NCBI GenBank assembly: GCA_037833965.1
Contig: AP031353.1
Location: 3,288,501-3,352,500, forward strand
DNA: 64,000 nucleotides
Origin: Marchantia polymorpha subsp. ruderalis
Lineage: Eukaryota > Streptophyta > Marchantiopsida > Marchantiales > Marchantiaceae
Reading direction: 5' to 3'
Part shown: one piece after another, positions 1 to 64,000 of the stretch
How positions within the stretch are numbered: the stretch's first letter is position 1
How the letters are laid out: every line of letters starts with the position of its first letter
Notes under the pieces: generated by a model
The model's database searches: none
What the model saw: the letters and a program-made list of their open reading frames with translations, nothing else
What the model was told of the DNA's origin: nothing
Position numbers and translations under genes: made by a program

Positions 1-2549
1 AAGGTTCCCCAGCTGCGAGTGTCTCCACTCAGGGTGCCGCAGATCGGTCTACGCGCATTTCAAGATGTGCTGCTGAGGCTGAAGCTCGATTTTCTCCTGT
101 GGGGGTGGAACTGGACATGTCCGGAGATGGTGCGCGAGTATCTGCAGGAGAGACACAAGCCCTCTCGCGGATTCCGCCACATCCAGAAAGATGGGACATT
201 TGCAACTGGGCGTAGGTGTTGGGCAGGTGTGCCGGCGAGGAAGGGGATCTCCTCTTCGAGGCCGATAGCGTGAAGGTGTCCCAGGAGGAAGAAATCTCCT
301 ACAATGAGCTCTTCAAAGTTGCCAGGCATCCCAAGAACGGTTTCCGGACACGGGATTACAAAGATCGATTGCGGAGAAATGTCGCGACTGCATTGCTGCA
401 GATATTGCAGCCGACCAAGACCGCTTACATGCATGGTTGGCAGGTAGAATTTGTGGAGCTAGTGTTGTCAGGAGCTCTAGTGCATTGGGCACGGCTCCTG
501 TGGAAGGTGACGCGCCAACATGCGCAAGAAGAGAAAGGAGGAACCCTCAATCATCTATCGCCTTACTTGATCGTGTTTTATCGGGCGATGGGATGTTTGA
601 CAAATGCTGAGAAAACACGGTTTCCGCAGCTGACCCGGAACTATCCAGGTAGATATTCGAGGGAGGCCGAAGTAGACACGGATCCGGACGAGGAACCTGC
701 CAGTACGCCTCCGGCTCCGGCTCCAGCAAGAGCAGCAGAAGAACGTCGAAGTGAGCGCATTCCGCGAAAGCGGAAGTGGGATGAGAGACCAGAGGACAGG
801 CAGCCGGAAGTGCCAGCTGCGCCGACTCGTGGTCGGCCCACCCCCGAGCCTCACAGTCGACCAAAACAGAGGGCACGCAAAATGCCAACTGGTACTGAGG
901 AGACCGGGCGAACTCCGACCAGGCGGAATCTCACACAGGAGGAGATAATCGCGCAGATTCTAGGGAAGACGACAAATACCTCTCCACAGAAGGCACCAAG
1001 GCCTTCGGGAGGAGATGGACGGACTGACAGTCGGCCGACTACGAGTCGGACGACTGAAGGCCGACAAGCGGAAGGAAGGCCAACTAAACGGCGCGTTGAA
1101 CCGGACCGCAGGCCGGAAGCAGAAGAGAGTTTGGCTGACGAGCCAACAACCCTCAGAGGGTCGTCCTCGGCGGAAGGCACTTCTGGGAAAACGCCACCAG
1201 CAAGCAGGCCAAGTGGGGTCAAGATGCGCAGGGTGTATCCGACTCCCAGTCGGACAACTGCTGGTCGGCCGACTGCGAGTCGGACAACAGAGAGTCGGCC
1301 GGATTTGCCGACTGCGAGACGGACGGGGCCGACGACCAGTGTGCGGACGCCTTCGGCGGACGCACCTTCAGCGAAGACACCTTCCGCGCAGATTGCGCCG
1401 GAAGGGCAAGCAGCAGAAGCGGGCGGTGCAAAAGTGACAAGAGTCACTGCGGCGTCGACCCCTTCGGAGACCGAAGATCGAGCCGGAACAGGGGCTCAAG
1501 CAGTGGGATCTCCCACTGCCCTGGATATTTTAGCAGGCAGTGGAGCAGCAGTCGCAGCGGAAGGTGCTGCGCGCCACAGTTCCAGGGAGTCGCCAAGGGA
1601 TTCGGTGGCGACTAAAATCCTCGAGACTGAGGATGAGACGAGCTCGGAAGAGCAGGAAGCGGATTCGGTGCAGAAAACGCCAACAGGGGTGTTGTGCGAA
1701 CAGATAGTTCCACTCCTGCGATATCTGGATCGCAAGACATCCAAGTACGCGGGTACTGGAAAACCGCAGTCTTATGTGGAGACTATCAGGCGAAGGACGA
1801 GGAGCAAGGTGGCAAGGTGGGCCTCTAGGTGCCAAGTATATGTGGATAGGAACACCGCCCTCCGACAACACCTGGCGGTCACACAGAAGCTATACCAAGC
1901 CTTGCAGCAGCAGAGGGAGGATGCGGCGACGAAAAGTCAGGCGGATGCCGAGCTAATGCGGGCAAAGATCGAGTCAGAATTGCAGGAAGAGCGGAGACAA
2001 AACCACGTCCTAGCAGCCGAGCTTGCGCGCCATACGCGCGCCTTAGAAGAAAGTCAAAGGGGCCGCAAGGAGGATGAGGAGTTGTTGCGCAACTTGCAAT
2101 CCGAGTGCTCGGATTTGAGGGCACAACGTGCGGAAGCAGAAATGCAGCTAGCAGAGGTGGAGAGCAGCTGCAGGGCGCGAGGAGAGTTGGCGACACGGGT
2201 GACTCGTTGTCTAAAAGGATACGCCCATTGGGAGGTGGCAGCTCAAGAGAGGATCACACTCAGGGAGTTCGAGCTTCGGGCGGCGGCATTGACGGAGGGT
2301 GACAGTCGGAGTCGGCGGCGAGTGGCGAGGAAATTAGAAACCTTCTTGTCGGGTGCGCGCGACACTATGGCGCACTTAGAGTCGGAAGTCACTACAGCGC
2401 TCCGACGCCTGGGGTTGCGCAGCCGGTCGGAAGACTGGCAAGGTAGAGACAGCGAGCGGAGCAGTCCGGCGCGCAGGAGGCGCAGCACCGGATCAGCCGA
2501 GTGCAGTAGAATAGTTTGGTTTCGCGCAGATGCTGCGAGTAGTAGATAG
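1..2549 (+). pseudogene. LTR-encoded coiled-coil ORF, subtype B, broken
   Basis: The product aligns along its length with the 1046-aa LTR ORF described at 4359-7499. Shared landmarks are the LDFLLWGWN segment, RTRDYKDR, EEKGGTLNHLSP, the CEQ-VPLLRYLDRK block and the coiled-coil C-terminus. The reading frame is broken twice. The N-terminal part is in the frame starting near 19, a one-base shift occurs around 176-190, and an in-frame TAG lies at 213-215 where the relatives have Gln. From 216 to 2549 it is open for 777 codons, but that stretch begins at GTG, not ATG. The low-complexity middle repeats Ser-Arg-Thr-Thr-type units. The molecular function is unknown. Confidence 0.75.
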
Positions 2550-2578
2550 GATAGCGTAGTGCTAGTTAGGATCTTTGT

Positions 2579-2610
2579 GGGTATAAAGTAGATCAAGGCG
2601 TTTTGCCTTG
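2579..2610 (+). promoter_or_regulatory. LTR core promoter: TATA box and adjacent hairpin
   Basis: A TATAAAG motif sits at about 2582-2588, some 35 bp after the ORF stop. It is followed by a perfect 6-bp stem, CAAGGC-GTTTT-GCCTTG, at 2594-2610. All related LTRs here have the same arrangement, with paired changes in the stem (see findings). It probably marks the U3/R boundary. Confidence 0.6.
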
Positions 2611-3250
2611 GGACTCTTCCAGTTTCGGAAGTGCAGATCAGGAACTCACTTTCTTGGCGTGTTGGTGCATTTTGGTCCTGGCACCACGTAGAGAAGCTGC
2701 AGCATAGCGAAGTTACCGTATGTTGTAGTTGAAGGCCTTCGGCTGAATGTTCAGAGCTAGCACCCGGTTAGAGACTTGAGTAGTGCGGATCTGCACCTGC
2801 GGGTGATTTCTGATGCTCAGAGCCGGCTGCGAGTTAGAGACTTGAACAGTTCCCCCTTACTCCTTTGAGTGACATATCCTGATTGTACTCCTACGGGAAG
2901 TTTCCCCTGAATGCCAATGTGAAGTTTTATTACTTCGTGTAAGCCTTGGTTTGTAATTCAGGTTGTGTGTGTGTTACTGGATCGTGTCTCAGTTAAGTTC
3001 TCAGTCGGGTCTGCACTCCCTGCGTTTGGTGTGTTAGTCGAGGGTGACGTCCACGGCGTATGAAGAGGCTTTGGCCGAAGTGGGAAGTCCAGTCCGGGTA
3101 CCCTACGCTAGTTCCTGGCGGAAGGGCAGTAAAAGCCGGAGTGGGAGGCACTACCTGCAGAACCTCTGAGTGAACTTTTGAGACCCTTTCCCCCTGAAAT
3201 CCGAAGCGGAGGTCCTGACCGACCTCCGAGTTGTGCTTTTTACCAGTTTC

Positions 3251-3251
<1 letters not shown>

Positions 3252-3282
<31 letters not shown>
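3252..3282. repeat. GT microsatellite in LTR U5
   Basis: A run of about 15 GT units. The duplicate copy at 59096-59142 has about nine more units, which accounts for the 18-bp offset change between the two large repeats. Confidence 0.95.
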
Positions 3283-3283
<1 letters not shown>

Positions 3284-3342
3284 GAGTGACCACGCTGTAC
3301 CGTGCATCCTCCGAGTCGAGATCCTCCTCTAAGTCGAGCACT

Positions 3343-3347
3343 GCAGT
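3343..3347. repeat. Left target-site duplication GCAGT
   Basis: GCAGT abuts the LTR start at 3348 and is repeated exactly at 19921-19925 after the other LTR, which defines one insertion event. Confidence 0.9.
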
Positions 3348-4293
3348 TGTAATAACCCACTAAAGGCTAAAACTGCAATATAGTGGTAGAAAGGTCGAAC
3401 CCACAGGGACAGAGGAACACACAAGGTACAAAGTGTCACGTTTTAACAGACTATTGAGGAGTTTGAATTCTCAGGCAACTGTCACTCCCAGAAATACTGC
3501 AAGTGTCCACTCGGAGCGCACTCGGAGGTCGCACAGTGCAGCGTAACACACACACACACACACCTGAAACTACAGAAACACAACCCAGAGATCCGTTAGG
3601 ACCTCTACTCAAGATTTCAGGGGGGAAGTCTCTCGCGAGCACACTCAGCGAAGCTGCGGGCAGTGGCTTCCAACTCCGGCTTTTACAACACTTCCACTAG
3701 CTTGCTGCTAGTGTAGGAAACCCGGTTTGGACTGCCTACTTCGGATCGAAGTCACTCCTACGCGGTGAACAACACTCTCAACTCACAAAACGCGCAGAGA
3801 ACACAGGTCCGCACTGAAGGACTCACTGTGAAACATTCCAGTAACACAACAACAGTCTATTGAAGAGTTTGAATTCTCAGGCACTTGTCATTCCCAGAAA
3901 TACTATAGGGGTTACCCTCAAGGCACCTGCTGCAGCGTAACCTGAATTTACAACCAAGGCTTACACGAAGTGGCAAAACTTCACTTTGGCATTCAGGGGA
4001 AAAAATCCCAAGGGAGTACAATCAGAAAGAAACACTCGAAGGTGTAGGGGCGAAACTGTTCAAGTATCTAACTAGTCACTGGCTCTGAGCATCGGCAGTC
4101 ACCCGCAGGTGCAGATCCGAACTACTCAAGTCTCTAACCAATGTACTAGCTCTGAACATTCGGCCGAAGGCCTTCAGCTACAAAATGCGGAACGCTAAGT
4201 TGTAACTCCTCCTGCGTGGTGACAGAACTCAAGGACACAAACACGCAAAGGAAATGGGTTCCTGATCTATACTTCTGAGTTTGGGAAAGAACC

Positions 4294-4324
4294 CCAGGCA
4301 AAACGCCTGGAACTATTTTATACC
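4294..4324 (-). promoter_or_regulatory. LTR core promoter: TATA box and hairpin (3' LTR)
   Basis: On the minus strand GGTATAAAATAG (4324-4313) lies 35 bp after the LTR ORF stop. It is followed by the hairpin CCAGGC-GTTTT-GCCTGG (4310-4294). Transcription should begin just beyond, which places the LTR ORF entirely in U3. Confidence 0.6.
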
Positions 4325-4358
4325 TTCTAAGTCCTAACTAGCACTACACTGCACTACG

Positions 4359-7300
4359 CTACACGCCTGCACGGAACCACGCTACACTACACTCCGCGGA
4401 ACCTGTACTACGTCTCCTGCGCGGCCGACTGCCGCGCACTAACTCCCTACCCTGCCAATCTTCCGCTCGACTGCGCAGTCCCAAACGCTGCAACGCCGCG
4501 GACACCTCCACTTCGAGGGCGGACATGGTATCCTGTGCCTTCGACAGAAAGGCATCGAGCTTCTTTGCTACCTTCCGCCGACTCCTACTGTCGCCTGACA
4601 ACAACCCGGCTGCGCGTAATTCAAACTCACGCAGTGTGAGTTTCTCCTGCGCCTTCACTTCCCAGTGGGCGTAGCCCTTGAGACAGTGGGCGACACGCCT
4701 CGCCGTCTCCACCTTCGTGCGATCCGCCTCCTTCCTGCGATCCTCTTCAATTATCACTAATTGCGATTCGGCTTCAGCACGTTGCGCTCTCAATTCGCCA
4801 CACTCTGACTGTAACCTGCGGATTAACTCTTCATCCGCCTGCCGTGCGAGCTGACATTGTTCCAACAACCGCGTCTGTCGCACGAGCTCCTCTGACAAAA
4901 TCCGATTCTGGGTCTGCTCAGAAATGAGTGCTTCCTTGACCTTCACCTGCTCCTTGGTGAGCTCGTCCAGTTTCTCATCCTTCATCTTCTCGGAGTGCTT
5001 GTAGAATTTCTGATTAAGCTTATACTGACCCCACAAGCATGCATGCTTCTCCTTCAATTCCCTCAACTCCTGGTCCACTCTAGCTAATAGCTTGCTGGTG
5101 TGGACTTTAGTGCGAGTCCGCCTGCGCACTAACTCGATGTAAGATCTCGGCTGGAGTGGGTCGGCGTATTTATCGACCTTGCGATCCAAGTACCTCAGCA
5201 ACGGAATCACCTGCTCAGAGAGCGCCGCCGCCGGCGCTCCAACAATTTCCTCCTCCTCCTCCTCGGTGTCTTCTGCTCCTGACATTTCTTCCGTGGAGCC
5301 TCCGTCGTCATCATCCGAGTGGAGAATTTCAGTCGCCATTGATTGCGTCGGCGACTGCCCCGAGTGGGGCTGCACGTCATCGACGTGTGCTGCCTGCGAA
5401 GGCACGGCTGCAGCCTCGCTGCTCGTCGCCAAAATGTCTAAGGCGGAAGGCGAATGTACCCGTGCGGCATCCCCGTCGCTCGCTTGATGGTTGTCTACCG
5501 CGTCCTCTCTGCCGCCGTCGCCCGCCGCCGAAGGCGATCGAGCGGAGGGTGGCTGCGCGGGGTTTGATTGCGCATCGCGCATCGAAATTTCATCCCGCGG
5601 ACAGTCACTCCGCTCCTCCGTCTGTTGCTGCTCCCTTGATCGGTCCGTGGAGGCTGTGCCCGGCCCGTGCGCAGGCGCAATTGCCGGCGCCTTGTCCGCC
5701 GCAGGCGTAGCGCCGCGGACATCCATCGCCGAAGGCGACATGGCCGGGGGCCGCTCGCCCGATGTCCCTTGGCCTATAGGCCCTACCGCCGAAGGCGCAT
5801 CTATCGGCGGACTTCCCGCCGATGGTGCGGCCTCCGCACGCTCCCTGCTCGTATCTCCTCGGCTCGAAGGCCCTGGCGCCGAAGGCGCGAATTGCGGCGC
5901 GTGGTGCGCCGGAGGGTCTGGCCCCGAGGGCCGGTGTCTCGTAGGCGGTTCTTCCGCCGGCTCCTTCCCCTTCCTACGTTGGAACAGGGGTGATTCTTGC
6001 CTGTGCACAGGCGGCACGTGTGGAGGTGTCCTGTGCACAGGCGACCTGTGCACAGGTGAGCGCCTGTGCACAGGCGGACTGCTCCTTCCCACGCGTAAGC
6101 GTAGATCCACGTCCACTTGTGATCGCCTGTCCGCGGAGGCTCGTCCGTCCGCGGAGGTTCGCCTGTGCGCAAACGGAACATCTGTCCGCATCGCACGTGG
6201 TAACTCCGGAGGCCCTTGGCCCGTAGGCGGCCTCTCTCCCGTCGAGGTTGCAGCGTGGCCCGTTGCTCCTACGGTCGTCCGCGCTTCCTCATGCTTCTCT
6301 GGCGACGCACTTCCTTTCTCCGTCGCAATCGTCGCCGTGTCCGCACTGTCGGCTGGTAACACCAGTCTGCGTGCCTTCTGCTTCGGCCGGCTGTATGACT
6401 CGCACAGCGGCCGCGGTCGAATGGGAGCAGAGGGTTCTTGATGCTGCTCCTCTTCAGACTCTTCCCTCCATCGCCGCTTCCGCGGCACTCGCGCTGCAGG
6501 AGTGTGTCTCCCTTCGTCCCTTCGCCTTGATGGGGTAGAAGTCGGTGACTCCTCTGCATCAGTGTCGACCTCATTCTCCCGCACATACTTCCCGGGATGG
6601 TCGATGGACAATGGCGGAAAATGTTCAAGCTCCGCCGCTGTCAAACAATTCCGCTGTCGATAAAAATTGATGAGGAAAGGAGAAAGATGGTTTAGAGTCC
6701 CCCCCTTCTCCTCAAACGCGTGCTGTCGCATCACCCTGTGCAGGATGCTCGCCCAGTGAATTGGAGTTCCCTCGATGACGCACTCCACAAAAGAGACCTG
6801 CCACAATGTGATGTAGCAGGCGCGGTGCGGCTGCAGTAATTGCATCAGCGCCGCGGACAAAGTCCGGCGAAATCGATCCTTGTAATCACGGGTCCTGTAC
6901 CCATTCTTGGTAGACCTCCCGGTCTTGAACAGCTCCACAAATTGCGCCTCTTCCTGCTTGGTCACCTTGATGCTCTCACTGTCGAAAAGGAGATGCCCTG
7001 GCATGCCAGCACATCTTCCCAACGCCTGCGCCCAATCTTGGACTGTCCACCGATCAACATGCGGACGCAATCCGCGCGAGGGTGGTCCCTGTGGCTCTAG
7101 CCACTCGCGCACCATATTCGCACAGATGTAGTTCCATCCCCATAGCAAGAAATCGAGCTTTCTTGCTATTAAGCGCTCCTCGAAAGCGCGCAGCCCGTTC
7201 TGTGGTAGGCGAAGTGGCACCATCCGCAATCTGCTCGGTCTCGTCATTGCGTTCCTGGGGTTCGTTCGCCCGCTCATTCTACTTCCGCACCGCCCGAGCT

Positions 7301-7499
7301 TCTTTCTCTCTCGGCAAACTCTAATCGCCCTCAATTCCAAATCACGCGCATTCACTTCTCCCTCAATCAACAAGAAATCTCCTGTGCGACGACGTCGAGA
7401 ATGTTCCGCAGCCAGCAGATGGATGCGCGCAGCGCGCACAAGAGATTGGAATCGCGAATTCAAGAATGGGACGTTCTCCGCCGCCCGGTCGAAGGTCAT
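4359..7499 (-). CDS. LTR U3-encoded 1046-aa protein of unknown function
   Basis: One uninterrupted ORF lies in the 3' LTR, in the same sense as gag-pol. Residues about 94-310 look globular and are the best conserved part between LTR subtypes, with LDFLLWGWN, a YRTRDYKDRF block, then GTPIHWASILHRVM and LNHLSPFLINFY. The pattern resembles the plant 'putative transposon protein' or mobile-domain type of sequence, but that link is only my impression. Residues about 310-730 are low complexity, rich in Pro, Arg and Ser, with PVHR repeats encoded by a DNA palindrome. An acidic stretch follows, then a long predicted coiled coil rich in Glu, Leu, Arg and Gln (roughly 790-1000) and a basic tail. There is no RT, integrase or zinc-knuckle motif. 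In the genomic RNA it would lie 3' of pol, like a retroviral accessory gene. Confidence 0.85.
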   Translation of the reverse strand: MTFDRAAENVPFLNSRFQSLVRAARIHLLAAEHSRRRRTGDFLLIEGEVNARDLELRAIRVCRERKKLGRCGSRMSGRTNPRNAMTRPSRLRMVPLRLPQNGLRAFEERLIARKLDFLLWGWNYICANMVREWLEPQGPPSRGLRPHVDRWTVQDWAQALGRCAGMPGHLLFDSESIKVTKQEEAQFVELFKTGRSTKNGYRTRDYKDRFRRTLSAALMQLLQPHRACYITLWQVSFVECVIEGTPIHWASILHRVMRQHAFEEKGGTLNHLSPFLINFYRQRNCLTAAELEHFPPLSIDHPGKYVRENEVDTDAEESPTSTPSRRRDEGRHTPAARVPRKRRWREESEEEQHQEPSAPIRPRPLCESYSRPKQKARRLVLPADSADTATIATEKGSASPEKHEEARTTVGATGHAATSTGERPPTGQGPPELPRAMRTDVPFAHRRTSADGRASADRRSQVDVDLRLRVGRSSPPVHRRSPVHRSPVHRTPPHVPPVHRQESPLFQRRKGKEPAEEPPTRHRPSGPDPPAHHAPQFAPSAPGPSSRGDTSRERAEAAPSAGSPPIDAPSAVGPIGQGTSGERPPAMSPSAMDVRGATPAADKAPAIAPAHGPGTASTDRSREQQQTEERSDCPRDEISMRDAQSNPAQPPSARSPSAAGDGGREDAVDNHQASDGDAARVHSPSALDILATSSEAAAVPSQAAHVDDVQPHSGQSPTQSMATEILHSDDDDGGSTEEMSGAEDTEEEEEEIVGAPAAALSEQVIPLLRYLDRKVDKYADPLQPRSYIELVRRRTRTKVHTSKLLARVDQELRELKEKHACLWGQYKLNQKFYKHSEKMKDEKLDELTKEQVKVKEALISEQTQNRILSEELVRQTRLLEQCQLARQADEELIRRLQSECGELRAQRAEAESQLVIIEEDRRKEADRTKVETARRVAHCLKGYAHWEVKAQEKLTLREFELRAAGLLSGDSRSRRKVAKKLDAFLSKAQDTMSALEVEVSAALQRLGLRSRAEDWQGRELVRGSRPRRRRSTGSAECSVAWFRAGV

Positions 7500-8744
7500 G
7501 GTCGGCTCTTGCTCGTGAAGAACGTCTCACTTGATGGCCGCGCCGGCTGTACGCTGGAACGGTCTTCGCTCTCACGCGCGGCTTCACGCTCCGCCGTCGT
7601 CGATTAAACTCTCACGCTCGAATTGGCGGGTTTGAACTCCGCGAGCGTATTACCCCGCGGACATGGGGGCGTAGCGCCGAAGGCGAGTTTTCCGCCTTGC
7701 GCGGTACACTTGTTCGTACCGCCCCTCGGCCAATCCCCCTTTGCCTTGACGCGTGTGTCCGCATGTCGGACAAAAGTTCAACTCCTGCCTGTGCGCAGGC
7801 AGGAGCCTCGGCGGATTCTCCGCCGGCGCGGAACTTGAACATCCTCCTGTGCACAGGCGTCCGCCTGTGCGCAGGCGAATTCCGTGCGCGGCGCTGCGCT
7901 GGCGCGGAAGGCGTTGACCGTGGTCAGCCGTCTCCGTCCAGTCTGTCCGTTCCTTGTCTCTTCGTCGGCGCTTCCGCCGCCGCAACTCCGTCCGTCCAAG
8001 AGCGCATCCACCCTTCCCGTCCGCATGGTCCGTACCGATTTGATTACTCTGGCGGCTCTTCCGCCGTACGCGGCGCGGTGCTGGCGCGGAAGGCGCCGTA
8101 CACTTTCTACCTCACAAGGCGCATTTCTAGGGCCCAAGGCGGATTTCCCGCCGACGCCGAAGCGCCTGTGCACAGGCGACCTGTGCGTAGGCGGACTTCG
8201 CGCCTCCCCTAACCCTACTTCGCCTGTGCACAGGCGAACGCCTTCGTCCGCGCATAGGACAAAACTTGATTCCCCCTTCCGCCGTAGGCGGAATTCGCGC
8301 CGGTGGCGAACTCCTTCCGCCGTAGGCGACCGCCTCCGTTTCTTCCAATAGTGATAACTCCCTAAGTCCTCATCCGTTCCAAGCGTTCTTGGACTCGTTG
8401 GAATCGGTGCGTCGAGCTCTTTCCAACGGGACCCTAACTTGGTCAAGGCGCCCGAGGGTTGACCTAATTATGGAGGGTTTCCCTACAGCCGCGGACGCAA
8501 CCTCCGAAGGCGGGTTTTGCGCCTTGCGTCGTAGGGGTCCTAACTGCAGAGCTCGCAGGGAGGGTGGTGCCTGTCCTTACTGCTGCAACCCAAATCCCAG
8601 ATTCTACAATATCCCTCGAGAATCCCCGCGATCTTCCGGATTCACTTCGTTTTGATGTACCGAAGGCTATTTACAATGCTGCCAGGGTACAGTTTTCCAA
8701 AAATGTTTTAATTTCCTCAAAATTGCCAAAAGTGGTGTACCACA

Positions 8745-8762
8745 TGCTCCCCTCCTCAATTG
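8745..8762 (-). other. Polypurine tract
   Basis: The minus strand reads CAATTGAGGAGGGGAGCA directly before the 3' LTR start. It is the expected plus-strand primer for reverse transcription and confirms the LTR boundary. Confidence 0.9.
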
Positions 8763-8781
8763 TGAGCGCCCACGCGAACAC

Positions 8782-11613
8782 TCACATGTGGTATTTCTTC
8801 AACCGCCACCCGTTCACTCGGGTGCCTAACAAATCGCCGGCCAGGTCCGCAAGTTGGATGGATCCATTCGGGAAGACTTCGACAACCCTGTAAGGTCCCA
8901 TCCATCTTAGGTGCAGTTTGCCTGGGAATCTGGCATGCCTGCTGTCGTAGAGCAATGCCAAATCACCCGCCTGCAGGAGTACCGGTTTGATCTTTTTATC
9001 GTATCTCTCCTTTCGGCGGAGCTGGATTTTCCTGGTGCGATCTTCGGCGTCTCGTCTCCTCTCATCCAGCAGCGTGACCTCCTGTAACCTGTAGAGCTGA
9101 CTCTCCTCTGCGCCCATCCTCTGCAAATCCAACGTTCGTTGGGTGGGTACTTCAAATTCGATCGGGAGGATCGGGTGTTGCCCATACACCAGAAAGTATG
9201 GTGTCTGTTTGGTCGTGATCTTCTCAGCTGTCCGGTACGCCCATAGAGCGGCTGCTAGCTTTGTATCCCAGTCGTGAGCGTGATTCACCGTGACCTTGAG
9301 TAGTATTTTACACAGCAGACCATTGGACTTCTCCGTCAGTCCATTTGCCTTGGGATTGTATGGAGTAGTCTTCCGGTGCTTGATGTGGAAATACCGTGTC
9401 AGATCTTCGATGATCTGATTCAGAAAATGCGTGCCCCGGTCGCTGACTAGCTCTAAGGGACATCCGTAGCGTGTGATGATCGACTCAAACAAGAAGGCTG
9501 CCACTGTGGCAGCATCATCCCTTCTGGTGGCCCTGGCCTCTACCATTTTGGTGGCGTAGTCCGTTGCTACCAGAATGTAGCGCCTTCGTGTACTTCTAGT
9601 CACTGGTTGTATCGGCCCTACAAAGTCAATGCCCCACTTTTTGAAAGGTGCTAGAGGCATGATGGGAGTCAGGGGCCAGCGTGTTGTAGGCGTCGGTCTC
9701 CCCGTCCTCTGGCAACTGTCGCACTTGCGGATGTAATCGAGAACATCCTTAAACATGGTCGGCCACCAATACCCCGCATTTAGAATCTTTGTGACCGTGT
9801 TCCTGGTGGCATAGTGTCCACCCGCCTCCTCTGTATGCATCGCACTCACTATTCTTGGTACCTCTGATTCCTCCAGGCATCTGCATAAGCGCTCATTTGC
9901 CATCTTCTTGAACAAAACCCCCTGCTGGAGTTGGTACGGGCCTGCCTTATGAATAAAGACAGTTCGCTGTTCCAAATCCATGCCTACGGGACACTGGAGG
10001 GTTAGCAGATATCGATACAGGTCGGCATAGCGGGACTCATGTCCTGCAGACAATTGAAATAACTCTTCATCTGGAAAATCGTCCACCAATTCCTCCTCTG
10101 TCGGCTGGGTCCATAATCGGGACAAGTAATCCGCATTTTCGTGGTGCACCCCTTTCCTGGTCTGGACTGTGTAGGTGAACTCTTGTAGTAATAACACCCA
10201 CCTGGCGATCCGACCGGATAGGTCGGCTTTCTTGACTAGGTGTTGCAATGCGTAGTGGTCCACATGGAACACAAACTCGTAGCAGATTAGGTAGTGACGG
10301 AACTTTTTACAGGAGTACACCATCCCCAACGCTTCTCTCTCCGTCGTGGTGTACTTCCGCTCTGCTAGAGACAGCTGTCGGCTCGCGAAGTAGATCGGGT
10401 AGTCCTTTTTGTTGTCATCCTTTTGACTCAGCACTACACCGATGGCGAAGGCAGATGTGTCAACGTAAACATGGAATGGTCGATTCCAGTCTGGACTCCT
10501 TAGTACGGGAGCAGTCGTGAGTTTCGCTTTAAGAGCCTCAAATGCTGACTGCTGGTTCGCACCCCAAGCATAAGGCTCGTCCTTCTTCAACAACTTGGTC
10601 AGGTCCGCCGCCAGTATTGCATACAGGTGTATGAATCTTCGGTAGTAGCCCACATGACCCAGGAATGCTCGCAGCTCTCTTAGATTCGTGGGTGGCTCAA
10701 GCTCGAGTATAACCTTGACCTTCTCGATGTCCACCGCAATGCCGTCTGCCGAGACCCGATGACCCAACAAGATCCCACTAGTCATAAAGAAAAAGCACTT
10801 CTCGGGATGCAGTGATAAACTGCTCTCTCTACATTTATCGAAGGTCTGCTTCAAGTGACTTAGGTGTTCAGACCGCTTCCCAAAGACACAGAAGTCATCT
10901 ATGAATATTTCCAGGAACTTCCTCAGTTGTTCCTGGAAGATATTGGTCATCATCCGTTGAAAGGTGGCAGGCGCGTTGCACAGACCGAAGGGCATCTTGT
11001 GGTATGCGTAAGTTCCCCAGTCGGTTGTGAACGTAGTTTTATCCTTGTCCTGTTCCCGGATAGACACCTGGTTGTAACCTGAGAACCCATCCAGGAAGCT
11101 ATAACATTCATGTCTTGCGACATGGTCTAGAATGGCATCCGTGAATGGTAACGGGTGATGATCCTTGCGTGTTGCTGCATTCAACTTCCGGAAATCCTGA
11201 CACACTCGTATCTTACCCGTCAACTTCTTGGGTACGATAACAATCGGCGACACCCACTCACTGCTGAGCACAGGGTAAATAATACCAGCACTCAAGTACT
11301 TATCTATCTCCTCCTTAACTAGCAAGGAGTATTTTGGGTTGAGGCGATACTGGCGCTGTCGTATGGGTACTGAGTCGTCCAGTAAATCGATACGGTGTTC
11401 CCCATACCGTGCAGGTATCCCCTTCATGTCTTCGATCTTCCAGGCGAAGACGTCGACATAATGGCTAAGGAATGCCTGTACTTTCCTTAGCTCGTCTCCT
11501 CTCACTGCGCTTGATACCTTCAAGCACTTGTCGGGACTGAGTTGTACTTCGTGACAGTCACTAGGGTCGACAATGCCCTCGGTGTGACTCGTCTCACTCC
11601 TTCCCAGTCCCAC
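8782..11613 (-). CDS. pol: Pol: reverse transcriptase, RNase H, integrase
   Basis: An open stretch of 943 codons. RT occupies about residues 90-250, with SEWVSPIVIVPKK, YSFLDGFSGYNQ and the catalytic FIDD at 237-240 (a YIDD variant). RNase H follows at about 350-500, with its first Asp in HVYVDTSAF. Integrase has the zinc-binding H593/H600/C631/C634 and a DD35E core at D663, D725 and E761. The frame has no ATG at its start: the nominal first codon is GTG and the first Met is residue 63. It is in the same frame as Gag-protease and separated from it by a single TAG, so it is most likely made as a readthrough fusion. The stop is about 40 bp from the polypurine tract. No chromodomain is recognisable. 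Confidence 0.95.
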   Translation of the reverse strand: MGLGRSETSHTEGIVDPSDCHEVQLSPDKCLKVSSAVRGDELRKVQAFLSHYVDVFAWKIEDMKGIPARYGEHRIDLLDDSVPIRQRQYRLNPKYSLLVKEEIDKYLSAGIIYPVLSSEWVSPIVIVPKKLTGKIRVCQDFRKLNAATRKDHHPLPFTDAILDHVARHECYSFLDGFSGYNQVSIREQDKDKTTFTTDWGTYAYHKMPFGLCNAPATFQRMMTNIFQEQLRKFLEIFIDDFCVFGKRSEHLSHLKQTFDKCRESSLSLHPEKCFFFMTSGILLGHRVSADGIAVDIEKVKVILELEPPTNLRELRAFLGHVGYYRRFIHLYAILAADLTKLLKKDEPYAWGANQQSAFEALKAKLTTAPVLRSPDWNRPFHVYVDTSAFAIGVVLSQKDDNKKDYPIYFASRQLSLAERKYTTTEREALGMVYSCKKFRHYLICYEFVFHVDHYALQHLVKKADLSGRIARWVLLLQEFTYTVQTRKGVHHENADYLSRLWTQPTEEELVDDFPDEELFQLSAGHESRYADLYRYLLTLQCPVGMDLEQRTVFIHKAGPYQLQQGVLFKKMANERLCRCLEESEVPRIVSAMHTEEAGGHYATRNTVTKILNAGYWWPTMFKDVLDYIRKCDSCQRTGRPTPTTRWPLTPIMPLAPFKKWGIDFVGPIQPVTRSTRRRYILVATDYATKMVEARATRRDDAATVAAFLFESIITRYGCPLELVSDRGTHFLNQIIEDLTRYFHIKHRKTTPYNPKANGLTEKSNGLLCKILLKVTVNHAHDWDTKLAAALWAYRTAEKITTKQTPYFLVYGQHPILPIEFEVPTQRTLDLQRMGAEESQLYRLQEVTLLDERRRDAEDRTRKIQLRRKERYDKKIKPVLLQAGDLALLYDSRHARFPGKLHLRWMGPYRVVEVFPNGSIQLADLAGDLLGTRVNGWRLKKYHM

Positions 11614-11628
11614 AGTTAATTGCTATTC
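11614..11628 (-). promoter_or_regulatory. Stop-codon readthrough site UAG-CAA-UUA
   Basis: The minus strand reads GAA TAG CAA TTA ACT across the Gag-protease stop (TAG at 11625-11623). UAG-CARYYA is the established leaky context of tobamovirus-type readthrough, and CAA-UUA is its classic form. The downstream pol frame is the same frame and lacks an initiator ATG, so readthrough is the natural way to express it. Confidence 0.75.
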
Positions 11629-14454
11629 GTCTTCCGGCTGAATAGCTTCCGGCTCTTCTTCTTCTCCCACCGAACAGCAGGCAACGAATCCCACGAAATA
11701 ATCGGATTCGGTACCACTGGAATCCGATCGCGCGGTCGACTCACTGTCCCCGCCCGATGTGTAACCTGCACTTGTCGATGGGGTCTCTCCTTCGTGTCTG
11801 ACCCTATTCCAGGGCACCGTAATGGTTTTGGTCGGTTCCGAAGGATGGGGAAACTTAAGGCGATGCCTTCGCCAATCACATCTGACTTGTGCGCCATATA
11901 GCCACGGTCGCCCGAGCAGAACGTCATAGCCCTGCTTCATCATCGGTTGAAGGATGATATACGTCAACCGAAAGTCCGCACCCCCGATGATTGTCTTGAC
12001 ATTGCGCAGCATACCTGCAGGCATTCTCCGCGTCTGATCCGCTAATCTCAACACACGCTTCGAGGGTTCGTATTGACTGAACCCCAAGGCTCTCGCGGTA
12101 TCCTCCGTCATTATGTTGACTCCTGATCCAGAGTCGATTGGCACCCTGCGTACACAACACCCTGCTATTTCCACATCGATCTCTGGTGGCCCTTGGTCTT
12201 CGCTCTCCACTTGATATACTTGAGAGGATGTGGATGCGCGCGTCTTCCGTGGACGCCGTAGCGAAAGCATCAACATTCTCCGATACGTCTTATTGTCCTC
12301 CAAGAGCTGCTTGAACGTGATGTTCACTTTTCGACTCCCGAGATCTTCGACCAAGTCATAGTGGGCGCGTTGGGTCGCCGGGGTCGGCGACGCTCTGCGA
12401 GGTTCCACGGTGGCTGCCAACTTCGCCCCAAGGGAGGATGTCAAGTCTGGCCGCGGTGGGTCCTTTTGAGTGCGGATCGCTTCCTTCAACAGGTTGGTTA
12501 CCTCGTTGCGGATATCCGGAGCATAGTCCCGTTTCAGCAAGCGTACTGGTTCGTCCTCGACTGCTGTCTGGGGGCGCACTGCTGGTGCCTCTCGCGTAGC
12601 CGAAGACTTCCGAGCAGGTCGCAAGTCGGACTTGCTGGATGTCTTCTCCTTCCCTTTTCCCGTCCGGTCGTCGGTTCTCCGTTCGTGCTTGCGAGTGTCA
12701 CGCTCTTGCTCCTTCGATTTCTTGGAACTACGAGTTTCGACCCGTGCGCACATAACCTCTTCCGCCGGCCATTCTTCGTCTTCGTCATCCCCGTCTGAAC
12801 CTACTTCGACCTGGTTAACTTGGACGTCCTCCTTGGCAGGAGGGTTCACAAATCGTACCGCTGGCCGAGGGACTGGTGGCTGATCACACTCTGGCGCAGT
12901 ATGCCCGGTCTTCTTGCAATTACTACATGTCGGAACATAATCGTTTCGCCTTTTTGGATGGGGACACTGCGGTGAGAAGTGTCCAACTTCCCCGCAATTA
13001 TAACAAGCTCGCGGTGGCGGTGGGTCAAACGTCCCTGGGGGTGCTCTCCGCCTCACGGGTACTGTAGTGGCCCGATCCACCGGATGATATCGTGGGACTT
13101 GCATTGCTGAAACTGCAGTAGGGGTAGGAACCGACTGGACGGCGTAGGCTGTCTCTTCGCTAGCCTCTCCATAGTACTGGGGGTGCTCTCCATAGTACGG
13201 TTGTGCCCACTCTAATGCGTTGACTGGATATGACGGACGGGTGGTAAGGCACTCGGTGTTTGCATGTCCCACCGCCCCGCACGTAGTACACCATAAGTTC
13301 GCTCGCACTCTCCCGGGTGATTTTCGGCGATCATGCCCGCCTACCACTTGAACCTTGAGATCGGCGAAGTCCTTCACAAGGGTCTCCATCTTCGAGGCTA
13401 TGTCTCCCGGCGCTCTGTCCGTAGTCACTCGTCGGGTGCCCTTTTTCTTCGCTGCCCCATGCTTCTTCCTCTTCTTCTCCTCCTCCGACGATGAGGTTTC
13501 CTCTTCTTCGGATGAGGAACGGTTCTCGTCCGAAGACGATTCCTCCGATGACGGAGTTGTACCTCTACGTCGTCTTCGCCCTCCCTTCGGTTTTCGCTCC
13601 TTCGACTCCCGTCTCTCTCTCCCTCTTCGGTTGAGAGTGGAAGTTTCGAAGGCTTCTGCCGATGCAATCACATCCTCAATAGTGTCGCACTTGCTGCGTC
13701 GGCAAAAAGTCTCCATCTCCCGAGTTAAACCGGTCACGTACCAATCCACAGCTTGTTGTACCGAGAAAGGGGACCCTGGTCCTGTTTTTGGTATTCTGTC
13801 AAGGAGGTCCAGAAATCTCTCAGTGTAGTCACGCAGACTCTCCTTCTTTTCTTGCTGCAAATTACGCAACTTTGTCAAAACCCGGCTGTCGTAGCCGAGC
13901 TCGCGGAAGCGGCGAAGGAACTTCTCCTTCAGCTGGGCCCATGTTGTCAACCCAGTCGGATCGATGCTCTCGTGATTGTACCAACTCCTCGCTTTCTTCC
14001 GCAGAAGGCTTGGAAAGATCCTTAGTCGGTCGTCGTCTGCGATCTCGCGATTGGCAATAGACACCGATTCGAACAACTTGATGTATGAATCTGCATCGTC
14101 GTCATCCCCACTCCCTTTATACTTTGGGTAGGAATGTTTAGTAATCGGCTGAGGTAGCCGCACATTGGCTTGTCCGTCCGCCATCGGTGTGTCTGTCGAC
14201 GGTTCTCGAGCGGTCGTTTCTAATTCACGAGGCGGGTCCGTGCAAGGAATATCTAGTAGAACTGTAAGCACCAAGTTTGGTTCCGAGTCGCCGGGGGTAG
14301 GTTCCCCAAGGATGTCGGCCGAACTAGGCTTAGGTACGCTTTTTGGTGTTTTCTTGTTTTGACGCCGTGTCTCTTCCACGGCCTTCTCTGAATCTCGTCG
14401 GAACCTGCGGACAGCTCTAGCACTTAGGTTGCTCCCGCTAGCCCCAGTCGACAT
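11623..14454 (-). CDS. gag-pro: Gag-protease polyprotein
   Basis: A 943-aa ORF. Residues about 109-270 form a retrotransposon Gag core (WYNHES, TWAQLKEKFLRRF, LRDYTERFLDLLDR). A Ser/Glu- and Arg-rich stretch follows at about 275-345. Three CCHC zinc knuckles lie at C389-C402, C484-C497 and C510-C523, each CX2CX4HX4C. A charged linker leads to an aspartic protease with the catalytic DSGSG at 774-778 and a YDVLLGRPW strand near 845. The start ATG lies about 48 bp beyond the primer-binding site, so the leader between the LTR and gag is short. It ends at the leaky TAG that precedes pol. It would form the particle and mature the polyprotein. Confidence 0.95.
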   Translation of the reverse strand: MSTGASGSNLSARAVRRFRRDSEKAVEETRRQNKKTPKSVPKPSSADILGEPTPGDSEPNLVLTVLLDIPCTDPPRELETTAREPSTDTPMADGQANVRLPQPITKHSYPKYKGSGDDDDADSYIKLFESVSIANREIADDDRLRIFPSLLRKKARSWYNHESIDPTGLTTWAQLKEKFLRRFRELGYDSRVLTKLRNLQQEKKESLRDYTERFLDLLDRIPKTGPGSPFSVQQAVDWYVTGLTREMETFCRRSKCDTIEDVIASAEAFETSTLNRRGRERRESKERKPKGGRRRRRGTTPSSEESSSDENRSSSEEEETSSSEEEKKRKKHGAAKKKGTRRVTTDRAPGDIASKMETLVKDFADLKVQVVGGHDRRKSPGRVRANLWCTTCGAVGHANTECLTTRPSYPVNALEWAQPYYGEHPQYYGEASEETAYAVQSVPTPTAVSAMQVPRYHPVDRATTVPVRRRAPPGTFDPPPPRACYNCGEVGHFSPQCPHPKRRNDYVPTCSNCKKTGHTAPECDQPPVPRPAVRFVNPPAKEDVQVNQVEVGSDGDDEDEEWPAEEVMCARVETRSSKKSKEQERDTRKHERRTDDRTGKGKEKTSSKSDLRPARKSSATREAPAVRPQTAVEDEPVRLLKRDYAPDIRNEVTNLLKEAIRTQKDPPRPDLTSSLGAKLAATVEPRRASPTPATQRAHYDLVEDLGSRKVNITFKQLLEDNKTYRRMLMLSLRRPRKTRASTSSQVYQVESEDQGPPEIDVEIAGCCVRRVPIDSGSGVNIMTEDTARALGFSQYEPSKRVLRLADQTRRMPAGMLRNVKTIIGGADFRLTYIILQPMMKQGYDVLLGRPWLYGAQVRCDWRRHRLKFPHPSEPTKTITVPWNRVRHEGETPSTSAGYTSGGDSESTARSDSSGTESDYFVGFVACCSVGEEEEPEAIQPEDE

Positions 14455-14501
14455 TCACCGAGCATGGCTGCTCGTAAAAACCCCCGGTGTTGACGCAACT
14501 G

Positions 14502-14519
14502 TCCCCGGCAGCGGCGCCA
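14502..14519 (-). other. Primer-binding site (tRNA-Asp type)
   Basis: The minus strand reads TGGCGCCGCTGCCGGGGA, 22 bp inside the 5' LTR. Plant Tat/Athila-like elements use nearly this sequence, with GTT in place of GCT, as a site complementary to the tRNA-Asp 3' end. Confidence 0.88.
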
Positions 14520-15487
14520 AAAAGAAGTTGTCGGCTTCTTATGTAATAACCCACTAAAGGCTAAAACTGCAATATAGTGGTAGAAAGGTCGAACCCACAG
14601 GGACAGAGGAACACACAGGGTACAAAGTGTCACGTTTTAACAGACTATTGAGGAGTTTGAATTCTCAGGCAACTGTCACTCCCAGAAATACTGCAAGTGT
14701 CCACTCGGAGCGCACTCGGAGGTCGCACAGTGCAGCGTAACACACACACACACACACCTGAAACTACAGAAACACAACCCAGAGATCCGTTAGGACCTCT
14801 ACTCAAGATTTCAGGGGGGAAGTCTCTCGCGAGCACACTCAGCGAAGCTGCGGGCAGTGGCTTCCAACTCCGGCTTTTACAACACTTCCACTAGCTTGCT
14901 GCTAGTGTAGGAAACCCGGTTTGGACTGCCTACTTCGGATCGAAGTCACTCCTACGCGGTGAACAACACTCTCAACTCACAAAACGCGCAGAGAACACAG
15001 GTCCGCACTGAAGGACTCACTGTGAAACATTCCAGTAACACAACAACAGTCTATTGAAGAGTTTGAATTCTCAGGCACTTGTCATTCCCAGAAATACTAT
15101 AGGGGTTACCCTCAAGGCACCTGCTGCAGCGTAACCTGAATTTACAACCAAGGCTTACACGAAGTGGCAAAACTTCACTTTGGCATTCAGGGGAAAAAAT
15201 CCCAAGGGAGTACAATCAGAAAGAAACACTCGAAGGTGTAGGGGCGAAACTGTTCAAGTATCTAACTAGTCACTGGCTCTGAGCATCGGCAGTCACCCGC
15301 AGGTGCAGATCCGAACTACTCAAGTCTCTAACCAATGTACTAGCTCTGAACATTCGGCCGAAGGCCTTCAGCTACAAAATGCGGAACGCTAAGTTGTAAC
15401 TCCTCCTGCGTGGTGACAGAACTCAAGGACACAAACACGCAAAGGAAATGGGTTCCTGATCTATACTTCTGAGTTTGGGAAAGAACC

Positions 15488-15518
15488 CCAGGCAAAACGC
15501 CTGGAACTATTTTATACC
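15488..15518 (-). promoter_or_regulatory. Core promoter of the 5' LTR
   Basis: GGTATAAAATAG lies at 15518-15507 on the minus strand and the CCAGGC/GCCTGG hairpin at 15504-15488. This copy should drive the genomic transcript of the complete element, starting just downstream of the LTR ORF. Confidence 0.65.
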
Positions 15519-15552
15519 TTCTAAGTCCTAACTAGCACTACACTGCACTACG

Positions 15553-18500
15553 CTACACGCCTGCACGGAACCACGCTACACTACACTCCGCGGAACCTGT
15601 ACTACGTCTCCTGCGCGGCCGACTGCCGCGCACTAACTCCCTACCCTGCCAATCTTCCGCTCGACTGCGCAGTCCCAAACGCTGCAACGCCGCGGACACC
15701 TCCACTTCGAGGGCGGACATGGTATCCTGTGCCTTCGACAGAAAGGCATCGAGCTTCTTTGCTACCTTCCGCCGACTCCTACTGTCGCCTGACAACAACC
15801 CGGCTGCGCGTAATTCAAACTCACGCAGTGTGAGTTTCTCCTGCGCCTTCACTTCCCAGTGGGCGTAGCCCTTGAGACAGTGGGCGACACGCCTCGCCGT
15901 CTCCACCTTCGTGCGATCCGCCTCCTTCCTGCGATCCTCTTCAATTATCACTAATTGCGATTCGGCTTCAGCACGTTGCGCTCTCAATTCGCCACACTCT
16001 GACTGTAACCTGCGGATTAACTCTTCATCCGCCTGCCGTGCGAGCTGACATTGTTCCAACAACCGCGTCTGTCGCACGAGCTCCTCTGACAAAATCCGAT
16101 TCTGGGTCTGCTCAGAAATGAGTGCTTCCTTGACCTTCACCTGCTCCTTGGTGAGCTCGTCCAGTTTCTCATCCTTCATCTTCTCGGAGTGCTTGTAGAA
16201 TTTCTGATTAAGCTTATACTGACCCCACAAGCATGCATGCTTCTCCTTCAATTCCCTCAACTCCTGGTCCACTCTAGCTAATAGCTTGCTGGTGTGGACT
16301 TTAGTGCGAGTCCGCCTGCGCACTAACTCGATGTAAGATCCCGGCTGGAGTGGGTCGGCGTATTTATCGACCTTGCGATCCAAGTACCTCAGCAACGGAA
16401 TCACCTGCTCAGAGAGCGCCGCCGCCGGCGCTCCAACAATTTCCTCCTCCTCCTCCTCGGTGTCTTCTGCTCCTGACATTTCTTCCGTGGAGCCTCCGTC
16501 GTCATCATCCGAGTGGAGAATTTCAGTCGCCATTGATTGCGTCGGCGACTGCCCCGAGTGGGGCTGCACGTCATCGACGTGTGCTGCCTGCGAAGGCACG
16601 GCTGCAGCCTCGCTGCTCGTCGCCAAAATGTCTAAGGCGGAAGGCGAATGTACCCGTGCGGCATCCCCGTCGCTCGCTTGATGGTTGTCTACCGCGTCCT
16701 CTCTGCCGCCGTCGCCCGCCGCCGAAGGCGATCGAGCGGAGGGTGGCTGCGCGGGGTTTGATTGCGCATCGCGCATCGAAATTTCATCCCGCGGACAGTC
16801 ACTCCGCTCCTCCGTCTGTTGCTGCTCCCTTGATCGGTCCGTGGGGGCTGTGCCCGGCCCGTGCGCAGGCGCAATTGCCGGCGCCTTGTCCGCCGCAGGC
16901 GTAGCGCCGCGGACATCCATCGCCGAAGGCGACATGGCCGGGGGCCGCTCGCCCGATGTCCCTTGGCCTATAGGCCCTACCGCCGAAGGCGCATCTATCG
17001 GCGGACTTCCCGCCGATGGTGCGGCCTCCGCACGCTCCCTGCTCGTATCTCCTCGGCTCGAAGGCCCTGGCGCCGAAGGCGCGAATTGCGGCGCGTGGTG
17101 CGCCGGAGGGTCTGGCCCCGAGGGCCGGTGTCTCGTAGGCGGTTCTTCCGCCGGCTCCTTCCCCTTCCTACGTTGGAACAGGGGTGATTCTTGCCTGTGC
17201 ACAGGCGGCACGTGTGGAGGTGTCCTGTGCACAGGCGACCTGTGCACAGGTGAGCGCCTGTGCACAGGCGGACTGCTCCTTCCCACGCGTAAGCGTAGAT
17301 CCACGTCCACTTGTGATCGCCTGTCCGCGGAGGTTCGCCTGTGCGCAAACGGAACATCTGTCCGCATCGCACGTGGTAACTCCGGAGGCCCTTGGCCCGT
17401 AGGCGGCCTCTCTCCCGTCGAGGTTGCAGCGTGGCCCGTTGCTCCTACGGTCGTCCGCGCTTCCTCATGCTTCTCTGGCGACGCACTTCCTTTCTCCGTC
17501 GCAATCGTCGCCGTGTCCGCACTGTCGGCTGGTAACACCAGTCTGCGTGCCTTCTGCTTCGGCCGGCTGTATGACTCGCACAGCGGCCGCGGTCGAATGG
17601 GAGCAGAGGGTTCTTGATGCTGCTCCTCTTCAGACTCTTCCCTCCATCGCCGCTTCCGCGGCACTCGCGCTGCAGGAGTGTGTCTCCCTTCGTCCCTTCG
17701 CCTTGATGGGGTAGAAGTCGGTGACTCCTCTGCATCAGTGTCGACCTCATTCTCCCGCACATACTTCCCGGGATGGTCGATGGACAATGGCGGAAAATGT
17801 TCAAGCTCCGCCGCTGTCAAACAATTCCGCTGTCGATAAAAATTGATGAGGAAAGGAGAAAGATGGTTTAGAGTCCCCCCCTTCTCCTCAAACGCGTGCT
17901 GTCGCATCACCCTGTGCAGGATGCTCGCCCAGTGAATTGGAGTTCCCTCGATGACGCACTCCACAAAAGAGACCTGCCACAATGTGATGTAGCAGGCGCG
18001 GTGCGGCTGCAGTAATTGCATCAGCGCCGCGGACAAAGTCCGGCGAAATCGATCCTTGTAATCACGGGTCCTGTACCCATTCTTGGTAGACCTCCCGGTC
18101 TTGAACAGCTCCACAAATTGCGCCTCTTCCTGCTTGGTCACCTTGATGCTCTCACTGTCGAAAAGGAGATGCCCTGGCATGCCAGCACATCTTCCCAACG
18201 CCTGCGCCCAATCTTGGACTGTCCACCGATCAACATGCGGACGCAATCCGCGCGAGGGTGGTCCCTGTGGCTCTAGCCACTCGCGCACCATATTCGCACA
18301 GATGTAGTTCCATCCCCATAGCAAGAAATCGAGCTTTCTTGCTATTAAGCGCTCCTCGAAAGCGCGCAGCCCGTTCTGTGGTAGGCGAAGTGGCACCATC
18401 CGCAATCTGCTCGGTCTCGTCATTGCGTTCCTGGGGTTCGTTCGCCCGCTCATTCTACTTCCGCACCGCCCGAGCTTCTTTCTCTCTCGGCAAACTCTAA

Positions 18501-18675
18501 TCGCCCTCAATTCCAAATCACGCGCATTCACTTCTCCCTCAATCAACAAGAAATCTCCTGTGCGACGACGTCGAGAATGTTCCGCAGCCAGCAGATGGAT
18601 GCGCGCAGCGCGCACAAGAGATTGGAATCGCGAATTCAAGAATGGGACGTTCTCCGCCGCCCGGTCGAAGGTCAT
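15553..18675 (-). CDS. LTR U3-encoded 1040-aa protein of unknown function (5' LTR copy)
   Basis: This is the 5' LTR counterpart of the ORF at 4359-7499. It is intact and six residues shorter because an 18-bp unit (Gly-Arg-Ala-Ser-Ala-Asp type) is missing. The few amino-acid differences from the 3' LTR copy are all in the low-complexity middle or linker. In the 5' LTR it lies upstream of the TATA box and so should be absent from the genomic RNA. Expression from this copy would need a promoter in the first 1.2 kb of U3, where I recognise no clear TATA box. Confidence 0.85.
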   Translation of the reverse strand: MTFDRAAENVPFLNSRFQSLVRAARIHLLAAEHSRRRRTGDFLLIEGEVNARDLELRAIRVCRERKKLGRCGSRMSGRTNPRNAMTRPSRLRMVPLRLPQNGLRAFEERLIARKLDFLLWGWNYICANMVREWLEPQGPPSRGLRPHVDRWTVQDWAQALGRCAGMPGHLLFDSESIKVTKQEEAQFVELFKTGRSTKNGYRTRDYKDRFRRTLSAALMQLLQPHRACYITLWQVSFVECVIEGTPIHWASILHRVMRQHAFEEKGGTLNHLSPFLINFYRQRNCLTAAELEHFPPLSIDHPGKYVRENEVDTDAEESPTSTPSRRRDEGRHTPAARVPRKRRWREESEEEQHQEPSAPIRPRPLCESYSRPKQKARRLVLPADSADTATIATEKGSASPEKHEEARTTVGATGHAATSTGERPPTGQGPPELPRAMRTDVPFAHRRTSADRRSQVDVDLRLRVGRSSPPVHRRSPVHRSPVHRTPPHVPPVHRQESPLFQRRKGKEPAEEPPTRHRPSGPDPPAHHAPQFAPSAPGPSSRGDTSRERAEAAPSAGSPPIDAPSAVGPIGQGTSGERPPAMSPSAMDVRGATPAADKAPAIAPAHGPGTAPTDRSREQQQTEERSDCPRDEISMRDAQSNPAQPPSARSPSAAGDGGREDAVDNHQASDGDAARVHSPSALDILATSSEAAAVPSQAAHVDDVQPHSGQSPTQSMATEILHSDDDDGGSTEEMSGAEDTEEEEEEIVGAPAAALSEQVIPLLRYLDRKVDKYADPLQPGSYIELVRRRTRTKVHTSKLLARVDQELRELKEKHACLWGQYKLNQKFYKHSEKMKDEKLDELTKEQVKVKEALISEQTQNRILSEELVRQTRLLEQCQLARQADEELIRRLQSECGELRAQRAEAESQLVIIEEDRRKEADRTKVETARRVAHCLKGYAHWEVKAQEKLTLREFELRAAGLLSGDSRSRRKVAKKLDAFLSKAQDTMSALEVEVSAALQRLGLRSRAEDWQGRELVRGSRPRRRRSTGSAECSVAWFRAGV

Positions 18676-19920
18676 GGTCGGCTCTTGCTCGTGAAGAACG
18701 TCTCACTTGATGGCCGCGCCGGCTGTACGCTGGAACGGTCTTCGCTCTCACGCGCGGCTTCACGCTCCGCCGTCGTCGATTAAACTCTCACGCTCGAATT
18801 GGCGGGTTTGAACTCCGCGAGCGTATTACCCCGCGGACATGGGGGCGTAGCGCCGAAGGCGAGTTTTCCGCCTTGCGCGGTACACTTGTTCGTACCGCCC
18901 CTCGGCCAATCCCCCTTTGCCTTGACGCGTGTGTCCGCATGTCGGACAAAAGTTCAACTCCTGCCTGTGCGCAGGCAGGAGCCTCGGCGGATTCTCCGCC
19001 GGCGCGGAACTTGAACATCCTCCTGTGCACAGGCGTCCGCCTGTGCGCAGGCAAATTCTGTGCGCGGCGCTGCGCTGGCGCGGAAGGCGTTGACCGTGGT
19101 CAGCCGTCTCCGTCCAGTTTGTCCGTTCCTTGTCTCTTTGTCGGCGCTTCCGCCGCCGCAACTCCGTCCGTCCAAGAGCGCATCCACCCTTCCCGTCCGC
19201 ATGGTCCGTACCGATTTGATTACTCTGGCGGCTCTTCCGCCGTACGCGGCGCGGTGCTGGCGCGGAAGGCGCCGTACACTTTCTACCTCACAAGGCGCAT
19301 TTCTAGGGCCCAAGGCGGATTTCCCGCCGACGCCGAAGCGCCTGTGCACAGGCGACCTGTGCGTAGGCGGACTTCGCGCCTCCCCTAACCCTACTTCGCC
19401 TGTGCACAGGCGAACGCCTTCGTCCGCGCATAGGACAAAACTTGATTCCCCCTTCCGCCGTAGGCGGAATTCGCGCCGGTGGCGAACTCCTTCCGCCGTA
19501 GGCGACCGCCTCCGTTTCTTCCAATAGTGATAACTCCCTAAGTCCTCATCCGTTCCAAGCGTTCTTGGACTCGTTGAAATCGGTGCGTCGAGCTCTTTCC
19601 AACGGGACCCTAACTTGGTCAAGGCGCCCGAGGGTTGACCTAATTATGGAGGGTTTCCCTACAGCCGCGGACGCAACCTCCGAAGGCGGGTTTTGCGCCT
19701 TGCGTCGTAGGGGTCCTAACTGCAGAGCTCGCAGGGAGGGTGGTGCCTGTCCTTACTGCTGCACCCCAAATCCCAGATTCTACAATATCCCTCGAGAATC
19801 CCCGCGATCTTCCGGATTCACTTCGTTTTGATGTACCGAAGGCTATTTACAATGCTGCCAGGGTACAGTTTTCCAAAAATGTTTTAATTTCCTCAAAATT
19901 GCCAAAAGTGGTGTACCACA

Positions 19921-20122
19921 GCAGTATTTCTGGGAGGGACAGTTGCCTAGAATTCAAACTCTACAAAAGTCTGTTAAACGTGACACTTTTACTCTGTGTG
20001 TTGCCTCTGTCCCTGTGGGTTCGATCTTTTTACCACCATACTGCAGTTTTAGCCTTTGGTGGGTTGTGGGTTCGACCTTTCTACCACTATATTGCAGTTT
20101 TAGCCTTTAGTGGGTTATTACA
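19921..20122 (+). mobile_element. Tails of two interrupted LTRs (subtypes B and D)
   Basis: 19921-19925 is the right TSD (GCAGT). From there to about 20065 is the end of LTR B, resuming after the nested element. A second, near-identical tail from about 20066 to 20122 (ending TTATTACA) belongs to LTR D, into which B inserted. At the B/D junction the last few bases of B and its TSD are missing, as if lost by a small deletion between repeated TGGGTT motifs. Confidence 0.75.
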
Positions 20123-20495
20123 CACACTACGCGAGTTAGAGCTTCGTGCGGCGAGTGGCGAAGAAGTTGGATTCGTTTTTGTCAAGGTCGCGGGATGCCA
20201 TGGTCTCCCTCGAGACGGAGGCTACTACGGTGTTGCGGCGGCTGGGACTGCGCAGTCGAGCTGAAGACTGGTCGGGTAGGGAGTTAGTGCGCGGCAGTCC
20301 GTCGTGCAGAAGGCGAAGTACAGGATCTACAGAGTGCAGCAGCGTAGCGTGGTTTCGTGCAGGCGTGTAGGGTAGCGTAGTGTGTAGTGTAGTGTTAGTT
20401 AGGACTTAGAAGGTATAAAGTAGTTCAAGGCGTCTTGCCTTGGGATTCTTCCAGTTTCAGAAGTACAGATCAGGAACTCATTTTCTCTGCATGTT
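20123..20495 (+). mobile_element. Tail of interrupted LTR C with TATA box
   Basis: The sequence starts with CACAC, the TSD that also precedes LTR D at 52399-52403. It holds the end of an LTR ORF, then a TATA box and the CAAGGC/GCCTTG hairpin (20426-20442). Homology to the LTR stops near 20495, where unrelated sequence begins with TGTGAGCC. Confidence 0.7.
20128..20370 (+). pseudogene. C-terminal remnant of the LTR-encoded coiled-coil ORF (LTR C)
   Basis: The translation matches the C-terminal part of the LTR ORF, including RRLGLRSRAEDW, RRRSTGS and the AWFRAGV ending. About 45 bp are missing after the first residues compared with intact copies. The upstream part of the same ORF is seen at about 51704-52403 in the other copy of the nest. 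Confidence 0.75.
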
Positions 20496-21285
20496 TGTTG
20501 TGAGCCAAACCTTCCCACCCTTCAGCGTTTGTAGTCCGGGTGGGGGTTCGAACTCCCATAATCTAACTTCTCTGATCGCAAGCCATGTGCTCAAAGTGTA
20601 TCCAAGACAACGAGATCATAAACACTTGCTCGTTCACAGACAATTTATCCAGAACGGAAAATGATAACTTGCTGTCTGCTATCTCCACAAGGGTAGCAGA
20701 CAAACTCTTTGTTACATAAAGATCTAACTCAACTCTGGGTGACTTTTTCAACACCACAGCCGCTGTGGTCTATCCTAGATCCCAGTCCCACTCCCAATTC
20801 CTACTCAGACCTCAGTGTCGATTTCTCAGCTTCCACCTTCAGACCCCACCAGATTCCTCTCTCAGATTCAACTTTGCCTTTTCAGTGTCAAATTCAGATT
20901 CCGACTGTCAGATCTCAGTCTCAGATTTCACTTCACTCTCAGCTCCCATTCTCAGATCTTCCACTCTGATCTCAGATCCCACTCACAGATGTTACACTTC
21001 AATCTCAGATCCCACTCAAATTTCACTCTCTGATACGACTCTCCACCCACGAGAGTTTGCTTCCTCCTACTTCGAACTCTCCACACTCCCCTCCTAATTC
21101 TCACCACTTCCGTCTCCACACACGCACACCACCAGTTCTCCGTTCCCAGGCCGAACTCCCCACTTCGAAGTTCAAGGCCGAGACACACACAGCCCGCCTG
21201 AAATGCAACACTCGCAATGATGGGGTAGCTGCCTACTCCCCTTGCGCGACTACATGCACCGTCGTCTTGCCTCCCCCACTTGACT
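20496..21285. other. Unassigned sequence with a tRNA-like B box
   Basis: I find no credible gene here. GGTTCGAACTC at 20545-20555 inside an imperfect palindrome looks like a Pol III B box or T-arm, so a SINE or tRNA relic is possible, but no full cloverleaf or A box is evident. From about 20800 to 21030 the strand is pyrimidine-rich with degenerate repeats of TCAGAT and CACTC-like units. Confidence 0.35.
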
Positions 21286-21719
21286 TCACGCCGCCGCCGC
21301 TGCCACACCTGCACATTCTACATTCCTGACCACCCGATCTCCGCCGGAGGGAATCCTCTTCCGCGCACCGCCGAAGGCATCCACCCGCCGTAGACGCACG
21401 ACCACACCTTTGCTTATCCATAACAGTCACTCCCGACACCCATAACTCACAGATCCTAGCTCCGTTTCACAAGTCCGTGGGCTCGTTGGAACGACCAGGT
21501 CGAGTTCTTTCCAACGAGACCCTAACTGGGTCAAACTGTTATGAATTGAGAAAGTTATGCCTGTTTTACCCTTCGCCGAAGGCACACCGCCGAAGGCCTG
21601 TTACCTGTTATCGCCGAAGGCGCCGGCACGATGTTCGCCGGTTCGATGTCTTCCGGTTCGATGTTGTCCTACCCTATCCGCCGCTTTCGACGCTCATAAC
21701 TCAGTGACGCCTTATCCTT

Positions 21720-23769
21720 ATACAGCCGGCCGAAGCAGAAGGCACGCAGACTGGTGTTGCCAGCTGACAGTGCAGACACGGCGACGATTGCGACGGAGAT
21801 AGGAAGTGCGTCGCCAGAGAGGCGAGAAGAAGCGCGGACGACCGCAGGAGCGACGGGCCACGCTGCAACCTCGTCGGGAGAGAGGCCGCCTACGGGCCAA
21901 GGGCCTCCGGAGTTACCACGTGCGATGCGGACAGAGGTTCCGTTTGCGCACAGGCGAACCTCCGCGGACGGACGAGCCTCCGCGGACCGGCGAGCACAAG
22001 TGGACGTGGATCTACGCTTACGCGTGGGAAGGAGCAGTCCGCCTGTGCACAGGCGCTCGCCTGTGCACAGGACGCCTGTGCACAGGTCACCTGTGCACAG
22101 AACACCTCCGCACGTGCCGCCTGTGCACAGGCAAGAATCACCCCCGTTCCAACGTAGGAAGGGGAAGGAGCCGGCGGAAGAACCGCCTACGAGACACCGG
22201 CCCTCGGGGCCAGACCCTCCGGCGCACCACGCGCCGCAATTCGCGCCTTCGGCGCCAGGGCCTTCGAGCCGAGGGGATACGAGCAGAGAGCGTGCGGAGG
22301 CCGCACCATCGGCGGGAAGTCCGCCGATAGATGCGCCTTCAGCGGTAGGGCCTATAGGCCAAGGAACATCGGGCGTGCGGCCCCCGGCCATGTCGCCTTC
22401 GGCGATAGATGTCCGCGGCGCTACGCCTGCGGCGGACAAGGCGCCGGCAAATGCGCCTACGCACGGGCCGGGCACAGCCCCCACGGACCGATCGAGGGAG
22501 CAGCAGACGGAGGAGCGGAGTGACTGTCCGCGGGACGACATCTCGATGCGCGATGCGCAATCCAACCCCGCGCAGCCACCCTCCGCTCGATCGCCTTCGG
22601 CGACGGACGACGGCGACAGAGAGAATGAGGTGGGCAATCAACCAGCGAGCGACGGGGATGCCGCTCGGATACATTCGCCTTCCGCCTTAGACATTTTGGC
22701 GACGAGCAGCGAGGCCGCAGCCGGGCCTTCGCAGGCAGCACACGTCGAGGACGTGCAGCCCCACTCGGGGCAGTCGCCAACGCAATCAATGGCGACTGAA
22801 ATTCTCCACTCGGATGATGACGACGGGGGCTCCACGGAAGAAATGTCAGGAGCAGAAGACACCGAGGAGGAGGAGGAGGAAATTGTTGGAGCGCCGGCGG
22901 CGGCGCTCTCTGAGCAGGTGATTCCGTTGCTGCGGTACCTGGATCGCAAGGTCGATAAATACGCCGACCCACTCCAGCCGGGATCTTACATCGAGTTAGT
23001 GCGCAGGAGGACTCGCACTAAAGTCCACACCAGCAAGCTATTAGCTAGAGTGGACCAGGAGTTGAGGGACTTGAAGGAGAAGCATGAGTGCTTGTGGGGA
23101 CAGTACAAGCTTAATCAGAAATTCTACAAGCACTCCGAGAGGATGAAGGATGAGAAACTGGGCGAGCTCACCAAGGAGCAGGTGAAGGTCAAGGAAGCAC
23201 TCAACTCTGAGCAGGCCCAGAATCGGATTTTGTCAGAGGAGCTCGTGCGACAGACGCAGTTGTTGGAACAATGTCAGCTCGCACGGCAGGCGGATGAAGA
23301 ATTAATCCGCAGTTTGCAGTCAGAGTGTGGCGAATTGAGAGCGCAACGTGCCGAAGCCGAATCGCAATTAGTGACGATTGAAGAGGATCGCAGGAAGGAG
23401 GCGGATCGCACGAAGGTGGAGACGGCGAGGCGAGTCGCCCACTGTCTCAAGGGCTACGCCCACTGGGAAGTGAAGGCGCAGGAGAAACTCACACTGCGTG
23501 AGTTTGAATTGCGCGCAGCCGGGTTGTTGTCAGGCGACAGTAGGAGTCGGCGGAAGGTAGTAAAGAAGCTCGAGGCCTTCCTGTCGAAGGCACAGGATAC
23601 CATGTCCGCCCTCGAGGGGGAGGTGTCCGCGGCGTTGCAGCGATTGGGACTGCGCAGTCGAGCGGAAGAGTGGCAGGGTAGAGAGTTAGTGCGCGGCAGT
23701 CGACCGCGCAGGAGACGCAGTACAGGTTCCGCGGAGTGTAGTGTAGCGTGGTTCCGTGCAGGCGTGTAG
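21720..23769 (+). pseudogene. LTR-encoded coiled-coil ORF lacking its N-terminal part
   Basis: It is open for 671 codons from 21754 and aligns with residues about 380-1050 of the intact LTR ORFs: PVHR repeats, acidic block, VIPLLRYLDRK, coiled coil and AWFRAGV ending. The N-terminal globular domain is deleted and there is no matching upstream start, so I call it truncated. Sequence is close to that of the solo LTR at 33536-38942. Confidence 0.75.
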
Positions 23770-23805
23770 CGTAGTGCAGTGTAGTGCTAGGTAGGACTTA
23801 GACGG

Positions 23806-23834
23806 TATAAAATAGTTCCAGGCGTTTTGCCTGG
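23806..23834 (+). promoter_or_regulatory. LTR core promoter: TATA box and hairpin (LTR F)
   Basis: GGTATAAAATAG is followed by CCAGGC-GTTTT-GCCTGG (23818-23834), shortly after the ORF stop. Confidence 0.55.
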
Positions 23835-24774
23835 GGTTCTTTCCCATCAGAAGTGCAGATCAGGAACCCATTTCCTTTGCGTGTTTGTGTCCTTGAGTTC
23901 TGTCACCACGCACGAGGAGTTACAACTTAGCGTTCCGCATTTTGTAGCTGAAGGCCTTCGGCCGAATGTTCAGAGCTAGTACATTGGTTAGAGACTTGAG
24001 TAGTTCGGATCTGCACCTGCGGGTGACTGCCGATGCTCAGAGCCAGTGACTAGTTAGATACTTGAACAGTTTCGCCCCTACACCTTCGAGTGTTTCTTTC
24101 TGATTGTACCCCTTGGGATTTTTCCCCTGAATGCCAAAGTGAAGTTTTGCTACTTCGTGTAAGCCTTGGTTGTAAATTCAGGTTACGCTGCAGCAGGTGC
24201 CTTGAGGGTAACCCCTGTAGTATTTCTGGGAATGACAAGTGCCTGAGAATTCAAACTCTTCAATAGACTGTTGTTGTGTTACTGGAATGTTTCACAGTGA
24301 GTCCTTTAGTGCGGACCTGTGTTCTCTGCGCGTTTTGTGAGTTGAGAGTGTTGTTCACCGCGTAGGAGTGACTTCGATCCGAAGTAGGCAGTCCAAACCG
24401 GGTTTCCTACACTAGCAGCAAGCTAGTGGAAGTGTTGTAAAAGCCGGAGTTGGAAGTCACTGCCCGCAGCTTTGCCGAGTGTGCTCGCGAGAGACTTCCC
24501 CCCTGAAATCTTGAGTAGAGGTCCTAACGGATCTCTGGGTTGTGTTTCTGTAGTTTCAGGTGTGTGTGTGTGTGTGTTACGCTGCACTGTGCGACCTCCG
24601 AGTGCGCTCCGAGTGGACACTTGCAGTATTTCTGGGAGTGACAGTCGCCTGAGAATTCAAACTCATCAATAGTCTGTTAAACGTGACACTTTGTACCCTG
24701 TGTGTTCCTCTGTCCCTGTGGGTTCGACCTTTCTACCACTATATTGCAGTTTTAGCCTTTAGTGGGTTATTACA

Positions 24775-25190
24775 TGAACGTCGATGGTGAGGTTGGTGGA
24801 GCCATCCTGAATGAAGGAGCCCGTCCCGTAGGCACAATGAATCTCGTTCTGCCTTTTGAGAGAGCGCGGATCACTGTCTGGAAGAGCGCGCATCAGAGCG
24901 TATCCTTTCTCCAACTTCCGCGTATACGTCTTCAGCTCATGGCCACTGAGACATTGTAAGGCCTTCCTGACCCTCAACGGTTTAGTAGCATCGTATTGCG
25001 GGCAGAAATCGACAATGGGTCCTTTTATGACCTTGGGAGGGCAGCAATCAGCTGGATTTCCGAACCAATTCCCCGGACGGCACGTTCTAAACGTTTCCCT
25101 TGTGATATTGATGGGTGCTGCTAGAGTGGTTGTCAGCAGAATGGAAAGGAGACATTGAATGAAGAGAACCGGGGCTACAATAGACGCCAT
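24775..25190 (-). pseudogene. PPO: Polyphenol oxidase (tyrosinase), N-terminal part cut by an LTR
   Basis: I place the start at the ATG at 25190, because the next residues form a hydrophobic secretory signal (MASIVAPVLFIQCLL...). The upstream in-frame Met at 25313 gives a less likely leader. The product has NPADCCPP, KPLRVRKA, a MRALPDSDPRS segment and IHCAY with the first CuA histidine. The frame stops making sense after IDVH, the second CuA histidine, exactly at the LTR end (24774/24775), so the third CuA His and all of CuB are missing. The Cys two residues after the HC pair in typical plant PPOs (HCAYC) is Gly here. The enzyme would oxidise phenols to quinones; this fragment cannot. Confidence 0.85.
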
Positions 25191-25540
25191 GATGTTTAGA
25201 ACGTCCAGAAATGTTGTTGGATCTCTAAGATCTCCAGAATAGCCGCCTGTGAATGAAAAAAGTATGAAATTTGACGCTGGACTCCTACCTGAAGAGAACA
25301 TCAGCGAAGTCATGATTCCATAGTAAATATCCTTTAATCAAATCTTTTATCACAGATCTTCTCGATACTGAATACGAGAGGGTGCAATGTCATGTAGTTA
25401 ATGTCAGATGCAAAAGATGGAAGAAGTGGCAATTTCACAATGATATCTGGATCTCAAGTTTGTGAGGTGAACTTTAATGCAAGATGAAGAACTAATGTAG
25501 AGGAAAATGTAAGTGCGGAGACGAGACTCCGGTTGCACCT

Positions 25541-25553
25541 ATATACAAAATTT
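25541..25553 (-). promoter_or_regulatory. Possible TATA box of the broken PPO gene
   Basis: The minus strand reads GTATATAGG about 350 bp upstream of the PPO ATG. Position and sequence fit a TATA element, but nothing else supports it. Confidence 0.3.
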
Positions 25554-27720
25554 TCAGCTCGTATATACGAGATACATGACCAGCAATCAGAAGACGTATT
25601 ACATAGAACAACCAAAGAAACATCTCATACGTCCATATACCTGGAGCTTTGGGTTGAACTAAGAATGGACTGGTGATGAGCTCGCGGCCATGGGATAGCC
25701 ACTACCGTCGAAGTCCCAAGCTCCAGGAGAGGACAGCCACTGATGTGAACTCGCTCATGAAATCTCAGAATTTATTGATTTTAGGGTCGAGTGTGAAAAT
25801 TATAGTATTGAAAATCGAATCTTTTACAAATCGCTAAGTCACATTCACGACAGTAGCGCAGAAGAATTATTTAATCATTACTGAAGTTTCGGAAGATTTT
25901 ATGTACGACAGGGGCATGTCTGATGATCAACGTACGGATCTGAGAACCCAATGCGACTTTCGAGAGCAAAATAAAGCGAGCTGGCGAAAGCAGTGGCAGC
26001 TCTGACTATTCACTTGAATGTGTTTGCGACTAACGAAATTGTTGATTTTGTAGTAGAATGCAGACAACGTCAACTTTAATTATAGAATACGCATCGAGGG
26101 CTTTCCTCTCATAAAATTTATCTTGCGACGTGAAAACATGCCGATAGTTTTCTATTGTGGGGAGAGATCTCTGGACTGCAATTATACTCTACGCAGCGTA
26201 AGGCATGGTTACTTCATGCAAGATTGAAGTACTGAGCTTTATTATTGACGCAACATCTTAAACAATAGGGTCGTGTGAAAGGAATGATACAACTCTGTCC
26301 AGTTCAAGGAGATACAGTTTGGTTTTTTGAGTCGAAGATCAGATAGAGAATCATTATCTATAGATCATGCATAAGTCATTTTGAAGCACTGCTGTTCCTG
26401 CAGATTTTACTTTCTTTTCGAGTCTCATGACCATAGCTGTGTGAATGGGTGTGAGGACTGGCACTTCGTCTGATTGCAGCGCATCAAAATTCATCGAAGG
26501 ACACATCCTCAATTCTTGCCGCTGAAGCTTGTGACCTTTGACTTCACGCGCCGAATCAATGCAATGACAGGCCTTCCCACTTGAAATAGTATACATTCAT
26601 ATAGTTTACAAGAGGTTCGGTTAATCGCGATCCATACTTCCTTTGTGATCAATCTGTGATTCATGTGAGCAACTGCTTCTTCGGGTTATGTGGATTTCTT
26701 CTGTAATGGCATTGCCCTCCACAGTCTACTAATGGCGAACACATTGGGTCTGTGGATGGCCCACGGCGCATTCCAAGAGGCCGTGAGAGAAATTTTCTTA
26801 TTACAGAATCACTTATTGGGCTTTACTTGTCCTCTGGCGGGATTTAGGATTTCCACTCGGGAGGCCTTTTGGCGCTGGGCCTTCGTTTTCGGCTTTGGGT
26901 AGCAGGCCTGCTTATGGGACTAGGGGGCTAAAGGCATAACAACCAGCTGAAGGCTGCCCTTGAACGACTGGGAGTTCACAAGCTCTCCATCATCTGAAGT
27001 GCAAGTGCTTGGTGGGTTTCGTCAGTGAAGAAACTGATTTATACCCTCCATTTTCACCTAGTACTCCTTGTTGGTCTCAAGTGTTGAAGGATCGAATCAA
27101 AGCAACCAAAAATTCTTTCTATACTGGAAAGATGCAGTTCCAACTTTCCATATCCACTCCAAACAGACAATTCACAACCTTACAACTGGTGCTCCCGTGG
27201 ATCCAAACGTACACCTTAGACACTAAATGGTGATGTCTCAACGCTTGCTGCAAACACATGAACTGCCACATTCACATTCACAACCTATAAGCACATGAGT
27301 GAACAAACCCACGATCACATCCATGGCACGGTGCCTAACTTGTGAGTACACATCCTATAACATTCCTTGGGTGTCATCCAAAATCTCTATCAGCTCCCAA
27401 ATTTGGATGACCTGTTTGAACCTCACGCTTATACTACCTGATAGTCCAAGGAGTGGAAATAGATTTTAGATAGAGTCACTTCTCTATCACAATAACCTTA
27501 ATCCGCTATTTTCTTATGTTCTTCCAACGGAGTGTTTGCCTCGTTTAGCTAGTGGAGTTGCTTGGTCTTTTCATCCTTGCGTTGATCAATTTTACGCATG
27601 ATATGATCCGTCCGAAAGTCCGAGAGATAGGAAGGCAGTACATTGTCCCACTGGCGATGAGCTAGAAAATGAGAAACGTTAAGCTTCTTCAAAATCAGAA
27701 GTCGCAGAAAGTGTTTGCTT
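25554..27720. other. AT-richer intergenic DNA, no supported gene
   Basis: Only short ORFs without recognisable domains occur here (for example 26354-26596 minus and 26690-26902 plus), and I do not consider them genes. Base composition is clearly more AT-rich than that of the flanking retrotransposons. It probably represents original host sequence between PPO relics. Confidence 0.5.
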
Positions 27721-27789
27721 TGATGCGTGGTCTCCAAGACAGAGATCCTCGTTCTTAGAGGAGGCAGAAGAAGATACATTGTGAACACA

Positions 27790-28301
27790 GTTCATGGTCC
27801 TTCGTCCAAGACGGCTCCACAGACTCACACTCGGTGCCATGAACTTAAACTGGTTATTCCTGCCCTGGCACGGAGTGTTTGTGCACTTTCAAGAGAGGAT
27901 CTTGCAGGAGCTGCCCAGAAGACCTAATCTGTATGTTTTTTTGGAACTTCGACATCAGTGTCAGAGTTTCGCAAAACGAATGGTCCCATGACTATTCTAA
28001 CGCTGGTTATTTTTGGTCGTTTCGTGACTGCGATGAACAAGGATCGATCCAAAGTAACATGTTGAAGACAATCCCTCACAAGCTAGGACCCCACATCATG
28101 ACCACCAACTTTCCAAAACAGCAGTGTGGAGAAACAGCCATGGAAAACCAGAGAGTTCATGCATGCATATCAATCACACTTGGGAATACAGTAATCTCCC
28201 GGTTAGATACCAAAATTGATTCTTGGAGGATTTTGCGTATTTACCCGGTAGGAGATTTAACTAAAGACAAACAAGTAGTTGTCACTATTAAACAGGTGTA
28301 A
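27790..28301 (+). pseudogene. PPO: Second polyphenol oxidase relic, frameshifted and internally deleted
   Basis: The first frame gives NWLFLPWHGVFVHFQERILQEL, the CuA third-histidine region, with the usual PWHR changed to PWHG. It then shifts to the frame from 27879 with a FFWNFDIS segment typical of the stretch after CuA. The CuB histidine region is missing. The end resembles the C-terminal KFDV-type domain of plant PPOs, with PHKLG and a final KQVVVTIKQV. It lies about 2.6 kb from the other PPO relic and on the opposite strand. Confidence 0.7.
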
Positions 28302-28540
28302 TAAAAGAAAATCGGATACTTTGGCCTACTAAATAGACGAGATACTTTTGGCACCTAAATGAACTGTCTCGGCCAACTAAAGTCAAGTAGTTATTTTTGC
28401 GACTAAATATTTTCCTTCCGAACGAAATATATATGTGTTTTTACGGTAACCTTGATGTCTCATTGCTACTGCAGACTATTTGAATTAATTTTGGCTAATT
28501 AAAGCTTGGTGATTCGGTTGTTAAGGGGTTTTCAGTTTCA
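28302..28540. other. Intergenic AT-rich DNA
   Basis: I see no gene or clear repeat in this stretch. Confidence 0.4.
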
Positions 28541-28760
28541 TTGTTTTCTTGTTGCATCAGTTACGGTGGTAGGTTCATTCGGCGAAGTGAAGTTTGTTCA
28601 GCGAAGACAAAGGAGCTATTTCAGTAAATTTTCCATCCCATTTGTATTCATTGTTTTCTTGTTGCATCAGTTACGGTGGTAGGTTCATTCAGCGAAGTGA
28701 AGTTTGTTCAGCGAAGACAAAGGAGCTATTTCAGTAAATTTTCCATCCCATTTGTATTCA
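28541..28760. repeat. 110-bp tandem duplication
   Basis: 28541-28650 is repeated at 28651-28760 with one visible difference (G at 28581 versus A at 28691). The unit has no coding content that I recognise. Confidence 0.95.
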
Positions 28761-29130
28761 TTGTGTCGGCAGTTCATAGCAGGCTCTTGTCACTGTCGAA
28801 CAAATTTGTTAGAGTTGTTTAATATCAGGTGCAATGTCAAAAAAATTGATCGTTAATTGATTCAATGAGTTACAACGATGCAAAATTATTGAGTATGCTG
28901 AGTAAAAGATCGTTAGAGCGTGTCTAGGATGTAAGCGAGGGAGCAATCATATAGGTTTCGGGCAAACGAGACAAAATTTTACACTAATCTTCTTTCATAT
29001 GTGATCAAGCTAAAGACATTTTGAGACTCTCTTGGTCATTTTTTTGAGCTTGAAAATATGCTATATATATATATATATCAATAGCATGCGTCATGCCAAT
29101 TAGCCTATAACCCATCTTTTGTCATTGCCA

Positions 29131-30365
29131 AAGCAACGAATTTTGCATTAAGTTTATCAATTCCTGGTAATGATTTCATGGCATCTTAGCAATGGTTTAG
29201 TAAAGTTAGAAAGCGCAAAGGGCTACAAAAGATGTTACTTCATGTAGAGAAGGTTGAAGTCAACAAACTCTATGCAATTATAGCTCAGTATGATTCTAGA
29301 AACGTGTACCATATGGACGAGATTGGTTTATTTTGTTGCTTACTACCAGAATACAATCTTCTTAGGCTAGATAAAAACATATTAAATAACAGAGGTGAAA
29401 AAAAGTTCAAGGATTGAATTCTTCTTATTGTTTGTGCCAACGTTGTGAGAACTCACAATATACCTTGCATCCGCTTGTATTAAGTATGCTCAATGTCCTC
29501 TTCGATACAATAATCAGGTGAAAGAGTTAGATGTGTGTTCAAACATGTTGGAAATGTTTCAACGAATTGTTTTTTCAGACATAAAAGAACTAATCGGATA
29601 TTAGATTTTTTTGCTGATGGACAATGTATCTGGACATTTTGAGTCTCTAGAACGCGACAATGTTAGTATACTGTTTTTTCTTGCAAATTGCACAAGTTGG
29701 AATCAACATTGCGATATGGACATAATCGCAGGTTTGAAGACTAGGTTCAAATATCTCTATTTTGATGATGTTCTTGACTTTTATGAATTGTACGAGGAGA
29801 CAAAACATCACCTGAGAACGTATGGATAGAGATTGAACCGTGATGCTGCTGGAGTTGCATACGGAAATCTAACTCACTTGCTTCATGCAGCGAATTATGT
29901 CAAAGAAATTTGACAATCTGTGTCATCGAGCTTTATCAAAAATTCATTTGTGAAAGATGATATAATGAAATTGGAAGCCGATAAGGAAGAAGTGAATGAG
30001 ATGGAGTATTTAGTGACCAAAATCACACAAGCTATTGCAGTTTTAAATCTTTTGGTTGGGCAAGAAGAGATTGAAGAATTATCCACGTCCATGATGAAAA
30101 TAGTGAAATACTTACCATTGAAATTTTGGACAATGTTGAAGAACTTTTGGAGACTATGAAGACTCCAAAAGAAAATTTGAATGATGAAATTATTGATAAT
30201 TATCAAGATTCAGATTCGAATTTAGTAAACATTGTTGCATTCAGGGGATTTGAGTCACTCTATAAGCAAGTTATTGATATAAAAGATCAATTGCTCTGTG
30301 ACGAAGCTCAGACAGAATCAAATGAACAATTTGATTATATTAGAGCTCTTTCCAATGCAACCTAA
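29131..30365 (+). pseudogene. Degraded pogo/Tigger-like DDE transposase
   Basis: The pieces follow the order of a CENP-B/jerky-type transposase. QWFSKVRKRKGL resembles the end of the DNA-binding helix-turn-helix. YDSRNVYHMDEIGLF holds the first catalytic Asp in the usual NMDETGLF context, and RGEKKFKD resembles RGKKKSKDR. MDNVSGH resembles the LDNCxxH motif with the second Asp, followed by an LANCTSWNQHCDMDIIAGLK stretch where relatives have LPPNTTSxxQPLDQGII. In-frame stops occur at the start (near 29188), at 29416 and elsewhere, and there are frameshifts. I could not find terminal inverted repeats. Confidence 0.7.
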
Positions 30366-30390
30366 ACCAACTGGAACTACCGTGAATCCT

Positions 30391-30764
30391 GATCGTTATG
30401 AAGGTTTCCCTCCCGCGCTAGCGGCGCATCGCCGAAGGCGCACTCATGGTCGGAAGCCTTTAGAGGTCCTTGCCGGCTTTTGACGTCTTCAGCGAGATCT
30501 CCTCCGGAGGTGTCTGTGCCGGAAGCGTACCTTCCCTAAACGCTGGAAGCGCGTGGATAGAGACACCTCAGGAAAGGAGATCTTGCCGAAGGCGTCGAAG
30601 GCATTTGGCGCTGGTACGTCCAACTTCGCGATTCTTCGTCACCTCGTGACGATCTCCTGAATCCACTCTATTTAACGTACCATTTCCTAACTACAGACAC
30701 TGCTTCGGTACTTCTTTTCTAAATTGTTTAAATTCTGCAAAAAAACAAAAAGTGTGTTACCACA
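30391..30764 (-). mobile_element. 5' fragment of a subtype-B LTR
   Basis: On the minus strand it starts TGTGGTAACACACTTTTTG at 30764 and matches the first ~370 bp of LTR B (54478 onward). It ends at 30391, where AT-rich DNA with the transposase relic begins. It has interrupted another LTR ORF at 30765-30995, so it is a nested, truncated insertion. Confidence 0.7.
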
Positions 30765-32237
30765 CTCACCAACTCTCTCTCTGCTTCGCTCGAGTTGCTT
30801 GCTCCCTCTGCAAATTCTAATCTCCCTCAATTCCAAATCGCGCGCACTCAATTCTCTCTCAGTCAACAAGTAATCCTCCGCGCGGCGATGTCTAGAATGT
30901 TTAACAGCTAGCAGGTGGACGCGCGCAGCTCGCACTAGAAAATGAAATCGCGAATTCAAGAATGGGGCGCCCTCCGTCTCCTGGTCGAAGGTCATGGTCG
31001 GCTCTCGGTCGTGAGGGTCGAATCACTTGATGGCCGCGCCGGCTCCGCGCTATAACGGCCTCCTCTCTCACGCGCGGCTTCACGCTCCGCCGACGCCGAC
31101 TTAACTCACACGCTCGAATTGGCAAATTTGAACTCCGCTAGCGTACTACGCAGCGGACATGGCTCCGCAGCGCCGAAGGCGGATTTCTCGCCTTGCGCGC
31201 TACACTCGTTCGTACCGCTCTTTGGCCAATCCCCCTCCGCTGAAGGCGATCGTCCGCGCATCGGACAAAAGTTGAACTCCCTCCTGCGTAGGCGGAATCC
31301 CCGGCGGAATCTCCGCCGGCGCGGAACTTCATCTGCCTGTGCGTAGGCGCTCGCCTACGCGTAGGCGAATTCCGTCCGCGCTGCTGCGCTGGCGCCGAAG
31401 GCGTTGACCGCGGTCAACAGGCTCCGTCCAGTCTGTCCATTTCTCGCCTCTCCGTCGGCGCTCTTGTCGCCGTAACTCCGTCCGACCGAAGGCGCACTCA
31501 TCCATTCCGTCCGTACAGTCCGTACGGATTTTACTACTCCACTGGGTCCTAGCCCGTCCGCGCTGCTGCGCTGGCGCGGAAGGCGCCGTACAATTTCCAA
31601 CCCCGAAGGCGCATTTCAAGGGCGAAGGCGGATTTCTCGCCGACGCCGAAGCGCCTGTGCGTAGGCAAACTTCGCTCGTCCGCCTGGGCAGATGTTTCCT
31701 CGCCTACGAGTAGGCGACATTCGCGGCGGACATCCCGCCGACGTTAAACCCTATTTCACCTACGCGTAGGCGAACTGTCTTCGTCCGCGCATAGGACAAA
31801 CTTTCCTTGCCTACTCGTAGGCGAGAAGCTGAGTATCTTGTGACCTTCATAACTCCCGGAGTCCTCATCCGTTCGTGGCGTTCTTGGGCTCGTTACAACC
31901 AGCGCGTCGAGCTCTTTCCAACAAGACCCTAACCAAGTCAAGGTGTTTGGAATTGACCAAGTTCTGAAGGATTCCTCTAGCGCCAAAGGCGTAGCGCCGA
32001 AGGCGGATTTCGCGCCTTGCGCCGAAGGGGTTATTCCTTCAGAGCCCGCATGTAGGGTGGTGTCCGTCCCCAACGTTACACCCAACTCCTGGATTCTACG
32101 AGTTCTTTCGAGGATCTCTGCGATCTTCTAATTTCACTCTATTTTGATGCACCGAAGGCTATTTACACTACTGCCGCGGTACAGTTTTCCAAAAATGTTT
32201 TAATTTCCTCAAAAATACCAAAAGTGGGGTACCACAC
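30765..32237 (-). mobile_element. 5' part of a truncated LTR ('G')
   Basis: It begins on the minus strand at 32237 with TGTGGTACCCCACTTTTGG, the family LTR start. U3 carries a foldback module (about 31840-31960) and many short palindromes, here mostly of the type CCTACGCGTAGG. It reaches into the N-terminal coding region of the LTR ORF before being cut by the insertion at 30764. Confidence 0.7.
30771..30995 (-). pseudogene. N-terminal fragment of an LTR-encoded ORF
   Basis: The sequence starts MTFDQETEGAPFLNSRF and aligns with the first ~75 residues of the intact LTR ORFs (MTFDRAAENVPFLNSRF). It is cut by the inserted LTR fragment at 30764. Confidence 0.75.
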
Positions 32238-33421
32238 TCCCATGTGCAACTTCATGCTCCGCCGCTGCCACACCTGTACAGTCTTTATTTATGATCACGT
32301 CAACATCCGCCGTCCAAAATTGTCTTCCACGCACCGCCGAAGGCATGCCCCCGCCGAAGACACTCTTCTGCACCTTTGCCTACCTATAACAGTCACCCCG
32401 ACGCCCATAACTCACGGATTCTACTTCGTTTGAAACGTTCTTGGGCTCGTTGGAACAAGCGTGTTGTGCTCTTTCCAACGAGCCCCTAACTAAGTCAAAC
32501 CGATAAGAATTGAGAAAGTTATGACGGTTTTTACTCTTCCGCCGAAGGCGTTGCCTATCCGCAGGCATCCGCGTCCTACCCGCAGGCGTCCGCCTATCCG
32601 CAGGCGTCCGCGTCCTACCCGCCGGCCGCCTACCCGCAGGCGTCCTTGGGCCGAAGGCCCCTCTAACTGTTAACGCCGAAGGCCCCTCTATATGTTAACG
32701 CCAAAGGCCCCTCGCCTAACCATGACAGCCGCCTTCGACGCTCATAACTCAGTGATGACTAATCCATTTCAAGAGATCTTGGTCTCGTTGGAACCAACGC
32801 GTCGAGTTCTTTCCAACGAGACCCAAATCAAGTCAAACCACTAAGAATTGAAAAAGATATGCCGGTTTTACTGCTTCGCCAAAGGCCTACAACCGCCGGA
32901 GGCGTTCGTCCGCGCATAGGACAAAAGTTGAACTCCCTTCCGCGTAGGCGGAATTCCCGGCGGAGGCGAACTCCTTCCGCCGAAGGCGAACGTCTACGTA
33001 TCTTCCGATAGTCATAACTCCCTCAGTCCTCATCCGTTCCAAGCGTTCTTGGGCTCGTTAGAACTAGCTTGTTGAGCCCTTTCCAACGAGACCCTAACCA
33101 ACGCAAACCGTTAAGAATTCAAAACGTTATCACGGTTTTACTCTTCCGCCGAAGGCGTTTGCCTATGCACAGGCCGCCTACGCGGAACCCGCCTATGCGC
33201 AGGCCGCCTACACGCATCCCGCCGAAGGCCCTCCATATCAGAAACTTCCGCCGCTCCTAACTCGGTGATGCCTCATCCGTTTCAAGAGTTCTTGGTCTTG
33301 TTGGAACGAGCGTCGCGAGTTCTTTCCAACAAGACCTAACTGAGTCAAGGCGTCACACATTGAAAACGTTATGAGAGTTTCACTCCTGCTCCGAAGGCCT
33401 TTTTCCGAAGGGACTTCCCCG
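32238..33421 (+). repeat. U3 segment with four foldback modules (head of LTR C)
   Basis: Four copies of a module of about 110-130 bp begin near 32405, 32740, 33015 and 33255, separated by GC-rich palindromic spacers (CCGAAGGC, CCGCAGGC and CCTATGCGCAGG types). Each module holds an inverted repeat built on CTCGTTGGAA and TTCCAACGAG, for example 32443-32455 with 32473-32485, 32781-32793 with 32811-32823, and 33294-33306 with 33324-33336. I infer that it is the head of LTR C, because the bases at 33418-33421 (CCCG) recur at 51475-51478 where LTR C continues. Confidence 0.65.
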
Positions 33422-33535
33422 TGTCGTGCGAATACATATCGCCATACACTCTACATCGCTGACATGCTACTCACATACACATACGCACACACATACACAC
33501 ATATAAGGCGCGAGAGAGTACACACTCAAATGTCA
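33422..33535 (-). repeat. Terminal segment R, outer copy
   Basis: This 114-bp segment (TGTCGTGCG to ATGTCA) is repeated at 39254-39367. It is the left limit of the methyltransferase element as I read it. Its last five bases (TGTCA, 33531-33535) are the TSD of the solo LTR that follows. Confidence 0.7.
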
Positions 33536-34779
33536 TGTGGTACCCCACTTTTGGCAATTTTGAGGAAATTAAAACATTTTTGAAAAACTGTACCCTGGCA
33601 GCATTGTGAATAGCCTTCGGTACATCAAAACAGAGTGAATCCGGAAGATCGCGGGGATTCTCGAGGGATCTTGTAGAATCTGGGATTTGGGGTGCCGCAG
33701 TAAGGACAGGCACCACCCTCCCTGCGAGCTCCGCAGTTAGGATCTCTACAGCGGAAGGCGCAAAATCCGCCTTCGGAGGTTGCGTCCGCGGCTGTAGGGG
33801 AACCCCCGTAATTAGGTAAACCCTCGGGCGCCTTGACCAAGTTGGATCCCGTTGGAAAGAGCTCGACGCGCTGATTCCAACGAGCCCAAGAACGCTTGGA
33901 ACGGACGAGGACTTAGGGAGTTATCGCTACGGGAAGAAACGGAGGCGGTCGCCTACGGCGGAAGGAGTTCGCCACCGGCGCGAATTCCGCCTACGCTGAA
34001 GGGGGATTCAAGTTTTGTCCTATGCGCGGGCGAAGGCGTTCGCCTGTGCACAGGCGAAGTAGGGTTAGGGAAGGCGCGAAGTCCGCCTACGCACAGGCGT
34101 TCGCCTGTGCACAGGCACTTCGGCGTCGGCGGAGAATCCGCCTTGGGCCCTAGAAATGCGCCTTGGGAGGTAGAAAGTGTACGGCGCCTTCCGCGCCAGC
34201 GCAGCGCCGCGTACGTCGGAAGAGCCGCCAAGTAATCCAATAGGTACGGACCGTGCGGACGGCACGGGTGGATGCGCTCTTGGACGGACGGAGTTGCGGC
34301 GGCGGAAGCGCCAACGGAGAGACAAGGAACGGACAGACTGGACGGAGACGGCTGACCACGGTCAACGCCTTCCGCGCCAGCGTAGCGCCGCGGACGAAAT
34401 TCGCCTGCGCACAGGCGAACGCCTGTGCACAGGAGGATGTTCAAGTTCCGCGCCGGCGGAGAATCCGCCGAGGCCCCTGCCTGCGCACAGGCAGGAGTTG
34501 AATTTTTGTCCGACATGCGGACACACGCGTCAAGGCAGAAGGAGATTGGCCGAGGGGCGGTACGAACAAGTGTACCGCGCAAGGCGGAAAACTCGCCTTC
34601 GGCGCTACGCCCCCATGTCCGGAGGGTGACACGCTCGCGGAGTTCAAATCCGCCAATTCGAGCGTGAGAGTTTAATCGACGACGGCGGAGCGTGAAGCCG
34701 CGCGTGAGAGCGAAGACCGTTCCAGCGTACAGCCGGCGCGGCCATCAAGTGAGACGTTCTTCACGACCAAGAGACGACC

Positions 34780-37700
34780 ATGACCTTCGACCGGGCGGCG
34801 GAGAGCGTCCCATTCTTGAATTCGCGATTCCAATCTCTTGTGCGCGCTGCGCGCATCCATCTGCTGGCTGCGGACCATTCTCGTCGTCGTCGCACAGGAG
34901 ATTTCTTGTTGATTGAGGGAGAAGTGAGTGCGCATGATTTGGAATTGAGAGCGATTAGAGTTTGCCGAGAGAGAAAGAAACGCGGACAGTGCGGAAGTAG
35001 AATGAGCGGGCGAGCGAACCCCAGGAACGCAATGACGAGACCGAGCAGATTGCGGATGGTGCCGCTTCGCCTGCCGCAGAACGGGCTGCGCGCTTTCGAG
35101 GAGCGCTTAATAGCAAGAAAGCTCGATTTCTTGCTATGGGGATGGAATTACATCTGCGCGAATATGTTGCGCGAGTGGCTAGAGCCACAGGGACCACCCT
35201 CGCGCGGATTGCGTCCGCATGTGGACCGGTGGACAGTCCAAGATTGGGCGCAGGCGTTGGGAAGATGTGCTGGCATGCCAGGGCATCTCCTTTTCGACAG
35301 CGAGAGCATCAAGGTGACCAAGCAAGAAGAGGCGCAATTTGTGGAGCTGTTCAAGACCGGGAGGTCTACCAAGAATGGGTACAGGACCCGTGATTACAAA
35401 GATCGATTTCGCCGGACTTTGTCCGCGGCGCTGATGCAATTACTGCAGCCGCACCGCGCCTGCTACATCACATTGTGGCAGGTCTCTTTTGTGGAGTGCG
35501 TCATCGAGGGAACTCCCATTCACTGGGCGAGCATCCTGCACAGGGTGATGCGACAGCACGCGTTTGAGGAGAAGGGGGGAACGCTAAACCATCTTTCTCC
35601 TTTCCTCATCAATTTTTATCGACAGCGGAATTGTTTGACAGCGGCGGAGCTTGAACATTTTCCGCCATTGTCCATCGACCATCCCGGGAAGTATGTGCGG
35701 GAGAACGAGGTCGATACTGACGCAGAGGAGTCACCGACTTCTACCCCATCAAGACGGAGGGATGAAGGGAGACACACTCCTGCAGCGCGAGTGCCGCGGA
35801 AGCGGCGATGGAGGGAAGAGTCCGAAGAGGAGCAGCATCAAGAACTCTCTGCTCCCCTTCGACCGCGGCCGCTGTGCGAGCCATACAGCCGGCCGAAGCA
35901 GAAGGCACGCAGACTGGTGTTACCAGCTGACAGTGCAGACACGGCGACGATTGCGACGGAGATAGGAAGTGCGTCGCCGGAGAGGCGAGAGGAAGCGCGG
36001 ACGACCGCAGGAGCGACGGGCCACGCTGCAACCTCGTCGGGAGAGAGGCCGCCTACGGGCCAAGGGCCTCCGGAGTTACCACGTGCGATGCGGACAGAGG
36101 TTCCGTTTGCGCACAGGCGAACCTCCGCGGACGGACGAGCCTCCGCGGACCGGCGAACACAAGTGGACGTGGATCTACGCTTACGCGTGGGAAGGAGCAG
36201 TCCGCCTGTGCACAGGCGCTCGCCTGTGCACAGGTCGCCTGTGCACAGGTCACCTGTGCACAGAACACCTCCGCACGTGCCGCCTGTGCACGGGCAAGAA
36301 TCACCCCCGTTCCAACGTAGGAAGGGGAAGGAGCCGGCGGAAGAACCGCCTACGATACACCGGCCCTCGGGGCCAGACCCTCCGGCGCACCACGCGCCGC
36401 AATTCGCGCCTTCGGCGCCAGGGCCTTCGAGCCGAGGGGATACGAGCAGAGAGCGTGCGGAGGCCGCACCATCGGCGGGAAGTACGCCGATAGATGCGCC
36501 TTCGGCGGTAGGGCCTATAGGCCAGGGAACATCGGGCGTGCGGCCCCCGGCCATGTCGCCTTCGGCGATAGATGTCCGCGGCGCTACGCCTGCGGCGGAC
36601 AAGGCGCCGGCAAACGCGCCTGCGCACGGGCCGGGCACAGCCCCCACGGACCGATCGAGGGAGGAGCAGACGGAGGAGCGGAGTGACTGTCCGCGGGACG
36701 AAATCTCGATGCGCGATGCGCAATCCAACCCCGCGCAGCCACCTTCCGCTCAATCGCCTTCGGCGACGGACGACGGCGACAGAGAGAATGCGGTGGGCAA
36801 TCAACCAGCGAGCGACGGGGATGCCGCTCGGACACATTCGCCTTCCGCCTTAGACATTTTGGCGACGAGCAGCGAGGCTGCAGCCGTGCCTTCGCAGGCA
36901 GCACACGTCGAGGACGTGCAGCCCCACTCGGGGCAGTCGCCGACGCAATCAATGGCGACTGAAATTCTCCACTCGGATGATGACGACGGAGGCTCCACGG
37001 AAGAAATGTCAGGAGCAGAAGACACCGAGGAGGAGGAGGAGGAAATTGTTGGAGCACCGGCGGCGGCGCTCTCTGAGCAGGTGATTCCGTTGCTGCGGTA
37101 CTTGGATCGCAAGGTCGATAAATACGCCGACCCACTCCAGCCGGGATCTTACATCGAGTTAGTGCGCAGGAGGACTCGCACTAAAGTCCACACCAGCAAG
37201 CTATTAGCTAGAGTGGACCAGGAGTTGAGGGACTTGAAGGAGAAGCATGAGTGCTTGTGGGGTCAGTACAAGCTTAATCAGAAATTCTACAAGCACTCCG
37301 AGAAGATGAAGGACGAGAAACTGGGCGAGCTCACCAAGGAGCAGGTGAAGGTCAAGGAAGCACTCGATTCTGAGCAGGCCCAGAATCGGATTTTGTCAGA
37401 GGAGCTCGTGCGACAGACGCGGTTGTTGGAACAATGTCAGCTCGCACGGCAGGCGGATGAAGAATTAATCCGCAGTTTGCAGTCAGAGTGTGGCGAATTG
37501 AGAGCGCAACGTGCCGAAGCCGAATCGCAATTAGTGACGATTGAAGAGGATCGCAGGAAGGAGGCGGATCGCACGAAGGTGGAGACGGCGAGGCGAGTCG
37601 CCCACTGTCTCAGGGGCTACGCCCACTGGGAAGTGAAGGCGCAGGAGAAACTCACACTGCGTGAGTTTGAATTGCGCGTAGCCGGGTTGTTGTCAGGCGA

Positions 37701-37932
37701 CAGTAGGAGTCGGCGGAAGGTAGCGAAGAAGCTCGAAGCCTTTCTATCGAAGGCACAGGATACCATGTCCGCCCTCGAAGGGGAGGTGTCCGCAGCGTTG
37801 CAGCGTTTGGGACTGCGCAGTCGAGCGGAAGAGTGGCAGGGTAGGGAGTTAGTGCGCGGCAGTCGGCCGCGCAGGAGACGCAGTACAGGTTCCGCGGAGT
37901 GTAGTGTAGCGTGGTTCCGTGCAGGCGCGTAG
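34780..37932 (+). CDS. LTR U3-encoded 1050-aa protein of unknown function (solo LTR copy)
   Basis: Intact ORF with the same architecture as 4359-7499: basic N-terminal leader, conserved globular region at about 94-310, long Pro/Arg/Ser-rich low-complexity region with PVHR repeats, acidic run (SDDDDGGSTEE, then TEEEEEE), a VIPLLRYLDRK block and a long coiled coil. Most substitutions against the other copies lie in the low-complexity region, while the N-terminal domain and the coiled coil are nearly unchanged. Because this LTR stands alone, the ORF is here a free-standing open gene with no gag-pol. Whether it is expressed cannot be told from sequence. Confidence 0.82.
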   Translation: MTFDRAAESVPFLNSRFQSLVRAARIHLLAADHSRRRRTGDFLLIEGEVSAHDLELRAIRVCRERKKRGQCGSRMSGRANPRNAMTRPSRLRMVPLRLPQNGLRAFEERLIARKLDFLLWGWNYICANMLREWLEPQGPPSRGLRPHVDRWTVQDWAQALGRCAGMPGHLLFDSESIKVTKQEEAQFVELFKTGRSTKNGYRTRDYKDRFRRTLSAALMQLLQPHRACYITLWQVSFVECVIEGTPIHWASILHRVMRQHAFEEKGGTLNHLSPFLINFYRQRNCLTAAELEHFPPLSIDHPGKYVRENEVDTDAEESPTSTPSRRRDEGRHTPAARVPRKRRWREESEEEQHQELSAPLRPRPLCEPYSRPKQKARRLVLPADSADTATIATEIGSASPERREEARTTAGATGHAATSSGERPPTGQGPPELPRAMRTEVPFAHRRTSADGRASADRRTQVDVDLRLRVGRSSPPVHRRSPVHRSPVHRSPVHRTPPHVPPVHGQESPPFQRRKGKEPAEEPPTIHRPSGPDPPAHHAPQFAPSAPGPSSRGDTSRERAEAAPSAGSTPIDAPSAVGPIGQGTSGVRPPAMSPSAIDVRGATPAADKAPANAPAHGPGTAPTDRSREEQTEERSDCPRDEISMRDAQSNPAQPPSAQSPSATDDGDRENAVGNQPASDGDAARTHSPSALDILATSSEAAAVPSQAAHVEDVQPHSGQSPTQSMATEILHSDDDDGGSTEEMSGAEDTEEEEEEIVGAPAAALSEQVIPLLRYLDRKVDKYADPLQPGSYIELVRRRTRTKVHTSKLLARVDQELRDLKEKHECLWGQYKLNQKFYKHSEKMKDEKLGELTKEQVKVKEALDSEQAQNRILSEELVRQTRLLEQCQLARQADEELIRSLQSECGELRAQRAEAESQLVTIEEDRRKEADRTKVETARRVAHCLRGYAHWEVKAQEKLTLREFELRVAGLLSGDSRSRRKVAKKLEAFLSKAQDTMSALEGEVSAALQRLGLRSRAEEWQGRELVRGSRPRRRRSTGSAECSVAWFRAGA

Positions 37933-37968
37933 CGTAGTGCAGTGTAGTGCTAGGTAGGACTTAGAAGG

Positions 37969-37997
37969 TATAAAATAGTTCCAGGCGTTTTGCCTGG
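37969..37997 (+). promoter_or_regulatory. LTR core promoter: TATA box and hairpin (solo LTR)
   Basis: GGTATAAAATAG is followed by CCAGGC-GTTTT-GCCTGG at 37981-37997. This promoter could still drive transcription into R-U5 and the adjoining DNA. Confidence 0.55.
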
Positions 37998-38951
37998 GGT
38001 TCTTTCCCATCAGAAGTGCAGATTAGGAACCCATTTCCTTTGCGTGTTTGTGTCCTTGAGTTCTGTCACCACGCACGAGGAGTTACAACTTAGCGTTCCG
38101 CATTTTGTAGCTGAAGGCCTTCGGCCGAATGTTCAGAGCTAGTACATTGGTTAGAGACTTGAGTAGTTCGGATCTGCACCTGCGGGTGACTGCCGATGCT
38201 CAGAGCCAGTGACTAGTTAGATACTTGAACAGTTTCGCCCCTACACCTTCGAGTGTTCCTTTCTGATTGTACTCCCTTGGGATTTTTCCCCTGAATGCCA
38301 AAGTGAAGTTTTGCTACTTCGTGTAAGCCTTGGTTGTAAATTCAGGTTACGCTGCAGCAGGTGCCTTGAGGGTAACCCCTGTAGTATTTCTGGGAATGAC
38401 AAGTGCCTGAGAATTCAAACTCTTCAATAGACTGTTGTTGTGTTACTGGAATGTTTCTCAGTGAGTCCTTCAGTGCGGACCTGTGTTCTCTGCGCGTTTT
38501 GTGAGTTGAGAGTGTTGTTCACCGCGTCTGAGTGACTTCGATCCGAAGTAGGTAGTCCAAACCGGGTTTCCTACACTAGCAGCAAGCTAGTGGAAGTGTT
38601 GTAAAAGCCGGAGTTGGAAGTCACTGCCCGCAGCTTTGCCGAGTGTGCTCGCGAGAGACTTCCCCCCTGAAATCTTGAAGTAGAGGTCCTAACGGATCTC
38701 TGGGTTGTGTTTCTGTAGTTTCAGGTGTGTGTGTGTGTGTGTGTTACGCTGCACTGTGCGACCTCCGAGTGCGCTCCGAGTGGACACTTGCAGTATTTCT
38801 GGGAGTGACAGTCGCCTGAGAATTCAAACTCCTCAATAGTCTGTTAAAACGTGACACTTTGTACCCTGTGTGTTCCTCTGTCCCTGTGGGTTCGACCTTT
38901 CTACCACTATATTGCAGTTTTAGCCTTTAGTGGGTTATTACATGTCACAAC

Positions 38952-39251
38952 TGAAATATACGGGAATTCCCCACTGGAATTCCGGTATTCCCGTCGGTCA
39001 ATTACCCTACTGGCAACAAACCGTCACCGTCACAAACATGAGTCAAGCCCAACCCACTCCACGCTCGGAGAATCCAGGTCGACGCAAAGGGGAAAGTCAC
39101 TCTACGCTCCCAACGCTTCCAGGCTTGACTCGAAGAACTGACGTTCTTCGAGCCGTCCCCGACTGTATACCCCTCGTGATCAGAACCCTAACTTTACGGC
39201 TAAATATAGTAAGTGTCTGAACTTCGTGAGCCGACTCGTAACTACATGACA
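38952..39251 (-). repeat. Terminal segment X, left copy
   Basis: A 300-bp segment bounded by TG and CA on the plus strand (TGAAATATACGGG to ACATGACA), repeated at 51183-51474. The left copy has a few extra bases in a GGAATTCC-type repeat. It contains the inverted repeat CGAAGAACTGACGTTCTTCG. It is probably part of the LTR of the methyltransferase element. Confidence 0.7.
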
Positions 39252-39253
39252 GC

Positions 39254-39383
39254 TGTCGTGCGAATACATATCGCCATACACTCTACATCGCTGACATGCT
39301 ACTCACATACACATACGCACACACATACACACATATAAGGCGCGAGAGAGTACACACTCAAATGTCACAACTCGCCCCCCTAG
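39254..39383 (-). repeat. Terminal segment R, inner copy, with candidate polypurine tract
   Basis: 39254-39367 repeats 33422-33535. Directly inside it the minus strand reads CTAGGGGGGCGAG (39383-39371), a good polypurine tract, followed by TTGTGACA, a plausible LTR start. This suggests that the 3' LTR begins with R, giving an R-X-R order that is unusual and unexplained. Confidence 0.5.
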
Positions 39384-39540
39384 CTGGCGGTCAGGTCCCT
39401 CTGACTCCCAGGTAGCCCTATCTCCAACTACATGCTATACACCTTCGTGGGTGCGCGAACCAGTAGGCCGGGTGCTATGTCGCCCCATCGTTAGTCGCCT
39501 ATCTGCAATTCATAACATGTGAAGATCAAGTCATCTATCC

Positions 39541-40206
39541 CTATGAAGTACATCGAGGACAAACCCATCGTCCAGCCGGAATAACATCGATAGGCGGAGT
39601 TAGGCACGACATGTGCCATCCCCTAGAGCACCTATCACACACCAACATACGGGCCGCCTGACCAGCCGACCCACACAACATGCACCTCAAGCTAGCACGT
39701 ACTATCGCTAAGCTTGGGTCCATAGTGCCATCTACGTTTGGGAGGTGGCATGGCGCACAATTGCGCACATGATCCTTCCAAACAACGCCGTCACGACCCT
39801 CCAACAGGAGAACTCCAAAAGGTAACACCTCCCGCACCCGCAAGATGGTGCGTCCCGCCGTCACATCCAATGTCGTCGGTGCAGTCTGCTGTAGATAGAC
39901 GTAGTCTCCCACATGGAATCTACGAATTGATGGTCGATAACCTCCTCCCCGAATGGTTGCATACCGCAACGTATCTCTATGTTGAGCAATCGCAAGATTC
40001 TCAAACGCTGCAGGCATAACTCTTCGAAAGAGCTCTGCACGTTGAGAACATACTCTCACCCACATATTCGGGTCATCAAGGTTCACCACCTCGCTAGACT
40101 CACGACGAATCGATGTTGGCAAGTCTGGATCTCGGCCGTACAATAGAAAATATGGTGAGAAGGAAGCCAAGGATGCCTGCCGACTGAACCGATATCCCAT
40201 GGCCAA
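39541..40206 (-). pseudogene. Integrase C-terminal part with PHD finger
   Basis: This stretch continues the integrase frame after an in-frame TAG (40227-40225, probably a former Trp codon). It has the post-core helix region, a small beta domain (FHVGDYVYLQQ...) and, as its last 50 residues, a textbook PHD zinc finger: CMLC, then CDRC, WHMSC and WVCPRC in C4HC3 spacing. PHD fingers commonly read histone H3 tails, so the domain could guide integration in the way chromodomains do in chromoviruses (inference). It ends cleanly at the stop after CTS, close to the candidate polypurine tract. Confidence 0.82.
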
Positions 40207-40224
40207 CCACGGTAACTGGATATC

Positions 40225-40794
40225 CTAGTCCCCAAGATGACCTTTCTGCAGGCCATACTTGCGCAACGCTCTCTTCACCGTCTGTACAACACGTTCAGCT
40301 AAACCATCCGCCTCTGGATGATCTCGCGACGTGGTCCGATGATCAATCAGTGCCTTGTCGCACAAGACCTGAAACTCACCCTGAAACTCCGTTCCCTGAT
40401 CGGTCAACACCTCAGCTGGTGCACCATAGTGACTAAGCATTCTGTCAAGAAAAGCATACGCTACTCCCTCACTTGTCTTGTCAGGTAATGCCACCAACTC
40501 AATCCACTTGGAGAAATGCTCCACCATCACCAACACATACCGATGATGTCGTACAGTCAAAGGTAGTGGTCCAGCAAAGTCCAAACTCCAACGGTAACCC
40601 AACCCCATGATGGGTAATGGATGTAACACTGGTGTCGGGGCATTGAATGATGCCCTCACTCGATCACAAACCATGCAACGTGATACCAACTGCTGTACCT
40701 GAGTATGCATACCACGCCACCAATACTGACCAAGGAGTAAGCTGTATGTACGCTTCACTCCAAAATGTCCCAACTCCTCATGAGCATGCCTCAC
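40225..40794 (-). pseudogene. Integrase zinc-binding and catalytic core
   Basis: The HHCC zinc-binding domain (HEELGHFG through CMVCDRVR) is followed by the DDE core, with Asp in SLDFAGPL, Asp in LTDQGTEF and Glu in DGLAERVVQ. The frame is shared with the flanking ORFs but is bounded by TGA at 40830-40828 (probably from a CGA Arg codon) and TAG at 40227-40225. All catalytic residues remain. Confidence 0.85.
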
Positions 40795-40986
40795 AATGCG
40801 TGCTCTCTGGGCTGGATGTGGTACTACTCATACCCTACCGTCCTCCCATACGAGAACATGTGATCCCTCCAATCGGTACCTCTTGGCCCGTTGGAGAACA
40901 CGATCTCGCTCCTTGGCACCCATTGTGCCTGGCACCATGCTGGTCCGTAGGAACTCCAACACCAATGCATCATCGTGTACATCACG

Positions 40987-41844
40987 CTAATCCACACCAC
41001 CATCCTCAACCTCAGGATCTGGAGATCGACCATCTACTCTCTGACTAGAGTAAGATGTCAGATGATCCTCTCTGCTGGAGTTCCCACGTAACCAACACAT
41101 GAAGGCAGATGCATGCCAACCAGGCACCATCTCCTCGTCAACCTCACCATGCCATCTAGCTCCAGTGTCATCCTCCTGGCTAGTGCATGGATTTCGACTC
41201 AAACCATCGGCATCTAGGTTCGCAACTCCAGGTCTATGCACCACCTGAAAGTCGTACTCCTGTAAGATGAGAGCCCACCGTGCAAGCTTCCCTGTAAGCT
41301 TGTCGGACTCCATCAACCACTTGAGCGGTTGATGATCAGTAACAAGGGTGAACTGCGTACCAAACAAGTAACACCTGAAGTGCGCCACAGCCCACACCGC
41401 TGCCAAGCACTCTCCCTCGTACGACCTATACCGCGACTCCGCTGCATTGTTCGAACGACTAGCGTACGCAACCACAAACTCCTTGCCCTCATCATCACGC
41501 TGCGTCAACACTGCTCCAAGTCCCAACATACTCCAATCAGTGTGCAATTGATATGGACGACCTCTGATAGGTCTCCTCAAGATGGGAGCGGCCACCAACC
41601 TGGCCTTGAGCTCAACAAAAGCTCTCTCCTGCTCATCTCCCCATTGCCACTCCTGATCTGACTTCAGCAACTGGTTCAAAGGCTTGGCTATAGCACTGAA
41701 CCCCTTCACATACCTCCGGTAGTAGTTCGCTAAACCCATAAATGCACGAACTCTACTCACATCCGTGGGACGAGGGATGCGTGCAATAGCCTCCACCTTT
41801 GCTTGCTGAACTCCTAAACCACCTGGGTATATCACATGACCCAA
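40987..41844 (-). pseudogene. RT thumb/connection and RNase H
   Basis: It starts after an in-frame TAG at 41862-41860 and has the post-palm LGHVIYPGG segment, the FMGLANYYRRYVKGF motif of gypsy RTs and an RNase H domain (YQLHTDWSMLGLGAVL, then TDHQPLKWL and LDADGLSR). It closes at TAG 40989-40987, and the same frame continues towards integrase. The first RNase H Asp and the DADGLSR Asp are present. Confidence 0.85.
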
Positions 41845-41937
41845 GTACTCAACCTTCTCCTAGAAGAACTTACACTTCCCAGGATGTAACCTCAAACCAT
41901 GAGCCCTCAATCGCTCAAACACAATCTGCAAGTGTAT

Positions 41938-42660
41938 CTAGTGTTGCTCCACAGTGTCACTAAACACCAAGATATCATCAATGTAACATCTGACAAAATC
42001 CAGCCCCGCCAGGATTCTGTCCATAACCCTCTGAAACTCGGCAGGTGCATTCTTCAACCCAAAGGGTAAGAATCGCCACTGATACAAACAATCCTTGCCG
42101 TGGGATTTGACGCCCCAAAACGCTGTCTTGGTTTTGTCCTCCTCCCGAATTGGCAACTGATGGTATCCTGCCCGAAGATCCAAAGTACTAAAAATCCTCG
42201 CATGTCCCACCACATCGAAGATCTCCTCAGGTGTAGGCATGGCATACTTATCGGACTTCGTCTGCCGATTGATAGGACGGTAGTCTCCACACATGCGCCT
42301 ATCCGTGTAGTTGCCATGTACATCCTTCTTCACCGGCATGACAGTGGCTGACGCATACTCACCATGCGATAACTCCACTAGTCCAGCCTCCAGTAGGTCC
42401 AACGTCCTACTCCGAATCAAATCTCTCTCCATCTCACTGTATCGATAAGGACGACGGAAGATTGGCGTATCACTAGCCAATTCTATCCGTATACCAGGTC
42501 CAATCAACGCACCCAACTCCTTCATACTGAAAGCAAAACAACTCCTATAGTCTCGTAGGAATTGTGTCAATCGTCGCCTCTCTCCTCCTGTGATCTGGGA
42601 ACCAATCAATGGCTCCCATTCCTCCTCCATAGGCACACTAGAGGGAGGCGACACTGTCAA
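41938..42660 (-). pseudogene. Reverse transcriptase fingers and palm
   Basis: A clear gypsy RT: ASATVMPVKKD, MCGDYRPINRQT, FSTLDLRAGYHQLPI, LPFGLKNAPAEFQRVM and the catalytic YIDDILVF. It ends at TAG 41940-41938 just after the palm. It follows the methyltransferase in the same frame across TAG 42669-42667 and has no ATG at its start; its nominal first codon is TTG. Confidence 0.88.
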
Positions 42661-42672
42661 TGGTTGCTACGC
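42661..42672 (-). promoter_or_regulatory. Possible readthrough stop UAG-CAA-CCA between methyltransferase and RT
   Basis: The minus strand reads TAG CAA CCA at 42669-42661, which fits UAG-CARYYA. Both sides are in one frame and RT has no ATG at its start. The same polyprotein has several other TAG codons that look like decay, so coincidence is possible. Confidence 0.4.
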
Positions 42673-44281
42673 TACACACTGCAAAGAAGGGTTATCTGTA
42701 CCCTCCTTCGTAGCCACCTCCACGTGAGAATCCTCTCCAACTGCATGGGCTACAACTCTGGCAAGTCCTTTCGTCACGTCCCATAAACTCCAAGGATAAC
42801 GAATATCTCGCCTGTCGCCCCCAGCCATTGCTACTACCGTTCCGGTAGGCAATGAGCTAATAAGTGGTGTTACAACCACCAAATCTGCGCACAAACGGCG
42901 TTGCTCGGCCAAACCCAAGCTCACAATCCACGTCAAGCAGTTCAGGTCCATAGCCTGACCCAAAACCTGACGACGCGACGCCTCTGAAACTGAAGAAGCC
43001 GCGGTCACACCAGTAAGAAACCCCATCGCACGCTCTCTCTCATCAGCATTGGGCTCCACCAACTGATGTAGGGTACTGTCCCATAGTAGTCCAGGTCCCT
43101 CATCACGATATGCATGTGATGCCGGATAACTGACAAATGTAGGTAAAGCCATCCGAGGCTGACCTACGCGGTTCACCAATGCCATAGGTGACCTGTCAGC
43201 AACTCTCACTACTTGAGAGTGCCGGGAAACATCCAAGATACTGTCAACTGTGAGTGTAGTATCACGCTTCACCGAATCATAGGCATGACGCAATATCTCA
43301 CGTGGCAAAAGGTTGGTCCACCACAAACGTGCACGATGCGCTCGTGATCCAACCCTCGCAGCATCCAACAGTACTGCTGATCCAATCCATGCTCGGACTT
43401 GATGGACACTCGCCATCAACTGGGCCCGAGTGTCACCCAACAATGGTACGTTCTCCAGAATGTATGCTAGAGAACATGTCTGCTGCACTTGGAGATGACG
43501 TAACACTCGCATCATCTCCCAAAACATCCGAGATCTGGGATCATGCAACCCTGTCCCATGTCCAGCGCGTGTGTGTCCCTGACATGGCCAGCCCGCAATC
43601 ACCATATCAATATGGCCAGCCCGCAATCACCATATCGTTGCTGGGGGCGCCAAGGTCTGGCGCCCCCAGCAACGAAATGTCTGAAGGCAACGCCTTCTGG
43701 AATCCTCGGACAGCTGATCGCGGCAACAACGAAGGAAAACGCCGCATCAACTGTGCAACATGTCGTGAAGAGACTCGACGTGCAGTCTCGTCCTTCTCCA
43801 CATACAAGTATCTCCGTACCGGAATACCTGACTGCAACACCGCAGCCAAACCGGTTCTGATCCCACCAAAAAGATCCAGCAAACAAACGCCCTCTGAGGA
43901 ATACTCCCATGCAATAGGTGTAGTAACCAATGGAGACAATGCACTAGAACCACCAACTAGCCGATCAGCTGAAGCCCTCTCTGGCTCTGCTGGTAAAGAG
44001 GCTTCACTCCAAGTCTTTTTTACCAACCTATCAGTTTCCAACTGTAGTGCCTGGCACGAACTCCACAGTGGAACATCTAAGGGTGAAGTCACCGCCGCTG
44101 TGAAACTCACAACCTCCTCCACATCCTCGTAGACTGAGGTATCGTCGGCAGACATGTTCCCCTCCAACAAGTCATCGGGCCAGGTAAGCACTCCGCTAAA
44201 ACCTGCTACAGATGCCAAGACCGCTGACGAAGATCCAAGAGGTCGATCCCGAGAAATAAATCTCACTGGCAGCTCGCTCAA
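42667..44281 (-). pseudogene. DNMT3-like DNA cytosine-5 methyltransferase inside a retrotransposon
   Basis: Canonical C5-methyltransferase motifs appear in linear order. Motif I (LLDLFGGIRTGL, residues 134-145 of the first frame) binds S-adenosylmethionine, and VEKDE follows as motif II. Motif IV with the catalytic Cys is GWPCQG (Cys 15 of the second frame), motif VI is ENV (58-60), motif VIII is AHRARLWWTN, and a motif IX-X-like RRQVLGQAMDLN occurs near the end. AHRAR-x-W is closest to DNMT3-type enzymes, and the order is not permuted as in plant DRMs. The gene lies between protease and RT. It is split by a frameshift caused by a 28-bp duplication over motif IV: the first frame (44281-43607) ends in GWPY-stop, and the second (43626-42667) repeats the motif intact. 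Confidence 0.85.
43584..43673. repeat. 28-bp tandem duplication plus perfect 15-bp hairpin in the methyltransferase gene
   Basis: A 25-bp sequence at 43584-43608 recurs at 43612-43636 (period 28, hence the frameshift). Next to it, 43637-43651 and 43659-43673 are perfect inverted complements (GTTGCTGGGGGCGCC and its complement) around a 7-base loop. Confidence 0.93.
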
Positions 44282-44356
44282 ACGTCCATCTCCGGACTGC
44301 CAACCAGGACGATATGCGGCAGTCTCCGTCCATTAGTCCATCCGGAAGCCCATCGG

Positions 44357-46573
44357 TTATAACACCACTCCACCAACCAGCACATCATATGACTCTGCTG
44401 ATGTAACCACAGCACGAACTCCAAACTGCGAGCTATCATGAGGGTGATCATGCCTCAACTGCACCGCTATGCTCTCCCTGGTCATAAAGTAAGACCTATT
44501 GCTGGCACCACCAAGGGATGTCTGGATCTGGAATGGGCAAGGTTCCAACTCGGACCTCCGAATGCCCAAACTAATGCATGTAGCCTTGCCCAACATCAAG
44601 GGCTGTGCACCAGAATCCAACAAAACTCTGGCTGGGACATACACCTGTCCAGTAGAACTCACTAACCGAAATAGACCACTTCGGTTGTCCACCATACATA
44701 CACCAGGGACAATACTCTCGCGATCAATGGCTGGGCGAGCTGGTAAGGACTCCATCCTCGCCGCTGCGGCCTGCCAAGTCGTCTCCTCGAACAATGTAGA
44801 CGTTGAGGATGGGTCCTCAACTGTATTCTCACTTATCTCGGCACTAGTAGCAGCGACTCTCCCACGCTCACACGACGTGGCTGCTACCCGAAATACTCGA
44901 GCCAAATCAATACCAGAGTCTATCAACTCCGTGGCTGAGAACAATGGAGATCGCAAGACTGAAGTGGCCATCCGCATCACTGCACTAGATGGCACGTCTA
45001 CGCCCACAACAGATGATGTAAGAACCTCAGTTCTCACTCTAGTGTCAGTAGGCGGTGCAGGTCTCATAGATGAACTGCTACCCACCTCTGACAACAAAAA
45101 GGACTGGGGAAGTCTAGACTGACGTCCACCCTCACCCCTCTGAGGGTCCAACTCCACAGTCGCACCACGTGGCTCTGAAGTGCGAGCACCACCTCTGGTC
45201 ACTGCAACTGATGCCTCAACCTGTGCTGCACTGGCCAAATAGGAGAAATCCTCTCCCTCGAAAGATGTGGAAGTGCTCGCCCCCAGACCGGCCATAGCAG
45301 CAAGCCTCTGCTCCAACTGCTCAATCCGAGCAGCCATAGCGCTCTCTATGGCAGAAGTAGCACTCGCTGCGGTACGCTCAATGGCCCCGGTACCTCTACC
45401 ACCTCTACCACCTCTGCCACCTCGGCCTCGCGGAGCATCACCTCCACGACCTCTACCTCCAGATCTCAACTCAGGATGAAGGTCAAAGCAACGCTCTCGA
45501 GGGTGACCCGGTCGATGACAATGATCACAGGTCACCTGTGCCGGCTGTGGCCTAGCCTGTGGAGTTTGTCCCTCTCGCTCCTGGGGACAATCCTTCCTCA
45601 TATGGCTACCTCCGCATGTCCAACATGACGGTCCCTGTGGCTGACCCGAAAATGAAGGCAGTGGTGGCCGCGCACTAGGCTCTCTGTGACCTGAAGGATG
45701 TCGTGTATGACCTCCACGACTCCCACTTATGGGGCGAGACTGTGCTGGGCTATGTGGGATACGCGAGGTAGTGGTCGTGTCCCTCGCAAATGTAGACGTC
45801 ACCACCCTCTCCTCCACCATGTTAAGCTCAATCTTCTCAGAAAGAGCAAACACATGGGCTAATGTGGGTGATGAGTCGCTCATGAGAGTAGCATCACGCA
45901 CTCTCCTCCGCAACTCTCTGTCAAGGATCCGATACCAGTACTGGACAGCCTGTGCCTCAGTCACACCGTGAGTAACTGAGATGAGCCGTCGCATACGAGT
46001 GTATGCCTCACGAAGACTCTCACCAGTCTTCCTCTCAAACTCCTGGAGGCTCCTCAACTTCTCCGTTTTCACCCCTTGATAATTCTTCCTCAATCTCTGG
46101 AAGAACTCAGGAATGGGGCTAAACGAAGGTACGCCACCAGCATCTCCCCTCGTGCTGCCACCGGCAATGCTAACAGTACCGCTGCTGGTACTAGTACCAG
46201 TTGCGCCAACTGCTCCACTGGTACCCTCGCTGATGCTACTACTCGCACCTCCACTGATGCCGATACTCGCAGCTCCACTGGTACCCACACCACCCTGGGT
46301 AATGGATGAGTAGTTCGGAGACCAATGCCGTCTCCATGCATCAATCTCTACAGCATACTCTCTCCCAAACTCATGATAATCGTCCATGGGAGGCCCCTCC
46401 AAATGCTGGAATAATCCCTTCCATGCAAAGAAGGGTGTAAACAACGTGGGGTTACGCAGAAACTGCATATCACACCACGTGTCGAACTCCTGAATAAAAT
46501 CATCAAGCTCGATGGTGCCCATTGCACCAGAGTAACGTCGAGGACCCTTCGCGGCCCCGTACATCCCGTCCAT
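44357..46573 (-). CDS. gag-pro: Gag-protease of the methyltransferase element
   Basis: I choose the ATG at 46573; the frame is open upstream to at least 46693 but begins there with TTG. The N-terminal half is a Gag domain (IELDDFIQEFDTW, AWKGLFQHLEG, RRLRSLQEF-type helix with SLREAYTRMRRLI), with a Gly/Ser/Thr-rich insert. Two zinc knuckles follow: CWTCGGSHMRKDC, one residue short in spacing, and CDHCHRPGHPRERC. An RGG-rich run comes next, then an aspartic protease with catalytic DSGA (VLLDSGAQPLML) and a YDVLVGG strand. It stops at TAA 44359-44357. The methyltransferase frame is the same frame, about 25 codons further on, after a second TAA at 44335-44333. It is the best-preserved ORF of this element. 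Confidence 0.85.
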   Translation of the reverse strand: MDGMYGAAKGPRRYSGAMGTIELDDFIQEFDTWCDMQFLRNPTLFTPFFAWKGLFQHLEGPPMDDYHEFGREYAVEIDAWRRHWSPNYSSITQGGVGTSGAASIGISGGASSSISEGTSGAVGATGTSTSSGTVSIAGGSTRGDAGGVPSFSPIPEFFQRLRKNYQGVKTEKLRSLQEFERKTGESLREAYTRMRRLISVTHGVTEAQAVQYWYRILDRELRRRVRDATLMSDSSPTLAHVFALSEKIELNMVEERVVTSTFARDTTTTSRIPHSPAQSRPISGSRGGHTRHPSGHREPSARPPLPSFSGQPQGPSCWTCGGSHMRKDCPQEREGQTPQARPQPAQVTCDHCHRPGHPRERCFDLHPELRSGGRGRGGDAPRGRGGRGGRGGRGTGAIERTAASATSAIESAMAARIEQLEQRLAAMAGLGASTSTSFEGEDFSYLASAAQVEASVAVTRGGARTSEPRGATVELDPQRGEGGRQSRLPQSFLLSEVGSSSSMRPAPPTDTRVRTEVLTSSVVGVDVPSSAVMRMATSVLRSPLFSATELIDSGIDLARVFRVAATSCERGRVAATSAEISENTVEDPSSTSTLFEETTWQAAAARMESLPARPAIDRESIVPGVCMVDNRSGLFRLVSSTGQVYVPARVLLDSGAQPLMLGKATCISLGIRRSELEPCPFQIQTSLGGASNRSYFMTRESIAVQLRHDHPHDSSQFGVRAVVTSAESYDVLVGGVVL

Positions 46574-46699
46574 GTCCCAAATCAATGGGGTGAGGACACT
46601 AGACGATATCACCACCAAAGACTCTCTGTCTACAACACTCTGGTCTTGCTCCGCAACAACTGGCGAAATAGGTGAAGGTAGCCGATACCTCAACCCACT

Positions 46700-47449
46700 C
46701 CGCGTAAATCCCCCGCGGTCCTCAACAGGACCACTAGACTGCTCCGTGATGGCGAGACTTCAACTGGCACCACTGCCAGATCTCCACCCAATAACTCAAT
46801 CCGCCTCTGATGCCGTGCTGCACTGAGCTACTCTAGCCCTACTAGCTAAGGTGCATGGGCAACCTAACCTGTCATCACAGCAAGAAGACTCTCACGGTCT
46901 ACTGGTCATCACTCCAGTCTCACCGTGAGAGAAACATAGATAGACCGGCCGGTGATCAAGTCCAGCCCCCTATCGCCAGCACACAGGAGTAAAACTACTC
47001 CGGAAATCAGCGTCACCCCTACACGGGCGCGCACCAGGAAGCAAGACTGGAGAGGATCCAAACACAAGCAACCAGCTAGCAACGACTCTCCAGTCTAAAG
47101 GAAACACAGCACAAAACAAGACAACACACACGGGACATCGCATCGCTTTGCGATCCCGATTTGATCTCCATCGCCCTCCATTTACGTGGGCCTCCATTGC
47201 CTATGATGCCCTCTTCCATCAAATTGCAAACAAAAATTGTTTGAAAACTTTTTTTTTTTTTTTTTTCTCCTTCACACAGGGGTCACACTGCCCCTCAACA
47301 AACACACTACACACTGAAAGCTCAATATATTGACTACGTCATATATATATTTACAATGCTTTCAAAACATCACGTCACAGGTAGTGAAACCGGGTGCAAA
47401 CTCCCGATCCCTTCAGGAACTCCTATCTAAACGCTACAAGTATTTGCTA
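46700..47449. other. Leader region upstream of gag, no gene
   Basis: I find no supported ORF. A T-run of 18 at about 47249-47266 (poly-A on the minus strand) and an AT-repeat near 47341-47350 are present. I could not identify a primer-binding site for this element. Confidence 0.4.
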
Positions 47450-47824
47450 TCAATCCTTTGGGAGACTATCAAGAAATTTCTCTAGTACAAGAATTTCTTC
47501 TGAAAGACAATCTTGAACATACTGAACATCTCTCAAATGGTCAGCAATATCCTGTGGAAGGTCTAGAAACTCATCCTCACATACCCTATACTCTAGGCCG
47601 GATTCCTCTAGAAGTTTCTCTACGGCTAGTGCCTCGTCCCAATCTAACCCGGAATCTTTTTCTTCTGCCACAACAGTGTTTACCGGATTCTCTTCTACTT
47701 GAGGCTGCACCGTCACCTCTTGCTCCTGATCACGTTCCTCGGTGCTGACAACCTCCACTGTCTGAATTTCTGGTAAACTGTCTCCCACTTTGTCTCCAAG
47801 CGGCATTTTCTCTTCAGAAGTCAA
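47450..47824 (-). CDS. Small acidic hypothetical protein
   Basis: A 124-codon ORF begins with ATG and has a coherent, strongly acidic composition, rich in Glu, Asp and Val. A Leu/Glu/Asp-rich C-terminal half (LDWDEALAVEKLLEES, then LPQDIADHLRDVQ) could form amphipathic helices. No family is recognised. It could be an exon, an accessory ORF of the element's leader or chance. Its strand matches the methyltransferase element. Confidence 0.35.
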   Translation of the reverse strand: MTSEEKMPLGDKVGDSLPEIQTVEVVSTEERDQEQEVTVQPQVEENPVNTVVAEEKDSGLDWDEALAVEKLLEESGLEYRVCEDEFLDLPQDIADHLRDVQYVQDCLSEEILVLEKFLDSLPKD

Positions 47825-50800
47825 AACTCCACTGTATACAAGGATTGCTTACAGAGTATCTGTAAACTAAATCTGAAGGAAAAACTGAAAACTGTTTAAC
47901 TCTAAAACTATCACAAAGTTTTAGAGGAGCACCAAAAACTTTTGACTGTAAAGTATCACTGATGGATATTTACCACAGTAAAACTAAAAGCAAATGTAAG
48001 ACCAGTATATAGTCTACCTCACAAAAGGCTCCACCTTTGTAAACTCCAACTGTTTGTAGAGAAGACTACTCTTGGTAAATGAACCTTCTACTATTGTTTA
48101 TCACTACAACATTACAGTGATAAACCTAACCTGATAAATCATATTTGGATATTCCACAACAACTCCCGTATGGTAGGTGTGTCTAAATGAAGTACCAAGT
48201 TCAGCGAAGTAATCTTCTGTAAACTAATTCACTGAAAATATGCATGATTTACCATGATCATATGGCAGATCCGAAGGCTCTATTAGTACTATTCATTTAA
48301 TATGAACAGTCATAAATATAAATGCTATGAAAAACAGTAGATGGACGCTAATATCAAAAACCTTTGCAGACTTTGTCCACAATGTTTTGCAAATTGACCA
48401 AACTTTTATGCTTTGCAGAAAGCAAGTAAAGATCTATGTCAAAGGAAATCTTTACGCAAAACTAGAATTCGAGCCCTCCAGTGTTGCAATCTATCTCCAA
48501 GGTACTGAAAGACCAAATGCTTTTCAGTAGATATTCAAGACACTCCTTGTGACTCAGTAGCATATGCTTAACTACCTTATTATGTTAAATCCAGGATATC
48601 CATCTGATGGATCAATTGTTGTTTCCTGCTTGAAATCGGCTTCTTTCTGAAGCCGAATCGGATTGGAGATAGATGTCTTTGAGTGCTTTGGGCTGAGGGC
48701 TGAAGTGTTACACCAAAACGACCCAAGTAGATCCGAGGGGAATTGAAATGTCCAAGAGAAGAATTTGTACGTGGATAGAACTGTATCCTCAGAATCACTA
48801 TTCTATCCTACTGATGTGGAGCGCTCAAGAGCCCGGAGCTTCGTCATTAGGCAGCCTTTCTGAACTACAAAAGGCCGATCCGAGTGGCCAGTCCTTCAAA
48901 CGAACCAGCCCTCGGAAGAACGCTCAGGGCAGAACTTTAGAGCACACACCGGGAACCACAGTATCAATTTACGGGTCAGTCAATCCCCTTCTCGAACCTC
49001 TGGCCACACACTCCGCAGTCAAGGATGACCTAGCAAACGCATGTCGCTTGCCCACTCCAGTACAGAAATACGACCAATCGTCGATCCCTCAGAAACGGAT
49101 TTTCGGACCTCCAAAGACAAACTTCTGACCACTGTCAAAAGCCCGAGCACTAATTTTTTAAGCACGAACCACGTTTCCGCGATCGTGCAGATGGAGGGCT
49201 TCACTAGTCGGTAACTCAACCAACAAAAACTTGGGCCAATCTGCACTCGCCTCCTCTCTTCTCTCCCTCCTCCGAAACGCCAACCGACCAGTCCCTCCAA
49301 AACACGATTACAAGCCTGATTCTACTCGTCCCTTCAACACGCTTCGCTCCGCTTCCAGTGCCAGCTTCCGCAACCTGATTTAATTCCTCCCCACCTGGGA
49401 CCAGACACAAACCCGGTCTCCACTTCCGCTTTAATACAAGGCCGCAGGAGGAAGCAAGAGGGAAAGATTAAACCGAACACGGACACAACAATCAATCAAG
49501 ATCCAGCACAGTCACTTCTTCGGAATAAATCACGACGCAGGGGACCGGAGATGGATGATTCTCCAATCAAGCTACGGAACGAAGCTGCAGTTCGCCAACG
49601 ACTCTCGCACGTCACCGCGCCACGAGGTAGACAGACAGAGTGCCGAATAAAGAAGGAGCAGCAGCAGCAGTGGCGGTGCAACGAGACAGCGACGCGATCT
49701 GACACAGACCTCTCCCCTCGTCCTCCTCGTCTACCTCCTCTATTCACGTCTATCTTACTGTGCAATGTTTTGAACAGAAGCTACGGGAGACCACTAATTC
49801 ATGAAATGGCGACCACCTTCTCAGCCAAAGGTGTATTCGATAGCACCGAATAGAGTACCTAGTGAAGAAGCCTGTGGCATCAATACTTTGAAAAAGTCTC
49901 AGATACACAGTCGAGTCCACGTATCGATCCGCACCTGTTAACTATTGCCTATGGGCAATACACTAACTCTCAAGTTCACGTGCAACGTTCACCTTCGGAA
50001 ATCTTTGTACATTCCAACTATGTAATCAGAAATATGAATGTACGATTCGCTGAAGCATCTCCCTTCCAATGGTCATCAAACAGAGACAAAGTCTTAGTTT
50101 GTGGTCACTAGACCGAATCTCTCACGATTTCTTTCAGAAGCCCGCCTTCTGTTGGACGACGACTTACTACCTGGCGGTGGATCGATCTATTTTAAATTTC
50201 CTTCACAGTTAATGGGATCGCTGCGAGGAAATTTGCTGTTCACGTCCGGGGTTCAGTATCGGGGAAGAATTTGGGCTACAGCTCTAAATGACGGAATCGC
50301 CTCGCACTCCCCGAAACCTGTGCACCTACCAATCTTCACGCCCTTGAGTCGGTTCTCGCACTCGACGACTCTTCCACGCGTTTCGCTCTCTGTGTCATCT
50401 CATGGATCTGATCTACGTGGCGGGCGGACAGTGCACCGCTCGATAAAACGACCCACCTGACCGACGGCTTGCGCTCTCGGTCTCGTTCTTGCTCGCACTT
50501 TGCAACCTGTTGGACATGCACTGCGGCAGCACTGTCTCTTCTGCAGCTCCGGTTCAGGTTCAGCGTCAACTCCAGCGGCGGCGATGGTGAGTTTCAATTT
50601 CAAACATAGTATCTATTTCCATACAGTCCCACAATCTCCCGGTCTCACCCGGCAACCTTCAAGGACAATTTCACGCAACTGCAGCAGATCAAAAGGAAGA
50701 TCTGATCCTGTATATTCTTCAACGTGGCCATCCTTCCATGTGAACGACGAATACACCTTACAACTGTACTTTGATCTCGTACTTCTTGCAGGGGCCCTAT

Positions 50801-51182
50801 AATTTGCCGTGATATTTTCTGCTAACTCATGATACATCAACCGTTACGTTTGGATCTCAGCGACCACTACTGAGATTAAAATCCATCACCTCCGCTGTAC
50901 AAACACTTCTTTCATATCACTCTCCGTTCCATGAGCGACGAGCGAATTGAACATGCATTCAAGAGTGAAACTCGTCCCGACCACCTTCAGCTTGCTACTG
51001 CCCGCTGTATTTGATGACGAGTAGATCCTGTAGCACTGACTCGCAGCTTACACCTCCTGAAAACGCCCAGAGATACACACAACCAAAACACCAACGAGGC
51101 TAGACAGATCACAAAACTGTTACACAGAAAAACGGCTATGTGATCTCGCAGGATAGGATCAACGTTACGCAAGTTCTTCGAG
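47825..51182. other. Unassigned region between the element leader and terminal segment X
   Basis: About 3.3 kb of mixed composition. Short ORFs occur (48327-48530, 48748-49128, 49551-49853 and 50101-50460 plus; 50613-50840 minus) but none shows a domain I recognise. The stretch may be a long 5' leader, a foreign insertion or captured host DNA. Confidence 0.4.
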
Positions 51183-51474
51183 TGAAATATACGGGAATTC
51201 CCCACTGGAATTCCCGTCGGTCAATTACCCTACTGGCAACAAACCGTCACCGTCACAAACATGAGTCAAGCCCAACCCACTCCACGCTCGGAGAATCCAG
51301 GTCGACGCAAAGGGGAAAGTCACTCTACGCTCCCAACGCTTCCAGGCTCGACTCGAAGAACTGACGTTCTTCGAGCCGTCCCCGACTGTATACCCCTCGT
51401 GACCAGAACCCTAACTTTACGGCTAAATATAGTAAGTGTCTGAACTTCGTGAGCCGACTCGTAACTACATGACA
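51183..51474 (-). repeat. Terminal segment X, right copy
   Basis: 292 bp nearly identical to 38952-39251, ending ACATGACA and followed by CCCG, the presumed TSD. Unlike the left end, no R segment adjoins it, so the right terminus is rearranged or R is not a true LTR part. Confidence 0.7.
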
Positions 51475-52403
51475 CCCGAAGGCACTTCGCCGAAGACCTT
51501 GCCCCGAAGGCCTCCTTCCGCACCTCTTGCCCCCTAACCATCACACCAACTCCTAATCTTGCAGAAACTTTCAGAAAACCCCAAGCATAATTTTGCAAGA
51601 GCTTAAATCCAAACTTTTAACTCTCATAAGGGTAAAAAGACATGTGAGCACAGTTTTGTGCTCACACGCTACGAAGCCCAACTCACGAGAATCGCCAGAG
51701 AATTTAGTGGCGACCGAAATCCTTAATTCGGAGGATGACGAAGAAGCAGAATCGGGATCGGGCAAGGAGGAGGAGCAATCGGTGGCAGGCACGCCGACGG
51801 CGGCACTTTGCGAGCAGATGGTACCTCTGCTGAGGTATCTCGATCGCAAGGTGATGAAGTATGCAGACCCCCGCCAGCCTGGGTCCTACGTCGAGTTAGT
51901 GCGCAGGCAGACTCGCACCAAAGTCCGCACCAGCAAGTTGTTGGCACGTCTGGACGGGGACATTAAAGATCTGCGGGAGAAGAATGAGTGCCTGCTAGGC
52001 CACATTGCTCTTACGCGGAAGGTGCACCAGGCCGTCGACAAGTTGCGCGATGAGAATCTTGAAGAGGCGAAGGAGTTCGCCAAGGAGAAAGCGAAGCTCG
52101 TAGATGAGCTGGATTCTGAGCAGACTTAGAATCAAATTTTGTTAGAGGAGCTCGTGCGGCAGACACGGTTCCTGGAGCAGTGTCAGCTCGCACGCCAGGC
52201 GTATGAAGAGTTAATCCGCAAACTGCAATCAGAGTGCGGGGAATTGAGAGCGCAGCGTGCGGACGCACAGTTTCAGTTAGTGGTAGTTGAAGACGATCGC
52301 CGGCGGGAGGCAGATCGCACGAGAGAGGAGTTGGTGAGGCAAGTCAACCACTGTCTCTGAGGTTACACCCTCTAGGAAGTGGCTGCGCAGGAGAAACTCA
52401 CAC
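51475..52403 (+). mobile_element. Middle part of interrupted LTR C
   Basis: It continues LTR C after the methyltransferase element. U3-like CCGAAGGC spacers are followed by LTR ORF sequence. It is cut at 52403 by LTR D. The last five bases (CACAC) are repeated at 20123-20127, where LTR C resumes in the other copy of the nest. Confidence 0.7.
51704..52403 (+). pseudogene. Middle part of an LTR-encoded ORF (LTR C), broken
   Basis: It aligns with the acidic block, CEQMVPLLRYLDRK and coiled-coil parts of the intact LTR ORFs. In-frame stops occur at about 52127-52129 and 52358-52360 and again shortly after. The N-terminal two thirds are missing. It stops at the LTR D insertion site after the KLTL-encoding bases. 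Confidence 0.75.
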
Positions 52404-54477
52404 TGTGGTAACCCACTTTTTGTTTTTTGTCGGAACTAAAACATTTTTGAATAGTAAGTACCGTGGCAGCAGCTGTAAATAGTAATCGGTACGCAAAACC
52501 AGAGTAAAAAGAGGATCGAGGACAGTCAAGGGGTTTTGGGCTTAGGCCACAGTGGGACGCTTGGGACGGAACGGGCGGTTCATGCTGCAGGATCCGCTTC
52601 GAGCACCTTCGGCGTTAGATCACTCATAACTTTCTCAATTCATAACGCCTTGAGTTGCTTCGGGTCTCGTTGGAAAGAACCCAACGCGCTGGTTCCAACG
52701 AGCCCAAGAACTTGTGAAACGGATGAGAGATCACTGAGTTATGAGTGTCGGAAGTTACTGATGGGGGGCCTTCGGCGGTAGAGCGACTTTGGCGGTACGC
52801 CTTCGGCGGAAAAACCGCCAGAAGATGCGCCTTCGGCGGTAGACGCCTTCGGGTCAACGCCTTCGGCGATGCGGGAGAGGTTATTTGGCGGAAGAGTGAA
52901 TCCCTCATAACTTTCTCAATCGCAACGCCTCGACTTGGTTAGGGTCTCATTGGAAAGAGCTCTACGCGCTGATTCCAACGAGCCCAAGAACGCCAACAAC
53001 GGATGAGGACTCCGGGAGTTATGAAGGTTGTAAGATACTCAGCTTTCCGCCTGCGCGCTGGCGAAGACAGCTTTTGTCCTATGCGCGGACGAAGGCAGTT
53101 CGCCTGCGCACAGGCAAAATAGTGTTTTGATGTAGGCGCGAAGTTCGCCTACGCACAGGCGTTCGCCTGTGCACAGGCGCTTCGGCGTCGGCGGGAAATC
53201 CGCCTTCGGACCTAGAAATGCGCCTTCGGGGTTGGAACTTGTACGGACGCGAACGGACGCGGACGCCTGTGGATAGGCGGCCTGTGCACAGGTGGACGGC
53301 CTGTGGATAGGCGGCCTGTGCACAGGTGGACGGCCTATGCACAGGCGGGCGGCCTGCGGGTAGGACGTGGACACCTGCGGATAGGCGAACACCTTCGGCG
53401 GAAGAGTAAAAACCGTCATAACTTTCTCAATTCTTAACGGTTTGACTTAGTTAGGGTCTTGTTGGAAAGAGCTCGCAACGTGTAGGATCGCCGACTCCTC
53501 AGGTGTAGGATCTGTTGCGGCTCGCACCATGGCAGTGCAGTGAAATGCTAGTTAGGAATTAGAAGGTATAAAATAGTTCAAGGCGTCTTGCCTTGGGTTC
53601 TTTCCCAATTTTGGAAGTGCAGATCAGGAACTCATTTTCTCTGCGTGTTTGTGTCCTTAGTTCTGTCACCACGCAAGAGGAGCTACCACTTGGTGTTCCG
53701 CATTTTGTAGCTGAAGGCCTTCGGCCGAATGTTCAGAGCTAGTACATTGGTTAGAGACTTGAGTAGTTCGGATCTACACCTGCGGGTGATTGCCGATGCT
53801 TAGAGCCAGTGACTAGTTAGATACTTGAATAGTTTCGCCCCTACACCTTCGAGTGTTTGTTTCTGATTGTACTCCGTTGGGATTTTTCCCCTGAATGCCA
53901 AAGTGAAGTTTTGTTACTTCGTGTAAGCCTTGGTTGTAAATTCAGGTTACGCTGCAGCAGGTGCCTTTGGGGTAACCCCTGTAGTATTTCTGGGAATGAC
54001 AAGTGCTTGAGAATTCAAACTCTTCAATAGATTGTTATTGTGTAACTGGAATGTTTTTCAGTGAGTCCTTCAGTGCGGACCTGTGTTCTCTGCGCGTTTT
54101 GTGAGTTGAGAGTGTTGTTTACCGCGTATGGGTGACTTCGATCCGAAGTAGGCAGTCCAAACCGGGTTTCCTACGCTAGCAGCAAGCTAGTGGAAGTGTT
54201 GTAAAAGCCGGAGTTGGAAGTCACTACCCGCAGCTTCGCTGAGTGTACTCTTGAGAGACTTCCCCCTGAAATCTTGAGTAGAGGTCCTAACGGATCTCTC
54301 GGTTGTGTTTCTGTAGTTTCAGGTGTGTGTGTGTGTGTTACGCTGCACTGTGCGACCTCCGAGTGCGCTCCGAGTGGACACTTGCAGTATTTATGGGAGT
54401 GACAGTCGCCTGAGAATTCAAACTCCTCAATAGTCTGTTAAACATGACACTTTGTACCCTGTGTGTTCCTCTGTCCC
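52404..54477 (+). mobile_element. ORF-less LTR of the same family ('D'), interrupted by LTR B
   Basis: It starts TGTGGTAACCCAC at 52404 behind the TSD CACAC. U3 has three module-like segments (about 52620-52745, 52910-53040 and 53405-53480) and CCTGTGCACAGG palindromes. At about 53480 the sequence jumps straight to the end of the ORF region and the promoter (TATA near 53565-53575, hairpin 53579-53595), so the whole coding region is deleted. R-U5 follows until LTR B cuts it at 54477. Its last 57 bp are seen at 20066-20122 in the other copy. Confidence 0.75.
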
Positions 54478-55549
54478 TGTGGTAACACACTTTTTGTTTT
54501 TTTTGCAGAATTTAAACAATTTTAGAAAACTAGTACCGAAGCAGTGTTTGTAGTTAGAAAAGGGTACGTTAAAAAGAGTGGATTGATGAGATCGTCACGA
54601 GGACACGAAGAATCACGTAGTCAGATGTACCAACGCCAATGTCTTCGGCGCCTTCGGCAAAAGCTCCTTTTCTGAGGTGTCTCTACTCACGCGCTTCCAG
54701 CGTATAAGGGAGCTACGCTTCCGGCGCAGACACCTCAGGAGGAGGTTTTGCTAAAGACGTCAGGAGAAGGGCCCGGACCTCTGAAGGCGTCCGACCATGA
54801 GTGCGCCTTCGGCGATGCGCCGCTGGCACGGAAGGGGAAAACCTTCATAACGATCAGAATACACAGTAGATCCAGTTGGTTGAAGTTGCATTAGAAAGAG
54901 CTCGGGACGCTCGCCCTAACGAGCCCAAGAGCGTCGAAGATGGATCAGGCACGGAGAAGTTATGAGCGTCGGAAAACTCGTAGCCGGACATGCGCCGTTC
55001 GCGCTAGGGTTCACAGCCGGAAAAGATTCCCGTACGCCCTCGGCGATGCGCCTTCAGCGGAATCACGCGCTCATAGGAGGAAACCAACTCAGAGTCGGAA
55101 GCGCCTTTGGCGGCTGTTCATGGAAGGAAAGCGCCGGTCGGATGTACGCCTCCGACGTGGCGTTGACGGCCGGATGCGCTGGCATGAGTTGCGCTGGAGG
55201 ATATGCGCCGGCAGCAATGGACGAGGCATAAAGGACAAAATAAGCGGTACGACTGCGCGCCGGCGTAATTCGCTCCGACTAGATGTGCGCCTCCAGCAAG
55301 GCGCCGACGGATAAGGAACGCACCAGCGGCGACACGCCTCCGGTGAGGGACGGGTTAGGAAAAGACAACATGGCTGACGTATACCCTGCGGCGGACTCGA
55401 GTCCGGAAGGTGGCGGCGGCGGGAGAATTCAACATTCACGCATGCGAATGCGCGCAGTGCGGAGACATGAATTCGCGCATGCAAAGGGCGAACCGTTAGG
55501 CCGTATAGCCGGCTGCGTACGTTGTAACCAGTAAGAACGTTGGACGTTC

Positions 55550-58392
55550 TTGAAATCGGAGAAGAAAAGACTGCGCTCCAGTCTCATTCTCTCATTCTTG
55601 ATTTTGCGATTTCCAGTTTCCAAGATTACGCGCAAGAGCGGAACGACCTGCAGTGAGAGGAGAGAGTGCGGAGACGAGTTGCGCAAGGATCTTGACAGAC
55701 CTTGGAGAGAATTGCGAGTAGCGATCTTGAGCGTAAGCGCAGAGAGAGTGAGCAGTCAGTGCTTGAGCGGCCGACGCGCAGTGGCGATTGTGAGAGAGCG
55801 AGCGAAAGGGAGAACGTTTGTGTGTGCAGGCAACGCAATGTCGAAGGTTCCCCAGCTGCGAGTGTCTCCACTCAGGGTGCCGCAGATCGGTCTACGCGCA
55901 TTTCAAGATGTGCTGCTGAGGCTGAAGCTCGATTTTCTCCTGTGGGGGTGGAACTGGACATGTCCGGAGATGGTGCGCGAGTATCTGCAGGAGAGACACA
56001 AGCCCTCTCGCGGATTCCGCCACATCCAGAAAGATGGGACATTTGCAACTGGGCGTAGGTGTTGGGCAGGTGTGCCGGCGAGGAAGGGGATCTCCTCTTC
56101 GAGGCCGATAGCGTGAAGGTGTCCCAGGAGGAAGAAATCTCCTACAATGAGCTCTTCAAAGTTGCCAGGCATCCCAAGAACGGTTTCCGGACACGGGATT
56201 ACAAAGATCGATTGCGGAGAAATGTCGCGACTGCATTGCTGCAGATATTGCAGCCGACCAAGACCGCTTACATGCATGGTTGGCAGGTAGAATTTGTGGA
56301 GCTAGTGTTGTCAGGAGCTCCAGTGCATTGGGCACGGCTCCTGTGGAAGGTGACGCGCCAACATGCGCAAGAAGAGAAAGGAGGAACCCTCAATCATCTA
56401 TCGCCTTACTTGATCGTGTTTTATCGGGCGATGGGATGTTTGACAAATGCTGAGAAAACACGGTTTCCGCAGCTGACCCGGAACTATCCAGGTAGATATT
56501 CGAGGGAGGCCGAAGTAGACACGGATCCGGACGAGGAACCTGCCAGTACGCCTCCGGCTCCGGCTCCAGCAAGAGCAGCAGAAGAACGTCGAAGTGAGCG
56601 CATTCCGCGAAAGCGGAAGTGGGATGAGAGACCAGAGGACAGGCAGCCGGAAGTGCCAGCTGCGCCGACTCGTGGTCGGCCCACCCCCGAGCCTCACAGT
56701 CGACCAAAACAGAGGGCACGCAAAATGCCAACTGGTACTGAGGAGACCGGGCGAACTCCGACCAGGCGGAATCTCACACAGGAGGAGATAATCGCGCAGA
56801 TTCTAGGGAAGACGACAAATACCTCTCCACAGAAGGCACCAAGGCCTTCGGGAGGAGATGGACGGACTGACAGTCGGCCGACTACGAGTCGGACGACTGA
56901 AGGCCGACAAGCGGAAGGAAGGCCAACTAAACGGCGCGTTGAACCGGACCGCAGGCCGGAAGCAGAAGAGAGTTTGGCTGACGAGCCAACAACCCTCAGA
57001 GGGTCGTCCTCGGCGGAAGGCACTTCTGGGAAAACGCCACCAGCAAGCAGGCCAAGTGGGGTCAAGATGCGCAGGGTGTATCCGACTCCCAGTCGGACAA
57101 CTGCTGGTCGGCCGACTGCGAGTCGGACAACAGAGAGTCGGCCGGATTTGCCGACTGCGAGACGGACGGGGCCGACGACCAGTGTGCGGACGCCTTCGGC
57201 GGACGCACCTTCAGCGAAGACACCTTCCGCGCAGATTGCGCCGGAAGGGCAAGCAGCAGAAGCGGGCGGTGCAAAAGTGACAAGAGTCACTGCGGCGTCG
57301 ACCCCTTCGGAGACCGAAGATCGAGCCGGAACAGGGGCTCAAGCAGTGGGATCTCCCACTGCCCTGGATATTTTAGCAGGCAGTGGAGCAGCAGTCGCAG
57401 CGGAAGGTGCTGCGCGCCACAGTTCCAGGGAGTCGCCAAGGGATTCGGTGGCGACTAAAATCCTCGAGACTGAGGATGAGACGAGCTCGGAAGAGCAGGA
57501 AGCGGATTCGGTGCAGAAAACGCCAACAGGGGTGTTGTGCGAACAGATAGTTCCACTCCTGCGATATCTGGATCGCAAGACATCCAAGTACGCGGGTACT
57601 GGAAAACCGCAGTCTTATGTGGAGACTATCAGGCGAAGGACGAGGAGCAAGGTGGCAAGGTGGGCCTCTAGGTGCCAAGTATATGTGGATAGGAACACCG
57701 CCCTCCGACAACACCTGGCGGTCACACAGAAGCTATACCAAGCCTTGCAGCAGCAGAGGGAGGATGCGGCGACGAAAAGTCAGGCGGATGCCGAGCTAAT
57801 GCGGGCAAAGATCGAGTCAGAATTGCAGGAAGAGCGGAGACAAAACCACGTCCTAGCAGCCGAGCTTGCGCGCCATACGCGCGCCTTAGAAGAAAGTCAA
57901 AGGGGCCGCAAGGAGGATGAGGAGTTGTTGCGCAACTTGCAATCCGAGTGCTCGGATTTGAGGGCACAACGTGCGGAAGCAGAAATGCAGCTAGCAGAGG
58001 TGGAGAGCAGCTGCAGGGCGCGAGGAGAGTTGGCGACACGGGTGACTCGTTGTCTAAAAGGATACGCCCATTGGGAGGTGGCAGCTCAAGAGAGGATCAC
58101 ACTCAGGGAGTTCGAGCTTCGGGCGGCGGCATTGACGGAGGGTGACAGTCGGAGTCGGCGGCGAGTGGCGAGGAAATTAGAAACCTTCTTGTCGGGTGCG
58201 CGCGACACTATGGCGCACTTAGAGTCGGAAGTCACTACAGCGCTCCGACGCCTGGGGTTGCGCAGCCGGTCGGAAGACTGGCAAGGTAGAGACAGCGAGC
58301 GGAGCAGTCCGGCGCGCAGGAGGCGCAGCACCGGATCAGCCGAGTGCAGTAGAATAGTTTGGTTTCGCGCAGATGCTGCGAGTAGTAGATAG
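55550..58392 (+). pseudogene. LTR-encoded coiled-coil ORF, subtype B, second copy
   Basis: This copy includes the N-terminal coding region not seen at the left edge of the window. 55550-56116 is open in one frame (basic leader, then VPQIGLRAFQDVLLRLKLDF and LLWGWN), and the rest is open from 56059 to 58392. It has the same one-base shift near 56019-56033 and the same TAG at 56056-56058 as the first copy, so both copies inherited the lesions. Confidence 0.75.
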
Positions 58393-58421
58393 GATAGCGT
58401 AGTGCTAGTTAGGATCTTTGT

Positions 58422-58453
58422 GGGTATAAAGTAGATCAAGGCGTTTTGCCTTG
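58422..58453 (+). promoter_or_regulatory. LTR core promoter: TATA box and hairpin (LTR B, copy 2)
   Basis: TATAAAG at about 58425-58431 is followed by the CAAGGC/GCCTTG hairpin at 58437-58453, identical to copy 1. Confidence 0.55.
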
Positions 58454-59093
58454 GGACTCTTCCAGTTTCGGAAGTGCAGATCAGGAACTCACTTTCTTGG
58501 CGTGTTGGTGCATTTTGGTCCTGGCACCACGTAGAGAAGCTGCAGCATAGCGAAGTTACCGTATGTTGTAGTTGAAGGCCTTCGGCTGAATGTTCAGAGC
58601 TAGCACCCGGTTAGAGACTTGAGTAGTGCGGATCTGCACCTGCGGGTGATTTCTGATGCTCAGAGCCGGCTGCGAGTTAGAGACTTGAACAGTTCCCCCT
58701 TACTCCTTTGAGTGACATATCCTGATTGTACTCCTACGGGAAGTTTCCCCTGAATGCCAATGTGAAGTTTTATTACTTCGTGTAAGCCTTGGTTTGTAAT
58801 TCAGGTTGTGTGTGTGTTACTGGATCGTGTCTCAGTTAAGTTCTCAGTCGGGTCTGCACTCCCTGCGTTTGGTGTGTTAGTCGAGGGTGACGTCCACGGC
58901 GTATGAAGAGGCTTTGGCCGAAGTGGGAAGTCCAGTCCGGGTACCCTACGCTAGTTCCTGGCGGAAGGGCAGTAAAAGCCGGAGTGGGAGGCACTACCTG
59001 CAGAACCTCTGAGTGAACTTTTGAGACCCTTTCCCCCTGAAATCCGAAGCGGAGGTCCTGACCGACCTCCGAGTTGTGCTTTTTACCAGTTTC

Positions 59094-59095
<2 letters not shown>

Positions 59096-59142
<47 letters not shown>
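59096..59142. repeat. Expanded GT microsatellite
   Basis: About 24 GT units, versus about 15 in the first copy. Confidence 0.95.
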
Positions 59143-59144
<2 letters not shown>

Positions 59145-60154
59145 GAGTGACCACGCTGTACCGTGCATCCTCCGAGTCGAGATCCTCCTCTAAGTCGAGC
59201 ACTGCAGTTGTAATAACCCACTAAAGGCTAAAACTGCAATATAGTGGTAGAAAGGTCGAACCCACAGGGACAGAGGAACACACAAGGTACAAAGTGTCAC
59301 GTTTTAACAGACTATTGAGGAGTTTGAATTCTCAGGCAACTGTCACTCCCAGAAATACTGCAAGTGTCCACTCGGAGCGCACTCGGAGGTCGCACAGTGC
59401 AGCGTAACACACACACACACACACCTGAAACTACAGAAACACAACCCAGAGATCCGTTAGGACCTCTACTCAAGATTTCAGGGGGGAAGTCTCTCGCGAG
59501 CACACTCAGCGAAGCTGCGGGCAGTGGCTTCCAACTCCGGCTTTTACAACACTTCCACTAGCTTGCTGCTAGTGTAGGAAACCCGGTTTGGACTGCCTAC
59601 TTCGGATCGAAGTCACTCCTACGCGGTGAACAACACTCTCAACTCACAAAACGCGCAGAGAACACAGGTCCGCACTGAAGGACTCATTGTGAAACATTCC
59701 AGTAACACAACAACAGTCTATTGAAGAGTTTGAATTCTCAGGCACTTGTCATTCCCAGAAATACTATAGGGGTTACCCTCAAGGCACCTGCTGCAGCGTA
59801 ACCTGAATTTACAACCAAGGCTTACACGAAGTGGCAAAACTTCACTTTGGCATTCAGGGGAAAAAATCCCAAGGGAGTACAATCAGAAAGAAACACTCGA
59901 AGGTGTAGGGGCGAAACTGTTCAAGTATCTAACTAGTCACTGGCTCTGAGCATCGGCAGTCACCCGCAGGTGCAGATCCGAACTACTCAAGTCTCTAACC
60001 AATGTACTAGCTCTGAACATTCGGCCGAAGGCCTTCAGCTACAAAATGCGGAACGCTAAGTTGTAACTCCTCCTGCGTGGTGACAGAACTCAAGGACACA
60101 AACACGCAAAGGAAATGGGTTCCTGATCTATACTTCTGAGTTTGGGAAAGAACC

Positions 60155-60185
60155 CCAGGCAAAACGCCTGGAACTATTTTATACC
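60155..60185 (-). promoter_or_regulatory. LTR core promoter: TATA box and hairpin (second element copy)
   Basis: It has the same arrangement as 4294-4324: TATA at 60185-60174 on the minus strand and CCAGGC/GCCTGG at 60171-60155. Confidence 0.55.
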
Positions 60186-60219
60186 TTCTAAGTCCTAACT
60201 AGCACTACACTGCACTACG

Positions 60220-63200
60220 CTACACGCCTGCACGGAACCACGCTACACTACACTCCGCGGAACCTGTACTACGTCTCCTGCGCGGCCGACTGCCGCGCAC
60301 TAACTCCCTACCCTGCCAATCTTCCGCTCGACTGCGCAGTCCCAAACGCTGCAACGCCGCGGACACCTCCACTTCGAGGGCGGACATGGTATCCTGTGCC
60401 TTCGACAGAAAGGCATCGAGCTTCTTTGCTACCTTCCGCCGACTCCTACTGTCGCCTGACAACAACCCGGCTGCGCGTAATTCAAACTCACGCAGTGTGA
60501 GTTTCTCCTGCGCCTTCACTTCCCAGTGGGCGTAGCCCTTGAGACAGTGGGCGACACGCCTCGCCGTCTCCACCTTCGTGCGATCCGCCTCCTTCCTGCG
60601 ATCCTCTTCAATTATCACTAATTGCGATTCGGCTTCAGCACGTTGCGCTCTCAATTCGCCACACTCTGACTGTAACCTGCGGATTAACTCTTCATCCGCC
60701 TGCCGTGCGAGCTGACATTGTTCCAACAACCGCGTCTGTCGCACGAGCTCCTCTGACAAAATCCGATTCTGGGTCTGCTCAGAAATGAGTGCTTCCTTGA
60801 CCTTCACCTGCTCCTTGGTGAGCTCGTCCAGTTTCTCATCCTTCATCTTCTCGGAGTGCTTGTAGAATTTCTGATTAAGCTTATACTGACCCCACAAGCA
60901 TGCATGCTTCTCCTTCAATTCCCTCAACTCCTGGTCCACTCTAGCTAATAGCTTGCTGGTGTGGACTTTAGTGCGAGTCCGCCTGCGCACTAACTCGATG
61001 TAAGATCCCGGCTGGAGTGGGTCGGCGTATTTATCGACCTTGCGATCCAAGTACCTCAGCAACGGAATCACCTGCTCAGAGAGCGCCGCCGCCGGCGCTC
61101 CAACAATTTCCTCCTCCTCCTCCTCGGTGTCTTCTGCTCCTGACATTTCTTCCGTGGAGCCTCCGTCGTCATCATCCGAGTGGAGAATTTCAGTCGCCAT
61201 TGATTGCGTCGGCGACTGCCCCGAGTGGGGCTGCACGTCATCGACGTGTGCTGCCTGCGAAGGCACGGCTGCAGCCTCGCTGCTCGTCGCCAAAATGTCT
61301 AAGGCGGAAGGCGAATGTACCCGTGCGGCATCCCCGTCGCTCGCTTGATGGTTGTCTACCGCGTCCTCTCTGCCGCCGTCGCCCGCCGCCGAAGGCGATC
61401 GAGCGGAGGGTGGCTGCGCGGGGTTTGATTGCGCATCGCGCATCGAAATTTCATCCCGCGGACAGTCACTCCGCTCCTCCGTCTGTTGCTGCTCCCTTGA
61501 TCGGTCCGTGGGGGCTGTGCCCGGCCCGTGCGCAGGCGCAATTGCCGGCGCCTTGTCCGCCGCAGGCGTAGCGCCGCGGACATCCATCGCCGAAGGCGAC
61601 ATGGCCGGGGGCCGCTCGCCCGATGTCCCTTGGCCTATAGGCCCTACCGCCGAAGGCGCATCTATCGGCGGACTTCCCGCCGATGGTGCGGCCTCCGCAC
61701 GCTCCCTGCTCGTATCTCCTCGGCTCGAAGGCCCTGGCGCCGAAGGCGCGAATTGCGGCGCGTGGTGCGCCGGAGGGTCTGGCCCCGAGGGCCGGTGTCT
61801 CGTAGGCGGTTCTTCCGCCGGCTCCTTCCCCTTCCTACGTTGGAACAGGGGTGATTCTTGCCTGTGCACAGGCGGCACGTGTGGAGGTGTCCTGTGCACA
61901 GGCGACCTGTGCACAGGTGAGCGCCTGTGCACAGGCGGACTGCTCCTTCCCACGCGTAAGCGTAGATCCACGTCCACTTGTGATCGCCTGTCCGCGGAGG
62001 CTCGTCCGTCCGCGGAGGTTCGCCTGTGCGCAAACGGAACATCTGTCCGCATCGCACGTGGTAACTCCGGAGGCCCTTGGCCCGTAGGCGGCCTCTCTCC
62101 CGTCGAGGTTGCAGCGTGGCCCGTTGCTCCTACGGTCGTCCGCGCTTCCTCATGCTTCTCTGGCGACGCACTTCCTTTCTCCGTCGCAATCGTCGCCGTG
62201 TCCGCACTGTCGGCTGGTAACACCAGTCTGCGTGCCTTCTGCTTCGGCCGGCTGTATGACTCGCACAGCGGCCGCGGTCGAATGGGAGCAGAGGGTTCTT
62301 GATGCTGCTCCTCTTCAGACTCTTCCCTCCATCGCCGCTTCCGCGGCACTCGCGCTGCAGGAGTGTGTCTCCCTTCGTCCCTTCGCCTTGATGGGGTAGA
62401 AGTCGGTGACTCCTCTGCATCAGTGTCGACCTCATTCTCCCGCACATACTTCCCGGGATGGTCGATGGACAATGGCGGAAAATGTTCAAGCTCCGCCGCT
62501 GTCAAACAATTCCGCTGTCGATAAAAATTGATGAGGAAAGGAGAAAGATGGTTTAGAGTCCCCCCCTTCTCCTCAAACGCGTGCTGTCGCATCACCCTGT
62601 GCAGGATGCTCGCCCAGTGAATTGGAGTTCCCTCGATGACGCACTCCACAAAAGAGACCTGCCACAATGTGATGTAGCAGGCGCGGTGCGGCTGCAGTAA
62701 TTGCATCAGCGCCGCGGACAAAGTCCGGCGAAATCGATCCTTGTAATCACGGGTCCTGTACCCATTCTTGGTAGATCTCCCGGTCTTGAACAGCTCCACA
62801 AATTGCGCCTCTTCCTGCTTGGTCACCTTGATGCTCTCACTGTCGAAAAGGAGATGCCCTGGCATGCCAGCACATCTTCCCAACGCCTGCGCCCAATCTT
62901 GGACTGTCCACCGATCAACATGCGGACGCAATCCGCGCGAGGGTGGTCCCTGTGGCTCTAGCCACTCGCGCACCATATTCGCACAGATGTAGTTCCATCC
63001 CCATAGCAAGAAATCGAGCTTTCTTGCTATTAAGCGCTCCTCGAAAGCGCGCAGCCCGTTCTGTGGTAGGCGAAGTGGCACCATCCGCAATCTGCTCGGT
63101 CTCGTCATTGCGTTCCTGGGGTTCGTTCGCCCGCTCATTCTACTTCCGCACCGCCCGAGCTTCTTTCTCTCTCGGCAAACTCTAATCGCCCTCAATTCCA

Positions 63201-63360
63201 AATCACGCGCATTCACTTCTCCCTCAATCAACAAGAAATCTCCTGTGCGACGACGTCGAGAATGTTCCGCAGCCAGCAGATGGATGCGCGCAGCGCGCAC
63301 AAGAGATTGGAATCGCGAATTCAAGAATGGGACGTTCTCCGCCGCCCGGTCGAAGGTCAT
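60220..63360 (-). CDS. LTR U3-encoded 1046-aa protein of unknown function (second element copy)
   Basis: An intact duplicate of the ORF at 4359-7499 with only a few base differences, two of which change residues (Arg to Gly near residue 783 and Ser to Pro near residue 618). The architecture is the same: conserved N-terminal domain, low-complexity middle with PVHR repeats, acidic run and C-terminal coiled coil. Confidence 0.85.
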   Translation of the reverse strand: MTFDRAAENVPFLNSRFQSLVRAARIHLLAAEHSRRRRTGDFLLIEGEVNARDLELRAIRVCRERKKLGRCGSRMSGRTNPRNAMTRPSRLRMVPLRLPQNGLRAFEERLIARKLDFLLWGWNYICANMVREWLEPQGPPSRGLRPHVDRWTVQDWAQALGRCAGMPGHLLFDSESIKVTKQEEAQFVELFKTGRSTKNGYRTRDYKDRFRRTLSAALMQLLQPHRACYITLWQVSFVECVIEGTPIHWASILHRVMRQHAFEEKGGTLNHLSPFLINFYRQRNCLTAAELEHFPPLSIDHPGKYVRENEVDTDAEESPTSTPSRRRDEGRHTPAARVPRKRRWREESEEEQHQEPSAPIRPRPLCESYSRPKQKARRLVLPADSADTATIATEKGSASPEKHEEARTTVGATGHAATSTGERPPTGQGPPELPRAMRTDVPFAHRRTSADGRASADRRSQVDVDLRLRVGRSSPPVHRRSPVHRSPVHRTPPHVPPVHRQESPLFQRRKGKEPAEEPPTRHRPSGPDPPAHHAPQFAPSAPGPSSRGDTSRERAEAAPSAGSPPIDAPSAVGPIGQGTSGERPPAMSPSAMDVRGATPAADKAPAIAPAHGPGTAPTDRSREQQQTEERSDCPRDEISMRDAQSNPAQPPSARSPSAAGDGGREDAVDNHQASDGDAARVHSPSALDILATSSEAAAVPSQAAHVDDVQPHSGQSPTQSMATEILHSDDDDGGSTEEMSGAEDTEEEEEEIVGAPAAALSEQVIPLLRYLDRKVDKYADPLQPGSYIELVRRRTRTKVHTSKLLARVDQELRELKEKHACLWGQYKLNQKFYKHSEKMKDEKLDELTKEQVKVKEALISEQTQNRILSEELVRQTRLLEQCQLARQADEELIRRLQSECGELRAQRAEAESQLVIIEEDRRKEADRTKVETARRVAHCLKGYAHWEVKAQEKLTLREFELRAAGLLSGDSRSRRKVAKKLDAFLSKAQDTMSALEVEVSAALQRLGLRSRAEDWQGRELVRGSRPRRRRSTGSAECSVAWFRAGV

Positions 63361-64000
63361 GGTCGGCTCTTGCTCGTGAAGAACGTCTCACTTGATGGCC
63401 GCGCCGGCTGTACGCTGGAACGGTCTTCGCTCTCACGCGCGGCTTCACGCTCCGCCGTCGTCGATTAAACTCTCACGCTCGAATTGGCGGGTTTGAACTC
63501 CGCGAGCGTATTACCCCGCGGACATGGGGGCGTAGCGCCGAAGGCGAGTTTTCCGCCTTGCGCGGTACACTTGTTCGTACCGCCCCTCGGCCAATCCCCC
63601 TTTGCCTTGACGCGTGTGTCCGCATGTCGGACAAAAGTTCAACTCCTGCCTGTGCGCAGGCAGGAGCCTCGGCGGATTCTCCGCCGGCGCGGAACTTGAA
63701 CATCCTCCTGTGCACAGGCGTCCGCCTGTGCGCAGGCGAATTCCGTGCGCGGCGCTGCGCTGGCGCGGAAGGCGTTGACCGTGGTCAGCCGTCTCCGTCC
63801 AGTCTGTCCGTTCCTTGTCTCTTCGTCGGCGCTTCCGCCGCCGCAACTCCGTCCGTCCAAGAGCGCATCCACCCTTCCCGTCCGCATGGTCCGTACCGAT
63901 TTGATTACTCTGGCGGCTCTTCCGCCGTACGCGGCGCGGTGCTGGCGCGGAAGGCGCCGTACACTTTCTACCTCACAAGGCGCATTTCTAGGGCCCAAGG

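What the first reader, a model, noticed from the sequence alone, without database searches (positions are those of the whole stretch)
3348..8744. A 1046-codon accessory gene inside the U3 of 5.4 kb LTRs
Both LTRs of the complete element, its duplicate and a solo LTR carry an intact ORF of 1040-1050 codons in the same sense as gag-pol. It lies upstream of the TATA box, so it is in U3 and appears in genomic RNA only at the 3' end. Retroviral genes such as MMTV sag or HIV nef overlap U3, but a gene this large fully inside a plant LTR is, to my knowledge, unusual. The conserved N-terminal domain and coiled coil, with change concentrated in the low-complexity linker, suggest selection on the protein.
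Basis: partly seen in the sequence, partly recalled or inferred. Interest (0 to 1): 0.88.

Follow-up and report, generated by a model that had tools for sequence, protein, structure and literature searches.

The report
Large gene inside retrotransposon's long repeats
In what appears to be a Marchantia liverwort, a very common jumping gene carries a protein-coding gene of roughly 960 codons inside the repeated ends that normally only hold its on/off switches, and that gene shows the marks of natural selection on its protein, although what the protein does is not known.

Summary
A Ty3/gypsy-type element on the minus strand (3348-19920, 5-bp target duplication ACTGC) has 5.4-kb LTRs; each carries a complete ORF that ends 36 nt before the TATA box, so it lies in U3. 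The listed 'duplicate' is not independent: it belongs to a ~55.8-kb segmental duplication. Independent support: 26 further genomic loci (at least 25 insertion sites; 12 solo LTRs with matching 5-bp flanks) and a second, strongly diverged LTR family (F) with the same layout. The protein is under purifying selection: between the window's solo LTR and the 3' LTR dN/dS is 0.26 overall and 0.02 in the N-terminal domain (14 synonymous, 1 replacement); the indels there keep frame. The conserved start is codon 85 (window 7247), giving ~962 rather than 1046 codons. A U3 block of ~45 nt upstream of the ORF is conserved between families (weakly in F), consistent with a promoter of the gene's own. All named homologues found are from Marchantia polymorpha; no Pfam family fits. 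Best reading: an LTR-embedded accessory gene, perhaps a self-contained unit with promoter and terminator, making a probably nuclear coiled-coil protein. Function, expression and fold are unproven.

The parts
14542..19920 (-). 5' LTR of the complete element (U3-R-U5)
   Evidence: 99.5% to the 3' LTR; ends and TSD
3348..8744 (-). 3' LTR of the complete element; also fetched as locus L012
4359..7499 (-). U3 ORF in the 3' LTR, 1046 codons from the first ATG
   Evidence: U3 position
4359..7247 (-). Probable real gene: conserved start codon 85 to stop, 962 codons
6570..7220 (-). Conserved N-terminal domain (residues 94-310), dN/dS 0.02
4359..5219 (-). C-terminal part with long coiled coil (residues 761-1046; helix 803-966)
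7539..7599 (-). Non-coding U3 block conserved between families (LTR positions 1146-1206), candidate promoter or leader element of the ORF
4313..4322 (-). TATA box of the genomic-RNA promoter, downstream of the ORF stop
15553..18675 (-). U3 ORF in the 5' LTR, 1040 codons (18-nt in-frame difference from the 3' LTR)
33536..38942 (+). Solo LTR, TSD TGTCA
34780..37932 (+). U3 ORF of the solo LTR, 1050 codons
21720..24774 (+). Truncated LTR with the 3' part of the ORF (open from 21754 to 23769)
11623..14454 (-). gag-protease ORF, ends in UAG
8782..11613 (-). pol ORF in the same frame (RT, RNase H, integrase; no chromodomain match)
14502..14519 (-). Primer-binding-site-like TGGCGCCGCTGCCGGGGA, 22 nt from the LTR end
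   Evidence: tRNA-Asp assignment recalled
8745..8757 (-). Polypurine tract
54478..59208 (+). LTR of the diverged family F (interrupted by the copy of the main element), with its own U3 ORF 55839-58392 (frame-shifted here) and TATA at 58425
59209..64000 (-). Segmental-duplication copy of the 3' LTR with the ORF at 60220-63360; not independent

Best explanation
It is a protein-coding accessory gene that lives wholly inside the U3 of the LTRs of an abundant non-chromodomain Ty3/gypsy lineage, in a genome whose named relatives at this gene are all Marchantia. Shown: the gene is in U3, in sense, in both LTRs and in solo LTRs, in two diverged families of the window, and its protein is under purifying selection, strongest in the N-terminal domain of about 225 residues. 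Inferred: it is expressed from its own start site in U3, just upstream of the ORF where a non-coding block is conserved between families, and is terminated in R/U5 of the same LTR, so that an LTR, solo ones included, can be a complete gene. Inferred: the protein dimerises through its coiled coil, enters the nucleus (conserved basic clusters) and acts in trans on the element's own chromatin, transcription or integration, as proposed for nuclear accessory proteins of other plant retrotransposons. Because reverse transcription copies one U3 into both LTRs (established for the class), each insertion carries two copies of the gene, linked to the control region it may act on.
For: U3 position: ORF stop before the TATA box in the main family and in F. 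Of 30 fetched main-family loci 12 are solo LTRs with matching 5-bp flanks, 12 are 5' LTRs, 3 are 3' LTRs, 3 truncated or other; two of the 5' LTRs and two of the 3' LTRs are the window's element and its segmental copy, and two of the other 26 (L028, L035) share one insertion site. Selection: 3' LTR vs solo LTR dN/dS 0.258; N-terminal domain 14 synonymous vs 1 replacement; N/S 0.85 against 2.34 expected from the non-coding LTR spectrum, P 3e-8, N-domain P 3e-7. DNA-picked sample of 14 copies: 28 distinct synonymous, 10 replacement and 1 stop change in the N-domain; changes in more than one copy 7 vs 0; P 2e-8. ORF indels 3 of 3 multiples of 3, outside the ORF 8 of 36; window copies alone: 3 of 3 inside, 2 of 9 outside. 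dS (0.091) exceeds non-coding LTR divergence (0.048 in the 5' part of U3, 0.017 in R-U5), so DNA-level constraint does not explain the open frame. Family F keeps the protein at 47% identity. Conserved U3 block: A vs L042 score 51 and A vs L045 score 54 against shuffle maxima of 33 and 32, 0 of 200 reached. No donor-like motif [CA]AG|GTRAG in the element, which speaks against splicing. Basic clusters at 339, 371 and 1025, the first two largely conserved across families.
Against: No transcript or protein was seen. The donor scan used one strict motif. No TATA-like hexamer lies in U3 upstream of the ORF, so a promoter there would be TATA-less. In F the block is weak: F vs L042 score 31 against a shuffle maximum of 30, A vs F 34 against 33, and F vs L045 was reached by 36 of 200 shuffles. 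The N-domain fold was not resolved (mean pLDDT 45.6), so no biochemical activity can be named. Many copies are dead: 13 of 44 scored main-family copies and 25 of 58 scored F copies carry stops, and these sets were picked by protein score. Singletons and shared variants did not differ significantly in N/S in the protein-picked set (Fisher P 0.18). The C-terminal part passes only at P 0.03.
Confidence: 0.6

Rival explanations
1. The ORF is the third gene of the element in the env/aORF position, expressed from the genomic RNA by splicing or by internal initiation at its 3' end; the polypurine tract merely lies upstream of it, so that the gene was swallowed by the LTR.
For: In genomic RNA the ORF lies only at the 3' end, downstream of pol, the usual place of sense aORFs (PMC7264820, parts 1-2 of 3 read). 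Splicing of such genes is reported there for barley Bagy2.
Against: No donor-like motif in the element (one strict pattern). The pol stop is ~1.5 kb upstream of codon 85. No membrane-spanning stretch (largest 19-residue mean hydropathy 1.14). The conserved block just upstream of the ORF fits a start site better. 7 of the 12 solo LTRs have no stop in the ORF, but they are recent and were picked by protein score, so this weighs little.
Confidence: 0.22
2. The ORF is a host gene or another transposon's gene captured by an LTR lineage and carried along without function in transposition.
For: No named homologue outside Marchantia and no Pfam family; captures of host sequence by plant retrotransposons are known (PMC7264820).
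Against: Present in many diverged families (matched stretches at 45-95% to P0014, 47% between main family and F) with purifying selection. The 88 hits of the N-domain profile are Marchantia polymorpha models or unnamed contigs, none with a precomputed Pfam domain; one (P0087) bears a UniRef name that begins 'Integrase c', as expected of a model that runs into a retroelement.
Confidence: 0.1
3. The ORF is open by composition and its conservation reflects constraint on DNA or RNA (for example packaging or enhancer sequence) and not on protein.
For: GC-rich sequence (58-60%) favours long ORFs; antisense ORFs of about 300 codons overlap it.
Against: Synonymous sites change faster than the non-coding LTR; N/S is 2.3- to 34-fold below the non-coding expectation in the N-domain, linker and C-terminal part; ORF indels keep frame.
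Confidence: 0.03

Closest known systems
Sense aORF/eORF between pol and 3' LTR of plant elements (Athila, SIRE env-like; PMC7264820, PMC6317226)
   Same: Extra sense gene downstream of pol in genomic RNA, little similarity to anything known
   Different: Those are described in the internal region; this one lies wholly in U3 and so is present twice per element and in solo LTRs; no transmembrane segment
Antisense aORFs of Retand, Grande (GENE23), RIRE2 and PvRetro13 (Transposase_28 / SMC-like)
   Same: Plant LTR-retrotransposon accessory proteins; GENE23 is described as nuclear with a promoter of its own and PvRetro13 ORF2 as having an SMC domain (PMC7264820); SMC, Mis12 and mitotic-checkpoint type matches are listed for Retand ORFs (PMC11963269, passages)
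   Different: Antisense and internal; Transposase_28 was not found in this genome by HMM (where no control rang either) nor in these proteins
MMTV sag and HIV nef (recalled)
   Same: Retroviral genes that overlap U3 of the 3' LTR
   Different: Much shorter; made from spliced RNA (recalled); no homology tested or expected. A comparison of position only

Membership tests
LTR retrotransposon, Ty3/gypsy | Two LTRs, TSD, PPT, gag, PR, then RT-RNase H-integrase in that order | tested here: met
Chromovirus | Chromodomain after integrase | tested here: not met
   No chromodomain match in the pol ORF at E<=1
Tat (OTA) | Additional RNase H domain | tested here: not met
   One RNase H region in pol (two overlapping Pfam matches, 350-479) and none in gag-pro, by Pfam only
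Athila (OTA) | RT-RH-INT phylogeny with Athila; ATHILA ORF-1 domain in part of members | not tested
   No reference pol set at hand; the PF03078 genome search did not complete, although PF03078 did not show up in hmmscan of the ORF; PBS resemblance is recalled
Plant eORF families (PMD PF10536, Transposase_28 PF04195, Transposase_32 PF20167) | HMM match in the ORF | tested here: inconclusive
   Not among the matches of 31 proteins at E<=1 or of 7 N-domain sequences at E<=10, where only DUF7175 came up once at 0.089; none in the genome, but no control rang. A profile-profile test was not possible
env-like genes | Transmembrane segment | tested here: not met
   Largest 19-residue mean hydropathy 1.14
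LTR-encoded gene (sag/nef-like in position) | Coding sequence in U3, upstream of the TATA box | tested here: met
   position only

The most novel reading that the evidence does not exclude
In this lineage the LTR itself is a self-contained gene: own promoter, a ~960-codon ORF and a terminator, so that each insertion delivers two gene copies, solo LTRs stay expression-competent, and the protein acts on the LTRs that encode it. The retrotransposon would thus keep its regulator inside its own control region, in very many copies.
Probability: 0.45. Interest if true: 0.85.

Novelty: new variant of a known kind. Interest (0 to 1): 0.7.

Why it matters
LTRs are treated as non-coding control regions and solo LTRs as relics. 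A selected gene of this size inside U3 means that solo LTRs can carry open genes, that masking LTRs as non-coding hides protein genes, and that part of such an LTR is not neutral for dating insertions. It also gives a tractable case (Marchantia) for the open question of what the extra genes of plant LTR retrotransposons do.

Tried and rejected
Structure: AlphaFold2 on the whole ORF with 31 sequences gave mean pLDDT 51.3, useful only for the coiled coil; the N-domain alone with 18 sequences gave 45.6; Foldseek of that model against the PDB gave nothing (71 matches with E up to 10, none at E<=0.001, best E 1.2 with probability 0.04). No PDB sequence match at E<=1. Weak Pfam hits (for example Inj_translocase, Extensin_1, CENP-K, SKG6) were rejected as below the cut-off shown or seen in one of 31 members, and as compositional. 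I recalled a resemblance of the N-domain to Transposase_32 (PF20167); it could not be confirmed and is not claimed. Self-priming from the LTR as an explanation of the 22-nt spacer before the PBS: longest complementary word 8 nt, rejected. The comparison of singletons with shared variants in protein-picked copies was not significant and that sample is biased, so the argument rests on the window's solo LTR and the DNA-picked sample. A bacterial promoter scan of U3 does not apply to a plant and was not used. Literature: searches listed no paper that I recognised from title and abstract as being on a gene inside a plant LTR (one search's one hit concerns MMTV); these are phrase searches of open-licence papers only, and most listed papers were not opened.
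Full report
What was claimed and what is there. The window holds a complete LTR element on the minus strand: 5' LTR 19920-14542, gag-protease ORF 14454-11623, pol ORF 11613-8782 in the same frame, polypurine tract, 3' LTR 8744-3348, with the target duplication ACTGC on both sides. Both LTRs contain a long ORF in the sense of gag-pol (1040 and 1046 codons), as does a solo LTR with its own target duplication TGTCA (33536-38942, 1050 codons). In LTR coordinates the ORF spans 1246-4386 of 5397 and the TATA box is at 4423; the same TATA-centred sequence occurs at nine places in the window. The ORF is in U3 by the promoter criterion; the transcription start itself was not mapped.

Independence of the copies. 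It is not an independent insertion. The complete element sits inside an LTR of a different family (F).

The gene in the genome. The genome (241.5 Mb, nine contigs) is unnamed. All named homologues of the ORF are Marchantia polymorpha proteins (4 of 4; 26 of 28, the other two from unnamed contigs; all named ones among 88 hits, the rest from unnamed contigs). A P0014 search gave one match at 95% and the other listed matches at 45-84%, so the genome is probably a Marchantia that differs from the annotated M. polymorpha strain; that is inference. The ORF has 13,592 first-look candidates in the genome, of which 44 were scored; these are 98-100% identical over essentially the full length, 31 of 44 without a stop, four of them the window's element and its copy. 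For family F 58 were scored (two of them the window's), 33 of 58 without a stop. Of the 30 main-family loci fetched with flanks, 12 are solo LTRs with matching 5-bp flanks, 12 are 5' LTRs followed by the PBS region, 3 are 3' LTRs preceded by pol, and 3 are truncated or otherwise; four of the 30 are the window's own element and its segmental copy. Of the other 26, L028 (solo) and L035 (5' LTR) share their upstream flank and so one insertion site, leaving at least 25 sites as far as the flanks tell; an upstream flank is host sequence only in solo and 5' LTRs. This shows by structure, not only by position in one element, that the gene is part of the LTR.

Selection. Between the 3' LTR and the window's solo LTR, which was not picked by any search, the ORF has 65 synonymous and 55 replacement differences (dN/dS 0.258); by region: first 93 codons 0.54, N-terminal domain (94-310) 0.02 (14 vs 1), linker 0.33, C-terminal part 0.30. 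Against a null built from the substitution spectrum of the non-coding LTR (CpG-aware), N/S is 0.85 where 2.34 is expected (P 3e-8); N-domain P 3e-7, linker P 0.001, C-terminal part P 0.03, first 93 codons P 0.44. In 14 copies fetched by DNA similarity of the U3 leader (L046 and L053-L065 of the 20 loci so fetched; the six dropped were the window's element and its copy, or already in the protein-picked set), distinct changes in the N-domain are 28 synonymous, 10 replacement and 1 stop; those in more than one copy are 7 and 0 (P 2e-8). Two of the 14 carry a one-base indel, as expected of dead copies. In 29 LTRs (of 32 sequences; L012, L013 and L015 dropped as the window's own or segmental copies) ORF indels are 3 of 3 multiples of three, non-coding indels 8 of 36; that set was picked by protein score and is biased toward intact frames. 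In the window alone it is 3 of 3 inside and 2 of 9 outside. In the protein-picked set N/S of singletons (0.99) and of variants in three or more copies (0.60) did not differ significantly (Fisher P 0.18). Synonymous divergence exceeds that of the non-coding LTR, so a DNA-level constraint does not explain the open frame.

Start of the gene. Family F begins with ATG at 55839 (MSKVPQLRVSPLRVPQIGLRAF), several M. polymorpha models begin at the same place, and loci L042, L044 and L045 have stops upstream of the matching ATG (L043 has ATA there). The match in the main family is codon 85, window 7247. The leader of 84 codons is open in the main family but shows no significant constraint. The gene is thus about 962 codons.

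A conserved non-coding block. Upstream of the start codon the families align poorly except for a block at LTR positions 1146-1190 (window 7599-7555), found 169-213 nt upstream of the ATG in L042 and L045. Local alignment scores of 51 and 54 compare with shuffle maxima of 33 and 32 in 200 shuffles each. F shows it at the edge of significance (F vs L042 31 against 30; A vs F 34 against 33, LTR positions 1151-1206) or not at all (F vs L045 24, reached by 36 of 200). L042-L045 belong to related families, so they are not independent witnesses. Variation among main-family copies is lowest in U3 at 1126-1275 (0.08 per site against 0.15-1.0 in the other windows upstream of the ORF). I read this as the core of a promoter or leader of the ORF; that is inference.

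The protein. N-terminal domain of about 225 residues, mostly helical in both weak models, with conserved motifs such as GLRAF, WGWN, LGRCAG, RTRDYKDR.RR, WQV.FVE and NHLSPFLI.FY; disordered proline/serine/alanine-rich linker of variable length; conserved motif QV.PLLRYLDRK and a long helix (803-966), confident to about residue 930, read as a coiled coil; basic C-terminus. Basic clusters PRKRRW and RPKQKARR are largely conserved across families and look like a nuclear localisation signal by eye. No transmembrane stretch. No Pfam match over its cut-off, no PDB sequence or fold match.

How it most likely works. The absence of a splice-donor-like motif (one strict pattern), the distance from pol, and the conserved block upstream of the ORF favour an mRNA that starts in U3 and ends in R/U5 of the same LTR. 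Every intact LTR would then be a complete gene. The architecture (domain, linker, coiled coil, basic clusters) resembles in outline nuclear accessory proteins of other plant elements, such as GENE23 of Grande and the SMC-like ORF2 of PvRetro13 described in PMC7264820 (parts 1 and 2 of 3 read). A role in trans on the element's chromatin, transcription or integration is my preferred but unproven reading.

Comparison with what is known. Neumann et al. 2019 (PMC6317226; [quoted passage not shown] the passages seen do not describe genes inside LTRs, but I did not read the whole text. The 2020 review describes additional ORFs of the internal region. Retand (PMC11963269, two passages) has antisense Transposase_28 ORFs, a domain said there to be known only from flowering plants. 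Position in U3 is shared with MMTV sag and HIV nef (recalled). Searches listed no paper that I recognised as reporting a gene inside a plant LTR; phrase searches cannot prove absence. Hence: a known kind (extra gene of a plant LTR retrotransposon) in an unusual place.

Limits.

Noticed in passing
window 11617-11625 (-): gag-protease ends in UAG CAA UUA and pol continues in the same frame: the leaky-stop context known from tobacco mosaic virus (recalled), which suggests stop-codon readthrough for making Gag-Pol.
   Followed up: partly
window 14502-14541 (-): The PBS-like sequence lies 22 nt from the LTR end, and the spacer TAAGAAGCCGACAACTTCTTTT holds the inverted repeat AAGAAG/CTTCTT; the 12 loci classed as 5' LTRs all begin the spacer alike. 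How the right end of the DNA is trimmed is unclear.
   Followed up: partly
window 4294-4310 (-), 2582 ff, 20414 ff, 58425 ff (+): Just downstream of the TATA box a short hairpin CCAGGC-GTTTT-GCCTGG recurs, with CAAGGC/GCCTTG in family F and some other copies, a paired change on both sides.
   Followed up: no
window 1-8139 and 55844-64000, with flanks L009-L011: Tandem segmental duplication of about 55.8 kb at 99.7-100% identity; the second copy of the element has an extra insertion of about 7.4 kb.
   Followed up: partly
L028 and L035 (contig C7, about 0.11 Mb apart): A solo LTR and a 5' LTR share the same upstream flank (273 nt at 99.6%): probably one insertion in a duplicated segment, of which one copy later became a solo LTR.
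   Followed up: partly
window 44357-46693 (-): A gag-protease-like ORF of another retrotransposon family (weak Retrotrans_gag and protease matches below cut-off).
   Followed up: no
window 19926-20500: Nested LTR ends: the F LTR resumes after the main element and is followed by the end of another LTR and the 3' end of a further ORF copy with its TATA box at 20414.
   Followed up: no
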